Of a stretch of DNA of 64,000 nucleotides, positions 1 to 64,000 are shown in pieces. Source of the stretch: Zea mays. Lineage: Eukaryota > Streptophyta > Magnoliopsida > Poales > Poaceae. A program made the translations under genes and the position numbers. Under the pieces are notes generated by a model, which was given only the letters and a program-made list of their open reading frames with translations, ran no database searches and had not been told where the DNA came from. Within the stretch, counting starts at the first letter, position 1. Each line of letters begins with the position of its first letter. The stretch is from NCBI RefSeq assembly GCF_902167145.1, contig NC_050099.1, forward strand, positions 17,250,434 to 17,314,433, read 5' to 3'.

Positions 1-469
1 ACCCTATTCAAACCGCCCATGCCATTTCGGGCATGCCTGTCATCCCTTACCCCTCTCCCCATCCCCAACAACCTCCTCGTCCAGGTCTCCCGACCACGAT
101 TGTGGAGCTAGCCTTCAACTCCCCATTGCACGTGGACACCCCACTACTCGCCTCATTTTCCACCCCGTACACCCTCGCACCCTGCCTAGCCCCATGGTTC
201 ATTGCACCTCCCTCTTTCCGAGGCATCTGTTGTCCTACCACCGCACTAAGCTCGCCACGCTCGGAGCTGCACTGTCTCGCATCCACATCGCCTTGGTGTC
301 CTTTGGAATAGACGTGCAATGTCTGTGCCTTCGTTCGGAGTCCCACCACACCGACCATCGTGCCCGGAGAACCGTCATCAACAATCATCGTCCACGATGC
401 CACCTCTTTCAGATTCCACTCAAGGTGAGAATCACCCGCCTGCCATTTCCTCCTTCCTTCCCTCCCACA
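1..469. other. Unassigned GC-rich flank
   Basis: C-rich, low-A sequence with short open frames on both strands. None has a recognisable domain or a convincing start context. It could be a decayed transposon or part of an element whose start lies outside the window. I see no LTR end, target duplication or RNA gene here. Confidence 0.4.
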
Positions 470-472
470 TTA

Positions 473-601
473 GGCCCTACTCGGTTATTCCTGTCCCATG
501 TGGATTGGATGGGATTGGAAAAAAAATTATGAAGGATTTTGACTTGTTCGGGATTTAAACCCACGCAATCCATATGGATTGAGAGGAAAACGAATAGGAC
601 C
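473..601. mobile_element. Tourist-like MITE (PIF/Harbinger group), 129 bp
   Basis: The ends form an imperfect terminal inverted repeat of about 35 bp: the left end starts GGCCCTACTCGGTTATTCC and the reverse complement of the right end starts GGTCCTATTCGTTTTCC. Both arms run into a shared ATGTGGATTG/ATATGGATTG core. The 3-bp duplication TTA flanks it at 470-472 and 602-604. Size, end sequence and TTA duplication fit non-autonomous PIF/Harbinger MITEs of grasses. It has no coding capacity and would depend on a transposase in trans. The assignment to Tourist is from established knowledge; the repeat and duplication are visible. Confidence 0.85.
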
Positions 602-604
602 TTA

Positions 605-1175
605 GCATTTCTCCCTTCACGCGGTCACGTCCATGTCGCCGTGTCGTGTCACATAAGCGCATCACCAACGAGCTTCCTTCCCCGTGCTTTGGCCGCGTCT
701 GAGGTTCTTTACATCGTGTAGATGGAGGTAGACGAGGCCCCCTTATAGGCCAGACCCACTTACAGCGTCCCCCTTGCCCCCCTCTCTCCCCTCCTAAGCG
801 CTGCTGACCCCTAGGTCCTCTAGTCAGCGGAGCTGCCACGCCTAGCCGTGCGCCCGTGCGGGCCACTGACCAGTGGGCCCCCACCAACACACCCATCCAG
901 TACGCCACACCTACACCACCGGCCGGATGGCCCGCTCGTCAGTGCAGGCGACACACCACTCCTGCACCCGTGCCTGCGTCGCGGACCCCTAGCCCCACTT
1001 GCGAGTTGCCGCCCTCGCGTGCACTCTCTTTCCCCGATCATGTGTCAGATGCGACATGGCCACACATCGTCGGCCCACGCTCCGACGCCCACACTAGATC
1101 TGCTCCTAGCCTCACTGGATCCATGGGATCCTCCACGCCGTGCCTCTGTGACCCATCGTGTGGTCGACCCGCGTC
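605..1175. other. Unassigned GC-rich segment
   Basis: Continuation of the GC-rich flank, with open frames on both strands (for example 848-1357) that show no domain and are probably chance frames in C-rich DNA. Nothing recognisable is seen. Confidence 0.35.
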
Positions 1176-1573
1176 TGCTTAGGCCCAAAGCGGACCGTCC
1201 GACCCAAAGCACTTATCATTGGTTGCAGCCCTCAGTCACACGACGCCATATAAATATGATTAAGGGACTAACGTGTTTAGCCAATGCTAACACTCGACCA
1301 CAAACCCTAATATACATTCCCATAGGTCCCCATCACCTAGGCATGCGTAGTGACTAGAAGAGCTATGATCTAAGGCTTCGATCCCTGTGATCTCCCCAAC
1401 GGGAACGGGATCAGAGCCACCTACATGTCCTACTAGAGGAGGAGATCCACCACCAACTGGTGACGGGAACCAACCTCTTAGTAGATTAGATCTACTCATC
1501 ATCAAGGTTTTCCTACTACAGATTGGTATCCTAGGGGCTTAGGAATTAATCCTAGGCACCACAAAATCTAACA
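1176..1573 (+). repeat. 5' LTR of the old Copia (start uncertain)
   Basis: From about 1222 onward this matches the 3' LTR at 19966-20424, including the TATAAATATGATTAAGGGAC block and the end CACCACAAAATCTAACA at 1573. Upstream of 1222 the match fades; TGCTTAGG at 1176 is the best candidate for the start TGTTAG. A block of about 107 nt present in the 3' LTR is absent here. TATAAATA at about 1250 is a likely LTR promoter. Confidence 0.65.
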
Positions 1574-1575
1574 AA

Positions 1576-1590
1576 TGGCATCAGAGCCAC
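1576..1590 (+). other. Primer binding site of the old Copia
   Basis: TGGCATCAGAGCCAC starts two bases after the 5' LTR end. It is close to TGGTATCAGAGC, the complement of the initiator methionine tRNA 3' end used by most plant Copia elements. It fixes the plus orientation of the element and the 3' edge of its 5' LTR. Confidence 0.85.
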
Positions 1591-3190
1591 CCTAATATCT
1601 CTAGATCTCCTAATCCTCATTGATTTGAGATCAATAAAGAGGGCTCGGGTTAAGTGATTAGACTCCGTTTTCCTCATCGTCTAATCACCCCGAGCATAGA
1701 TTATATGAAGAAAAGAGAAAGTCAAAAAGTAATCCTCTTAGGTAAGGGTTATCTAAACCCTAAGTTCATGGATCTAACCACAATAGAGACGTAGGGTCTA
1801 GGCTCAAACCGTGGATAGAACCGAGAGAGGAAGTCAGTGGCATAGGGTTAGGGTTTAACAACCTAAAATCTCAAATCATCACCCACATAGGGTCAGGATC
1901 AAGAGATCCGCGATAGATAAATAGAGAACAAGCAGGAACATGCAGTAGGTTAGGGCTAGAAAACTCTAACCTTCCCCAAAATTTGAATGGTTCAAATGCA
2001 CAAGCACTATCCAAACACATAGAAAATATTTTGGGACCGCACAAGTCATAGAAACGCGCACAGAAGCCCAGATCCACGCATTAAAACTCCATCAACTCGA
2101 TCCCAACATTACATTAGTTCACATCTCATACATACATTCATCACAGATAGAGGGCTCGAGTTAGAGGAGTTAGATCTGGGCAAGTTCATAGTAGACGCCA
2201 CAGGGTGTAGTAACTTACCATTGTAGACTGGTAAGAGCACCGACCTGAGTCCCCTCCGACGGCGGTGAGCTGGACCTAAGGGAGCTTGCTCACTGGTGGA
2301 GGGCCCGAGGGCCCCACATTGCATGAGACTTTTGGCCAGCAGAAAATAACAAAGATGAGAGGGCATCGGCTGGGGCCACATCGCCGGAGAACATAGTAGT
2401 AAGGAGTGTTAGACAGGAAAACGACGAGGGTGAAGAAGTGGTCTGATTAGGGTTTCTCCCCCCCCCCCAAATTCTCAGCTTATATAAGTCGGCGCATAGT
2501 AACTCAAGGATTGCGGAGCGTCGGATTACGATCCAGCCACCATGATTGATGCGGGGCGCCGGCCTTGCTGTGATGGGCCAAAAGTGCGGCCAAGGCCTAG
2601 GTTGCGGGCTGGGCGCACTCCCCCTTCCCGCAGGCCACTAGACCGAGTAGGTCAGGCCAAAAGGCTCACACAGGCCAAATGACCTTTTTCCTTTTCTGGA
2701 GAAATGAAATTCGTTTATATATTTCCTAGAAAAAGAAAACAGTAAAAGAAATTAGGGAAATTAGTTGGGAAATTCAAAAAAATTAGAAATAGTTTTCCAA
2801 GATGTAGAAAATTACAAAGGTATTTATGGACTATTTTATTCCGTTGTGTACTTTGTTAATATTTTATGCAATTTTGGTTAATTATGAAACCAACATGGAT
2901 TAATTATAATTTAAATTGCATAGAATTTTGAAATTTTTGTGGTACCAACGTTGTATATTGTTAGCACATTTTGTGCAAGTTTTATGTTTTCTATGTCCAT
3001 CCAACGATGGTTTAGATTTTGGAACTAGAATTTTTGTTTATCAGGCATGGTTATTATTTGACCAACTTTGAATATTTAATTCATGCAAGTTCTTTGATTC
3101 AATATTTTATTCTAGTTGTACTAAATATTTTTTCTATTTTAATTTTGCAAAGGTGTAAACATTGCCATGCTGATTGGCTAGATTACATAG
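1591..3190 (+). other. Long non-coding leader of the old Copia
   Basis: About 1.6 kb between the primer binding site and gag. It contains a run of 11 C at about 2458-2468, a TATATAAG at about 2481 and an AT-rich tail (2690-3190). No protein domain was seen on either strand; the short minus-strand frames at 1871-2077 and 2109-2381 look like chance. The length is unusual for a Copia leader and may hide a further decayed insertion. Confidence 0.5.
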
Positions 3191-4249
3191 ATTAAACTGT
3201 TAGATGGTAGTAATTATCATTCTTAGTGGGAGGATATTGGCATGATAACCCCATCGGGTGAAATAGATTACTCGTTGTGGTTTGAGAAACCAATAGAGTC
3301 CATAGTAGGCACTCCCAACTATTACCACAAGTGGATGCAGTACATCATCGAAATAGTTAAGTGGGAGAGATCAAATACAAGTGTTTAATCATCATCAAGA
3401 GAAGCATCAAGGATCCTCATAAGGGTTTTATACCAGAATGTGAAACTGCCGAAGAGTGCCTTGAGAAGATAACTTCTCTTTTTAAGGGATCCTCCAAGGC
3501 ATATGCATGCTCTCTGATGATGGAGTTTGTCAATGCAAAATACGATGGAAATAGTGTTAGACCATTCATACGGAAGATGATGTTCGTCGTTGCTAAGATA
3601 AACAAACACCTTGGGTCTCTCATGCACGAGGAATTTTTATTGTTCATGATAATGAAGTTTCTACTAAAGGAGTATGAGACATTTCATATCCGGTATAACA
3701 CCAGTGTGACAGATAAGTGGAACATAGACCAACTCATGGAACCGTGTGTCGAGGAGGAAGAAAGATTGAAGCAGAAAGGAGACTCTGTCAACTTTGTTAA
3801 AAAGCAATAACCCAAATAGAACAAGAACTCTAAGAAGAAATTCAAGAGGCAGGTGAAGCATGATCATTGGGCTTGTACCAGCAACAATCAGCCAATGCAA
3901 TCAGGCAGTTTCTCAGTTCCCCTCATACATGCCTCTACTGCAAGAAGACATGGAATTACAAGAGGAAGTGCCTGGAATTCCTACAATATCTTCTAGAGAA
4001 TAGTAAGGACCATGTTACTTTTGTATATGAGTCTTTGTACTTGGAATATCCTAGTTATTCTTGGTGGATTGACTCAGGTGCAACTGTTCATGTTGCTAAT
4101 TCTCTACACGGATTCAGTTCAAGCCGAAGGCTCCCAAAGGGCCAAAGAACAATTAATGTGGCAAACAGAAAGGAAGCAGATCTGGAGGTCGTCGAAGATC
4201 TAGTCTTAGCATTACATGATGATTTTCATTTAGTTTTGAGAGACGTACT
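3191..4249 (+). pseudogene. Copia gag and start of protease, decayed, split by a Sirevirus
   Basis: The frame opens with KLLDGSNYHSW, the typical start of a Copia gag (DUF4219/UBN2 type). It continues through 3361-3810, a helical capsid-like stretch, to a damaged zinc-knuckle region near 3920-3975 (CLYCKKTWNYKRKC). The segment 4060-4249 holds WWIDSGATVHVAN, the aspartic protease active site motif, and ends in LRDV. After the Sirevirus the reading resumes at 13196 with LYVPS, as in intact Copia proteins (DVLYVPSL). Stops and frame changes at 3811 and 3867 show it is dead. The Sirevirus therefore landed inside protease coding sequence. Confidence 0.8.
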
Positions 4250-5508
4250 TGAGAGCACCTAGAGGGGGGGGTGAATAGGTGATCCTGTAAAACTTAAACT
4301 TATAGCCACAAAAACTTGTTAAGTGTTAGCACAATTATTGCCAAGTGGCTAGAGAGGAGTCTCAACAAAACACAGTACCACAAGAGATCAAACACAGAGA
4401 GAACACAGTGGTTTATCCCGTGGTTCGGCCAAGACCAACGCTTGCCTACTCCACGTTGTGGCGTCCCAACGGACGAGGGTTGCAATCAACCCCTCTCAAG
4501 CGGTCCAAAGACCAACTTGAATACCACGGTGTTTTGCTTTGCCTTTCAATATCCCGTTTGCGAGGAATCTCCACAACTTGGAGTCTCTCGCCCTTACACT
4601 TAAGATTCACAAAGAAATACGGAGTAAGGGAGGGAATGAGCAACGCACACAAGACTTCAAAAGATCAGAGCAACACGCACACAAGCAGCAACAAGAGCTC
4701 GCAACACAACTCAAAGAGTTCACAACTCCACAAGAGCTCTATATGCTATCACAATGAAACGAATGCGCGAGATCGATGTCTTGGTGCTTAAGAATGTTGT
4801 AGGAATGCTTGGTGTCTTCCTCCATGCGCCTAGGGGTCCCTTTTATAGCCCCAAGGCAGCTAGGAGCCGTTGAGAACAAATCTGGAAGGCCATCCTTGCC
4901 TTCTGTCGTCGGGCGCACCGGACAGTCCGGTGCACACCGGACACTGTCCGGTGCCCGATTTCTTTCCTTAACAGGCGCAGCCGACCGTTGCCGACCGTTG
5001 CAGATCTGGCGCACCGGACAGTCCGGTGCACAACGGACAGTCCGGTGCCTCCTTCCGACCGTTGGCCAGACCACGTGTCGCGCGCAGATTCCGCGGCCGA
5101 CCGTTGGCTCGGCCGACCGTTGGCTCACCGGACAGTCCGGTGCACACCGGACAGTCCGGTGAATTTTAGCCGTACGCCGTCGGCAAATTCCCGAGAGCGG
5201 CGTCTTCAGGTCGAGGCAGCCTGGCGCATCGGACACTGTCCGGTGCACCACCGGACAGTCCGGTGCCCCAGACCGAAACAACCTGTTGGCTGTACACAGC
5301 CAACATTCTCCTTTTCTTCTTCTCTCTGTTTCTAACACTTAGACAAATATATTAGTACACAAAACCAATGTACTAAGGCTTAGAAACATACCTTTACTTG
5401 TGATTTGCACTTTGTTCATCCATGGGCATAGATTCACATTTAAGCACTTGTGTTGGCACTTAATCACCAAAATACTTAGAAATGGCCCAAAGGCACATTT
5501 CCCTTTCA
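4250..5508 (-). repeat. 3' LTR of the minus-strand Sirevirus
   Basis: Reads TGAAAGGGAAATGTGCC on the minus strand at its start (5508) and ends in GGTGCTCTCA (4250). It contains about eight copies of the 17-19 bp palindrome CACCGGACAGTCCGGTG or CACCGGACACTGTCCGGTG between 4910 and 5270. A TTTTATAGCC box near 4850 is a likely TATA region in LTR orientation. It differs from its partner at only a few sites, several of them CCGG changed to CTGG or CCAG. Confidence 0.92.
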
Positions 5509-6297
5509 ATCTCCCCCTTTTTGGTGATTTATGCCAACACAACATAAAGCAACTAGAACAAGTGCAAAATCACTTCAAATAGAACTCAAATCTATTTTGA
5601 TTCATTTTTGGCATATATGGATCATCCTTTGCCACCACTTGGTTTGTTTTTGCAAATCAAACTCAAATCTCTATCTCTAAGTCAAACACACATGTTGAAG
5701 CATAAAGAGAGTCATTCCAAAAGAGATTGATCAAAGATTTCAAAAACTCCCCCTATTTCCCATAGTCATTACTTCTCCCCACAAGAAACCAACTTTTGAC
5801 AAAAGAGACAATAAGAGAGTTTTGACAAAACAAAAAGCTCTATTTCACTATTTTCAAAATTTCTCAAGTGGTAGCTGATCCATTTATTGCTTTGGCCTTT
5901 ATTTTCTCCCCCTTTGGCATCAAGCACCAAAACGGAATCAACTTTGGCCCTTTAACCCCATTGCCTCACCAAAAATCTCCAATTAAGAGCAAATGGCAAT
6001 AAGAGTTCATTAGATGGACTTGGAATAAGTTACCTTCTCATCGGAGTGCAGTGGAAGTCTTTCATGGTCCAAGTCCACCTTTTCCCTTTCAATCCTCCTT
6101 CGAGACTAAATCAAGCAAACTCAAGCATATGGTTAGTCTCAAAGGGTCAAGTTGTAACACATCTCCCCCTAAACATGTGCATCACTTTGCAACGGACTTG
6201 TGAGGTCCAGGGAGTGTTTGTACAACTTGAGCACCTCAATAAACAACAAAATGCAGAAAGAACATGATCAAAGGCATAAACACATGTATGCTACAAT
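5509..6297 (-). other. 3' untranslated region with repeated polypurine tracts
   Basis: On the minus strand several G-rich polypurine runs occur: AAAAAGGGGGAGAT next to the LTR (5509-5522), AAAGGGGGAGAA near 5908-5920, and GGGGGAGAT near 6162-6170. Sireviruses are known for such multiple polypurine tracts. No coding sequence follows the pol stop at 6298. Confidence 0.75.
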
Positions 6298-9200
6298 TCA
6301 ATCCAAGTTCCGCGAATCTAAGACATTTAGCTCACTACGCAGCCTGCAAAAGGTCTTCTCATCTAGAGGCTTGGTAAAGATATCGGCTAGCTGGTTCTCG
6401 GTGCTAACATAAAACACTTCGATATCCCCCTTTTGCTGGTGGTCTCTCAAAAAGTGATGCCGGATGTCTATGTGCTTTGTGCGGCTGTGCTCAACAGGAT
6501 TTTCCGCCATGCGGATAGCACTCTCATTATCACATAGGAGTGGGACTTTGCTCAGATTGTAGCCAAAGTCCCTGAGGGTTTGCCTCATCCAAAGTAGTTG
6601 CGCGCAACACTGTCCTGCGGCAACATACTCGGCCTCAGCGGTGGATAGGGCAACGGAGGTTTGTTTCTTAGAATTCCATGACACCAGGGACCTTCCTAAG
6701 AATTGGCACGTCCCCGATGTGCTCTTCCTATCGACCTTACATCCAGCATAGTCGGAATCTGAGTATCCAACCAAGTCAAAGGTAGACCCCTTTGGATACC
6801 AGAGCCCAAAGCAAGGCGTAGCAACTAAATATCTAAGAATTCGCTTCACCGCCACTAAGTGACACTCCTTAGGATCGGATTGAAATCTAGCACACATGCA
6901 TACGCTAAGCATAATATCCGGTCTACTAGCACATAAATAAAGCAAAGAACCTATCATGGACCGGTATGCTTTTTGATCAACGGACTTACCTCCTTTGTTG
7001 AGGTCGGTGTGTCCGTCGGTTCCCATCGGAGTCTTTGCGGGCTTGGCGTCCTTCATCCCAAACCGCTTTAGCAGATCTTGCGTGTACTTCGTTTGGGAGA
7101 TGAAGGTGCCGTCCTTGAGTTGCTTCACTTGGAACCCAAGGAAGTAGTTCAACTCGCCCATCATCGACATCTCGAATTTCTGTGTCATCACCCTGCTAAA
7201 CTCTTCACAAGACTTTTGGTTAGTGGAACCAAATATTATGTCATCGACAAAAATTTGGCACACAAACAAATCACCATCACATGTCTTTGTAAAAAGAGTT
7301 GGATCGGCTTTCCCAACCTTGAAAGCATTAACAATTAGAAAGTCTCTAAGGCATTCATACCATGCTCTCGGGGCTTGCTTAAGTCCATAGAGCGCCTTAG
7401 AGAGCTTACACACATGGTCGGGGTACCGTTCATCCTCGAAGCCAGGGGGTTGCTCCACGTACACCTCCTCCTTGATTGGCCCGTTGAGGAAAGCGCTCTT
7501 GACATCCATTTGGAACAACCTGAAAGAATGGTGAGCGGCATATGCTAGCAGGATACGAATTGATTCTAGCCTAGCCACAGGAGCAAAAGTCTCCTCAAAG
7601 TCCAAACCTGCGACTTGGGCATAACCTTTTGCCACAAGTCGAGCCTTGTTCCTTGTCACCACTCCGTGCTCGTCCTGTTTGTTGCGGAACACCCACTTGG
7701 TTCCCACAACATTTTGCTTCGGACGAGGCACCAGTGTCCAAACTTCATTCCTCTTGAAGTTATTGAGCTCCTCTTGCATGGCCAACACCCAGTCCGGATC
7801 TAGCAAGGCCTCCTCTACCCTGAAAGGCTCAATAGAAGAGACAAAGGAGTAATGCTCACAAAAATTAACTAATCGAGATCGAGTAGTTACTCCCTTGCTA
7901 ATGTCACCCAGAATTTGGTCGACGGGATGATCCCTTTGAATCATTGCTCAAACTTGGGTTGGAGGTGCTGGTTCCGCTTCTTCCTCCATCACATGATCAT
8001 CTTGTGCTCCCCCTTGATCACACGCCTCCTGTTGATGAACCTGTTCATCGTCTTGAGTTGGGGGATGCACCATTGTTGAGGAAGAAGGTTGATCTTGTTC
8101 ATCTTGTTCCTGTGGCCGAACTTCTCCAATCGCCATGGTTCATATAGCGGCCGTCGGAACATCTTCTTCATCTACATCATCACAATCAACAACTTGCTCT
8201 CTTGGAGAGCCATTAGTCTCATCAAATACAACGTCGCTAGAGACTTCAACCAAACCCGATGATTTGTTGAAGACTCTATACGCCTTTGTATTTGAGTCAT
8301 AACCTAACAAAAACCCTTCTACAGCTTTGGGAGCAAATTTAGAATTTCTACCCTTCTTCACTAGAATGTAGCACTTGCTCCCAAATACACGAAAGTAGGA
8401 TACATTGGGTTTGTTACCGGTTAGTAGCTCATACGACGTCTTCTTGAGGAGGCGATGAAGGTAGACCCTGTTGATGGCGTGGCAAGCCGTGTTTACGGCT
8501 TCCGTCCAAAAGTACTCGGGGGTCTTGAACTCTCCTAGCATCGTCCTCGCCATGTCGATGAGCGTCCTGTTCTTCCTCTCTACCACACCATTTTGCTGTG
8601 GTGTGTAGGGAGCGGAGAACTCGTGCTTGATCCCTTCCTCTTCAAGGAACTCCTCCACTTGAAGGTTCTTGAACTCGGACCCGTTGTCGCTCCTTATCTT
8701 CTTCACCTTGAGCTCAAACTCATTTTGAGCTCTCCTGAGGAAACGCTTGAGGGTCCCTTGGGTTTCAGACTTATCCTGCAAAAAGAACACCCAAGTGAAG
8801 CGGGAAAAGTCATCAACAATAACTAGACCATACTTACTCCCTCCTATGCTCAGATAGGCGACGGGTCCGAAGAGGTCCATATGCAGCAGCTCCAGAGGTC
8901 TTGAGGTGGTCATCACATTCTTGCTGTGATGCGCTCCTCCCACCTGTTTACCTGCTTGACAAGCTACACAAGGTCTATCTTTTTCGAATTGCACGTTAGT
9001 CAAACCTATCACATGTTCTCCCTTTAGAAGCTTGTGAAGGTTCTTCATCCCTACATGTGCTAAGCGGCGATGCCACAGCCAGCCCATGCTAGTCTTAGCT
9101 ATTAAGCATGCATCTAGACCGGCCTCTTCTTTTGCAAAATCAACTAAATAAAGTTTGCCGTCTAATACACCCTTAAAAGCTAGTGAACCATCACTTCTTC

Positions 9201-9504
9201 TAAAGACAGACACATCTACATTTGTAAAAAGACAATTATATCCCATATTGCATAATTGACTTACAGATAATAAATTATATCCCAAAGACTCAACTAAAAA
9301 CACATTAGAAATTGAGTGCTCATTAGAAATTGCAATTTTACCTAACCCTTTTACCTTGCCTTGATTCCCATCACCGAATATGATTGAATCTTGGGAATCC
9401 TTATTCTTGACGTAGGAGGTGAACATCTTCTTCTCCCCCGTCATATGGTTTGTGCATCCGCTGTCGATAATCCAGCTTGAACCCCCGGATGCATAAACCT
9501 GCAG
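6298..9504 (-). pseudogene. pol: Sirevirus pol polyprotein with two nonsense codons
   Basis: In N to C order the frame carries the protease site WIIDSGCTNHMTG (about 9470), the GAG-pre-integrase zinc region (HRRLAHVGMKNLH), integrase with DLFGP, SDNGSEF and YTPQQNGVVERKNR, reverse transcriptase with [11 protein letters not shown] and FVDDIIFGS, and RNase H with YSDSDYAGC and AEAEYVAAG. It ends at 6298. TGA codons at 8140-8142 and 7948-7950 interrupt it in the linker between integrase and reverse transcriptase. The sister element at 53271 has CGA at both sites. Apart from these stops the frame is continuous, so the protein was active recently. It copies and integrates the element in cytoplasmic particles and the nucleus. 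Confidence 0.92.
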
Positions 9505-9511
9505 GGCAAAT

Positions 9512-11887
9512 TTAGGCTTGGGACTTAGGTACCCAACTCATGTTGGGTCCTACAAGGTTAGTGCAAATATCCTTAGGGACCCAAATGCAAGTTTTGTCTC
9601 CCTTGCATTTTGCCCCTAACTTCCTAGCAACAATTTTCTTATCCTTTCTACAAATAACAAAGGAAGCATTTAAAGCACAATAAATTGTAGAAGGTTCATT
9701 CACTACTTTCCTAGGAGCATGAATAATATTCTTTCTAGGCATAGCATTTTTCCTAGACATATTTCTACCATGCATACAGGAAGAACTAGAAGCAAACATG
9801 GCATGTGAGTTAAAATCATCATAAGCATTATAACTCCTATAAGCATTTCTAGTTTGTCTCCTATCATGATATATAAAAGCATGATTCCTTTTAGTTCTAC
9901 TTGCCATAGGGGCCTTCCCTTTCTCCTTGGCGGAGATGGGAGCCTTATGGCTTGTTAAGTTCTTGGCTTCCCTCTTGAAGCCAAGCCCATCCTTAATTGA
10001 GGGGTGTCTACCAACCGTGTAGGCATCCCTAGCAAATTTTAGTTTCTCAAAGTCACTTTTGCTAGTATTAAGTTGGGCATTAAGACTAGCTACCTCTTCA
10101 TTTAATTTAGAAATGCAAACTAGGTGTTCACTACAAGCATCAACATCGAAATTTTTACACCTAGTGCAAATCTCAACATGTTCTACACAAGAATTAGATT
10201 TACTAGCTACTTCTAGTTTAGCATTTAAGTCATCATTAACACTCTTTAAAGTAGCAATGGTTTCATGACAAGAAGATAGTTCACTAGAAAGCACTTCATT
10301 TCTTTTAACTTCTAACGCATAAGCTTTTTGTGCCTCTACAAATTTGTCATGCTCTTCATACAACAAATCCTCTTGCTTTTCTAAAAGCACATTCTTATCA
10401 TTCAAGGCATCAATCAATTCATTAATTTTGTCTACCTTGGTTCTATCCAGGCCCTTAAACAGACATGAGTAATCTACTTCATCCTCATCACTAGATTCGT
10501 CCTCACTTGAAGAAGCATAGGTAGAGTTCTGAGTACATACCTTCTTCTCCCTTGCCATAAGGCATGTGTGACGCTCGTTGGGGAAGAGAGATGACTTGTT
10601 GAAGGCGGTGGCGGCGAGTCCTTCATTATCGGAGTCGGAGGAGGAGCAGTCCGAGTCCCACTCTTTGCCTAGATGCGCCTCGCCCTTGGCCTTCTTGTAA
10701 TGCTTCTTCTTTTCCCTCTTGTCCCCTTTTTCCTGGTCACTTTCATTATCGGGACAGTTAGCAATGAAATGACCGATCTTACCACATTTGAAGCATGAGC
10801 GCTTCTCCTTTGTCTTGGTCTTGCTTGGCTGTCCCTTGCGACCTTTAAGCGCCGTCTTGAAGCGCTTAATGATGAGGGCCATCTCCTCATTATTTAGCCC
10901 GGCCGCCTCAACTTGCGCCACCTTGCTTGGTAGCGCCTCCTTGCTCCTCGTTGCCTTGAGAGCAATGGGTTGAGGCTCATGGATAGGACCGTTCAACGCG
11001 TCGTCCACGTATCTTGCCTCCTTGATCATCATTCACCCGCTTACGAACTTCCCAAGAACTTCTTCGGGCAACATTTTGGTGTACCTGGGATTCTCACAAA
11101 TATTATTCACCAAATGAGGATCAAGAACGGTAAAGGACCTTAGCATTAGGCGGACGACGTCGTGGTCCGTCCATCGCGTGCTTCCATAGCTTCTTATCTT
11201 GTTGACAAGGGTTTTGAGCCGGTTGTATGTTTGGGTTGGCTCCTCCCCCCTTATCATAGCGAATCTCCCAAGTTCGCCCTCCACCAATTCCATCTTGGTG
11301 AGCATGGTGACGTCGTTGCCCTCGTGAGAGATCTTGAGGGTGTCCCATATCTGCTTGGCATTGTCCAAGCCGCTCACCTTATTGTATTCTTCCCTGCACA
11401 AAGATGCTAAGAGAACAGTAGTAGCTTGTGCATTTCTATGGATTTGTTCATTTATAAGCATAGGACTATCCGAGCTATCAAATTTCATTCCATTCTCTAC
11501 AATCTCCCATATGCTTGGATGGAGAGAGAATAAGTGACTACACATTTTGTGACTCCAAAATCCGTAGTCCTCCCCATCGAAGTGTGGAGGTTTGCCAAGA
11601 GGAATGGAAAGCAAATGCGAATTCGAATTATGTGGAATACGAGAATAGTCAAATGAAAAGTTCGAATTGACCGTCTTCCTATAGTCGTTGTCGTCGTCCT
11701 TTTGGGAAGAGGAAGATTCGTCGCTGTCGTAGTAGACAATCTCCTTGATGCGCCTTGTCTTCTTCTTCTTCCCATCTTTTCGTCTATGGCCTGAGCCCGA
11801 GTCGTTGGACTTGTCATCCTTTGGCTCATTGACGAAGGACTCCTCCTCCTTGTCGTTGATCACGATTCCCTTCCCCTTAGGATCCAT
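9512..11887 (-). pseudogene. gag: Sirevirus gag with one nonsense codon
   Basis: Starts at ATG 11887 just after the primer binding region, with a charged N-terminus rich in K, D and S, then a UBN2-type capsid domain. The zinc knuckle CFKCGKIGHFIANC is near 10760-10800, followed by an acidic and serine-rich stretch and a long coiled-coil-like region, ending SWVPKSQA at 9512. TGA at 11033-11035 splits it into 284 and 506 residues; the sister element reads CGA there. The uninterrupted frame would match the 799-residue gag of that sister in layout. It forms the particle shell and binds RNA. Pol follows in a different frame. Confidence 0.92.
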
Positions 11888-11937
11888 CTCTTCGGGCGGT
11901 TAGTCCCTTTCTTGAAGAGAACGGCTCCGATACCAAT
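11888..11937 (-). other. Primer binding site and short leader of the Sirevirus
   Basis: On the minus strand the LTR end CTCTCA is followed by AT and TGGTATCGGAGCC, resembling the complement of initiator methionine tRNA. The gag ATG comes only 50 bp after the LTR. Confidence 0.85.
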
Positions 11938-13195
11938 TGAGAGCACCTAGAGGGGGGGTGAATAGGTGATCCTGTAAAACTTAAACTTATAGCCACAAAA
12001 ACTTGTTAAGTGTTAGCACAATTATTGCCAAGTGGCTAGAGAGGAGTCTCAACAAAACACAGTACCACAAGAGATCAAACACAGAGAGAACACAGTGGTT
12101 TATCCCGTGGTTCGGCCAAGACCAACGCTTGCCTACTCCACGTTGTGGCGTCCCAACGGACGAGGGTTGCAATCAACCCCTCTCAAGCGGTCCAAAGACC
12201 AACTTGAATACCACGGTGTTTTGCTTTGCCTTTCAATATCCCGTTTGCGAGGAATCTCCACAACTTGGAGTCTCTCGCCCTTACACTTAAGATTCACAAA
12301 GAAATACGGAGTAAGGGAGGGAATGAGCAACGCACACAAGACTTCAAAAGATCAGAGCAACACGCACACAAGCAGCAACAAGAGCTCGCAACACAACTCA
12401 AAGAGTTCACAACTCCACAAGAGCTCTATATGCTATCACAATGAAACGAATGCGCGAGATCGATGTCTTGGTGCTTAAGAATGTTGTAGGAATGCTTGGT
12501 GTCTTCCTCCATGCGCCTAGGGGTCCCTTTTATAGCCCCAAGGCAGCTAGGAGCCGTTGAGAACAAATCTGGAAGGCCATCCTTGCCTTCTGTCGTCGGG
12601 CGCACCGGACAGTCTGGTGCACACCGGACACTGTCCGGTGCCCGATTTCTTTCCTTAACAGGCGCAGCCGACCGTTGCCGACCGTTGCAGATCTGGCGCA
12701 CCGGACAGTCCGGTGCACACCAGACAGTCTGGTGCCTCCTTCCGACCGTTGGCCAGACCACGTGTCGCGCGCAGATTCCGCGGCCGACCGTTGGCTCGGC
12801 CGACCGTTGGCTCACCGGACAGTCCGGTGCACACCGGACAGTCCGGTGAATTTTAGCCGTACGCCGTCGGCAAATTCCCGAGAGCGGCGTCTTCAGGTCG
12901 AGGCAGCCTGGCGCATCGGACACTGTCCGGTGCACCACCGGACAGTCCGGTGCCCCAGACCGAAACAACCTGTTGGCTGTACACAGCCAACATTCTCCTT
13001 TTCTTCTTCTCTCTGTTTCTAACACTTAGACAAATATATTAGTACACAAAACCAATGTACTAAGGCTTAGAAACATACCTTTACTTGTGATTTGCACTTT
13101 GTTCATCCATGGGCATAGATTCACATTTAAGCACTTGTGTTGGCACTTAATCACCAAAATACTTAGAAATGGCCCAAAGGCACATTTCCCTTTCA
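11938..13195 (-). repeat. 5' LTR of the minus-strand Sirevirus
   Basis: 1258 bp, almost identical to 4250-5508. Differences include one G in a homopolymer near the left end and altered palindrome copies at about 12610 and 12718-12735, where CCGG has become CTGG or CCAG. Such changes are expected from deamination of methylated cytosine. It ends with the duplication GTACT at 13196-13200. Confidence 0.92.
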
Positions 13196-13200
13196 GTACT

Positions 13201-16144
13201 CTATGTCCCTTCCTTGTGAAGGAATCTTTTTTAAGTTTCTAGACTAGATGAATAGGATGTTCATTGTCACTTCGGTGACAGACAATGTATCATTCAATTT
13301 AGTAATAAATATATTGGTTTCACCGTCTGATGATATATGCTTTATTTACTTTTGTACAATGATGTTGTTAATGTGTTAGACACACCAGAAGACCTTCCAA
13401 CCATCAATGGTAGGAAAAGAAAGAGGAGTAATGGAGAGTCCTCATTGAACTTATGGCACTATCTTTTGGGCTATATTTTGAGGGGGGGAATAGAGTGTCT
13501 CGTTAAGTATGAGATTCTCCATCCCTTAGACTTTACAGGCTTAGAGAAATGTGGAGATTGCATTAAGGGTAAATTTGTGAAGCGGATTATGAAAAATGCT
13601 AATAGTATGAGAGTGTTAAAATATTCATACAGATATATGTGGTTCTTTTCTAGGTTGGACAATAGATGGGTTCGATTAGTTTGTAACCTTAACAAATGAT
13701 TACTTTCCTACAGTTACATTTATCCAATTAATGAAAGATCAAAAGCTTTAGACAAGTTTGAACAGTTCAAGGCTGAGGTAGAAAATCATCACGACATGAA
13801 GATAAAGATAATCTGATTAGATCTTGGGGGAGTATTACAGGTGCCATACTGAGTATGGACAAGTCCCATGTTTTTTGTGAGGTCACTAAAAGAAAATGGC
13901 ATAGTTGCTCGGTATTCGACACCTGGTGAACCACAACAGAATGGGGTAGCCAAAAGGAGAAACATAACACTAATGGACATGGTAAGGAGTATGCTAAGTT
14001 ACTCTAGCTTGCCATTGGGTCAGTGGATGGAGGCTTTAAAACCGCTATCCATATACTCATCAAAGTCAGTACCTAAAACTCCATATGAGTTCTAGATTGG
14101 TAGAAATCTCACGCTCAACTACATCCACATATGGGGTTGTTGAGCAGAAGCTAGAATATTTAATCCTGGACAGGGAAAGGTAGGTGAGAGAACCACTAGT
14201 TGCCATTTTATTAGCTACCCTGAGAGATCGAAGGGTTATAGATTCTACTGTCAAGCCAACCAGACTAAGTTTATAGAATCCAGACATGCCATTTTTCTAG
14301 AGGATGACATGATAAAGGGGAGTAAGGTACTCAGAGAGGATGACCTTTAGGAAAAGAGGACGTATGCCCCGATTCTAATGGTTGAAGACAGTGGTAGTGT
14401 TGTGCTAAGTGAAGCACCATTGCAGGAGCCCCATAACGAACCAAAACTAGAACCTAGTCTAAGACGGTCTCAAAGATCCAGACGACCTGCGATTTCTAAT
14501 GGCTATGAAGTTTACATAAGTGTAGACAGAGAAAGTGATGAGATTTATATGAGTGAGGAAATTGATGCAGAAGGTGATCCCACTACATATGAAGAATCCA
14601 TGAGAAGTGAAAATTCATCCAAATGGGTTTTAGCCATGGAAGATGAATTAGAATCCATGAGATTGAACAAAGTTTGGGACATAGAGATCATTCCCCATGG
14701 AGCCAAAATAATAGTCTATAAGTGGATCTACAAGACCAAGAGTGACTCTAAAGAGAATGTAGAAAGATACAAGGCTAGACCAGTGGCCAAAGGGTTCACA
14801 TAGAGACAGGGGGTTGACTACCATGAAACATTCTCACCTATCTCAACGAAAGATTCATTCAGGATCATTCTGGCATTAATAACCCCTTTTGATCTAGAAC
14901 TCCATCAGATGGATTTGAAGACAATATTCCTAAATGGAGAGTTAGTAGAAAACACATTCATGGCAAAACCAAAGGGTTTTGTCGTGCGTGGTAAAGAACA
15001 TATGGGATGTCACTTAAGAAGGTCCATTTATGGATTATAGCAAGCCTCCAGACAGTGGCATCTCAAGTTTGATCAGACTATCAAAAAGTTTGGTTTCGAG
15101 GAAAATAAGGAAGACAATTGCATTTATGCGAAGTTTAAGAAAGGAAAGTAAATCTTCCTTGTTCTGTATGTTGATGACATACTTTTGGCTAGTAGTGATA
15201 AGGATCTATTGGTGGAAACAAAGAGGTTTCTTTCCTCAAATATTGATATGAAATACATGGGGGAAGCCTCTTATGTTCTAGGAATAGAAATTCACAGAGA
15301 AAGACATAAAGGAGTATTAGGACTCTCACAGAAGTCATACATAGAAAATGTACTAAAGAGGTACAATATGCATCAGTGTAAGGCCTTTCCTGCGCCAATA
15401 GTCGAGGGTGATAAGTTCGGGAATTGTTAGTGCCCCAAGAATCAGTATGAGAAAAACAAGATGAAGTCAGTACTATATGCTTCAGCTATCACAAGCATTA
15501 AGTATGCTCAAGTATGTACTCGCCCTGCCTTAGCATTTACCACCAGGATTATTGAAAGATATCAGAAAAATCCAGTCATGGATCACTGAAAGCAGTCAAG
15601 AAGGATCTGAGGTACCTACAAGGTACTAAAGGTCTCTTGTTAACATACAGAAGATCTAGTTCCTTACAAATAGTTGGCTATGCAGATGCTAACTGAGGAG
15701 GTTGTAGAGATACACTGAAGTCCATTTTAGGGTATGTATTTACACTCTCTAGGGCAGCTATTTGTTGGAAGAGTTACAAACAGACAGCGAGAGCATCGTC
15801 GACAATGCACGTTGAGTTTGTAGCTACGTATGAGGCAACTGGACATGCGATATGGATGAAGAAATTCGTACCCGGATTAAGAGTGGTTGATAACATAGAA
15901 AGACCACTGAGAATTTTATGCAATAATGAGCTAGCAGTATTTTTCTCCTATAACAATAAGTCAAGTGGCGCCCAAGTATGTTGACATTAAGTGTTATATT
16001 GCTAAGGAGAAGATTTAGGATCAAACCATTGAAGTTGAGCATGTTAGAACCCAGTATATGCTAGTGGATCTGCTCACAAAAGGCCTACCACCCAGCGTGT
16101 TTAGACAACATGCAACCGTCATGAGTCTAAGAGAGTGCCTATGA
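13201..16144 (+). pseudogene. pol: Decayed Copia pol: integrase, reverse transcriptase, RNase H
   Basis: This is the right half of the old Copia coding region. The GAG-pre-integrase zinc region is near 13440-13580 (LWHY, then CGDCIKGK). Integrase is near 13870-14095 (EPQQNGVAKRRN), reverse transcriptase begins near 14620 (WVLAMEDELESM) and has YVDDILLASSD near 15165-15200 across a frame change, and RNase H is near 15680-15860 (VGYADAN, then EFVATYEATGHAIW). The last codons give MSLRECL and a stop at 16142-16144. Many stops and at least five frame changes show long decay, consistent with this being the oldest layer here. Confidence 0.85.
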
Positions 16145-16308
16145 TCTTGAACAGATTGCAGCCTAGTAAAGTATCTTTTCGTTCTGAAGCAGGGGAGCAT
16201 GTTGTAGTCAATGCGTGCGGTGATACTTAATCGGTCATTGCCACTTATTGGTCTCTATGTGTAAACTTGTCGAGGGATGGAATCCAGAAAAGTTTGAGTG
16301 TAAGGTAT
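16145..16308 (+). other. 3' tail of the old Copia before the solo LTR
   Basis: Non-coding sequence between the pol stop and the Tekay-like insertion. It continues after the insertion at 19840 with GTAGAGAACAAATGGGAGAT, the polypurine tract. GGTAT at 16304-16308 is the left copy of the insertion duplication. Confidence 0.7.
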
Positions 16309-16839
16309 TGTAGCACCCCAAAAATTCAATTCTAGAAAATTTCTCTCACTCGCTCTAAATTCAAAAGGAATTTTAAATTTCATTCAAAATGTTTGTTTGC
16401 GAGTTGCTCTCAACAAATAAAATATAGTGGTCTATGTTCTCTCCAAAATCCTCCTCAAAATATCCTACAAATATTTCCCTAGTGAGCCCCTCAAATTCTT
16501 TCCAGAAATACTGTCCAAATATTACACCGATATTTCTCCAAACATTTTCCTCCTGAGAAATACCTTCAGAATCTTTTTTAAGTCCCTACAAATATTTTCT
16601 TAATAAGTTTCCTCATGCTCATACGTATACATACGCCTCCGGTGTCGTACAGTGAGCTCTATAAGCTAATTTCACTTATACATGACTAATACATGCTTAT
16701 CTCCCACTAATCCTCGCCTCCTCCCCCTAATCCCTCCACCTTGCCTATAAATAGAGGGGCAAGTGCCTCCCCTCAAGCCACCCCCAAGCCATTTCATGGC
16801 AACTCACTCCCCCACTCCCACACAAGCACAACACAAGCA

Positions 16840-17330
16840 CAAGGATCGTTTGGTCGTTTATTCGATCGTTCGTCCACCTGTTCATGATTTGTTCGTTCGT
16901 CCGATCGTTCGATTGTTCGTCCGTTCGTCCGTCCAAGTAAGCTTTGTTCAACAGTTATACTGTCGAAATTCCGATCGTTCGTTCGTCTGATCATTCATAA
17001 TCCATATTTATTGTTCATCATTCGTTGATAGTCACTATTTATCGTTCATAGTTCGTTCATACGAACTATTCATCGTTCATCGTTCGTTCATACAAAATAT
17101 TCATCGTTCATTGTCACTATTCACCGTTCATCGGATCGTTCATAGTCACTATTCACCGTTCATCGGATCGTTCATAGTCCCTATTCATCGTTCGTTCATA
17201 CGAACTATTCATCATTCATCGTTCGTTCATACGGACTATTCATCGTTCATCGGATTGTTCATAGTCACTATTCATCATTCATCGGATCGCTCATCCTACT
17301 ATTCATCGTTCATCCGAACGCCCAAATATT
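16840..17330 (+). repeat. Degenerate TTCGTTCATCG tandem tract inside the solo LTR
   Basis: About 490 bp built from short words such as TCGTTCGTCCGATCGTTCG and ATTCATCGTTCATCGG, repeated dozens of times with drift. It starts about 90 bp after the first TATA-like box, in what would be the LTR transcript leader. It has no coding meaning. Confidence 0.8.
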
Positions 17331-17426
17331 CAACTGCTCATCCATCATGTTGTCCAGCTCACCTAAGACCCGCCACACTAATATTTCAGTCATACAGACT
17401 CCAGTGACTGTGATTTTTCTTCCAGC

Positions 17427-17509
17427 GAGAACTTCCTGTCTGGTCACCCATCCCAGATTTCTCCAAGTTGAGCACGCTTAACTTTGAGATTCTTTTGAGC
17501 CAGGCTTTC
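17427..17509 (-). repeat. 5S rRNA-like remnant inside the solo LTR
   Basis: The reverse strand reads AGTTAAGCGTGCT and GGATGGGTGACC in the order and about the spacing of box A and box C of plant 5S rRNA genes. GGTCACCCATCC at 17441-17452 and AGCACGCTTAACT at 17471-17483 are the plus-strand forms. The middle is diverged and the 5' half of 5S rRNA is missing, so it is not a functional rRNA gene. 5S-derived sequence in LTRs is known from Cassandra elements; here it lies in a large Gypsy LTR, in antisense. Confidence 0.75.
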
Positions 17510-19864
17510 AAAAAGAAAGGCGAACCATGTTTGTTTGGATACGCCTTCAATCCTATACAACCTAGCCCAAGATATCACAGCCCGCCCGAACCAGAATACC
17601 ACAGTATTCTAGCCATTTGGGTCTCGTCTTACTGTTGTCCCATGTGACACAGTAGGTAGGAACTGTTGCCACCAACATAAACCTCTGCCCAAGAATAGCC
17701 CAGAAATAATTCCTGGCACTCCGCTTTTTTGATTTTCCAAATATCTCTAAATCTTCAAATTCTGGAATATTCCAGGAATATTTCTTTTCCCTTTTTGTTT
17801 TTATCCCTATGATTATAAAATCCAAAACTCCTCCATCCAAACTCAGATTCCAATAATTCTTGTTTCTAAATTCTTATCAAATTATTCCCCATACAACCAT
17901 GTCATCCCTTAAGCATGGTTCATATTACAGAAAACTCAAAAAATAGTCTTGTCCCATATTTTGCCTATAATTTACTTGTTCGGACTAAGCCAAATGATTG
18001 ATTTGCCACTATTCTCACCAACAGTGAACTCTACCGTACTAAACCACATGTACCCAGCTATAAATACACCCAGCTACCATCCCCCTCTCCACACACTTAA
18101 CACCCTCAGCCAAGGCAACCCCCCACTTAGTTACACTGCTCTGCCGGATACACGCCTAGTGTCGTTTCGCCTTCAATCCACCCTTCTGGTAAGCACCTCC
18201 ACTCCACCACCAGTAATATCACAACACCACATGACACAGATTCTGCTCAAGACTCTACCCGTCCATATATCACCATTCTGACCACTATACTAAATATTTA
18301 TTGATATACTTTCTGGTTTGTATATTTGCTTGTTCATGTTGCATAGTTATCGGAGCGTTCATGCCGTCTCGTGAAGGCCAGTTCTGCAAGTCTACGCCAG
18401 ACGGTGGAGCCAGAAGCTAGTTCCGCAAGCTCTGACCCTTTCACCGGTTAAAGCAACATCAAGCTCACTGGATCCCTTTGATGCATAAATTACTTATGCT
18501 TTTCAACCACAACCCTTGGCCTGTTATTTTATGCATTATATGATTTTGATGCTAAGAGAAATGTTAATATGGCCACCCAACCTTAGAACTTTGTCGCAAC
18601 TCATGTTTACACTCCTTGACATATTTGTTACCAAATGATTTGAGAAAAGGTGTGAATTTTTAAAGAAAATGTTTTTCAAAATGGGTATGATGAAGGGTTG
18701 TCACCCTTATCACCTTTGAGCGGGATGATTAGGGACTCCCTGGTTTGGGAGGGCCTTAAGGTGATGGCTCAGCCGGGTTAGATGTGAGCATGAAGGATTG
18801 TCCCTTTCGTTTAAGGACCGGTTTGTCATTCTTCACTGCCTGTACTCTTATCAAGTACAGCCACTTGAGACTGTATGGTCAGTCGCTTGATCCGAACTTA
18901 CACGGTCTGCACCCCAGGGTTATGGTGGCTGGGGAGCACCAGGAGGACAAGGAGTGGGAATGTTTTGTCCTAGTTTGGGCATGGAGGTGGCCTTGTTTCT
19001 TTCGATATAACTGCCAAGATAATGTCATGCAAGGGAAAATAGAGTTTCGGATTTGGGTCTCATTGGCCATGAGATCGCAGAGCCGGACTAGTGGGTAAAG
19101 TGTACACCTCTGCGCAGAGTTTAAAAACCTATTTGAATAGTCTGTGTCCACGGATATGGATGAGTTATGGCTTGGATTTGACAATTAGTGTTTTTTTTCC
19201 AAAAATGCTTTTGAAACATGGTTTTAAAAGGTTCGGTGGTTGAGCCGTGAGCTATGTGTGGACAGGAAGTCATGTAGCTGTTTTTGAAAACGAAAACCGG
19301 TGGGAAACTGCTGAGATACATGAATGGTTTAGTCCAGGGGATTTTGTTCTATATTGAAAAACTTTCTACTCCTTTAGGAGAGGATGTGCTTTGATAAATA
19401 TAAAATGTTTTACAAAATAACCCTGCATCAAAAATTGCTCTTTCTGCAAAATATCCTGAGCTCCACATACTCCATGCATTATATCTGATTTCCCCATTCC
19501 GTGGGTGAAGGTGGGCTGCTAGGTACGTAAGTACTGACTCTTGCTTATTTATTGTTTTTCAGAGAAGGAGATCATTGATCGGGTAAGAGTTACGTCTGTT
19601 CCCAACCATGCCTATGTCTGTTGGGCCGCTGATTTGCTTCAATGCGTATATCAGGCTACTTCAACCCCACTCTGATGATATGTCCCGAGTTGTGGACCAA
19701 CTCTTAATGTTGATCGCCACCTTTATAGGTTTGTCTCGTTCAAGCAGATCTAGAACCATCTGATGTATAAATGTGTTTACTAGCCTCCTCGGACTAGTAA
19801 TTATATCACATTTGAGTCCTAGAGGATTGGGACACTTCAGGTGTGTAGAGAACAAATGGGAGAT

Positions 19865-20424
19865 TGTTAGGGTGTGTCCTATACATGAGCCGATTAACAG
19901 TAACCGGGGTAGGGTTAATCCTAACCATCTAACAATGCCCCTGATCGAGGGGCTATCCTAACCGTTGGTTGCAACCCCCGGGCACAGACGTCTTATAAAT
20001 ATGATTAAGGGACCGATAGGTTTAGCCAACGGTAACGCTGGACCACTAAACCTGATTTGCATTCCCACAGGTCCCCCATCACCTAGGTGTGCGTAGTGAC
20101 GGGAAGAGCTATGATCTATGGCTTATATCCCTGATCTCCCCAACATGAACAGGATCAAAGCCACCTATAGGTCCTAATGGAGGAGGAGATCCACCGTCGA
20201 GCGGCAACAGGAACCAACCACCTCGCCAGGATACACAAGGAGGCAGAGGAGGAGGCGGGTCTACGGTACAAGACACCACCACCATCGTAGGCGCTATGAA
20301 CAACAATGAATATGTCTATCTACAACTCTTAGTAGATTAGATCTACTCATCATCGAGGTTTTCATAGTACGGATTGGTATTCTAGGGGCTCAGGAATTGA
20401 TCCTAGGCACCACAGAATCTAACA
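19865..20424 (+). repeat. 3' LTR of the old Copia
   Basis: Begins TGTTAGGGTG right after the polypurine tract AACAAATGGGAGAT and ends CACCACAGAATCTAACA. It carries TATAAATATG near 19994. About 107 nt at 20219-20325, between GAACCAAC and CTCTTAG, have no counterpart in the 5' LTR. Confidence 0.85.
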
Positions 20425-20816
20425 GTACCTACAAAAAGTTTTATAAGCGCCACATCTATTCCGACATGCTACTTTTATATATCCAAAAAGTATCGCCCTT
20501 ATAGCATCTCCAAGAGCTAAAAATCAGTTTTAATTTAAGGGGCATCTCAAAAAATATTGAGGGTAGATTTTAACCCTTTCTGCAACAGTTCCCTTAAAGG
20601 AACAACATGTAGTCTGGTGTTCATCTAATACCTTTTTTACATTACAGTGCTTTTGGACACGAGTAGCAACAGTTGCGAAGAACTTGCGTTTATCTTTCAT
20701 CGTGGCTTCCTATTTTGCTACTGTGGTCCGCGCATAGCGCACCACCTGTTCTATTAGCTAAATGAATAATCCAATCCAATATATCTAAAACATGCGCGTG
20801 AGGCTCCTGTCTAGAT
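20425..20816. other. Unassigned intergenic segment
   Basis: AT-rich DNA between the old Copia and the PIF/Harbinger element. TAGCATCTCCAAGAGCTAAAA near 20501 resembles ends of grass PIF-type MITEs, but no matching second end or duplication was found. No gene is seen. Confidence 0.4.
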
Positions 20817-21088
20817 TTAGGGCCTGTTTGGCATGGTTCAACTCCAAACTATAGGATGGAATTGAGTGGAGCCAGCCAAACACTCCGTCTTCATATGATT
20901 TTGGACCAGTTCAACTCCATGGAGTTCTTGTAGCTCTAGTTTATTTTGGTGGAGCACCCCTTTCACGGCTCCAAAACTCTTCTAAATGAATCAAGATATG
21001 TAGTTAGAGGGAAATTACCCACCAATGCCATCAGTTACATAAAAACGGTTCGTTGTCTATTTATCCTCCCGTAACCCTTCAACATCTC

Positions 21089-21290
21089 TAGGCGCGTCTT
21101 CTCTCTGTGACACCTTCGTAGGCGTGTCTTCTCTCCACGACGGCGCGAGGCAGCATGCCACCATCCTCCAGGCTGCGGAGCCACGACCCCAAGGCCTACC
21201 TCCGCCATCTCCGCGACACCGCATGCCGCCATCCTCCAGGCTACGTAGCCATGAACACACGGCATGTCTCCGCCATCTCCATGACGTCGT
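21089..21290 (+). repeat. GC-rich tandem duplications inside the PIF element
   Basis: A 30-bp unit (TAGGCGCGTCTTCTCTC at 21089, TAGGCGTGTCTTCTCTC at 21119) is followed by a 68-bp unit repeated at about 21153 and 21221, starting GCATGCCACCATCCTCCAGG and GCATGCCGCCATCCTCCAGG. The long minus- and plus-strand open frames here come from this GC-rich repeat and are not supported as genes. Confidence 0.75.
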
Positions 21291-21420
21291 TCATCCCGCC
21301 GGTGTACGCCATCCCCAAGGTCACAACGCCCTCTTGACCCTGCCCCTTGGTCTACAGATCGTGGCGACGACCCGCCCTCTTCTTGTCCGACAAGAAGGTT
21401 CACCTCGCTCTCTTCCCTCT

Positions 21421-22429
21421 CTGACAGATCGTCCGCAGTTCGATGCACAGAACCTTTTCATATGTGGTGGTTGTGAGTCTAATAGAAGAAGTCAGAACAA
21501 GTTTAAGCACTCTGGCGAAACCATTAGTAAAAAATTTCATGAAGTTCTAGAATGTGTGCTTGCAATGGCCATGGATTATTTGAGACCAACAGATCCTAAT
21601 TTTCGCACTGTGCACAAGAGGATTAGGAAGGATAAGAAAGCATATCCACACTTTAAGGACTGCATTGGTGCTCTTGATGGAACTCATATTCGGGTCACAC
21701 TTGAACAAGTGAGATATATTGGTAAAATAGAGATGGCAACTTAAAATGTGCTTGCGGTTTGTGATTTTGACATGCGATTCACCTATGTGGCTGCGAGTCA
21801 ACCAGGTGCTTTACATGACACAAGTGTACTATACCATGCATTGGAAGCGGATGCAGATATATTCCCACATCCTCCTTTAGGTACTAATTTTCGTAATATA
21901 ATGGATGATCGTTTTTTTCTAATATCATGGATGCCCTTATTCTTATAATTACTTGTTCCATATGTTTAGGCAAGTGCTATGTTGTTGATGCGGGCTATCC
22001 TAATCGTCCAGGATATCTAGCTCCATATAAAGGTGAAAGGTACCATTTACCCGAGTGGCATCGAGGGATGGAACCAAATACTCCTAAATAGAAGTTCAAT
22101 TGAGTTCACTCGTCTATTTGTAATGTCATAGAGCGCTCATTTGGAATGGCAAATCCTTTATAAGATGCCGAGCTATTCCATGCTCACAGAAAAAAATTGT
22201 TGCGGCCACCATGGTTCTTCATAACTTCATACGTGAACATGCAAGCGAGGATGACGATTTTGCTAATTTTGATCACGATCCAAATTTTGTTCCTACTATC
22301 ATAGAAAGGTACAACAAGTATGCGGTATCTCAACATGCCTATGATGGATCAACTTCGGAATCAAGCTTTGTGACCATGGATACGTTTCGTTATAGTTTGG
22401 CTACATCTATTGCCTTAGGGTGGAACTAG
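21421..22429 (+). pseudogene. PIF/Harbinger transposase (DDE_Tnp_4, HARBI1-like), broken
   Basis: The DDE nuclease blocks are visible in order: FKDCIGALDGTHIRV (first D), CDFDMRFTYVAASQPGALHD (second D), VVDAGYPNRPGYLAPYKGER, and NVIERSFG (E), followed by MVLHNFIREHASEDDD. An 89-nt intron (21881-21969, GT-AG) restores the join PPL to GKCYVV. Stops at 21742 and in the segments 22086-22100 and 22158, plus frameshifts around the 22180 A-run, kill it. The N-terminal helix-turn-helix part is missing or unrecognisable. It would have cut and pasted this element and related MITEs. Confidence 0.85.
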
Positions 22430-22736
22430 AAAAAATAATAAACATTTTGTACTACGAGTTATTTGGTTCTAGTCTATGGACATATAATATTTTATATTTC
22501 AAACTTATCTCAATTATCATTTTATCTGCATATACATGACAAAAATATGCATAGAGAAATTAATTTGGTTAAAATAACGTATCACAATTAAATCAAAGGA
22601 CAATCAATCAACCAAGGACAATAATGTCAATGTAGCCTACAAATTCACTTTTTTTGGAGCTAAGAACACCCTACTAGCCAAACATCCAATCTACGCAGCT
22701 CCAACTCCAATTGGAGGTAGTTCAAACAGGACCTTA

Positions 22737-22931
22737 TTGGTGGGTCGGTTTCGGCCCATGAGCTGCATCCGTAAAACCCTAGAACGTGGCCTTAAACCCT
22801 CCTCTTCCAACCCCTTTTTCTCTTCCTCACCAAGAAAGAAAAACAGACACACGTCACTGTTCGCCTTGTCCGGTCGTTTCTGCTCCATTCCTCCTCCTGC
22901 AAGCCGCAAAGGAATCAGGCGGAGTGGCGCG
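22737..22931 (+). promoter_or_regulatory. Proximal promoter and 5' leader of the FAM136A-like gene
   Basis: Between the PIF right end and the ATG lie GGCCCAT (22753-22759, a site II type element) and AAACCCTAG (22774-22782, a telo-box), with a second AAACCCT at 22794-22800. Pyrimidine-rich CTCTTCC runs then lead to the ATG. Site II plus telo-box pairs are typical of plant genes for ribosomal and mitochondrial proteins expressed in dividing cells. No clear TATA box is seen, also typical of that class. The regulatory role is inferred from motifs only. Confidence 0.6.
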
Positions 22932-23042
22932 ATGGGAGAGCAGGTCGTGACGGAGCAGATCCAGCGGAAGCTGGAGGAGGTCAACGCTACCGTCCAACAG
23001 CACCTCGCGGGTGTCCAGGACCACATCAACTTCACCATGCAG
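22932..23042 (+). CDS. FAM136A-like gene, exon 1 (37 codons)
   Basis: The ATG is the first in the transcript after the promoter motifs, in the good context GGCGCGATGG. The exon ends ACCATGCAG before GTAAGAGG. It encodes the N-terminal amphipathic helix. Confidence 0.88.
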
Positions 23043-26000
23043 GTAAGAGGGTTCGGGGGTGGTTCTAGGTGTCCCGCCTCGGTTTCCTGTCCTCGGACGA
23101 CGCTGGCCGCGGCTTGTCCTCGCCGCGCCGTCCCCCATCTCCCCTCCAAACCTCCCACTCCCACCTCCAGCCTCCGGTGCTTCCCCTCGGCAACTTCATC
23201 TCCGGACCTCGCCCTTCCTTTCCTGTGTGGACTCGTGGTAGGCTAGTGGCTGCGCGAGGCCAGCGGGTAGCAGGAGAAGGCCAGCCGTCGAGCCTCCCCA
23301 CCTGTTAACAACCCAGATCGCCGAGCCGCCGCAGCAGGTTCCAGGAACCAGAGAAGGGGAGTGGAGGGAGAAGAACAGTAGTATTAGGGTTCACAATTCT
23401 CGACCCCTCTCTCTCAGTGGACATGCTGTTTAAGACTTTAAGTATAATATTACACGGCCTCCGGCCCATCAGTTGATCCAGTCGCGGCCCACGACCCTGG
23501 AATTCGGCCTTGGTGCGCGGCGGCCCTTTCCTCCTCCTCTGGCTTCAGTCTTGGTTCCCTGTTCTTCTGAATGTGCCTCATCAGCTATGCTGACATTCCC
23601 CTCTCCAAGAGATGGCGGTTGTCCCCAAGCCGCCGCAGTGGGAAAGCGTTGACGGCGCAATGCCACCTCGTCCTCCCATGTATCAAGGGCTTCATCACAG
23701 TTGGACCAGCGCCCCTTCACTTGAGCAACATGATGGCCGCCGCGTGAGACTGAGCGCCGCACGAGCACTAGTACAGGAACCTGGACATCAACGTGAACAT
23801 GAGGTAAAGATTGACTGACGAGATCAATAGATTTCACACTGGGTTTGAGCTGTGAGACATGGAAAATAGGGTGAATTGACGAAGATGGAGGTAACTCAAG
23901 TTTGTATGCCACACTTCCAATCCGTTGCAGTATTCTATATGGGCCAAAGTACTTGAAGGAAAGCTTGTGGTTGGCACATGCTGCAACTGAGCTCTGGACA
24001 TATGGTTGGAGCTTAAGATAAACCATGTCACCGACCGAATAAACACGATCAGTCCGGTTCTTGTCAGCTTGGGATTTCATGCGCTGCTGGGCGCGAAGCA
24101 AGTGCTGGCGAACAATTTGTGTCATGAGCTGGCGGTGTGATAACCATTCCTGAAGATCGGCATGAGGAATGGCGTCCGAGGCGGAAACTCCCAGACTGCG
24201 AGGGGAACGCCCATATAAGACTTCAAACGGTGAAGTGCCCAGGGAAGAATGTAATGAAGTGTTGTACCAATATTCCGCCAGCGGCAGCCATTTACGCCAG
24301 TGATGTGGGTGAGAACTCACAAAACAACGAAGGAATGTTTCCAAACATTGATTAACCCGTTCGGTCTGGCCATCCGACTGTGGGTGATAGGACGAACTCA
24401 TTCGTAGCATGGTGCCAGACAACCGGAATAGCTCCTTCCAGAATGTACTTGTAAAAATTATGTCACGGTCCGAGACGATGGCTTCTGGTAGACCATGTAA
24501 GCGGTATACAAAATCCATGAACAGTTGGGCGATTTTCAGAGCAGTAAAGGGATGCGCCAATGCAAGGAAATGTGCGAATTTAGAAAATTTGTCGACGACT
24601 ACCAGGATGCAGTCATATCTCCCAGATTTAGGCAGTCCCTCAATAAAGTCCATCGAAATCACTTGCCACGCATGAGAAGGGACCTGAAGGGGTTGCAACA
24701 GTCCTGGATACTTGGACCTGTCTGGTTTGGCACGTGCGCAGACATCACATGAGCGAACGAAATTGCGAATTGTGGATTTCATAGCCTGCCAAGCAAACAA
24801 TTGTTTCACTCGACGATATGTAACTGGAAACCCTGAATGCCCCCCATGGCGCTGTTGTGCAGAGCAGCAATGACTTTGGTCTGAAGGGATGGACTGTGAC
24901 CCAACCAAATACGGTCCTTATATCGGATGATGCTGTTTGAAAGAGTATAATGACCGGTATCAGATGAACCAGCAGATAACTCGGTAAGCAATTGAATGGC
25001 TTTAGGGTCTTGATTGTAACTGGAAATAATGTCTGATAACCACTGCGGTGTGCTAACTGAAATAGCATTGCAGTCCAGGGAAGTGTGAGGACGTCGGCCA
25101 CTCGGTTGGTCGATCCTTGCTTGTAAACTATTTGGTATTGAAGACCTAACAGTTTGGTAAATACCTTCTGTTGCCAGGGTGTCTTTAGATGTTGTTCATT
25201 GAGCTGTATCAGACTTTTTTGTTCTGTAAAAATCTGAAATATGCCATGTTGCAGATAAGACCTCCAGTGGTCGACGGCTAGTAAAATTGCAAGGTACTCC
25301 TTCTCATATGCTGACAGGCCCATGTTCTTGATGCCCAATGGTTTGCTGACGTAAGCTAGAGGGTGTCCATCTTGCAACAGGACGGCTCCAACACTCGACC
25401 CGGATGCATCTGTCTCGATGGCGAAAGGATGAGTAAAATTTGGTAGTGCTAAAACTGGTGCCGATGAAAGGGCAGTTTTCAGCAGAGAAAAAGCCAAAGT
25501 GTGTTCATCAGTCCATACAAAGATAGTATGTTTCTTCAATAGATTGGTTAGGGGTTTGGCGATTATACCGAAGTTCTTGACAAACTTACGGTAGTATCCT
25601 GCCAAACCGAGGAACCCACGTAACTCCTTTGCATTCTGAGGTGTTGGCCAAGAAGATACTGCCTCCACTTTGGTTGGGTCCGTAGATACACCATCCTTGC
25701 TGATCACATGACCCAAGTATGCGATTTTCTGTTTTGCAAAGGAGCACTTAGACAGTTTAACCTGCCAATGGTCCTGGCGTAACAGCTGCAATACCCAATC
25801 TAGGTGCAGAAGGTGGTTGTCCCATGTATCACTGTACACTAAAATATCATCGAAGAACACCAACGCACATTTTCTGAGAAGGGGTTTCAGAGTGCTGTTC
25901 ATTGCGCCCTGAAAGGTAGCAGGCGCACCAGTAAGACCAAATGCCATCACACAAAACTCGAAGTGGCCATGATGTGTCTGGAATGTCGTTTTGTGCTGAT

Positions 26001-29000
26001 CTCGTGGGTCCATCCGGATTTGGTGAAACCCAGCTCGAAGATCCAAGGTTGAGAACCAAGCTGCTCCAAAGAGTTCATCCATAATGGGTACTGGAAATTT
26101 AGCCTTAGTTGTGAGTGCGTTCAGATGGCGATAGTCCACACAAAAACGATAGGAATTGTCCTTCTTGACCAAAATAACAGAAGAGGAAAAGGGGCTTTTG
26201 CTGTGTTGAATAAGGCCTGAGCTGAGCATGTCACCGATCTGCTTCTCAATTTCTGTTTTAAGAGCAGGAGCATAACGGTATGGTCTCATTTGCATCGGCC
26301 TAGCCCCAGGTATCAAAGGAATCCGGTGATCACAATCCCTGACAGGAGGAAGACCTTGCGGCACCTCAAACACTGATGAATAGCGATCCAACAAGGACTG
26401 TAATTCTGGTGGAAGCGATTGGATGATATGTTGGTCAGTGTCTGGAAGCTGTGAAAGGCTGCACAATTGAACCAGAGCACCCTGTCCATCTGAAGCTTGT
26501 ACGCCATATAACTTGACTAGAGAAGAACCACAGTTAGAGACAACCATTTATCTGCCCAATGGACCCACATCAGGCTATGTTCTGATAACCAATCCATGCC
26601 AATGATCATGTCAAATGGTTGAAGGTCGAGAATCTTTAGGGTGGAAGTAAATCGGTGGCCTTGAATGGACCATTCGGCATTGGTCAGTTCAGCACAACAA
26701 GACAGCTTAGACCCATTAGCAACTTGGACCAATAATGGCTGACAGCTGCAACATTGGTACATGAGGTACTATGGATGAACTGATAAATGAAATGGAACTG
26801 CTTGAATCCAATAAGATAAGGACATATAGCTCCCCGATCTCTCCCACGAACCTCATAGACTTGGACTGGCTATCATCCCTGGACAAGGACTGACATAAAT
26901 GCAGGCAATTAAGAGTTTCTGACTGATCAGCTTTAGACATGTTGTCTTCATGCGGTAGCTGGAATTGTTGCCACAGTTCTTCCACCATGTGTAACTGCAC
27001 TGTGTCCGGACATTGGTGACCTCGAGAATATGCCAAGCCACATTTGTAACAAAGACCCTTAGCCTTACTGTAAGCATATACTGAAGACAAACAGTCGGGT
27101 TGAGCAGTTGCTGGAGTCTTAACGTCATGGTGAGTGGGTGGGATCCCTGTTGGTGGAGGCAATGGCATGGGAACCCTCTGAGACGTCTTGGAATATGATC
27201 TGGAGTCGAATTTGCTAAATTCCCTTGGCTTGGTTGTCGCCCCAATTTCATCCTACAATTGGGCAAGAACATAGGCAGTATCCATATCTTTGGGACGTTG
27301 AATCATAACAATGGACTTAATATCATGGCGTAGACCATCTAAGAAACACATAATATAATATAATGGGTCGGACATTGGTTGGTAACTGTTTAGCTGGTCT
27401 ACCAATTGAGCGAATTGGTCTATATACTCAGCCACCGATCCAAGCTGTTTGATGTGAAACAGCTGTCTGATCAAGATGGCATGCTGGTCTTTCCCGAAAC
27501 GCTCTCGGAGCAAAAACCCAAACTTTGACCATGATATGTGGGGTAGCTTATGTTCAACAGATTGAAGCCATCGAGATGCGGCGCCAGAAAAATGCATCGT
27601 AGCTACCTTAATCCAAACTCTAGGATGGACCTCATACATAGCAAAATAATTCTCACAGTGGGTTTGCCAAAGCTTGGGGTTATCACCATCGAAAGGAGGA
27701 AAAGACACACGGGGCAGCTGACCAACTCTGAACTAGGATGAAAACCATGAGATCGTTGACCACTGCTAACGGAATTTGGGTTGATGTGCTGAAATGGGGG
27801 GTGAAACAAGAATTCGGGCGTACTGTTGTGTGGGAGGTGGGTTTGGGCGTAGACACGCCCAAAGCCAGACTCCCGACGTTGGTGTTCGACGCGGTGCCCC
27901 ATTGGGCCATCGGCCTTGCCAGTGGCAGGTGGTGGACGTCCCCCGACCGATTGGTAGGACCCCAGCAAGCCGGCCGCGTGGAGGAACGAAGTTGTCGGGG
28001 ACGGAGGAGGTGGAGCGCGTTGCTTGGTGAGGTCCTGTCGCACCAGATTCATGGTGTACTTGAGGTCGTCCACCGATGCTTCCATGTATGGGTGCCAGGA
28101 ATCGAACGCCGCAGTGGCGGACTCCAACGCCCCACCCGGGATGCGGCCGCCGCCTCCACCGCATCGAGGCACTCGACGGTCGCGGCAACGTGGGAATCGA
28201 TCTCCGACCGCAGTGTAGCAGCAAAGGAATTGGACACAGTTGTCTCCAATTGCTGGATCGACGAGGTGTTCCGAGTGACGGACGCATCCAGCGACCGCCA
28301 GCGCGCATCCTGCGCAGCTAGGCGCTCGCTGATTTCGCGGAGGATCTTGGACTGCTTGTCGATGGCGAGCTTGAGGTTCGGCTCCATGGCCCCCAAGTGC
28401 TTGGCGCGGCGCGTGAAGTAGGATTTCTCCAGCCCAGAGACCGATGTCTCCGATACCAATTTGTTAACAACCCAGATCGCCGAGCCGCCGCAGCAGGTTC
28501 TAGGAACCAGAGAAGGGGAGTGGAGGACTGGAGGGAGAAGAAGAACAGTAGTATTAGGGTTCACAATTCTCGACCCCTTTCTCTCTCTCAGCGGCCCACG
28601 ATCCTGGAATTCGGCCTTCGTGCGCGGCGGCACTTTCCTCCTCCGGCTTCAGTCTTGGTTCCATGTTCTTCTGAATGTGCCTCGTCAGCTATGCTGACAC
28701 CACCCCAACCAGTCCTCTCGCGCTCGCCCGCCAGAGCACAGAGGCTAGTTGGGGGATTTTTTGTGATTGCCTTGGTGTTTGCCGAAAATCACACTTAGGT
28801 TGTCTAAGCTTTGTTTCGATCATTTCGTGTTTTGTAAATTATATGGATCGGAAAACAAATCTTCTTGGGGTAAACTAGAAATCATCTTCAGTCTTTGCAT
28901 ACACCACTTATTTGTCAAATTACCGATAGAATATAATTGTTATATGTGATGTATTAGTATAAATTTGCTATACATATGTCTAGACCGAGTTTTGTAGACA

Positions 29001-31554
29001 ATTGGTCCGCCCTACCTGAAATTTTCAGGCTGGGTCTGCCACTGGTTGTAGTGTTGGGGAGGGCGGACTCGCGGAGCAAGATAGCTGCAGTTGCTTGGTT
29101 GGCTTTGTAATCTTGGATTGGTAGAGTTGAGCTTTGGTTGGATTTTGGGTGGATTAAAATAGCTGCGGTTGCCTGGTAGGCTTCGCAATCTTTTAATTTG
29201 GTCGGATTTCGGGGTTTCGAATTCTAACAGGGAATGTGGGGTGGAGGAAGGCGATAGATAATCTTACTCCTGTGGTTGAAATTTATCTAATTCTTTTGAT
29301 GTTACCGATGGGGGTACTGACCCATTAATCTTGTACGAAGTATTAGAGGTTCTTGGTTGTGCGAGTCTTGGGTACTTTATTTTGTTCTGATGCAATTACA
29401 AGTCCTGAGTAAGTTTATTTGATAGTGTGCAAATTTGGTGGGTGTTGCTGCAGGACATAGGAATGTTGGAAGAGCAGCATTGCACTAGTGGTCAATAAAT
29501 GCTAATTTTTGAGATATGTGAATATAATTTTTGGTGCATGTTTTTCCATCCATCTCTTAGAAATCTGCTAGTGTCAGCTTTGTTTTGTACTAATACCTAG
29601 TAGTAACCATCCACCCCAGGAATTGCTCAGTATTATGTTTATTTACTTAGCACAATTTCTGGATATGAGAGTGTTGTCGACGGGACGCCTTCCTGGGCAA
29701 GCAGTACCAGCGCCGGCAGCAGTAGTTTGAATTTCTGTTTTATTTTGATTTATTTTCAGCAAGCATACTTCAAGTGCGCATATGGTTGCTTTGATCGGCG
29801 CCATACTCAGGAAGCGATCAGCAACTGTGTGGAGAATTGTAGTGTGCCTGTCCTTGCTGCCAACAATATTTTTGAGAGTGAGATGGCCAAGTTTCAGGTA
29901 CTTCTAACTTCTAATTTCCTGCGTTACAAGTATCATTTTTCCCAAATAGAACGTAGTATCAGGCTTTTCTTTGTTCGTTTTTTTAGTAACTTAATCCCTT
30001 TGTGGCTTTGTGCTTGTGTTGAAATTATGATTGACTATCTTTTGATGCAGTGAAGTTAATTGTTTCTTAGCTGTAACTTTTTACTACAGAATCTTTCTGA
30101 CTTTAAGTTACTAAAATTTGATTTATGTCCTCCATTTTGCTCTGATTTTATTGATGTTTGCAGCAACTCTAATGCTGTGTGTAAATGGACTATTTTCCAA
30201 GTGTATGCATGATAGTTTCAATGTTGTTCAGTCACCAGCCCTAATACCTCAACAATCATGATGTATGTTGTTGGTTCGCTGTGATGGTGTACTTGTTTCA
30301 TGCAATCAACCATGTATGCAATCACTTGTCATATGGAAGTCCTATTCCTAGAAGATAATTTAGGATTAATAAGCAGCATATTTGTTGCTATAGTTATTTT
30401 TGTTCGATGAATATGCTTTAATGGTCTCAATGGTACAAGTAGGAGTTTTATAAGGTTCTCCCCTGCAGCAATTTAGTTTTTGCTTCATCCTTATGTACAT
30501 TGTACTTCTGACATACAATCTGAGAACCTTCCTTCACTTCACCTGTTCTGTTGAGGTTCACATCATCACATGTCAACAGTTCTGACATACAATAGGGCAT
30601 GTTTCCCACCTGGTTATTTATCGTAAAATAATTATTAGTATTTATTAGTGGTTGTCATTGTTGTTGAAGATGGTTCTCTCAAGTGTCTGGAATCATGTAC
30701 AGACACAATCTTGTCACTTTGAACAGAAAACTATACCCTTTGTAGGCTAACAACTACTTTAGTCCAACCCCAATAAAACAAGGTTCCTTTGAATTTTTCA
30801 TCTTGTTTTATTCAACTTTGAACAGAAAACTATACCCTTTGTAGGTTGGACTAAAGTAGTTGTTTGCCTACAAAGGGTATAGTTTTCTGTTCAAAGTTGA
30901 ATAAAACAAGATGAAAAATTCAAGTTTTTTTAACAGAAAACTATACCGGCTTGTCTTATTCATCTTTGTTTTTGCGAAATAATGAAAAATTCAAACCATA
31001 TTTAAAGTACTACATTCGTTCTCGAATATTTGTCGCCGGCTAGTTCAGTTTTGAACTAAAACGTGACAAATAAAAAAGAACGGAGGGAGTATATTATATG
31101 CTAAATGATATAACAATAAAAATCAATAATGATTATGAAAATTTTTGAATAAGACGAACTGATCAAATTTGGTGTAAAAAAGTCAAACGAATTATAAATT
31201 GAAACACATGAATATTGTAGCTGCCTAACTGTAATTCATCTCCTAGTAGGTTCATATTCATAGGAACCTTGTTTTGGCCTATTGCTATTTTAGTGTTTAG
31301 ATTATGCATGTATTTCTCAGCATAAACTAGCATGCCACCTATATATATCTTTGTTACATTGCCCCTTGCTTTAGGGAATGTTGAACCGGTCATTGAGGGT
31401 CTGTCAAGATAAGTTTGAAGCTGCCAATCTCCAGAAGTTGAAATCAGATGCAACTCGGGAACTGGAATCCTGTGTCAACAGATCTATTGATGACAGCCTC
31501 AGGGTCCTTCCGCATGTGGTGGATCAGATCAAGTCCACCCTCAAAATCAATTAG
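22932..31554 (+). CDS. FAM136A-like (DUF842) mitochondrial protein, three exons
   Basis: Exons 22932-23042, 29760-29897 and 31375-31554 join in phase 0 at GT-AG borders to give 142 residues, close to the roughly 138 of animal FAM136A. Exon 1 encodes a predicted helix (QRKLEEVNATVQQHL) with the plant-type VQDHINFTMQ. Exon 2 gives FKCAYGCFDRR and SNCVENC, two CX3C motifs. Exon 3 gives LRVCQDKFEAANL and ESCVNRSIDD and ends LKIN. Animal homologues are small soluble proteins of the mitochondrial intermembrane space; this location is inferred by homology. Intron 1 (6.7 kb) holds an antisense Gypsy element and intron 2 (1.5 kb) holds a hairpin and a MITE. No stop or frameshift breaks the exons, so the gene looks functional if the introns are spliced. 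Confidence 0.9.
23303..23595 (-). repeat. 3' LTR of the Reina-like element
   Basis: Matches 28462-28699 but is 55 bp longer. The extra sequence is a block of about 70 bp around 23410-23480 (including ACATGCTGTTTAAGACTTTAAG) that the partner lacks, partly offset by small gaps. Either the 5' LTR lost it or this copy gained it. The pol frame runs into this LTR to its stop near 23469. Confidence 0.88.
23469..26950 (-). pseudogene. pol: Gypsy pol of the Reina-like element, frameshifted
   Basis: A protease-like segment lies near 26790 with LLDSSSSISF in place of the usual DSGAS. Reverse transcriptase and RNase H follow in one 600-residue frame (26547-24745): RFCVDYRHLNALT, FFDDILVYSD near 25850, and ETDASGSSVGAVL. 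Integrase is in a second frame (24908-23469) with an H-C zinc part ending VRSCDVCARAKPDRSKYPG, then MDFIEGLP and SDRDIIFTSTFW. The C-terminus reads ALDTWEDEVALRRQRFP, a chromodomain-like tail seen in chromoviruses. Frame changes near 26530 and 24870 make it inactive. Reverse transcriptase before integrase order is diagnostic for Gypsy. Confidence 0.9.
26951..28386 (-). pseudogene. gag: Gypsy gag of the Reina-like element, frameshifted
   Basis: The likely start is ATG at 28386 (MEPNLKLAIDKQSKILREI), beginning a coiled-coil region. It changes frame near 28150 and again near 27690, where the capsid core (LWQTHCENYFAMYEVHP, then FSGAASRWLQ) runs to a stop near 27253. A third frame carries the zinc knuckle CYKCGLAYSRGHQC near 27000-27040. 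It packages element RNA. Host-strand open frames over the same segment are shadows. Confidence 0.8.
28462..28699 (-). repeat. 5' LTR of the Reina-like element
   Basis: 238 bp, ending at 28462 with TTGTTAACA on the minus strand, followed by the primer binding site. Outside it lies CCACC at 28700-28704. Confidence 0.9.
28705..29759 (+). other. Remainder of intron 1
   Basis: Host intron sequence between the Gypsy element and exon 2. It holds an imperfect direct repeat of about 38 bp (AAGATAGCTGCAGTTGC at about 29078, AAAATAGCTGCGGTTGC at about 29157). A short GC-rich patch at 29675-29727 stands out from the AT-rich surroundings. No coding function is supported. Confidence 0.6.
29760..29897 (+). 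CDS. FAM136A-like gene, exon 2 (46 codons)
   Basis: Preceded by TTTATTTTCAG and followed by GTACTTC. It encodes both CX3C motifs and ends EMAKFQ, a block strongly conserved in the family. The frame enters and leaves in phase 0. Confidence 0.9.
30716..30923. repeat. 57-bp perfect inverted repeat with extra direct copy, intron 2
   Basis: The arms 30789-30845 and 30867-30923 are exact reverse complements separated by a 21-bp loop. A 31-bp direct copy of part of the left arm lies at 30716-30746, followed by an inverted copy of the loop (CTAACAACTACTTTAGTCC). This looks like a young fold-back or a rearranged MITE. In the pre-mRNA it would form a long hairpin. Confidence 0.92.
31013..31089. mobile_element. 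Stowaway-like MITE, 77 bp
   Basis: The right end read inward is CTCCCTCCGTTCTTTTTTAT, a classic Stowaway terminus. The left end is CATTCGTTCTCGAATATTTG. TA flanks it at 31011-31012 and 31090-31091. It is AT-rich, non-coding, and lies 285 bp before exon 3. Confidence 0.75.
31375..31554 (+). CDS. FAM136A-like gene, exon 3 (59 codons and stop)
   Basis: Preceded by CCTTGCTTTAG; ends with TAG at 31552-31554. It encodes the C-terminal helical pair, with one cysteine in each half where animal homologues have CX3C motifs. Confidence 0.88.
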   Translation, partial: GMLNRSLRVCQDKFEAANLQKLKSDATRELESCVNRSIDDSLRVLPHVVDQIKSTLKIN

Positions 31555-32186
31555 AGGCACTATTACTTTTAGCAAATGAACCAGATATAGTTGAGAATGT
31601 TTCATATTCACATTCGCTGCATAACTCCACATTTTCAGAGCTCTTACCGATATTGATAGAACATGATCACCCTATCGTAGTTTTTTGGATTCTGCTCTTA
31701 CCACCTAGTCCTGGCATGTCAACAGCGTCGACATTTTGAACTCTACTGAGAACACAGCTTAGGCATTGAAAGGCTGGATGAACTTGTTGTGCTACATGTA
31801 CAAGAATACTCTTACGTCTTGTGATTTTTTACGTTGCTGTAAAGTACAAATTGTATGTTGCGACGAGACGATAAAATGCAAAAAATCATACAGACAAGTA
31901 ATAAAGAAAACATGCGTATAAAAACAACACTACCATTAAAACAATAATGCAATAAAATAAAGAATAATTAGGGTAAAAGAAAACATACTGGTCAACAGCA
32001 TAACGATTGCAGTCTCTACAACAAGCTAGAGGTTGTCTGGACAAACACAAATGTTTGGTGTCCTCACTCACCATTAACTCACTAAAAAAAATCACCTACA
32101 CTTCTGTGGACGCATTACATTGCCAGCCAGCCGGATGTAGTCCCTATGGTTACTACTATTAAAAGTGAAGGAGGCTCCACAGGTCC
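31555..32186 (+). other. 3' untranslated region and downstream flank of the FAM136A-like gene
   Basis: AT-rich sequence after the stop codon. AATAAA-type signals occur at about 31900 and 31951, either of which could serve polyadenylation, although both are rather distal. No other gene is seen before the second PIF element. Confidence 0.5.
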
Positions 32187-32326
32187 TCAGACTGTCTTCA
32201 ACGCATGCCCCCACACGCCCTCTCCCCTATTACTGTTGCTGGGATAGGGGCTACAGTACCCCTCTATCCCCTTCATCGCGTTCCTCCTCCTCCTCTTCCC
32301 TCCCGATTTCTTCTCTCTCCCGCTAA

Positions 32327-32854
32327 ATGGATGGCGACGCTACGGCGGAGAAGTTTCTCGCAGCCGCTTCCTTCCTGGACAAGAGCGCGCGCTCGGAATA
32401 CTCCGAGGAAGACGCCCGAGGCGATCCGCGGGCGACCGAACCGCCGCCGGAGAAGGTACGCGTCGATCCGTCGTCGCCCGCGAAGCGTTTGTCTTCCTCC
32501 GGCCGACGAGCAGCAGTGGGGCTCGTCCACGCGACTCCGCCCCTAACCTTCGCGGACCGGCGACCCGGCCGATCCGTGCGAAGACGCCGGCGCCGTTCGT
32601 CGCTGTCCGCCGGAACGTTTGGGTTGGGGTCGAGGTCGAAGGGAGGTCATCCATTCACGGACAGATCTACGCTCAGCCGATCTGCGTCTTTCGAGGTACA
32701 AGGTCCAAGGTACGCTTCGTCGCATCGCCTTCGTCTACACCTCGGATTCATCCGGGTTCCTTGCAAACCGTACCTAGGGTTACCACTAGGGTTTACTTGT
32801 ACTTTACCTTGTTTCTGCGCTACGATTTATGTGTTCATCGCCTACTTTGACTAG
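32327..32854 (+). other. GC-rich open frame near the left PIF terminus, unknown
   Basis: An open frame of 175 codons begins with ATGGATGGCGACGC. Only the first 43 codons or so, up to the possible donor PPPEK/GTACGC near 32456, look protein-like: acidic and alanine-rich, MDGDATAEKFLAAASFLDKS. The rest is arginine- and serine-rich and probably untranslated. It could be a first exon of the element's ORF1 transcript or of a captured host fragment. I do not recognise it. Confidence 0.35.
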
Positions 32855-33797
32855 TTAGGGTTGCGGTTATGTCCGACATCCGATGCGACAATTGTTTATG
32901 TACAAGAACCAAGTTTGATATTGTGGTACACATAGATCTGAACCTGTCCTCAATCACGTATTGCTAACTGATCCGTGCTTATGAATTAAAAAATTGATGC
33001 TTCCTTACTATGGTACAAACGAAACAACATTGAGACTTGAGTGTCATTTGCATAATCCTCATCCTCGTTTACTCATGTTTGTGACTCCACCATTTTCTCT
33101 TTTGCGAATTGATTTGCAGTCATGTGGATTGAATGTTTTTTGTTGAATGTTGCTGGTAGAGATATCCATGTTAATGTTCCTAGTATAAGAACTAAGTACC
33201 AGTGCCGTTCAATTCCCCAACACAACCCCTTGTTCCTTCCATATTGATTACTTGAAATTGGTGTTAGTTCCTCTGTCTAAGAATTGGACATCTCACCCTT
33301 CAATTTTGAGTAGTCTTTCCTTACATGACCAACTGTTGCATGCAACTAACGAAACCTTTACTTATTATGCAGCTTGATAAAATAATTTGATTATTTGACG
33401 TCCTCTTCAACTAATTGAGGTTCTAACTCCTTTTTCGCTATAGTACATTGTTTTTTATGAATTGCATAAGTCTGTCTCCATGTTTTCTGTCTGTGCTTTC
33501 ATGTGTTCTGTGCAGCTGTAGCTTATTATTTGCAACCATCTCACGTACCAAAGCCACGATACATGTGTACAAATACTTTACCAGTGCATACAAAAACAAC
33601 CAACAGTTGTTTGCTAACTGCCATGAGCACATTAGTTTCTTAAATTCAAATATTACTTTTTTATATTGCAACCCACAGATGTTTCCTAAGTGCCATGAAC
33701 ACTTTAATTTCACCAATTAGGAACAAGACTGCCCCTAATTTTTTCATGTTGCCACCTTGTCTAGCCAAGGAGGTACTGGTTGAGTATACGAATCAAG

Positions 33798-34187
33798 ATG
33801 AGCAGCCATGATGCCAAAGTGCTGCAACACTTGGTCCTCAATCTTGCATCCTCAGTGGAAACTGGTGCTTTCAATATTAGAAGCTTTCTAGAAGAGGCTT
33901 TCCGGCATTTGGGTGACGAGCATTACCTTCTCAATGCTCTACTTGCAATTCGAAAGGAGGTAGACCAGATGGAGCAGGACGCACTTGAGACCAAAGCAAG
34001 GTCTGACCCAGAGAAGGAGAGGATGGAGGAACAAATTAGCCTTGCGGAGCCTGTGAAGCCAGGGCCTAGACAAATTACTTTCACCCCCCTTCCTCCCCAG
34101 AACTGTATGAGGCCAGTGACAATGACTCCTACGACTCTGACAGGTCCACTAGGTATAGCATTTGGAACCTGTAATTGTGGTACGTAG
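33798..34187 (+). CDS. Unidentified open frame upstream of ORF1 in the PIF element
   Basis: The ATG at 33798 gives MSSHDAKVLQHLVLNLASSV and a mostly helical, acidic protein of about 129 residues. It does not resemble PIF ORF1 or transposase. A downstream alternative frame after CCCCTTCCTCCCCAG (near 34095) reads LYEASDNDSYDSDRSTRYSI and stops, which also looks coding. So a short frameshift, or a splice at that acceptor, may be involved. It could be an extra element gene or a captured host fragment. Function unknown. Confidence 0.45.
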   Translation: MSSHDAKVLQHLVLNLASSVETGAFNIRSFLEEAFRHLGDEHYLLNALLAIRKEVDQMEQDALETKARSDPEKERMEEQISLAEPVKPGPRQITFTPLPPQNCMRPVTMTPTTLTGPLGIAFGTCNCGT

Positions 34188-34297
34188 ACTACGGTGTTAC
34201 TGGTAGTAAGGCATCGAAATGAAATAAGGACTTGTGTCTTATGTATGTGATGCATGGGTGACCGATGTACGAATGCTCCTACCTTATGTTTACTTTG

Positions 34298-34455
34298 TAT
34301 GAACCTTATGTGCAATGGTTCATCCTTATGTGTTCCTTCTCTATGAGTCTTATGTGGAATGCTTAATCGTTACGTTGGTTTCGTATGAACCTTTTTGTCC
34401 AATGCGTCATCATTGTGTTCCTTTGCTATGAACCTTTATGTGCAATGCATTACAG
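34298..34455 (+). repeat. Tandem repeat of about 43 bp before ORF1
   Basis: Units start TATGAACCTTATGTGCAATG at 34298, with diverged copies at 34342, 34384 and 34427. They lie directly upstream of ORF1, in its likely leader. Confidence 0.75.
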
Positions 34456-34523
34456 TTCATACTTTACAGTTCAAGTCTGTTCTGTGTTGTCCAAATTAAT
34501 GTATTCCTGTATTTCATTCCAGA

Positions 34524-35922
34524 ATGGCTGACAACAACTCAAACACACCTTTTCGACCTACTGGTGCCAGCCCCAATTCAGGTAACCAGTCTTTCCCCCC
34601 ACCCATGTGGGATCCTCAGATGTGGCAGGGCCAAGGTTTGGACCCAACCCATCCTTCTACATTTACTACTCCTACAAACCATATGAGTAATCCTACCTGG
34701 TCCCAGGGAGCTAATGACCCATCTACATATACCTTTCGTAGTCCATGGAACCCATTTTTTGGTATGATCAATCCTGGGGGTCCTCCACTACAACCATCAT
34801 TCAGTCAACCCCAGTTTGCACCACCCATTCCATGTCCACAGGTTTCTACCCATGTTCCCAACCAGACTGACCCAATTACTTTTGAATCCGAAGCAGAACA
34901 TAGTGTCCAGGAAGTTAACAGCCCAACCAAACCTTCAGACACACCTTTCACATTTAGAAGGACAAAGGAACAGAACTTCAAACCTGCTGAAGACCTGTTG
35001 CTTTGCAAAACATGGCTAGAGATTAGTAGTGACCCAGTAATTAGCACAGGCCAGAGAAAGGAGGGGTTATGGGCTAGAATTGAGAAAAGGTATAATGAAC
35101 TTAGAGGTGAGTTTCCAATGAGACTTAATAGGGCCCTGAGCAGCAGGTGGGACAAAATCAGAGCTGAAACAGGCAAATTTGCTGGATTCTACGCTAGAGT
35201 CTTAAGGGAAAACCAGAGTGGCCTCACAGATAACGACAAGGTACACTTATATTAATTTGTAATACTTTATGTATGGTCATGGTTTATGTGAACTTACTAT
35301 TATTCATGCACTTACAAGTGGTTATACATATTGTGTAGACTTCAAAAGCAGCAACTTTGTATGCAACATCACAGAAAAAGCCATTTCATTTCATGCACTG
35401 CTGGACGCGCCTGAAAGACGAACCCAAATGGGATGCCATGGTTCATGGCAGCCCATGGAGAGGCAATGCGGGGACCGAGCTTGTTCGTAGTCTAACACCT
35501 ACAGGTTCTGTGAATGAAGTGGAATCTGATGAAGGTGGTTCGAAAGGCAAGAGACCATTAGGACGTGACTCGACGAAAGCATCCAGGAAGAAGGCAATGT
35601 CCAGTTCATCCCAGTCTACTGACTACCTCTCAAGAATCCATGACATTCAAATAGCAAGATTGAAGCAAAGTGAAGAAAAATCAGACCTCAAACAACAAAA
35701 CATTGAGTTCATGAAGGAAGTTGAACTGAAGAAGTTGGAGGTTCAGTCCAAGGAAATAGAAGTGCAGGAAAAAAATTGATGATGGAAGACAGGAAGCAAA
35801 AGGATGAAGAGCTGAACAAACTTTATGCCATGGATATGGATGCTTTACCAGAAGAGTTGAGAGCTGTATACATGGCGAGGAGAAAAGGTTTAATTGATTT
35901 TTTCATCAACAATCCTATCTGA
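34524..35922 (+). pseudogene. PIF/Harbinger ORF1, Myb/SANT-like DNA-binding protein, one frameshift
   Basis: Exons 34524-35240 and 35339-35922 are joined at GT-AG in phase 0 (NDK to TSKAATLYA). The N-terminus is rich in P, N, S and Q. A Myb/SANT-like region follows (FKPAEDLLLCKTWLEISSDP, then RIEKRYNELRG and LSSRWDKI), then a lysine- and serine-rich part and a coiled-coil C-terminus. Near 35773 a run of seven A, where eight would keep the frame, causes an early stop. The frame then continues as LMMEDRKQKDEELNKLYAMD to the stop at 35920-35922. ORF1 proteins act with the transposase in binding element ends and bringing it to the nucleus. Translation from the early stop would still give most of the protein. 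Confidence 0.85.
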
Positions 35923-37317
35923 AGAGTACTTATTTATTTCATAAGGTGTTGCTCACCTGTGTATCGGCGTACCCTTGCCATGTGTGTTTGCACTTTATAC
36001 AATTTCGAGTAGTCTGAACATTTCCTTACTATTTTGAGAACATGAGCATGGTTTTTGAACATTGTTTATTGTAATAATATTGATATTCATAATAACGTTG
36101 TTGTCATACATGACTCAACGATTGGCAACATATGCAAATTATTTGTAGCAGATGCATTACAGAGGACAATTACCATGACTTCTTCACTGACGCCCAAGAT
36201 ACATGACTTCCATTGCTACAACTACTTCTACTTAGTTCATAAATGAAATATAACAACATTGTTGAACCACATAATACGGATGAAGACCTTCAACCCATCG
36301 ACCCTCTACGTGCCCAAAGGTGTTCTATCAGGTTGTGCTGCAAAGACAAGTATGTGGTCTGAGATGTCATGTCCTGGTCGGGGTCGTTGGGTAATTCAGA
36401 ACGGATATGATTGTTTAGCCACTCGTTGCGGACCTCAGGAATATTGTTACAAACTTCGGGGGGACCTGTGGGGCCAACGAAATCCAGATTTGTTGCACCA
36501 TCACCTTCGTCCTCGACAATCATGTTGTGCATAATAATACAAGCAGTCATCATCTCTGCGAGGTGATTACGATCCCAACCATAAGCAGGCCCACGTAGAA
36601 CTGCCCACCTCGCCTGCAAAACCCCAAATGCTCGCTCTATGTCCTTTCGACAACTCTCCTACTTGGTTGTGAAGTGAACCTTTTTTTCCTCAAAAGCGTG
36701 ACGAATTGCTTTTACAAAGGTAGGCCAATTGGGATATATACCATCGGCTAAGTAGTATCCAAAATTGTATGTGGTACCGTTAATAGTGAAGTGCACTGGT
36801 GGCATCGTCCCATTACGTAACGGATCAAACACTGGTGATCGATGAAGGACGTTGAGATCATTGTTAGTACCAGGCATTCCAAAGAAGGCATGCCAAATCC
36901 ACAGGTCATACCCTGCGACTGCCTCTAGTATCATTGTTGGCCTCGAATTGCGCCCACAAAACTGTCCGCGCCATGCAGTAGGACAGTTGCGCCATTCCCA
37001 ATGCATACAGTCGATGGAGCCTAGCATACCCGGAAACCCCCTGTCCGTGTTAACACTAAGTATGCGAGCAATGTCGTCGTGGTTAGGGATACAGAGGTAT
37101 CGTTCGCTAAAGGAAGATATGATTGCGCGACAGAAACGGATAAGGCAGTCCCTAGCCGTAGTCTGTCCAATCTGTATGTACTCATCGACCGCATCGCTTG
37201 GTAACCCGTACGCAAGGATACGCAAAGCAGCACAAACTTTTTGCAATGGACCAAGACCTGCTAAACCAGTTGCATCACATCTTACTGTGAAGTAATCGTC
37301 TTCTCGTTGAACGGCAC

Positions 37318-37965
37318 TGTTGGGGACCTTCGGCGTCCGAAGGTCCTCAAAAACATGATTTAATAGTGTTTCTGGAGTATAATGTGCAAACAGGTATCTT
37401 CGGACTCGAATCGGTATCACAGAGGGAGAAGCTCAAAGCATACGAAGGTTGATACAGCACCGAAGCTGTGAGCAGAAAAGCTTCGGCATGGTGGCAGGAA
37501 AGGAAACCGACTTAAAGATGAAAAGGCTATTCGGACCTCGATGGATTACTATAGAGTTATTGTCAGATGTAAAGGGCATAAATGTAATTTTGTAAGGGCT
37601 GTGTCCCGTGTCTATAAATAGGTGAACAGTATCCCCGTATTGTTCACGCTGACTTGGCATTCGCTTTTTGCGTCACGCTTGTACAATCCTTTCCTTCCGA
37701 TTGAAGGTACACTTGTTGTTCAATAATATTTTTGTTTATGTTAAATAATAATAAATGATTGTTCATGTTTTCCTTTACATTCTTCATATTTCATCCTTCG
37801 TCATTATTTGATTAATTTATGAAGGTATGTCCTTCATAACCTTCGTCCGCAAGGCACTATGTCCTAAGGGAAATAGTGCTTCGGAGGACGAAGGGCATTA
37901 ACGATTAACATTTTTTATGTTGCCTTGTTCTTAAACTCTTAGTACTTGAGAACAAGTCCCCAACA
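37318..37965 (+). repeat. 5' LTR of the Tat-like element
   Basis: Runs TGTTGGGGACCTTCGG to AAGTCCCCAACA. TATAAATAGGTGAACAG near 37613 is its likely promoter. It is rich in CTTCGG and CCGAAG words. Confidence 0.93.
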
Positions 37966-37984
37966 TTGGCGCCCACCTCCGGTG
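37966..37984 (+). other. Primer binding site of the Tat-like element
   Basis: TTGGCGCCCACCTCCGGTG directly follows the LTR end CAACA. The TGGCGCC core is usual in Tat and Athila elements. Confidence 0.75.
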
Positions 37985-38038
37985 AACTCACTTCCATTTC
38001 TTGAGCTTTGAATACCTTCGGCGAGCGTCACCTTCGTC

Positions 38039-39556
38039 ATGCCGCCGAAGAAGGCTTCAACAACAGGAGCTGGCACACTGCAGTCGCTGGATCCCAATCA
38101 GGATGTTATTTCTCTTAGAGAAGCCCGAAGCCAGAAAAGGAAGGCTGTCAGTCCAACACCTCCGGATGATGATCTTGATCAGGAAATTCAAAATTTGGAG
38201 ATCCTTCAGCAACAAGTTCAGCGCAGGAAGGAAAAGATGGCTCGTCTAGCTGATCTTCAGAGACAGATAGATGAAGCTTCGGAAGAGGTCCGTCATTTCG
38301 TTCAAGACGATCAAACCCGAAGGCCTCCACGCAGAGAGCTTCATCAGGAAGATTTCCGCAATGAGGACGACTGGTATGAAGATCTCCATCATGGAAACTT
38401 TGCTTTTGATGATGCCTCTCCTCTTTCAACAGAATTGCAGGCTACACCTTGGCCACAGACTTACAAGCCACCCCAGCTTCCCATATATGACGGTCACTCA
38501 GACCCGAAGCAATTCCTAATGAGCTACGAGGCAACAATATCTTCATACGGTGGCAATACGGCAGTCATGGCAAAATCCTTCGTCATGGCCGTCAGAAGTG
38601 TTGCTCAGACCTGGTACTCTTCTCTTCGGCCAGGGACAATCACTTCTTGGCAGAAACTGAAGGATATGCTCATAACTAGTTTCCAAGGGTTTCAAACAAA
38701 GCCGGTCACTGCTCAGGCCCTTTTCCAATGCACCCAGGACCACGAAGAATACCTTCAGGCATATGTCCGAAGGTTTCTGCGTTTAAGGGCACAGGCGCCG
38801 ACAGTGCCCAATGAGATTGTCATTGAGGCCATGATCAAGGGGCTTCGGCCAGGGCCATCAGCACAGTATTTTGCCAGGAAGCCACCACAAACGCTGGAGA
38901 AGCTGCTCCAGAAGATGGATGAATATATTCGAGCTGACAATGATTTTCGCCAAAGAAGGGAGGAGGCCTTCAGATTTTCTGAGATGACCAGGGGCTTCGG
39001 AGGAAGATTCTATCCGAGGCATGTCAGATCAATTCATAATTCCAATCAAAATGATGATAAGGGGAGCCAGCAGCAAAAGCCACAGTACTCCTCACAGGCT
39101 TCGGGGCAACAGCAAAGCTCCTTCCGACCACCAGCTCCAAGAGGCAGAGGCGCCAGGGGCTTCGGCGGAAGATTCGGGGATCAACCCAGAAGAATATTTT
39201 GCTTATTCTGTGGTGAAAACAAAGGTCATACTACCAGGATGTGCCATGTTACCATTCAGAAGCAAAAAGAGATAGCCGAAGCTGCCGCGCAACAGGCTCA
39301 ACCGAAGCAGGTCATGCATACAGCTTCGTATCATTCGCCCTACATCCCAGAATATGTGGGCAACCATCCTGCAGTCTCTGCTGCTTCGGCAAGTCAGCCT
39401 TCAGCTTCCTGGCAACAGCCTCCGCCTCCACCTCCGTTGCAACAAGGCCAGCAGCCAGAAGGGAGCCAATATGCTCCACATCAAAGGGACTTCAGAGAAC
39501 AGTCCGAAGCTCGCACGGTCAACAGCACCGTGCCAGAATCAAAACACATCTATTGA
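38039..39556 (+). CDS. gag: Gypsy gag protein, 505 residues, intact
   Basis: Starts MPPKKASTTGAGTLQSLDPN 74 bp after the 5' LTR. A helical, glutamate-rich coiled-coil stretch spans about residues 40-90. The retrotransposon gag domain spans about 150-310 (PKQFLMSYEATISSYGG, then AQTWYSSLRPGTI and AYVRRFLRLRAQAP). An RG- and Q-rich region follows, then a knuckle-like CLFCGENKGHTTRMC near residue 393, whose spacing CX2CX5HX4C is one residue longer than usual. It ends in a proline- and glutamine-rich tail. It would form particles that package element RNA. The frame is unbroken and is not followed by pol. Confidence 0.9.
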   Translation: MPPKKASTTGAGTLQSLDPNQDVISLREARSQKRKAVSPTPPDDDLDQEIQNLEILQQQVQRRKEKMARLADLQRQIDEASEEVRHFVQDDQTRRPPRRELHQEDFRNEDDWYEDLHHGNFAFDDASPLSTELQATPWPQTYKPPQLPIYDGHSDPKQFLMSYEATISSYGGNTAVMAKSFVMAVRSVAQTWYSSLRPGTITSWQKLKDMLITSFQGFQTKPVTAQALFQCTQDHEEYLQAYVRRFLRLRAQAPTVPNEIVIEAMIKGLRPGPSAQYFARKPPQTLEKLLQKMDEYIRADNDFRQRREEAFRFSEMTRGFGGRFYPRHVRSIHNSNQNDDKGSQQQKPQYSSQASGQQQSSFRPPAPRGRGARGFGGRFGDQPRRIFCLFCGENKGHTTRMCHVTIQKQKEIAEAAAQQAQPKQVMHTASYHSPYIPEYVGNHPAVSAASASQPSASWQQPPPPPPLQQGQQPEGSQYAPHQRDFREQSEARTVNSTVPESKHIY

Positions 39557-39699
39557 CAAATATCCTACCTTAATAGCAATCTTTTTCATTCAGTTTTATT
39601 TTCTGTAATAAAGGACATTGTTTAGGTTTCATGTAATTAGTTTCGTTGATTCTTACAAGAAAAATATGTTTTCTTCACAGGTTTGTGATAATAAAAAGG

Positions 39700-40060
39700 A
39701 CCTTCGGACTATCGAAAATCCTTCGAAGCAACAAAAAGTCGTTCTAAGGAACGCAGAGTAAGTCTGACGAAGTCACAAAAAGTCGTTCCGAAGGGAGCGC
39801 AGTGTAAGTTTTCTGCTCCAAAGTCGTTCCAAAAGGAATGCAGAGCATACAGCGAAAAGTCAACGCTGATACCGCCTAAGTAAAAGGCGAAGAAGCTCCA
39901 AAGACGTTCCTAAGGGAATGCAGAGCTTATACCGCCTAAGTGAAAGGCGAAGAAGTTCCAAAGACGTTCCTAAGGGGATGCAGAACTTACAGCGAAAAAT
40001 AAACGCTGATTCCGCTGAAGTAAAAGGCGAAGAAGCTCCTAAGGGAGGCTTATAATGAAA
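39700..40060 (+). repeat. Minisatellite-like tandem array downstream of gag
   Basis: Diverged units of about 60 bp, built from blocks such as CCAAAGACGTTCCTAAGGG, ATGCAGAGCTTA and CCGCCTAAGTGAAAGGCG. The blocks recur at about 39820, 39900, 39960 and 40030. It fills part of the space where pol would be expected. Confidence 0.8.
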
Positions 40061-40546
40061 AAGTCAGTATTGATACAAAAGATTGTGCCCCATTGCAGGA
40101 ATGTGCGCATCTTCGGCACAAAATATCATTTTGCATAACATAACATCATCACATCATTTTGCATAGCATAATCATCATACATCATGTTGCATGTGGCACA
40201 AGAAGGGGGCATGTTATCGATCTTCGGAAAATGCTTTGAAAAAGGGCAAATCATGCCAAGATACAGGGAGAAACAATATTGATCTTCGAGGTATAGCTTC
40301 GGAGATTATTTTTATGAAGCTTGGATATTTCTTATCAGAACACTATGGATATTGTCGTGATAAATGATAAATTCTTCTTCACGAAGCATGAAAAGAAGGG
40401 AAGGTGTTTTTTCGTCGAAGACTCAAAAATGGTACGTGTTTAAAGTTTCATGCATCGTAAAGAATTGAATCATAAAACAAGTATATTACATACAGGATTA
40501 CAGAATATTACACAAATCATATATCAAATGTTTTTTGCAATAGCAC
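40061..40546 (+). other. Non-coding spacer of the Tat-like element
   Basis: AT-rich DNA with CATCATTTTGCATA-type words repeated at 40130-40190 and no open frame of note. It separates the repeat array from the 3' end of the antisense gene. Confidence 0.6.
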
Positions 40547-43500
40547 TTAGTCTTCCCTAAGTACTATCTCTGCAGCTTCGTTCAGCAGTCGATCGACAAC
40601 CTGATCCATGATAGCTTCGGCCATCTTTTTAATTTCGTCGTCAGGCTGAGGGCCCGAAGATGCTTTAGTAGGATCTGAGTGAGGACGGGATATTATTACA
40701 TCACTATTACAGATCGCGAACGAACTATAAAATTAAAAGTTATAACGCAATGAAAACTATTCGTTAGTACCTATTTGCCCTTCAGGCTCTGCGTTTTTCT
40801 CAGCAGCCTCGGCTACTTTTCTAGCCTCATGAATCCCTTTCTCGCTTTTCTGAATGATTTCTTGGGCCATTTCTCTACCACCGTTGTCCCAGATGTCGGT
40901 GAAAAATTTTCCCCCAACCGCGCTAGCTTCGGCTGAAGGATCTTTTATATCTTCAGTGGACAAGGTGGCTTCGGACCGCGATAAAATCTTTACATGTTCA
41001 CATCCTTTCCCCTCCAAAATGGTGGCAATCCCTCTGGCACCAGAAAAAGCGCAGATGTCTCCGCGGCTATTTAAAATTTCTTCAAAGGCCTCCGCCTCAT
41101 GATTGATCCATTCCAGGGGACCTTCGGGGTTACCTCTTATAAAGTTTTCTTCTTGCGAAAATGCGCCAACGCTGGCGAAGCTAGTTTTTATTTTCTTGAC
41201 ACACTCCATAGATTTGTCGAAGTATTTCTTCTTGGCTGACCGAAGCTCTTTAACAGTTTCTTCTAAATGATTTGCCCATTGGTCGCTGAGTTCTCGCCTT
41301 GTTTCTTCAAGTATGCATTCCTCTTTAGCCCTGGCTAATTGTTTACGAAGGTTTTCAATTTCACGCTTCTGAACTTCGGCCTGACCTTTGAAAATAGCTT
41401 CGTCTTCTTTTATTTTATTTATTAAGGAATGCAATATTTTGTCTTTTTCGAGACCTTCGTTCCTCAGTTCAATTACTTCGGAACGAAGGTTGCTCAGGGC
41501 TATAGTACATCCTTCGTCCTCAGCATCTTTCTGTGCTCTGAGGGCATTGCTGAGTATCAGGCCCTGCAGACAGGAATATGTCTGTGTCAATAGTTTTAAA
41601 CAAACGAAAAATTTTGAATTCAACAAAAATATAAGAATTCCATTTGTCGCACCTTTAAACTGTTGTAAGCTAGGCTGTCAGCCAGATCGTTCTTTGACAG
41701 CACCGAAAGTCCGTCTTCTAAAGTTGGGAATCCGAAGCTTCTGCTCATCTCCCGACAGACAGAAATTTCCTTGCTGTCGGGGAGGCAGTACAAGAAATCT
41801 TCTTCTCCACTGCCATTAAATATCAACGCTCCCTTTGGATATTTCAACCTTTGGGCATAGTGTTGGGCCTCTTGTTCTTCTTTTTCTGATAATTTTTTCC
41901 CTGAAGCATGACGAAAAATATAATCACGAATTTTGGGGGATGCTTCGGGGGTAACAACACCAGTTTCTTCAGCAAAAGTTGGCTTTGTTATTTTTTCTGC
42001 CTCACTTTCCAAGGTTTTTGCCTTGGTGGGCTCTGAGGGCCCAGCTTCGGCTTCAATTTCTTGCTCTGGAGCCGCAGAACCAGAAATTTCAGCTGTTGTT
42101 TCAAAAGTAATAGCAGCCTTCTTCGGAGGTGTGCTCGAAGATATGATCGTTTCCAGTACATCTAGCACATTAGCCATTCTTTTTCTCTTCGGAGTTGCAG
42201 CTGGCACTTTTTCATTTTTTGATGTCCCAATAATTGCTGAAGGACTCAAAACTTCTGATGTTTTGGAGTCCTCGGTTGCTTCCTTTACCTCTTCCATTTT
42301 TTCTGTGAATGGCGCTTCGGCCTTCTCTTTCGTTTCCGGTAACAAAATTTTTGATTGCTCCAATTTTGTCTTCGTTGGTACTTCGGCTGTTTCTGCGACT
42401 TCTGGCAGCAAAGTTGACTCGGCTGGTTTTTCAGCTTCGGTGGCCGAAGAAGTCTCTCCGGTAAACTCAGGCACCGAAGCTGGTTCAATATAACGCGGCC
42501 GATGCGTAAGAACCTTTATCTTCTTCCTTTTTGGTTCTGGCTCGCTAGGAGCAGCTGCAGTTTCTTCTTTTGCAGAGATTGTATTTTTTCTCTTCTGCCT
42601 TCGAATGGGGTAGCAATAGTCAGGGTAGACAAACCCGATGGCATCAAATACCCGATTCAGCCTTTTCTTTTTTCGGCCTCCGAAGGCTGCTGACATTGCA
42701 GTATCTTCGGCCTTCGAGTAGGTCCCAAGCAGCTCATCACTTAAATTGTCAATGCTTTTCAACCACTCATCATCTGGCTCAATAAATTTATCTCCAAATT
42801 TAAAAGTGTACTTAAACCTGACAAGTCCACCTTCGTCGGCCTCTTTAATGGTTTCTTGTGGCATTTCCCATTTCTCCGCAAGCGGCCACACCCTGAAGGC
42901 AATATGCTCTTGTACTAAGTCCCTTGTTCCCATAAAAGAGCAGACAACGCCGAAGGCTCTTTGGCACTCTTCGGCGGCTTCATTCATTTCAACCTTCGGC
43001 CTCCGAAGGCCGAAGCTTTGCCAAATAGGACGCATGATTATACCTTTGATGTCTTCTCGTGTTTTCAGATCATTTTTTACATAAAACCACTCTGTCATCC
43101 AGCCGCTGGGCCATTTTTTCCGAAAAGTTGGCACGGGGCAGCTTGACCCAGACCGAGAAACAAATTTGTAGCAGCCAAAGTTATTGTGATACTGTTCCTT
43201 ACCCCAAGGTATTGTCTCGTATGATAATTCGTGAATATTGCAGAAGCTTCTTGCATCAGGCTTCAGACCCTGGCTTCGCACGGCCCACACGAAGATATTC
43301 AGCCTTATGATTGCCTCGGGGGTAAGTTGGTGAAGATAGACTTCAAAGATCTTCAGCACTTCCACGACGAAGCTGCTCAAGGGCAATCGCAGCCCAGCCT
43401 TCAAAAAGCTTCGGAATACCACGACTTCATTTTCTTCGGGGTCTGGGCAAGTCTTTTCCCCTTCGTCCGCCCTCACAATGGACAGATCCCGGAAATACCT

Positions 43501-43782
43501 TCCTCTCATATTAACAAGATGATTCTCTTTGATAGTTGATTTACCATAAACTGAATGGCTTGGTCGCCAGGGGCGATCTTCGGAGTCTTCGCCACCGCTG
43601 TCCACATCAAAACTGTCACTGTCACCAGTATCTTCAGACAGCCCTTCCAGAATTTCCCTGGTGATCTTTTCTGTGTTGGTCTTCGACATTGCTATAAGAA
43701 ACCCTAAGTTCTTCTCTTCATCAAGACTCAGCTTCATCTCAGCGGCAGCCTTCTTAGCAGCTTCAGACATCTTCGGAAACAC
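40547..43782 (-). CDS. Spliced antisense gene with Transposase_28-like domain
   Basis: Three minus-strand exons, 43782-41653, 41563-40771 and 40674-40547, join at GT-AG borders in frame to give about 1016 residues. Residues 1-60 are charged; an acidic patch follows (EDTGDSDSFDVDSGGEDSED). About 120-330 resembles Pfam Transposase_28 (putative gypsy-type transposon): VVVFRSFLKAGLRLPLSSFV, LHQLTPEAIIRLNIFVWAVR, WPSGWMTEWFYVKND. A basic patch (KKKRLNRVFDAIGFVYPDY) precedes a long low-complexity E/K/T/P region, and exons 2-3 form coiled coils. A homologue lies at 48561-50019. A TATA box sits about 130 bp upstream. The role is unknown; Grande gene23 is a known antisense analogue. No stop breaks it. 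Confidence 0.8.
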
Positions 43783-43912
43783 TAAAAAACTGTTTTCAAA
43801 GCCGAAGCTTCAAAGCTAAAAGCTTAGCAGATCACAGTGCACAAGAGCTAAAAAATCAGTGAGCAGGAGTGGTTGGCCAGAAAGCGTGCAAAATAAGTTT
43901 GCGGTATGGCCG

Positions 43913-43920
43913 TATTTATA
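43913..43920 (-). promoter_or_regulatory. TATA box of the antisense gene
   Basis: The minus strand reads GCGTATAAATACGG about 130 bp upstream of the antisense ATG and about 160 bp inside the 3' LTR. Homologous elements have TATATAA (50222-50228) and TATAAAAG (47533-47540) in the equivalent place. Confidence 0.7.
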
Positions 43921-44077
43921 CGCTTGATGCGTTGAAAGATGAAAGACCCCACTTGTCATTGAATGTTGCTATTCTAGCAAAGGGAAGGTGTTTTTTTCGG
44001 ACCTTCGGCATAAAGCCTTCGTTCATATCGCAATCTGAATTTATTATTTCAAACAAATTAATATTGCGAGGGGCTAC

Positions 44078-44725
44078 TGTTGGGGACCTTCGGCGTCCGA
44101 AGGTCCTCAAAAACATGATTTAATAGTGTTTCTGGAGTATAATGTGCAAACAGGTATCTTCGGACTCGAATCGGTATCACAGAGGGAGAAGCTCAAAGCA
44201 TACGAAGGTTGATACAGCACCGAAGCTGTGAGCAGAAAAGCTTCGGCATGGTGGCAGGAAAGGAAACCGACTTAAAGATGAAAAGGCTATTCGGACCTCG
44301 ATGGATTACTATAGAGTTATTGTCAGATGTAAAGGGCATAAATGTAATTTTGTAAGGGCTGTGTCCCGTGTCTATAAATAGGTGAACAGTATCCCCGTAC
44401 TGTTCACGCTGACTTGGCATTCGCTTTTTGCGTCACGCTTGTACAATCCTTTCCTTCCGATTGAAGGTACACTTGTTGTTCAATAATATTTTTGTTTATG
44501 TTAAATAATAATAAATGATTGTTCATGTTTTCCTTTACATTCTTCATATTTCATCCTTCGTCATTATTTGATTAATTTATGAAGGTATGTCCTTCATAAC
44601 CTTCGTCCGCAAGGCACTATGTCCTAAGGGAAATAGTGCTTCGGAGGACGAAGGGCATTAACGATTAACATTTTTTATGTTGCCTTGTTCTTAAACTCTT
44701 AGTACTTGAGAACAAGTCCCCAACA
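44078..44725 (+). repeat. 3' LTR of the Tat-like element
   Basis: 648 bp, preceded by the polypurine tract GCGAGGGGCTAC. It differs from the 5' LTR at one position noticed (C at about 44400 for T at about 37640), showing a young insertion. Confidence 0.93.
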
Positions 44726-45616
44726 GGCACGAAGGATACGTAGAAACAAAGGACGTTGCATCCGAAACCTAAAATCGATAACAACGCAAAAAAATAAGAA
44801 TATGAAGCTCCAAATCAAAGTCAAAACATTACTTAGGAAACGTACCTTCGACGAAATACATGGGATGGATACACTGGATTTGGTCCGAAGTAGTGGTGCT
44901 TGATGAGATTTTCTCCAGCAGCGTGGTCCCTATGGATAACACGGCGAGGCAATGAGGAGCGCCTACGACGCGTGCTCGTGTCTCCGAGTACAAGGTGGTC
45001 AACATGTTGCCAAAGCAACAAGTTATCGATCTCATCGTCCGAATCATCGGATGACGAAGATAACACTAGGCTTCGCAATGAGTCCATGACGAGCTCAACT
45101 AAGACTACGTACTACGTACTTCGGATGGAATGGCGGATGATACAGGAGAGACGACTGTGTAGTTGAGTGGAGCATGGCCGCAGGGGTAGCATATTTATAC
45201 ATGGCTTGGGTGTGTGAAGGAAGCCAGAGGGTCGTGGCTTGCCGTAGAAGCCAGTCGTGTGGTGGAAGCCACTCGTGTCGTGTACGAGAAGAATGCGAAT
45301 TTCTATTTTTTTTAAACAAAATTCGACCGTATTTATACTAACGTATTAATACTAATTATGAAGTTTGTTAATTAATTGTGGTTCATGTTGCGCCCGTAAA
45401 CTGTGGAAATAAGAAATAAAAATAAAATTAATATTGGATGGTAGTTGAGTTAGTTGATGATGAAAGTATATAATATTGTTGTTGTGGGGTATAGAGGATT
45501 GATATAGGGGGAACCGCTGTAGAGCGTGGAGATATAGGGGGAGAGAGAACGCTGACGTGGCACGTGAGTGAGATATAGAGGGAGAAATTTAGGGGGAACA
45601 GTTGAAGACAGTCTCA

Positions 45617-46617
45617 CCAGACCACGACGTCATCTACGCCCCCCTCTGCATCACGCCACGCCGTCATTTCGATCCCCCGCCAGGGCAGCAGGCAAGCAGG
45701 TGCCCTTTTCTTCCATTGCCCATGCAAAGTCACTTGCAGTTTTACCTTTTCTCATTCAAGTTCCGATCTTGCGATCTTCATTTGCTTAATGACTTTACTG
45801 CCACCTGTTGATGACATCAAGCGTAGTGTTGGTTAACCATTGAATGCTTCTGTTTTCTACAGAAAAATTCCTGGCCTAGAATTTCATTTCGTATAAACAA
45901 AATAACTGAAACGAAAAGAAGTGGTTGACTTAGGTTCCGTTTTTTTTATATATTTCTATGCTTAATAAATCGGCTCCAATTTACCTCCCCAGCTCAAGGC
46001 CTCAAGTGTCAGGTATGAATGTATGATACATTGAGGTGCTGATTGGTTTGACAATTTAGGGAAGTAATCAGTTTACATTGATATCTGTTACCATAACTTT
46101 AAGTTTGGTTGTAATAGGCTGCAATCGATCACGGCGGTATCATGCTTGTTAAAATTCATTAACGCTCCCTTAGCTTCCGGTCGTGATCCAATGCCCCGCT
46201 ATTTCAGTGCTCACGTGGGCATTGTAACAGATACCAGGAGCATATATTCCCATTAATGTTGCCTCTTTTATGGCTGAAACAAACAGCACCTGAGATTCAC
46301 GTTTTCATCACATTATTTGGTACTATTGGATCGTTTGTTAGACTGCATGATGTTGTTGGTTATCAGTATGATACTATGATTGTTCCCATACCTGTGTCCA
46401 TGATATATCAAAGGGTGACCATGGCTTGCCTTTTTCTGTACGCAGGGCCGGGCCAGCATAAATCAGGGCCCTGTACCGATTTTTTTTCTTTGTTAAGAAT
46501 CGATGATATAGGTTAATCTCCTCTATTAACATACATTAACATGTGAAGGAGTGTAAGTTTTTCCAAATAGACTCAAACATGTTTTCCTTCCTTTGCGTCA
46601 TTACTTTAAACTATGTG
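45617..46617. other. Unassigned segment right of the PIF element
   Basis: About 1 kb of mixed sequence. An 86-codon frame at 46256-46516 has no domain and an A/T-rich, ordinary look. GGGCCGGGCC near 46446 is the only striking word. Low-copy host DNA or old transposon remains are both possible. Confidence 0.4.
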
Positions 46618-47353
46618 TGTTAGTACTTGATTTCAATTCTCCTAAAAGTATCGAAGATCAAGGCAAGACAAGTTAGATATAAAGACCTTCGTCCTCTCAT
46701 ATAACACTTCTTTGGAGTCCTCTCATATAACACTTCTTTGGAGTGTTAGAATAAAGGATGAAGTTTTTTAGAGAGAAACACAATGAAATAGCATGAAAAA
46801 GACAATGTAAAACATTATATGGAACTCATCTCATAGGTCGTAGCATTTAATTCCATTTCTTCTGATATCAAACAAGTTTACAAACATACCTTTGGCTCCT
46901 GGATACAAGATGGCACGAAGGTTCTTCGGTGGCTAAGTGGCACGAAGTAATGGACCCTCTAAAGGTACTTTATGTAGGGCATTGTTCACTTATTTATAGG
47001 GAAGATGAACCGTCTTTGTACAGAATTACAATCATGCCCCTTAAGGCTTTACAATCACTGTTTACAAATGACATCAGGGTAGTATTGTATTTTCTCCTTT
47101 CTCCACTGCTACGTAGGTCTTGGCCTTCGTCATATGAGAGCTTCTCCGCTAGCTGGCATTCGAAACCTTTCTCCTTTCCCGAAGGTATCGACTTTGGCTC
47201 GCACCTTCACCTCTTGCGCATATAGGCAAAGCTTCTTTACATGTTCCTTCGGTCGAAGATCAGCTTCATCCATCAATAGAAAAGCACATGAAACACAATT
47301 ACTTGTGCCGAAATGAAGGTTAAATGGAGACCTTCGGCATGATAGGCCCCCAA
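46618..47353 (-). repeat. Gypsy 3' LTR, minus strand, 736 bp
   Basis: On the minus strand it starts TGTTGGGGGCC after a polypurine tract (GCAAGGGGCTAC, 47354-47365) and ends near TACTAACA at 46618. It has a CCCTATAAATAAG promoter box near 47000. The CTTCGG-rich text and layout resemble the Tat-like LTRs at 37318 and 50507 but the sequence is diverged. An 18-bp phrase (CTCTCATATAACACTTCTT) is repeated at about 46694 and 46719. Confidence 0.7.
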
Positions 47354-47655
47354 CAGTAGCCCCTTGCGAAATGAGTTCGTTTCTTCATAACGAGCTTAAA
47401 TCGCAAAATAGAAAAATTGGGAGGTCTTGTGCCGAAGGTCCAAAAAACACCTTCTCGAAGCTCGTTATGAATACCCTGACTGGTAGGGCCCAGATCTCAG
47501 TGGGTACAACGGGTAAGTTAATAATCTACGGGTATAAAAGGAAGCGATACCCGACGGTGTTAGTACGACATTTGCTATCTGCTCTACCTTTGAAGCTTAC
47601 TTTGATCGCTTTTCCACCTCCAAACCAACCTTAGCTAGTTGAAAGGAAGACTTAT
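47354..47655 (-). mobile_element. Internal 3' remnant of the minus-strand Gypsy element
   Basis: Polypurine tract and adjoining sequence. On the plus strand GGGTATAAAAGG (47531-47542) is the promoter of what would be an antisense gene in this element. The remnant is cut off at 47655 by the next LTR, before any coding sequence. Confidence 0.65.
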
Positions 47656-48560
47656 TGAAAGTTCCCTATGCCCGGGAATATGATCTGGATGTCGCCTAGA
47701 GGGAGGGTGAATAGGCGATTAATAATTATCACTGTAAAAACTGGAAATTCTTACTCTACTCGAAGGATGGATTGCAGTGGAATGAAAGACCCTTCGAGTA
47801 GGTTGCAGCGGAATAGAAGTTCCTGTATTAAAATACCCTACACTTAGAAGATAGCTTGAACCACATATAAATATTGAAGTGCAAGTATAAACAGCAAATA
47901 AGACAGAGAAACAACGCACATCACAGATCAGAGCACACAGACACATGGATTTATCCCGAGGTTCGGCCAAGCCTGAAATGCTTGCATAGTCCTCGTTGGA
48001 GTTAGCCACACCTTGGCTTGGAGTCTATTTCAACTCCTTCCTCTGTTTGCTCAGATCTGTCAGTGCGACAGATAGAGCCTTCCACTATGTTGATATCAGT
48101 TACAATGATGTCGTGGCTGCTTACAATCTTCTCGACAACTCTTCGGCAGAGTAACAATGCGCTCAAGATTTTGCTCTAGCTCTCAGCAGCACTTCCCCTC
48201 TCTCTAAAGGCTTATAAGTTTGCCTCTACACAAACTAGAGAGATACATAAGAGAGGGAGAGAAAGAATTGATCCAAATGATGTATGGACTTGTTGGTTGC
48301 ACTTGTGTGCTTGTTGGAGGCGCCTAGGGGTCCCTTTTATAGTCCCAAAGGGCCTAGGAGCCATTGGAGCTTCACTTGGAAGCTCCCAGCCCTCCCTGGT
48401 TGCGGGTGCACCGGACTGTCCAGTGGCGCACCGGACAGTGACAGTAACAGATCTGATTGACAGTTTCCTTCTCTGGAAGAGCTAGCCGTTGGTGCACCGG
48501 ACAGGTTACTATTCACTGTCCTGTGCACCGGACATGTTACTATTCACTATCCTGTGCACC
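47656..48560 (-). repeat. Truncated Sirevirus-type LTR
   Basis: Aligns with the first 905 bp or so of the LTR at 51333-53110, from TGAAAGTTCCCTATGCCCGG to TGTGCACC. It then passes abruptly into Gypsy sequence at 48561. CTTAT at 47651-47655 is a candidate duplication without a partner. The CACCGGAC/GTCC repeats end at the break. Confidence 0.8.
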
Positions 48561-50019
48561 TAACTTAGCAGCTTGATAGGTAAGGATTCAGTCATTACCT
48601 TTAAAATTTCTTCTACTTCGGCAGCAGAAGGTGTCGAAGGAGCTCCCTCTTCTATCTCAGCCATCTTCGGCTCTGGAGTTGCACTTTTCCTCTTTTTCGA
48701 GGTCGCCACCTTCGGCTTAGGGCTGGATTTTTTCTTTTTCAAAGTTTTTCATCTTCTTTTACCATCCTAGCAGCCTATCTGCTCATAACGCTGACAACCC
48801 TTTTTCTCTTTGGCCCTTCAGCACCCTTGCTTAGTCGCTCATAGTCAGGGTATTCAAAATTTAAGGCATCCATTACCCGATTCAACCTTCGTTTTGGTCG
48901 GGTGCTAAAGGCCGCAGTGATTAGTTGATCTTCTTTTTTAGTATAATTGCCCAAAATTTCATTGCACATAGCCTCAATCATTTCTAGCCACTCTTGGCAA
49001 GGCTCTTTGAATTGTTTCTCAAATTTGAAGCGATATGGCAGCCGAACAAGTTCATTCTTTTTCTTTGTTCCCTTCAGCTTCGACATGCTCCATTCACTCA
49101 ACGTCGGAAATACCCCGTTGGCTAGGTATTCTTGCACTAGATCTGTAGTGCTGATATGTCCAGCCACAACCTTGAATTCTGCTACAGCTTGTTGGCAGGG
49201 TGACCTCGACGTCATGCGGCACAGGGGACTAGTCAGTCCGAAGCTTAAACTCAGTGGACTCAGGACCATCGTCTTTAACTTCTCCCTCTTTTTCTCATCG
49301 GCCTTGACATAGAACCATTCACTTTTCCAGCCGGTTGGCCACTTGGTGCGATAGCTAAATACCGGGGCCTTCGTATCCTTGCGATACACGAAGTTGTAAC
49401 AACCAAATTTCTCATGTAACCCGTCTTCTCTAGCCTTCATTTGGTAATGTAGCTCTTGCGCTCGGCAGAAAGCTTCAGCATTTGGGTCCATTCCTTGGCT
49501 TCGAAGGGCCCAGATGAAGACGCTGAGCCTAATGATAGCGTTAGGGGTCAGCTGATGAATATAGATTTCATAATTATCCAAAACTTCCCCAATCATCTCG
49601 TTCAAAAGAAACCGCAATCCCGCTTTGAAAAAGCTCTTGAAAACCACCACTTCATCTTTTTTGGGCTTTGGAGTGGTTTCTTCTCCGGCAAAGCGAATAA
49701 GCTTCTTCTCAGTCTCCCCGAAGTAACCCAGCTTTATCATCATGGGCACATCGGCCTCTGAGATAGTAGATTTTCCAAAGTCCAAGTGGCTTGGTTTTGC
49801 TGGGATAAGAGTGTTATAGTCTTTCTCTTCTTCATCAACATCTTCTTCTTCTTCGATGTCAGCCTGTTCAGCTTCGGCAGTAGGTGCACCTTCGTCAGTA
49901 GCTCCCTCCGTCATAACCAATCCCGATTGCCTCATAACTTCGGAGATCGGGGTTGTCTCGACGGCTTCGACTCTTCTCCTTCACGAGTCACCCTTGCAGT
50001 TGAGCGTACTCTGGCCATC
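48561..50019 (-). pseudogene. Antisense Transposase_28-like gene, truncated and frameshifted
   Basis: A homologue of the gene at 40547-43782 in the same relation to its LTR. The frame 49935-48775 gives VVVFKSFFKAGLRFLLNEM, IHQLTPNAIIRLSVFIWALR, WPTGWKSEWFYVKADEK and RPKRRLNRVMDALNFEYPDY, matching the other copy block by block. A likely start at ATG 50019 (MARVRSTARVTREGEESK) needs one frameshift near 49950. A stop at 48775-48777 is followed by a basic stretch (KKKKSSPKPKVATSKKRKSA), and the gene is cut at 48561. TATATAA lies at 50222-50228 upstream. Confidence 0.8.
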
Positions 50020-50506
50020 TGATGGTTAATCCCTTTCTAGTTTTTTATGAAGCTAGTAACTTTTACAGCTTTGACGAAGCTCTTTCTTTTGCCGAAGCTA
50101 AATCAAAATGATCTTTTGCTCGAGAATGCAGTGAAAAATCTTCGGCTATGGTTAAATTTTTCAACAGCACAACAGTGCAATGGCAATGAATGTTGTGGTA
50201 ACTTCACACCTACCTGTCTGTTTATATAGTGCTGCAGGTGGGAAGGTGAATCGCCAAGTTATCCGCACCCGCTGAACAGTAACCCGCACCCGCTGCATGG
50301 TGGACCTCTCGGCGCTTGTGAGGCGAATCACCAGACCGTGCATACCCGCCGCATAGTGGGCCACCTCGGGCTCGGAATAATTTAATCGTTTCTCAGCAAC
50401 GAGCTTAGGGGAGGTGTTTTTCGGACCTTCGGCATTCCGAAGCCTTGGAGATTTTTCATGGATCAAGCTCGTTACAAAAAACGATCTAGCATCGCAAAGG
50501 GGCTAC

Positions 50507-51131
50507 TGTTGGGGGTCTGCTTCGTCGCCGAAGGTCTTATAAGAAGAAACACCTTCAAAAGATCAGCACAGAAGCAAATATAGCGCGAAGATACACGCCG
50601 AAGCTACCATCCAGGTAGCTTCGGCATAGCGACGTGCCTTGAGACGAAGGGCTGCACCGACTTAAAGAGGAAAAGACCATTCGACCCATGGTAATTTGTG
50701 TCATGATTGTAACTAGTTGTAGAGGATATAAATATAATTTTGACCAGGCTGCGTCCCGTGCCTATAAATAGGTGAACAGTACCCCATACTATTCATGCTG
50801 ATTTGTATTCGCTCGTGCGTCATGCTTGTACTTTCGCCTTCTATCAAGCCGAAGGTACAAATGTAATTCAATATTGTTCTTATTTGATTATATAACAAGG
50901 GCATATAAATGATGTTATATAATCATTCATGTTATTCCTCATATTTCATATGCTTCTTCTTTCATCAATGTAAACTGTGATGATGAAGGTATGTCCTTCA
51001 TGACCTTCGTCCGAAGATCGTTATATCCTAAGGGAAATGATGCTTCGAAGGACGAAGGGCATTAACCATTTAACTTCTTTCTGTGTTGCCTTGTTCTTAA
51101 TTCCGAAGCATTTGAGAACAAGTCTCCAAAA
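50507..51131 (+). repeat. 3' LTR of the truncated Tat-like element
   Basis: Runs TGTTGGGGGTCTGC to CAAGTCTCCAAAA (the final CA is lost). TATAAATAGGTGAACAG near 50763 and the region around TGTCCTTCATGACCTTCGTCC match the LTRs at 37318 and 44078, so this is a related family or subfamily. Confidence 0.8.
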
Positions 51132-51284
51132 AATATTAATGGGCAAAACACTAACATCAAATATTTGCTCTACTTCAGGACCTAAACTCCTAAAAGTATT
51201 ATATAAATGAAAAGTCCAGGATGCATAGTTAGAGCCATCAGAATTAAGACGTTCTACAGTTACCACTTGTGATGACATCGTCAT
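51132..51284 (-). pseudogene. gag: Sirevirus gag N-terminus, cut by a Gypsy LTR
   Basis: The ATG at 51284 gives MTMSSQVVTVERLNSDGSNY, then ASWTFHLYNTFRSLG and a break at about residue 50 where the Gypsy LTR begins. The LNSDGSNYASW motif is the usual start of Copia gag (DUF4219). It lies 48 bp after the primer site of the LTR at 51333. Confidence 0.8.
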
Positions 51285-51318
51285 CTCCGGACGGCTAAGC
51301 CCACACTGGAGAGGCCTA

Positions 51319-51330
51319 GCTCTGATACCA
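51319..51330 (-). other. Primer binding site of a minus-strand Sirevirus
   Basis: The minus strand reads TGGTATCAGAGC two bases after the LTR end CTTTCA. It is complementary to initiator methionine tRNA and proves that the LTR at 51333-53110 was once a 5' LTR for the sequence on its left. Confidence 0.85.
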
Positions 51331-51332
51331 AT

Positions 51333-53110
51333 TGAAAGTTCCCTATGCCCGGGAACAGGATCTGGATGTCGCCTAGAGGGGGGTGAATAGGCGATTAATA
51401 ATTATCACTGTAAAAACTGGGAATTCTTACTCTACTCGAAGGCTGGATCGCAGTGGAATGAAAGACCCTGCGAGTAGGTTGCAGCGGAATAGAAGTTCCT
51501 ATCTTAAAATACCCTGCACTTCGAAGACAGCTTGAACCACATATAAATATTGAAGTGCAAGTATAAACAACAAATAAGACAGAGAAACAGCACACAACAC
51601 AGAGCAAAGCACACAAACACAGGGATTTATCCCGAGGTTCGGCCAAGCCTGAAGCCTAGTCCTCGTTGGAGTTAGCCAGACCTTGGCTTGGAGTCTATTT
51701 CAACTCCTTCCTCCGTTTGCTCAGATCTGTCAGTGCGACAGATAGAGCATTCCACTACGTTGATATCAGTTACAGCGATGCCGTGGCTGCTTACAATCTT
51801 CTCGACAGCACTCCGACAGAGTAACAATGCGCTCAAGATTTTGCTCTAGCTCTGAGCAGCACTTCCCCTCTCTCTAAAGGCTTATAACTTTGCCTCTACA
51901 CAAACTAGAGAGATACACAAGAGAGGGAGATAAAGAATTGATCCAAATGATGTATGGACTTGTTGGCTGCACTTGTGTGCTTGTTGGAGGCGCCTAGGGG
52001 TCCCTTTTATAGTCCCAAAGGGCCTAGGAGCCGTTGGAGCTTCATTTGGAAGCTCCCAGCCTTCCCTGGTTGCGGGTGCACCGGACTATTCGGTGGCGCA
52101 CCAGACAGTGAACAGTAACGGATCTGATTGACAGTTTCCTTCTCTGGAAGAGCTAGCCGTTGGTGCACCGGACATGTTACTATTCACTGTCCTGTGCATC
52201 GGACATGTTACTATTCACTGTCCTGTGCACCGGACAGTTACTATTCACTGTCTTGTGGACCAGCCAACAGCACACTAAGTGCTTTTTCCTCCATTCTTTC
52301 TCCGTTTGACTTCAACTTTTGGGAGGATTTTCCTGAGACGTAAACAAACACATTTAGAGTATAATCCAATTGATTTAGTCCTAGAAACTTACCTCTTTCT
52401 TGTTCTTCTCCTAGCTTTTCTGTTTCTCCTCAAGCAGAGATCAGAATGGCACTTTCTCTACAGAAAGAGTTAGAGAGCAAACCAAAGCACCAAACTTGTA
52501 GTAATAGGTGTATGCAAAATGGTTGAACACTCAAACCTTACATACTTAACCTTTTTCATCGTTTTACCCAATTTGGCATGTTTGAGGTCGATGTTGGACT
52601 CTAGACCATTAAGTCAACTTGACTTGATCTAGATTGACATATCTGAGCTCCAACTCCCTTGTTCACTTCTCGAGCTTGATCTTGAGCCTTATGACTTACA
52701 CCACATAACTGTAGATGTTACCTCATTGGTTGTAAGTCATGTCCTTATGTAGTGATCCTTGATGCACCATAACTCTTCTTAACTCGATCAACCTTGACTT
52801 TGAAAGTCTTCTTCTTCACCCCTGGCTTTGGGTTCTTGGTCTCTTTGACCTTCTCCCGTGCACTCGGTACCTCGAAGCTCTTCTTGCTTCCATCCTTGGC
52901 TTGATCGGTTGTCTCTAAGTTACGCACACCGAGTCTCACTTAAGCAGTGTTCATTATCTATAGATAATTCAGTCTTTGGACCATCACACTTGTTCACTTG
53001 TGTTGAACCCTGTTAGCCTTACATTAAGCACCTGTTCAACACTTAGCACACTTGTTAGTTCTTTAATTGGGTTGTCATCTAAACACCAAAAACCCACAAG
53101 AGAGCTTTCA
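51333..53110 (-). repeat. Sirevirus LTR of 1778 bp shared by two internal regions
   Basis: On the minus strand it runs TGAAAGCTCTCTTGTGGG to GGGAACTTTCA. It has a primer site and gag on its left and a polypurine tract (AAAAAGGGGGAGAT, 53111-53124) on its right. One LTR therefore serves as 5' end for one copy and 3' end for another. It holds CACCGGACATGTTACTATTC-type repeats near 52080-52260. Confidence 0.82.
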
Positions 53111-53265
53111 ATCTCCCCCTTTTTGGTGATTGATGGCAACACAATTAAATCTTACACAAGAATAAGATTTAAATCACAAATTTTGAATTCTAAATTTATA
53201 GAATGCTCCCCCTAAATATGTGCTTACATTAAAATCTTAACTTTGGCCTTATATGTCAAATTGCA
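53111..53265 (-). mobile_element. 3' internal region of a minus-strand Sirevirus, left piece
   Basis: Polypurine tract AAAAAGGGGGAGAT beside the LTR and a second one (TTAGGGGGAGC, near 53207). It is interrupted by the Sirevirus at 53271 and continues at 62169, as shown by the duplicated CATAC. Confidence 0.8.
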
Positions 53266-53270
53266 CATAC

Positions 53271-54470
53271 TGAAAGGGAAATGTGCCCTTGGGCCATTTC
53301 TAAGTATTTTGGTGATCTAGTGTCCAACACAAGTGCCTAAGTGTAAAATGTGGACAAAGTACAAATCAAGGATAAAGGTATATTTATCAGACTTAGTACA
53401 TTGTTTTAGAGACTAATGTATTGTGTCTAAGTGCTGGAAACAGGAAAAATCGAATTGGAATCGTCTTGGCTTGAGCAGCCAAGACTCTGCTCAGTCTGGG
53501 AGCACCGGACTGTCCGGTGGTGCACCGGACAGTGTCCGGTGCGCCAGGCTGACTCGAAGCAAACTGGCCGCTCTCGGGAATTCACCGGCGACGTACGACT
53601 ATAATTCACCGGACTGTCCGGTGTGCACCGGACTGTCCGGTGAGCCAACGGTCGGCCGGGCCAACGGTCGGCTGCGCGATCTACGCGGGACACGTGGCCG
53701 AGTCAACGGCTAGAAGGGGGCACCGGACATGTCCGGTGCGCCAACGGCTCTCTGGCTGCCAACGGTCGACTTCGCTGGAAAAGGAAAGAAATCGGGCACC
53801 GGACACTGTCCGGTGCGCCAGACGACAGAAGGCAAGAATTGCCTTTCCAGATTGCTCTCAACGGCTCCTAGCTGCCTTGGGGCTATAAAAGGGACCCCTA
53901 GGCGCATGGAGGAGTACACCAAGCATTCCTAGAGCACTCTTGATCACTCACACTCCATTCTTGCGCACTTGTTAGACATTCTAGTGATTTGAGCTCCGTT
54001 CTAGTGTGCTAGTTTCTTGAGCTCAAGTCTGGGTCTTGTGTGTGCGTATTTGCTGTGATCTTTGTGTCTTGTGTGAGTTGCTAATCCCTCCCTTGCTCCG
54101 TGCTTCTTTGTGAACTTCAAGTGTAAGGGCGAGAGGCTCCAAGTTGTGGAGATTCCTCGCAAACGGGATTAAGAAAAGCAAAGCAAAACACCGTGGTATT
54201 CAAGTAGGTCTTTGGACCACTTGAGAGGGGTTGATTGCAACCCTCGTCCGTTGGGACGCCACAACGTGGAGTAGGCAAGCGTTGGTCTTGGCCGAACCAT
54301 GGGATAAACCACTGTGCCATCTCTGTGATTGATCTCTTGTGGTTATTGTGTTTTGTTGAGACTTCTCTCTAGCCACTTGGCTATTATTGTGCTAACGCCT
54401 AACAAGTTTTTGTGGCTTAAGTTTAAAGTTTTATAGGATCACCTATTCACCCCCCCTCTAGGTGCTCTCA
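53271..54470 (+). repeat. 5' LTR, 1200 bp
   Basis: Runs TGAAAGGGAAATGTGCCC to GGTGCTCTCA. Palindromes CACCGGACTGTCCGGTG and relatives fill 53500-53820. GGGGCTATAAAAGGGACCC near 53880 is a strong TATA box. It is 38 bp shorter than the 3' LTR through loss or gain of two 19-bp palindrome units. Confidence 0.93.
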
Positions 54471-54520
54471 ATTGGAATCGGAGCCGTTCTCTTCAAGAAA
54501 GGGACTAACCGCCCGAAGAG
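54471..54520 (+). other. Primer binding site and leader
   Basis: AT plus TGGAATCGGAGCCG follows the LTR, a one-base variant of the TGGTATCGGAGCC used by the sister element. The gag ATG is at 54521. Confidence 0.8.
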
Positions 54521-56920
54521 ATGGATCCTAAGGGGAAGGGAATCGTGATCAACGACAAGGAGAAGGAATCCTTCGTCAACGAGCCAAAGGATGACAAGCC
54601 TACCGACTCGGGCTCGGGCCACAGACGCAAAGATGGGAAGAAGAAGAAGACAAGACGCATCAAGGAGATCATTTACTACGAAGATAGCGATGAGTCCACT
54701 TCTTCCCAAAAGGACAACAACGACGACGACTACGAGAAAAAGAAAACGGTCAATTCAAACTTTTCTTTTGATTACTCTCGTATTCCTCAAAGTACAAATG
54801 CTCATTTATTATCTATTCCACTTGGTAAACCTCCTCATTTTGATGGAGAGGACTACAGATTTTGGAGTCACAAAATGCGTAGTCACTTGTTCTCTCTCCA
54901 TCCTAGTATATGGGAGATTGTAGAGAGTGGAATGCACTTTGATAGTATGAATAGTCCCATGTTCATTAATGAGCAAATTCATAAGAATGCACAAGCTACT
55001 ACTGTTCTTCTAGCTTCATTGTGCAGGGATGAATATCACAAAGTGAGCGGCTTGGATAACGCCAAGCAAATCTGGGACACCCTCAAGATCTCTCATGAGG
55101 GGAATGATGTCACAATGCTCACCAAGATGGAGTTGGTGGAAGGCGAACTCGGGAGATTCGCTATGATAAGGGGAGAAGAACCAACCCAAACGTACAACCG
55201 GCTCAAGACCCTTGTCAACAAGATAAGAAGCTATGGAAGCACGCGATGGACGGACCATGACGTCGTCCGCCTAATGCTAAGGTCTTTTACTGTCCTTGAT
55301 CCTCATCTTGTAAACAATATTCGTGAGAATCCTAGGTACACCAAGATGACGCCCGAGGAGATACTTGGAAAGTTCGTAAGCGGGCGAATGATGATCAAGG
55401 AAGCAAGATACGTGGACGACGCATTGAATGGTCCAATCAATGAGCCTCAACCTCTTGCTCTCAAGGCAACAACAAGCAAGGAGACGCTACCTAGCAAGGT
55501 GGCACAAATTGAGGCGGCCGGACTTAATGATGAAGAGATGGCTCTCATCATCAAGAGATTCAAGACGGCGCTAAAAGGTCGCAAGGGGCAGCCAAACAAG
55601 ACCAAGACAAAGGGGAAGCGCTCATGCTTCAAATGTGGTAAGCTTGGTCATTTTATTGCTAACTGTCCCGACAATGATAGTGATCAGGATCAAGGGAACA
55701 AGAGGGAGAAGAAGAAGAACTATAAGAAGGCAAAGGGCGAGGCGCATCTAGGCAAGGAGTGGGATTCGGATTGCTCTTCTTCCGACTCCGACAATGAAGG
55801 ACTCGCCGCCACCGCCTTCAACAAGTCATCCCTCTTCCCAAACGAACGTCACACATGCCTTATGGCAAGGGAGAAGAAGGTATGTACTCGAAACTCTGCT
55901 TATGCTTCTTCAAGTGAGGACGAATCTAGTGATGAGGATGAAATAGATTATTCATGTTTATTTAAGGGCCTAGATAGAACCAAGGTAGATAAAATTAATG
56001 AATTGATTGATGCCTTGAATGATAAGAATAGGCTTTTAGAAAAGCAAGAGGATTTGTTGTATGAAGAACATGACAAATTTGTAGAAGCACAAAAATCTCA
56101 TGCTTTAGAAGTTAAAAGAAATGAAATGCTTTCTTGTGAATTATCTTCGTGCCATGAGACAATTTCTAACTTAAGGAGCATTAATGATGATTTGAATGCT
56201 AAGTTAGAAATAGCTAGTAACTCAACATCTTGTGTAGAAATTGTTGCAACTTGTAATAGGTGTAAAGATTTTGACATTGATGCTTGTAGTGAACATCTAG
56301 TTTCAATTTCCAAACTTAATGATGAATTGGCTAGTCTTAATGCTCAACTTAAAACTAGCAAAAGTGAATTTGATAAACTAAAATTTGCTAGGGATGCCTA
56401 CACGGTTGGTAGACACCCCTCAATTAAGGATGGGCTTGGCTTCAAGAGGGAAGCCAAGAACTTAACAAACCATAAGGCTCCCATCTCTGTCAAGGAGAAA
56501 GGGAAGGCTCCTATGGCAAGTAGTACTAAAAAGAACCATGCTTTTATGTACAATGATAGAAGACAGTCTCATAGGAGTTGTAATGTTTATAATGCTTTTG
56601 ATGCACATGCCTATGATTCTTATGCTATGTTTGCTTCTAGTTCTTCTTATATGCATGATAGAGATATGTCTAGGAGATATGTTCATCATGTGCCTAGAAA
56701 GAATATTGTTCATGTTTCTAGGAAAGTTATGAATAGTCCTTCTACAATATATCATACTTTAAATGCTTCCTTTGCTATTTGTAGAAAGGATAGGAAGATA
56801 GTTGCTAGGAAATTAGGGGCAAAATGCAAAGGTGATAAAACTTGCATTTGGGTCCCTAAGACAATTGTGACTAACCTTGTAGGACCCAACAAGAGTTGGG
56901 TACCTAAGTCCCAAGCCTAA
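54521..56920 (+). CDS. gag: Sirevirus gag, 799 residues, intact
   Basis: Starts MDPKGKGIVINDKEKESFVN. The N-terminus is charged and low in complexity (to about residue 75). Capsid domain, UBN2 type, about 100-300 (FDGEDYRFWSHKMRSHLFSL, then AKQIWDTLKISHEGND). Zinc knuckle CFKCGKLGHFIANC is near residue 370. An acidic S/D/E stretch and a coiled coil (about 480-620) follow, and it ends SWVPKSQA with a stop at 56918-56920. It forms particles and binds RNA and is much longer than gag of most Copia elements, as usual in Sireviruses. The pol frame is +1 relative to gag. Confidence 0.93.
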   Translation: MDPKGKGIVINDKEKESFVNEPKDDKPTDSGSGHRRKDGKKKKTRRIKEIIYYEDSDESTSSQKDNNDDDYEKKKTVNSNFSFDYSRIPQSTNAHLLSIPLGKPPHFDGEDYRFWSHKMRSHLFSLHPSIWEIVESGMHFDSMNSPMFINEQIHKNAQATTVLLASLCRDEYHKVSGLDNAKQIWDTLKISHEGNDVTMLTKMELVEGELGRFAMIRGEEPTQTYNRLKTLVNKIRSYGSTRWTDHDVVRLMLRSFTVLDPHLVNNIRENPRYTKMTPEEILGKFVSGRMMIKEARYVDDALNGPINEPQPLALKATTSKETLPSKVAQIEAAGLNDEEMALIIKRFKTALKGRKGQPNKTKTKGKRSCFKCGKLGHFIANCPDNDSDQDQGNKREKKKNYKKAKGEAHLGKEWDSDCSSSDSDNEGLAATAFNKSSLFPNERHTCLMAREKKVCTRNSAYASSSEDESSDEDEIDYSCLFKGLDRTKVDKINELIDALNDKNRLLEKQEDLLYEEHDKFVEAQKSHALEVKRNEMLSCELSSCHETISNLRSINDDLNAKLEIASNSTSCVEIVATCNRCKDFDIDACSEHLVSISKLNDELASLNAQLKTSKSEFDKLKFARDAYTVGRHPSIKDGLGFKREAKNLTNHKAPISVKEKGKAPMASSTKKNHAFMYNDRRQSHRSCNVYNAFDAHAYDSYAMFASSSSYMHDRDMSRRYVHHVPRKNIVHVSRKVMNSPSTIYHTLNASFAICRKDRKIVARKLGAKCKGDKTCIWVPKTIVTNLVGPNKSWVPKSQA

Positions 56921-56927
56921 ATTTGCC

Positions 56928-59900
56928 TTGCAGGTTTATGCATCCGGGGGTTCAAGCTGGATTATCGACAGCGGATGCACAAACCACATGACGGGGGAGA
57001 AGAAGATGTTCACCTCCTACGTCAAAAACAAGGATTCCCAAGATTCAATAATATTCGGTGATGGGAATCAAGGCAAGGTAAAAGGATTAGGTAAAATTGC
57101 TATGAGCACTCTATCTCTAATGTGTTTTTAGTTGAGTCTCTTGGATATAACTTGCTATCTGTTAGTCAATTATGCAATCTGGGATATAATTGTCTATTTA
57201 CAAATGTAGATGTGTCTGTCTTTAGGAGAAGTGATGGTTCATTAGCTTTTAAGGGTGTATTAGACGGCAAACTTTATTTAGTTGATTTTGCAAAAGAGGA
57301 GGCCGGTCTAGATGCATGCTTAATAGCTAAGACTAGCATGGGCTGGCTGTGGCATCACCGCTTAGCACATGTGGGGATGAAGAACTTACACAAGCTTCTA
57401 AAGGGAGAACACGTGATAGGTCTAACCAATGTTACTTTCGAAAAAGATAGACCTTGTGCAGCTTGTCAAGCAGGTAAACAGGTGGGAGGAGCACATCACA
57501 GCAAGAATGTGATGACCACATCAAGGCCCCTGGAGCTGCTACATATGGACCTCTTCGGACCCGTCGCCTATCTAAGCATAGGAGGAAGTAAGTATGGTCT
57601 AGTTATTGTTGATGACTTTTCCCGCTTCACTTGGGTGTTCTTTTTGCAGGATAAGTCTGAAACCCAAGGGACCCTCAAGCGCTTCCTAAGGAGAGCTCAA
57701 AATGAGTTTGAACTCAAGGTGAAGAAGATAAGGAGCGACAACGGGTCCGAGTTCAAGAACCTTCAAGTGGAGGAGTTCCTTGAGGAGGAAGGGATCAAGC
57801 ACGAGTTCTCCGCTCCCTACACACCACAACAAAATGGTGTGGTAGAGAGGAAGAACAGGACGCTCATCGATATGGCGAGGACGATGCTTGGAGAGTTCAA
57901 GACCCCCGAGTGTTTTTGGTCGGAAGCCGTGAACACGGCTTGCCACGCCACCAACAGGGTCTACCTTCATCGCCTCCTCAAGAAGACGTCGTATGAGCTG
58001 CTAACCGGTAACAAACCCAATGTATCGTACTTTCGTGTATTTGGGAGTAAATGCTACATTCTAGTGAAGAAGGGTAGGAATTCCAAATTTGCTCCCAAAG
58101 CTGTAGAAGGGTTTTTGTTAGGGTATGATTCAAATATAAAGGCGTATAGAGTCTTCAACAAATCATTGGGTTTGGTTGAAGTCTCTAGCGACGTTGTATT
58201 TGATGAGACTAATGGCTCTCCAAGAGAGCAAGTTGTTGATTGTGATGATGTAGATGAAGAAGATGTTCCGACGGCCGCTATACGAACCATGGCGATTGGT
58301 GATGTACGACCACAGGAACAAAAGGAGCAAGATCAACCTTCTTCCTCAACTATGGTGCACCCCCCAACTCAAGACGACGAACAAGTTCATCAACAAGAGG
58401 CGTGTGATCAAGGGGGAGCACAAGATGATCATGTGATGGAGGAAGAAGCGCAACCGGCACCTCCAACCCAAGTTCGAGTGATGATTCAAAGGGATCATCC
58501 CGTCGATCAAATTCTGGGTGACATAAGCAAGGGAGTAACTACTCGGTCTCGATTAGTTAATTTTTGTGAGCATTACTCCTTTGTCTCTTCTATTGAGCCT
58601 TTCAGGGTAGAAGAGGCCTTGCTAGATCCGGACTGGGTGTTGGCCATGCAAGAGGAGCTCAACAACTTCAAGCGCAATGAAGTTTGGACACTGGTGCCTC
58701 GTCCCAAGCAAAACGTTGTGGGAACCAAGTGGGTTTTCCGCAACAAACAGGACGAGCACGGGGTGGTGACGAGGAACAAGGCTCGACTTGTGGCAAAAGG
58801 TTATGCCCAAGTCGCAGGTTTGGACTTTGAGGAGACTTTGCTCCTGTGGCTAGGCTAGAGTCCATTCGTATTTTGCTAGCATATGCCGCTCACCATTCTT
58901 TCAGGTTGTTCCAAATGGATGTGAAGAGCACTTTCCTCAACGGGCCAATCAAGGAGGAGGTGTACATGGAGCAACCCCCTGGCTTTGAGGATGAACGGTA
59001 CCCCGACCACGTGTGTAAGCTCTCTAAGGCGCTCTATGGACTTAAGCAAGCCCCAAGAGCATGGTATGAATGCCTTAGAGATTTCTTAATTGCTAATGCT
59101 TTCAAGGTTGGGAAAGCCGATCCAACTCTTTTCACTAAGACTTGTGACGGTGATCTATTTGTGTGCCAAATTTATGTTGATGACATAATATTTGGTTCTA
59201 CTAATAAAAAGTCTTGTGAAGAGTTTAGCAGGGTGATGACGCAGAAATTCGAGATGTCAATGATGGGCGAGTTGAACTACTTCCTTGGGTTCCAAGTGAA
59301 GCAACTCAAGGACGACACCTTCATCTCTCAAACGAAGTACACGCAAGACTTGCTGAAGCGGTTTGGGATGAAGGATGCCAAGCCCGCAAAGACTCCGATG
59401 GGGACCGACGGACACACTGACCTCAACAAAGGAGGTAAGTCCGTTGATCAAAAGGCATACCGGTCAATAATAGGGTCGTTACTTTACTTATGTGCTAGTA
59501 GACCGGATATTATGCTTAGCGTATGCATGTGTGCTAGATTTCAATCCGATCCTAAGGAGTGTCACTTAGTGGCAGTGAAGCGAATCCTTAGATATTTAGT
59601 TATTACGCCTTGCTTCGGGCTCTGGTATCCAAAGGGGTCTACCTTTGACTTGATTGGATATTCAGATTCTGACTATGCTGGATGTAAGGTCGATAGGAAG
59701 AGTACATCGGGGACGTGCCAATTCTTAGGAAGGTCCCTGGTGTCATGGAATTCTAAGAAACAAACCTCTGTTGCCCTATCCACCACTGAGGCCGAGTATG
59801 TTGCCGCGGGACAGTGTTGCGCACAACTACTTTGGATGAGGCAAACCCTCAGGGACTTTGGCTACAATCTGAGCAAAGTCCCACTCCTATGTGATAATGA

Positions 59901-60126
59901 AAGTGCTATCCGCATGGTGGAAAATCCTGTTGAACACAGCCGCACAAAGCACATAGACATCCGGCATCACTTTTTGAGAGACCACCAGCAAAAGGGAGAT
60001 ATCGAAGTGTTTCATGTTAGCACCGAGAACCAGCTAGCTGATATCTTTACCAAGCCACTAGATGAGAAGACCTTTTGCAGGTTGCGTAGTGAGCTAAATG
60101 TCTTAGATTCGCGGAACCTGGATTGA
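56928..60126 (+). pseudogene. pol: Sirevirus pol polyprotein with two frameshifts
   Basis: The protease segment SSWIIDSGCTNHMTG lies at about 56960. A 7-bp deletion near 57095-57105, compared with the sister element, shifts the frame. The main frame 57122-58858 carries the zinc region (HHRLAHVGMKN), integrase (DLFGP, SDNGSEF, YTPQQNGVVERKNR) and the start of reverse transcriptase ([18 protein letters not shown]). A missing T in ACTTTGCTCC near 58835 shifts it again. The frame 58846-60126 holds [28 protein letters not shown] and [13 protein letters not shown]. The two small deletions are the only lesions seen. Gag and pol are separated by a stop and a frame change, so pol expression needs recoding or splicing. 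Confidence 0.92.
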
Positions 60127-60925
60127 TTTATAGCATACATGTGTTTATGCCCTTGATCATGTTCCTTATGCATTTCGTTGCTTACTTATGGTGCTCAAGT
60201 TGTACAAACACTCCCCAGACCTCACAAGTCCTTTTTGCAAGTGATGCACATATCTAGGGGGAGCTGTGCTACAACTTGACCCTTTGAGACTAACCATGTG
60301 CTTGAGTTTGCTTGTTTTAGTCTCAAAGGAGGTTTGAAAGGGAAAAGGTGGACTTGGACCATGAAAGACTTCCACTGCACTCCGATGAGAGGGTAACTTA
60401 TTCCAAGTTCATCTCATGTACTCTTATTGCCTTTGTATTCTTATTGAAGATTTTGGTGAGGCAATGGGGTTCTAGGGCCAAGAATCATCCCGTTTTGGTG
60501 CTTGATGCCAAAGGGGGAGAAAATAAAGGCCAAAGCGATAAATGGATCAGCTACCACTTGAGAGATTTTGAAAATAGTAGAATAGAGCTTTTGGTTTGGT
60601 TTGGTTTGTCAAAACTCTTTTATTGTCTCTCTTGTCAAAAGTTGGTTTCTAGTGGGGAGAAATGTTGATTATGGGAAAAAGGGGAGTTTTTTAAAATCTT
60701 GAATCAATTTCTCTTGGAATGACTCTCTTTATGTCTTAACATGTGTGTTTGACTTAGAGATAGAAATTTGAGTTTGATTTGCAAAAACAAACCAAGTGGT
60801 GGCAAAGAGTGATCCATATATGTCAAATTTGAATCAAAACAATTTGAGTTCTTATTTGAATTGATTTTGTATTTGTTCTACTTGCTTTATATTGTGTTGG
60901 CATAAATCACCAAAAAGGGGGAGAT
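60127..60925 (+). other. 3' region with multiple polypurine tracts
   Basis: Purine tracts CTAGGGGGAGCTG (about 60255), CCAAAGGGGGAGAAAA (about 60510), GAAAAAGGGGAG (about 60675) and CAAAAAGGGGGAGAT next to the LTR (60911-60925). No coding sequence is supported; short frames here have no domain. Confidence 0.8.
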
Positions 60926-62163
60926 TGAAAGGGAAATGTGCCCTTGGGCCATTTCTAAGTATTTTGGTGATCTAGTGTCCAACACAAGTGCCTAAGTGTA
61001 AAATGTGGACAAAGTACAAATCAAGGATAAAGGTATGTTTCTCAGACTTAGTACATTGTTTTAGAGACTAATGTATTGTGTCTAAGTGCTGGAAACAGGA
61101 AAAATCGAATTGGAATCGTCTTGGCTTGAGGAGCTAAGACTCTGCTCAGTCTGGGAGCACCGGACTGTCCGGTGGTGCACCGGACAGTGTCCGGTGCGCC
61201 AGGCTGACTCGAAGCAAACTGGCCGCTCTCGGGAATTCACCGGCGACGTACGACTATAATTCACCGGACTGTCCGGTGTGCACCGGACTGTCCGGTGAGC
61301 CAACGGTCGGCCGGGCCAACGGTCGGCTGCGCGATCTACGCGGGACACGTGGCCGAGTCAACAGCTAGAAGGGGGCACCGGACTGTCCGGTGTGCACCCG
61401 ACATGTCCGGTGCGCCAACGGCTCTCTGGCTGCCAACGGTCGACTTCGCTGGAAAAGGAAAGAAATCGGGCACCGGACACTGTCCGGTGTGCACCGGACT
61501 GTCCGGTGCGCCAGACGACAGAAGGCAAGAATTGCCTTCCCAGATTGCTCTCAACGGCTCCTAGCTGCCTTGGGGCTATAAAAGGGACCCCTAGGCGCAT
61601 GGAGGAGTACACCAAGCATTCCTAGAGCACTCTTGATCACTCACACTCCATTCTTGCGCACTTGTTAGACATTCTAGTGATTTGAGCTCCGTTCTAGTGT
61701 GCTAGTTTCTTGAGCTCAAGTCTGGGTCTTGTGTGTGCGTATTTGCTGTGATCTTTGTGTCTTGTGTGAGTTGCTAATCCCTCCCTTGCTCCGTGCTTCT
61801 TTGTGAACTTCAAGTGTAAGGGCGAGAGGCTCCAAGTTGTGGAGATTCCTCGCAAACGGGATTAAGAAAAGCAAAGCAAAACACCGTGGTATTCAAGTAG
61901 GTCTTTGGACCACTTGAGAGGGGTTGATTGCAACCCTCGTCCGTTGGGACGCCACAACGTGGAGTAGGCAAGCGTTGGTCTTGGCCGAACCACGGGATAA
62001 ACCACTGTGCCATCTCTGTGATTGATCTCTTGTGGTTATTGTGTTTTGTTGAGACTTCTCTCTAGCCACTTGGCTATTATTGTGCTAACGCCTAACAAGT
62101 TTTTGTGGCTTAAGTTTAAAGTTTTATAGGATCACCTATTCACCCCCCCTCTAGGTGCTCTCA
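60926..62163 (+). repeat. 3' LTR, 1238 bp
   Basis: Nearly identical to 53271-54470, apart from two extra 19-bp palindrome units (near 61385 and 61490) and a few point changes. It ends GGTGCTCTCA before CATAC. Confidence 0.93.
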
Positions 62164-62168
62164 CATAC

Positions 62169-64000
62169 TTAGGCTAATTCGAAGCATTACTACACCTTAG
62201 CACCCGTGGGATGCATTGTGTCAATAATTAAACTGTGATGCGTATAACACACAAATGCATAGAATCAGAGTTAAACACCAATTAAATGGATATACCACAG
62301 GAATATCAACCTACCACTATTCACCATTAAGATACCAATTTAAAGCACCAGAACCAAATGAATATCTATTACAGGACAAACACAATAGATACCAATTGAT
62401 TCATATCATCACAAGCACTAATTATGTATTATCACCATATAATACAACAAGAAGCATATGATCAATATTATCAACAAAACTAACACATTCTTCCTTAAGA
62501 TCATAGGACCTCAAGGAAACCCCTTTGAGTCCTTTAGCAACCAAAAAATTAATCTTCACCCTCTTCGCACTTAAGATAACTTTTCTTCTCAGGTCGAGGT
62601 AAGCTTTAATGCACAAATTCTCCCCCTTTGACAACAAACACCACAACCATATTCAAGCAAGAACATAGGATGATGTCAAGGGACATCAGGGTATTAAGCA
62701 GGTAAAATGCAACACACTAACATTACTCCCCCTTACACATTAAACATATGCAACACAAGCATTGGAGGAAAATTAAGGTACAAATACGCAAAAAGGTCAA
62801 TACCTCCTTTTGTACCTTTACCATTGTTATGATGTACTTTCCATCTAAGTAGGTAGAGTTGCTTTTGTCATCAATTTAAGATTTCCATCTTGAAAGTTTT
62901 ATATCTAGGGAGCTCCTTCACACTTGTGTCTGATCCTTTATCCTGATCTTTTCTTGTTGCTAAGACACCAAACTTAGAACAAGTTATAGTATTGTGACAC
63001 AAGATGAAGCTTCTATTCTAGTGATTACCAAAAGATACCAATTGAAGCACACTACCAAGGCTACCGATTGAAAGATCATCACTGTCATAGCTCCATGATA
63101 TTTAAAGATAAGCATCTAGGATCACCAACTATTATAGAGCACGAGCAATCTTTAAATATGCAATTACTCACAACTTTAGATACCAATTACTCGACTTGTG
63201 GAGGTATCCAAGTCGTGATTGCTCCATTCTTGCTCATCTTGCCTTTTCCACCTTGAGACTATATAGGATCACTTAAGAAAAGTTAGTCTCAAAAGACACA
63301 AGTTATGTTTGCTCCCCCTAAAGTTGTGCATCAAGTATTTGAATGACTTGCACCTTGCACATTCTAGCGTCCTCAGAACTAGAGGGGATCACAACATACC
63401 TTGGTCTAAGCATAATATATCAATTGCATCCCAAAAAGATACCAATTGAATAGATGACATAATACAACTTATGACTAGTGGAAACAATGCATGCCTCAAT
63501 ATATATAACATTTTAAAAGCAACCTAGGCACGCTTCACACATGATGATCATTGCAACAAATATACCAACTGAAAAACGACAAGATCATGCATATAAAGCA
63601 CAATGTCTAAGCCTACCATGATTAAGAAGTATTTTCTTAGGTACACCAAAGGAAACAACATTTTAAAGCATAAAGCATCTAAGCCAAGATACTACCAATT
63701 GAAAGGCAAGAACATAGCTATGATCACAATCAACAGAACTCCAAGATATTCAATGAAATTGCATATTTCCATCCTCCATACCTTTGCCTTTTACCTGAAT
63801 GCCATGAGATTCATTCTTTTAGGTAGTGTGGAGTGAGAGCACCTGTTGTCACCAGTTGAGGGCTCCTTATGCTCATGCACCTCATAGCTCGAGAGGGTGC
63901 ATTAGAGACACAACATGGATATCTTGTTTTGGTATACATAGAGTACCAAGAAAAAGTAATCATGTGAACATGGACTAAACAAAACTATCATGCTTGCACA
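62169..64000 (-). mobile_element. 3' internal region of the minus-strand Sirevirus, right piece
   Basis: Continues 53111-53265 across the inserted element. On the minus strand, polypurine tracts recur (near 62620, 62727 and 63312), typical of Sirevirus 3' regions. The rest is AT-rich with many ATACCAATTGAA-type words and no coding sequence. Its pol must lie beyond the right edge of the window. Confidence 0.65.

Follow-up and report, generated by a model that had tools for sequence, protein, structure and literature searches.

A maize LTR retrotransposon that codes for gag and lacks pol almost certainly carries, on its minus strand, a real and spliced protein gene maintained by selection, as comparison of its sequence with that of its relatives indicates. 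The gene occupies 43770-40547 of the window (the whole 64,000-nucleotide stretch of Zea mays DNA analysed here) and consists of three exons with a predicted product of 1012 residues. Substitution patterns between related elements show purifying selection at the protein level on this predicted three-exon gene, and it is the one gene found in both halves of a gag/pol split between partner elements.

The host element is an intact LTR retrotransposon of 7,408 bp at 37318-44725, with paired 648-bp LTRs that differ by one mismatch, a 5-bp target duplication, a primer-binding site and a polypurine tract:

37318..37965, plus strand: 5' LTR, 648 bp, with one mismatch when compared with the 3' LTR and preceded by the target duplication GGCAC at 37313-37317
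37966..37985, plus strand: primer-binding site region, TTGGCGCC..., read directly from the sequence
38039..39556, plus strand: gag gene, in a frame open from 38012; Retrotrans_gag, E 5.5e-19
39724..40192, plus strand: short tandem arrays between gag and the antisense gene
44056..44077, plus strand: polypurine-tract region preceding the 3' LTR, read directly from the sequence
44078..44725, plus strand: 3' LTR, 648 bp, followed by the second GGCAC of the target duplication at 44726-44730

A preliminary description of this DNA had called the element Tat-like, with gag and without pol, and this was borne out. Between gag and the antisense gene there is no sense ORF of at least 120 codons, no pol frame lies opposite the antisense gene (the longest sense ORF there has 189 codons), and the YxDD motif is absent from every sense frame of the element. 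As the window copy has no RT, it was placed in Retand/Tat by its antisense TRP28 ORF, a feature of that lineage, before the 3' LTR. Its gag, its lack of pol, its length within 7.1-7.5 kb and its LTRs within 450-750 bp are those of Zeon, so that the label Zeon-type refers to gene content and sizes and not to identity with a named Zeon reference. Maize Zeon (gag) and Cinful (pol) are described as a split pair forming one family, Cinful-zeon or RLG00001 (PMC2774510, PMC8547701), in which Zeon codes for GAG (PMC8547701) and measures about 7.3-7.5 kb with LTRs of about 0.6-0.7 kb (PMC2412881, PMC3091746). A Cinful-zeon size class of 7.1-7.5 kb with 450-750-bp LTRs is given in PMC5311732; we infer that this shorter class is Zeon, in agreement with the available text of PMC2412881. 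The stretch 37318-44725 thus holds a young LTR element of Tat/Retand type that is gag-only and non-autonomous; within the maize Cinful-zeon group it is of the Zeon type.

The antisense gene lies between the tandem arrays and the polypurine tract:

43912..43920, minus strand: TATA box of the antisense gene, TATAAATAC, present in each of the 30 loci compared, among them the window copy
41653..43770, minus strand: exon 1, 706 codons with ATG at 43770; Transposase_28 at residues 117-177; 1793 homologs
41564..41652, minus strand: intron 1, 89 nt, GTGCGA...CTGCAG, GT-AG, phase 0
40771..41563, minus strand: exon 2, predicted long helix (probably a coiled coil) followed by a conserved tail; 3742 homologs
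40675..40770, minus strand: intron 2, 96 nt, GTACTA...ACTCAG, GT-AG, phase 1
40547..40674, minus strand: exon 3, with TAA at 40547-40549

This arrangement, open when spliced, is that of the preliminary description, except that the product is 1012 residues long and not about 1016. Retention of intron 1 would bring a stop after 716 residues and retention of intron 2 a stop after 974. The gene also has the TATA box of its own that had been claimed for it: TATAAATA starts at 43920, 150 bp upstream of the antisense ATG. A chance ORF was ruled out, as 500 dinucleotide shuffles of the region gave longest open stretches of 141 codons on average and never more than 333, against the 729 codons seen here.

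To see how the frame has evolved, we compared the window element with L044, a member of a second gag-only family of the same genome (L041, L042, L044). dN/dS was 0.097 for exon 1 (678 codons; dS 1.32, dN 0.128), 0.042 for exon 2 (264 codons) and 0.056 for gag, while the remaining frames gave 1.4-2.0 in four cases and 0.18 in the mirror frame rc1. Exon 1 of two pol-bearing elements compared with each other gave 0.078 (674 codons, dS 1.57); all these values come from few pairs with high dS. L043, whose exon-1 end could not be matched to the alignment anchor, was left out, and in a comparison with a second, degraded copy within the window the synonymous sites were saturated. These data bear on the idea that the antisense RNA, and not a protein, is functional, pairing with the sense RNA to give double-stranded RNA and small RNAs that damp the element. 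Such a role is suggested as possible in PMC7264820, a yeast Ty1 case is described in PMC12786077, and the antisense gene does sit within the sense transcription unit. However, the dN/dS of 0.04-0.10, together with window-L044 identities of 0.86, 0.88 and 0.58 at the three codon positions, indicates selection on amino acids. Codon structure would not be kept if RNA were the sole function, and we regard this explanation as unlikely. Antisense RNA and protein could both matter, and a transcript opposing gag RNA, as the preliminary description envisaged, may still act alongside, although it would leave the constraint at the protein level unexplained.

The splice sites are conserved as well. We compared the window copy with the 29 fetched copies closest to it (30 fetched of 40 scored), and GT and AG of both introns are kept in all 30 loci of this near-copy set. 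The spliced frame is intact in 26 of the 30 (25 of the 29 near copies); of the other four, three contain premature stops and one a frameshift, as expected for dead copies. Within this set intron 2 does not diverge more than the exons. In L041, L042 and L044, intron 1 is 78 nt long and only 50-53% identical to that of the window (50% for L044), yet it is GT-AG at the unchanged place; intron 2 also lies where it does in the window, and exon 3, about 41 residues, is conserved beyond it. The antisense TATA box is 152 bp before the ATG in L044 against 150 bp in the window, and is thus shared by two families. In-phase GT-AG introns are therefore conserved across relatives, and intron 1 extends to elements with pol: in L057 and L058 a GT-AG intron, 74 and 76 nt long respectively, sits at the corresponding place of exon 1 (...NFK|GT). 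Cinful-type exon 2 is 27-28% identical to exon 2 of the window, and by our reading the second intron there differs in phase from that of the window.

If the introns were never spliced, exon 1 with its read-through (716 residues) would be one protein and exon 2 a second, separate one. Gene calls in protein collections do list the two exons as separate frames, but these calls seem to ignore introns. Of the 1793 exon-1 homologs 120 were listed; 83 of the 120 extend as far as the junction, and 82 of the 83 continue with V (GTN); past this point their reading diverges, with read-through tails that differ and run from 1 to 53 residues. The called starts of exon 2 vary, many falling at an internal leucine codon and only some at M. 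Together with splice dinucleotides kept in 30 loci, in L041, L042 and L044 and, for intron 1, in L057 and L058 despite turnover of intron 1, and with a conserved exon 3 beyond intron 2, this makes unspliced expression very unlikely, and we retain the three-exon reading.

The preliminary description was right that the gene looks selected, but part of its reasoning did not hold. It had taken the survival of antisense introns in the genomic RNA as a sign of selection; such introns are never removed from the sense transcript, so their survival needs no selection. The case for selection rests instead on dN/dS and the conserved splice sites. A genome search for copies with spliced junctions, exact or partly degenerate, gave an uncalibrated count of 0, the result expected if sense RNA alone is copied.

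What the protein might do was approached through domains and predicted fold. Transposase_28 (PF04195) matched residues 117-177 of exon 1 (E 3e-11), so that the N-terminal half resembles Transposase_28, as had been proposed, in this stretch alone. We scanned six exon-1-type stretches (exon 1 of the window, a piece of it, the second window copy and three homologs) against Pfam with E up to 10. PF04195 appeared in all six and was alone above its cut-off; weak extra matches were Siah-Interact_N (0.21) and Golgin_A5 (2.5), and no plant mobile domain was found. We know of no function for PF04195. A linker separates the Transposase_28 part from exon 2, where a long helix is predicted over residues 2-131, confidently over 21-110 (10-residue means 88-96), so that the coiled coil proposed for the C-terminal half is probable for the helix and not for the whole half. 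All Pfam matches of exon 2 were below their cut-offs. The fold model of the Transposase_28 part was too poor for use (mean pLDDT 47), and a Foldseek search of PDB with this poor model yielded 12 matches, all with E above 0.001. When PDB was searched with sequence profiles, the Transposase_28 part had a single match (E 0.43) and exon 2 had no match with E <= 0.1. No relatives were found in plasmids, viral contigs or prokaryote genomes, as expected for a plant element.

To characterize partner elements, we sampled ten places with the same LTR-end/PBS: five led to gag, four to a protease-like frame without gag, and one to neither. Two of the four protease-like places were extended, and both showed pol domains and an antisense Transposase_28. 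L059, a partner with the same LTR-end/PBS, has RT_RNaseH and RVT_3 in its pol, which the window copy lacks; we take the RVT_3 to be the Tat-type second RNase H. A second RNase H in pol is reported for the Tat lineage (PMC6317226). Copies of the P0007 type were rejected as the pol-bearing partner, as L044 has gag and L041-L044 have no sense ORF of more than 514 codons. The antisense gene occupies the same place in L041, L042, L044, L045, L057 and L058, from at least three families; L045 belongs to the same subfamily as the window copy, and from L046 only the repeats were used.

This distribution weighs against two further explanations. Capture of a host gene in antisense by one copy would fit the gene-like look of introns and a TATA box, but the frame is found with high identity at 40 scored places and at one position in at least three families, and Transposase_28 has no relatives outside mobile elements according to the available text of PMC11963269; we consider capture extremely improbable. 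The gene might also be a relic, merely inherited by both partner types and out of use. In the second family, 51 of 64 scored copies have at least one stop in the matched stretch, although some of these may fall in intron codons. However, the gag-only layout is collinear between the window element and L044, so that pol was probably lost before they split, and dN/dS since then has been about 0.1; the frame is intact in 26 of 30 loci of the window's own subfamily. Disuse is thus highly improbable, and a gene in use remains our reading.

Overall, the account we find rather probable runs as follows. RNA polymerase II would start at the internal TATA box adjoining the 3' LTR, and the spliced antisense transcript would give a 1012-residue nuclear accessory protein, whose Transposase_28 part may contact nucleic acid and whose coiled coil may make it a multimer. 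The antisense introns would do no harm to replication, as they always stay in the sense genomic RNA. The protein might support or adjust transcription of its own element, export of the RNA or import into the nucleus; such a nuclear accessory role has somewhat less than an even chance. gag and pol would be divided between gag-only and pol-only partners, with the antisense gene kept by both types, as judged from two pol-bearing examples and a published table. This retention suggests service mainly to the encoding copy or subfamily, although action mainly on its own copy or subfamily is a tentative and rather doubtful proposal. Equally speculative is a cis-restricted or self-specific nuclear factor of which each copy or subfamily needs its own, while gag and pol can be borrowed. 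If this is true, keeping introns in antisense would allow a retroelement to retain a fully host-like gene, introns and all, however often it is reverse transcribed. That the gene is under protein-level selection and retained in both split halves narrows the question to what an element needs from its own copy and cannot obtain from a partner.

Antisense accessory genes, for which we know of no function, are widespread among plant Ty3/gypsy elements. An antisense gene is therefore less surprising in itself than the preliminary description implied: antisense Transposase_28 (TRP28) ORFs are a hallmark of the Retand/Tat lineage, present in 97% of clusters including Zea mays 1 and 2, and TRP28 is predicted to bind DNA (Vicient 2025, PMC11963269), while Grande gene23 is antisense with its own published promoter and a nuclear product (Gomez-Orte 2013, as told in PMC7264820). 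The window gene shares with Retand TRP28 ORFs its antisense orientation, its place between the sense genes and the 3' LTR, and PF04195; theirs come from an ORF finder, with the word intron absent from the available text, whereas the window's has three exons (PMC11963269). Because that survey starts from RT, gag-only elements lie outside its targets. Like gene23 it is an antisense accessory gene close to the 3' LTR, and for gene23 a promoter of its own and a nuclear protein are reported (PMC7264820); Grande, whose RT serves as a query in PMC11963269, has pol, unlike the window element. The gag-only/pol-only split with common LTR ends and the Zeon-like sizes are those of Zeon/Cinful, whose available descriptions leave an antisense gene unmentioned. 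Ogre is likewise a plant Ty3/gypsy retrotransposon with an intron, but splicing can remove it from the sense gag-pol transcript to which it belongs (PMC6317226, citing earlier work), whereas the antisense introns of the window element cannot be lost in this way. HTLV-1 HBZ, a nuclear accessory retroelement protein from an antisense gene (PMC11963269), and the nuclear accessory protein made from spliced RNA by Cer1 of C. elegans (PMC12786077) are analogies, with no sequence relation shown.

The antisense Transposase_28 ORFs of the lineage (PMC11963269) and the Zeon/Cinful split are thus already known. The literature searched held no mention of introns in a Transposase_28 antisense gene, though key original papers may report them. 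Seemingly new, as not found in that literature, are the intron-bearing nature of the gene, with intron 1 common to gag-only and pol-only elements, and its standing as the sole gene seen in both split halves. The LTR-end/PBS 24-mer has 12,646 exact matches in the genome (reversed control, 0), and this abundance of the group makes expression and DNA-binding tests feasible.

Features of the LTR element and of the window around it
6298-11032, minus strand: Ty1/copia element
23469-26547, minus strand: Ty3/gypsy pol with an SH3_Tf2-1 domain
within 36290-37432, minus strand: PIF/Harbinger-like transposase (Plant_tran), adjoining the insertion point of the LTR element
37318-44725: complete LTR element of 7,408 bp, its 648-bp LTRs differing at 1 position, with a 5-bp duplication (GGCAC) on both sides
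38039-39556: gag (Retrotrans_gag, E 5.5e-19)
43770-41653, 41563-40771 and 40674-40547, minus strand: exons of the antisense gene, ATG at 43770
48571-51130: second copy, a degraded element most like the pol-bearing (Cinful-like) elements in type
48778-49980, minus strand: antisense Transposase_28 frame of the second copy (E 2.8e-9)
54509-60126, plus strand: Ty1/copia element (RVT_2 and integrase domains in both Ty1/copia elements, together with a zinc knuckle or a gag of the copia type)

Inside the LTR element, gag is followed by short tandem arrays and then by the minus-strand antisense gene; a pol frame was not found in 37318-44725, and the YxDD motif was absent from every sense frame. The antisense gene encodes 1012 residues, with Transposase_28 at residues 117-177 (E 3e-11) and a predicted helix of ∼130 residues at the start of exon 2 (confident at residues 21-110). 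Its introns of 89 and 96 nt have GT-AG ends and lie in phases 0 and 1; retention of either, as read from the sequence, would truncate the protein. Its reading frame stays open for up to 729 codons, compared with a maximum of 333 among 500 dinucleotide shuffles.

The nearest copies in the genome were drawn from 11,397 first-look candidates, of which 40, including the window copy, were scored (all 98-100% identical over the probe) and 30 loci, the window copy and 29 others, were compared. As these were chosen as nearest to the window copy, they are skewed to young copies. The TATA box, ATG, TAA and the GT and AG of both introns were present in 30/30 loci, and the spliced frame was intact in 26, window copy counted; the remaining four were disrupted, three by a premature stop and one by a frameshift. 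Per-site difference from the window copy was 0.0057 in exon 1, 0.0084 in exon 2 and 0.035 in intron 1; intron 2, at only 0.0029, therefore gives no support at near-copy depth. In the same alignment, the LTR stretch (window 44078-44725) differed at 0.088 per site, though the antisense genes were 99% alike, which may reflect LTRs exchanged among subfamilies or an artefact of the alignment.

As a deeper test of selection, we used a second gag-only family, located in the same genome with the protein homolog P0007. Its copy L044 has the layout of the window element, gag and antisense Transposase_28, with no sense ORF of at least 175 codons besides gag. As the LTRs of the two are only 71% identical, the gag-only type is a strategy that is old and has diversified. 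Between the window copy and L044, dN/dS was 0.097 in exon 1 (678 codons), 0.042 in exon 2 (264 codons) and 0.056 in gag; in the alternative reading frames of this DNA the ratio was 1.4 to 2.0, apart from 0.18 in the mirror frame. Two further copies, L041 and L042, gave 0.10 and 0.05. The low values in both exons bear out the preliminary description, in which the antisense gene looked selected. Its introns, whose conservation in other copies was proposed there as a check, kept GT-AG ends in all 30 near loci and in L041, L042 and L044, where intron 1 is 78 nt and 50-53% identical to that of the window copy and intron 2 is positioned as in that copy. The antisense TATA box lies 152 bp upstream of the ATG in L044 and 150 bp in the window copy. 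Collinearity between the window element and L044 extends from gag into the antisense gene. The loss of pol is therefore probably older than the divergence of the two, and the constraint measured after that divergence acted in elements of the gag-only type; convergent pol losses would make this reading weaker.

Protein homologs at E <= 1e-5 numbered 1,793 for exon 1, where only the 7,995 candidates with most words in common were scored, and 3,742 for exon 2. Among the 120 exon-1 homologs listed, 83 reach the junction, and the next residue is V in 82 (M in one), as a phase-0 GT donor demands; the residues beyond vary in length and sequence. Among the 120 exon-2 homologs listed, Q, as from CAG, precedes the first residue in 51 of the 57 that cover it, and G follows the last full residue in 112 of 118. 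The flanking Q and G are consistent with splice sites, without proving them.

In the 2.18-Gb genome, which has ten chromosome-sized contigs and carries the window at C4:17250434-17314433, 12,646 copies of the LTR-end/PBS 24-mer were counted and none of its reversed control. Of ten places sampled, the first in the plus-strand listing for contig C1, five run into gag as the window element does, one into neither type of frame, and four into a frame containing VDTGSAADII; we take this frame to be a retroviral-type protease, and an 80-residue piece of it had no Pfam match. Longer stretches, fetched for two of these four, contained RVT_1, RNase H and RVT_3 (L059), and RVT_3 and integrase without RVT_1 in the scanned ORF (L060). 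Both elements carry antisense Transposase_28, in stretches L057 (E 2e-10) and L058 (E 1e-8), with 46% identity to the window protein over exon-1 residues 33-385 and 36% over residues 57-706, respectively; for exon 2 the identity is 27-28%. In both, the end of exon 1 corresponds to that of the window copy and is followed by a GT-AG intron, 74 nt long in L057 and 76 nt in L058; L057 likely has a second intron, apparently of a different phase from that of the window copy. Between L057 and L058, dN/dS was 0.078 at dS 1.57. The sampled gag-bearing and pol-bearing elements agree with the published Zeon/Cinful split: Zeon encodes GAG and Cinful the polyprotein (PMC8547701), and Table 1 of PMC11963269 lists RH, INT and TRP28 as present and GAG as absent in both Zea mays clusters. 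Antisense Transposase_28 is thus the only gene observed in the gag-only and the pol-bearing half alike.

At the level of genomic sequence, these comparisons establish an intact coding antisense gene with conserved introns, under constraint at the protein level in elements of both the gag-only and the pol-only type. We propose that its TATA box would drive antisense transcription, that the transcript would be spliced, and that the product would be a nuclear protein, multimeric through its coiled coil, that may help or tune the element. In published work, the antisense product of the related element Grande localizes to the nucleus and is expressed from a promoter of its own (PMC7264820); for TRP28, DNA binding is predicted (PMC11963269). 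Gag and pol, each missing from one type, are supplied in trans; because the antisense gene is retained in both partner types examined, we infer that it may act on its own copy or own subfamily. Earlier publications already describe the antisense Transposase_28 gene, an antisense promoter and the division of gag and pol between partners. Our literature search found no report of introns in this gene, of their conservation across partner types, or of an inference drawn from the gene being kept on both sides of the split; older original papers may contain some of these.

The degraded second copy has its own TATATAAA box at 50228. Its DNA is 67-69% identical to L058 and L057, its 3′ LTR is ∼73% identical to the LTR of the window element, and at E 1e-10 neither the window element nor L044 matched 48571-51130. 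On either side of it lies a direct repeat of ∼0.9 kb (47654-48560 and 51331-52231; pieces 93-97% identical), perhaps LTRs, or else a duplicated piece of some other element. A third related fragment is found at 47328-47533, where 147 bp in minus orientation match, at 73% identity, the junction of LTR and internal region in the second copy; the fragment is followed at 47533 by TATAAAAG on the plus strand, again in the antisense-promoter position.
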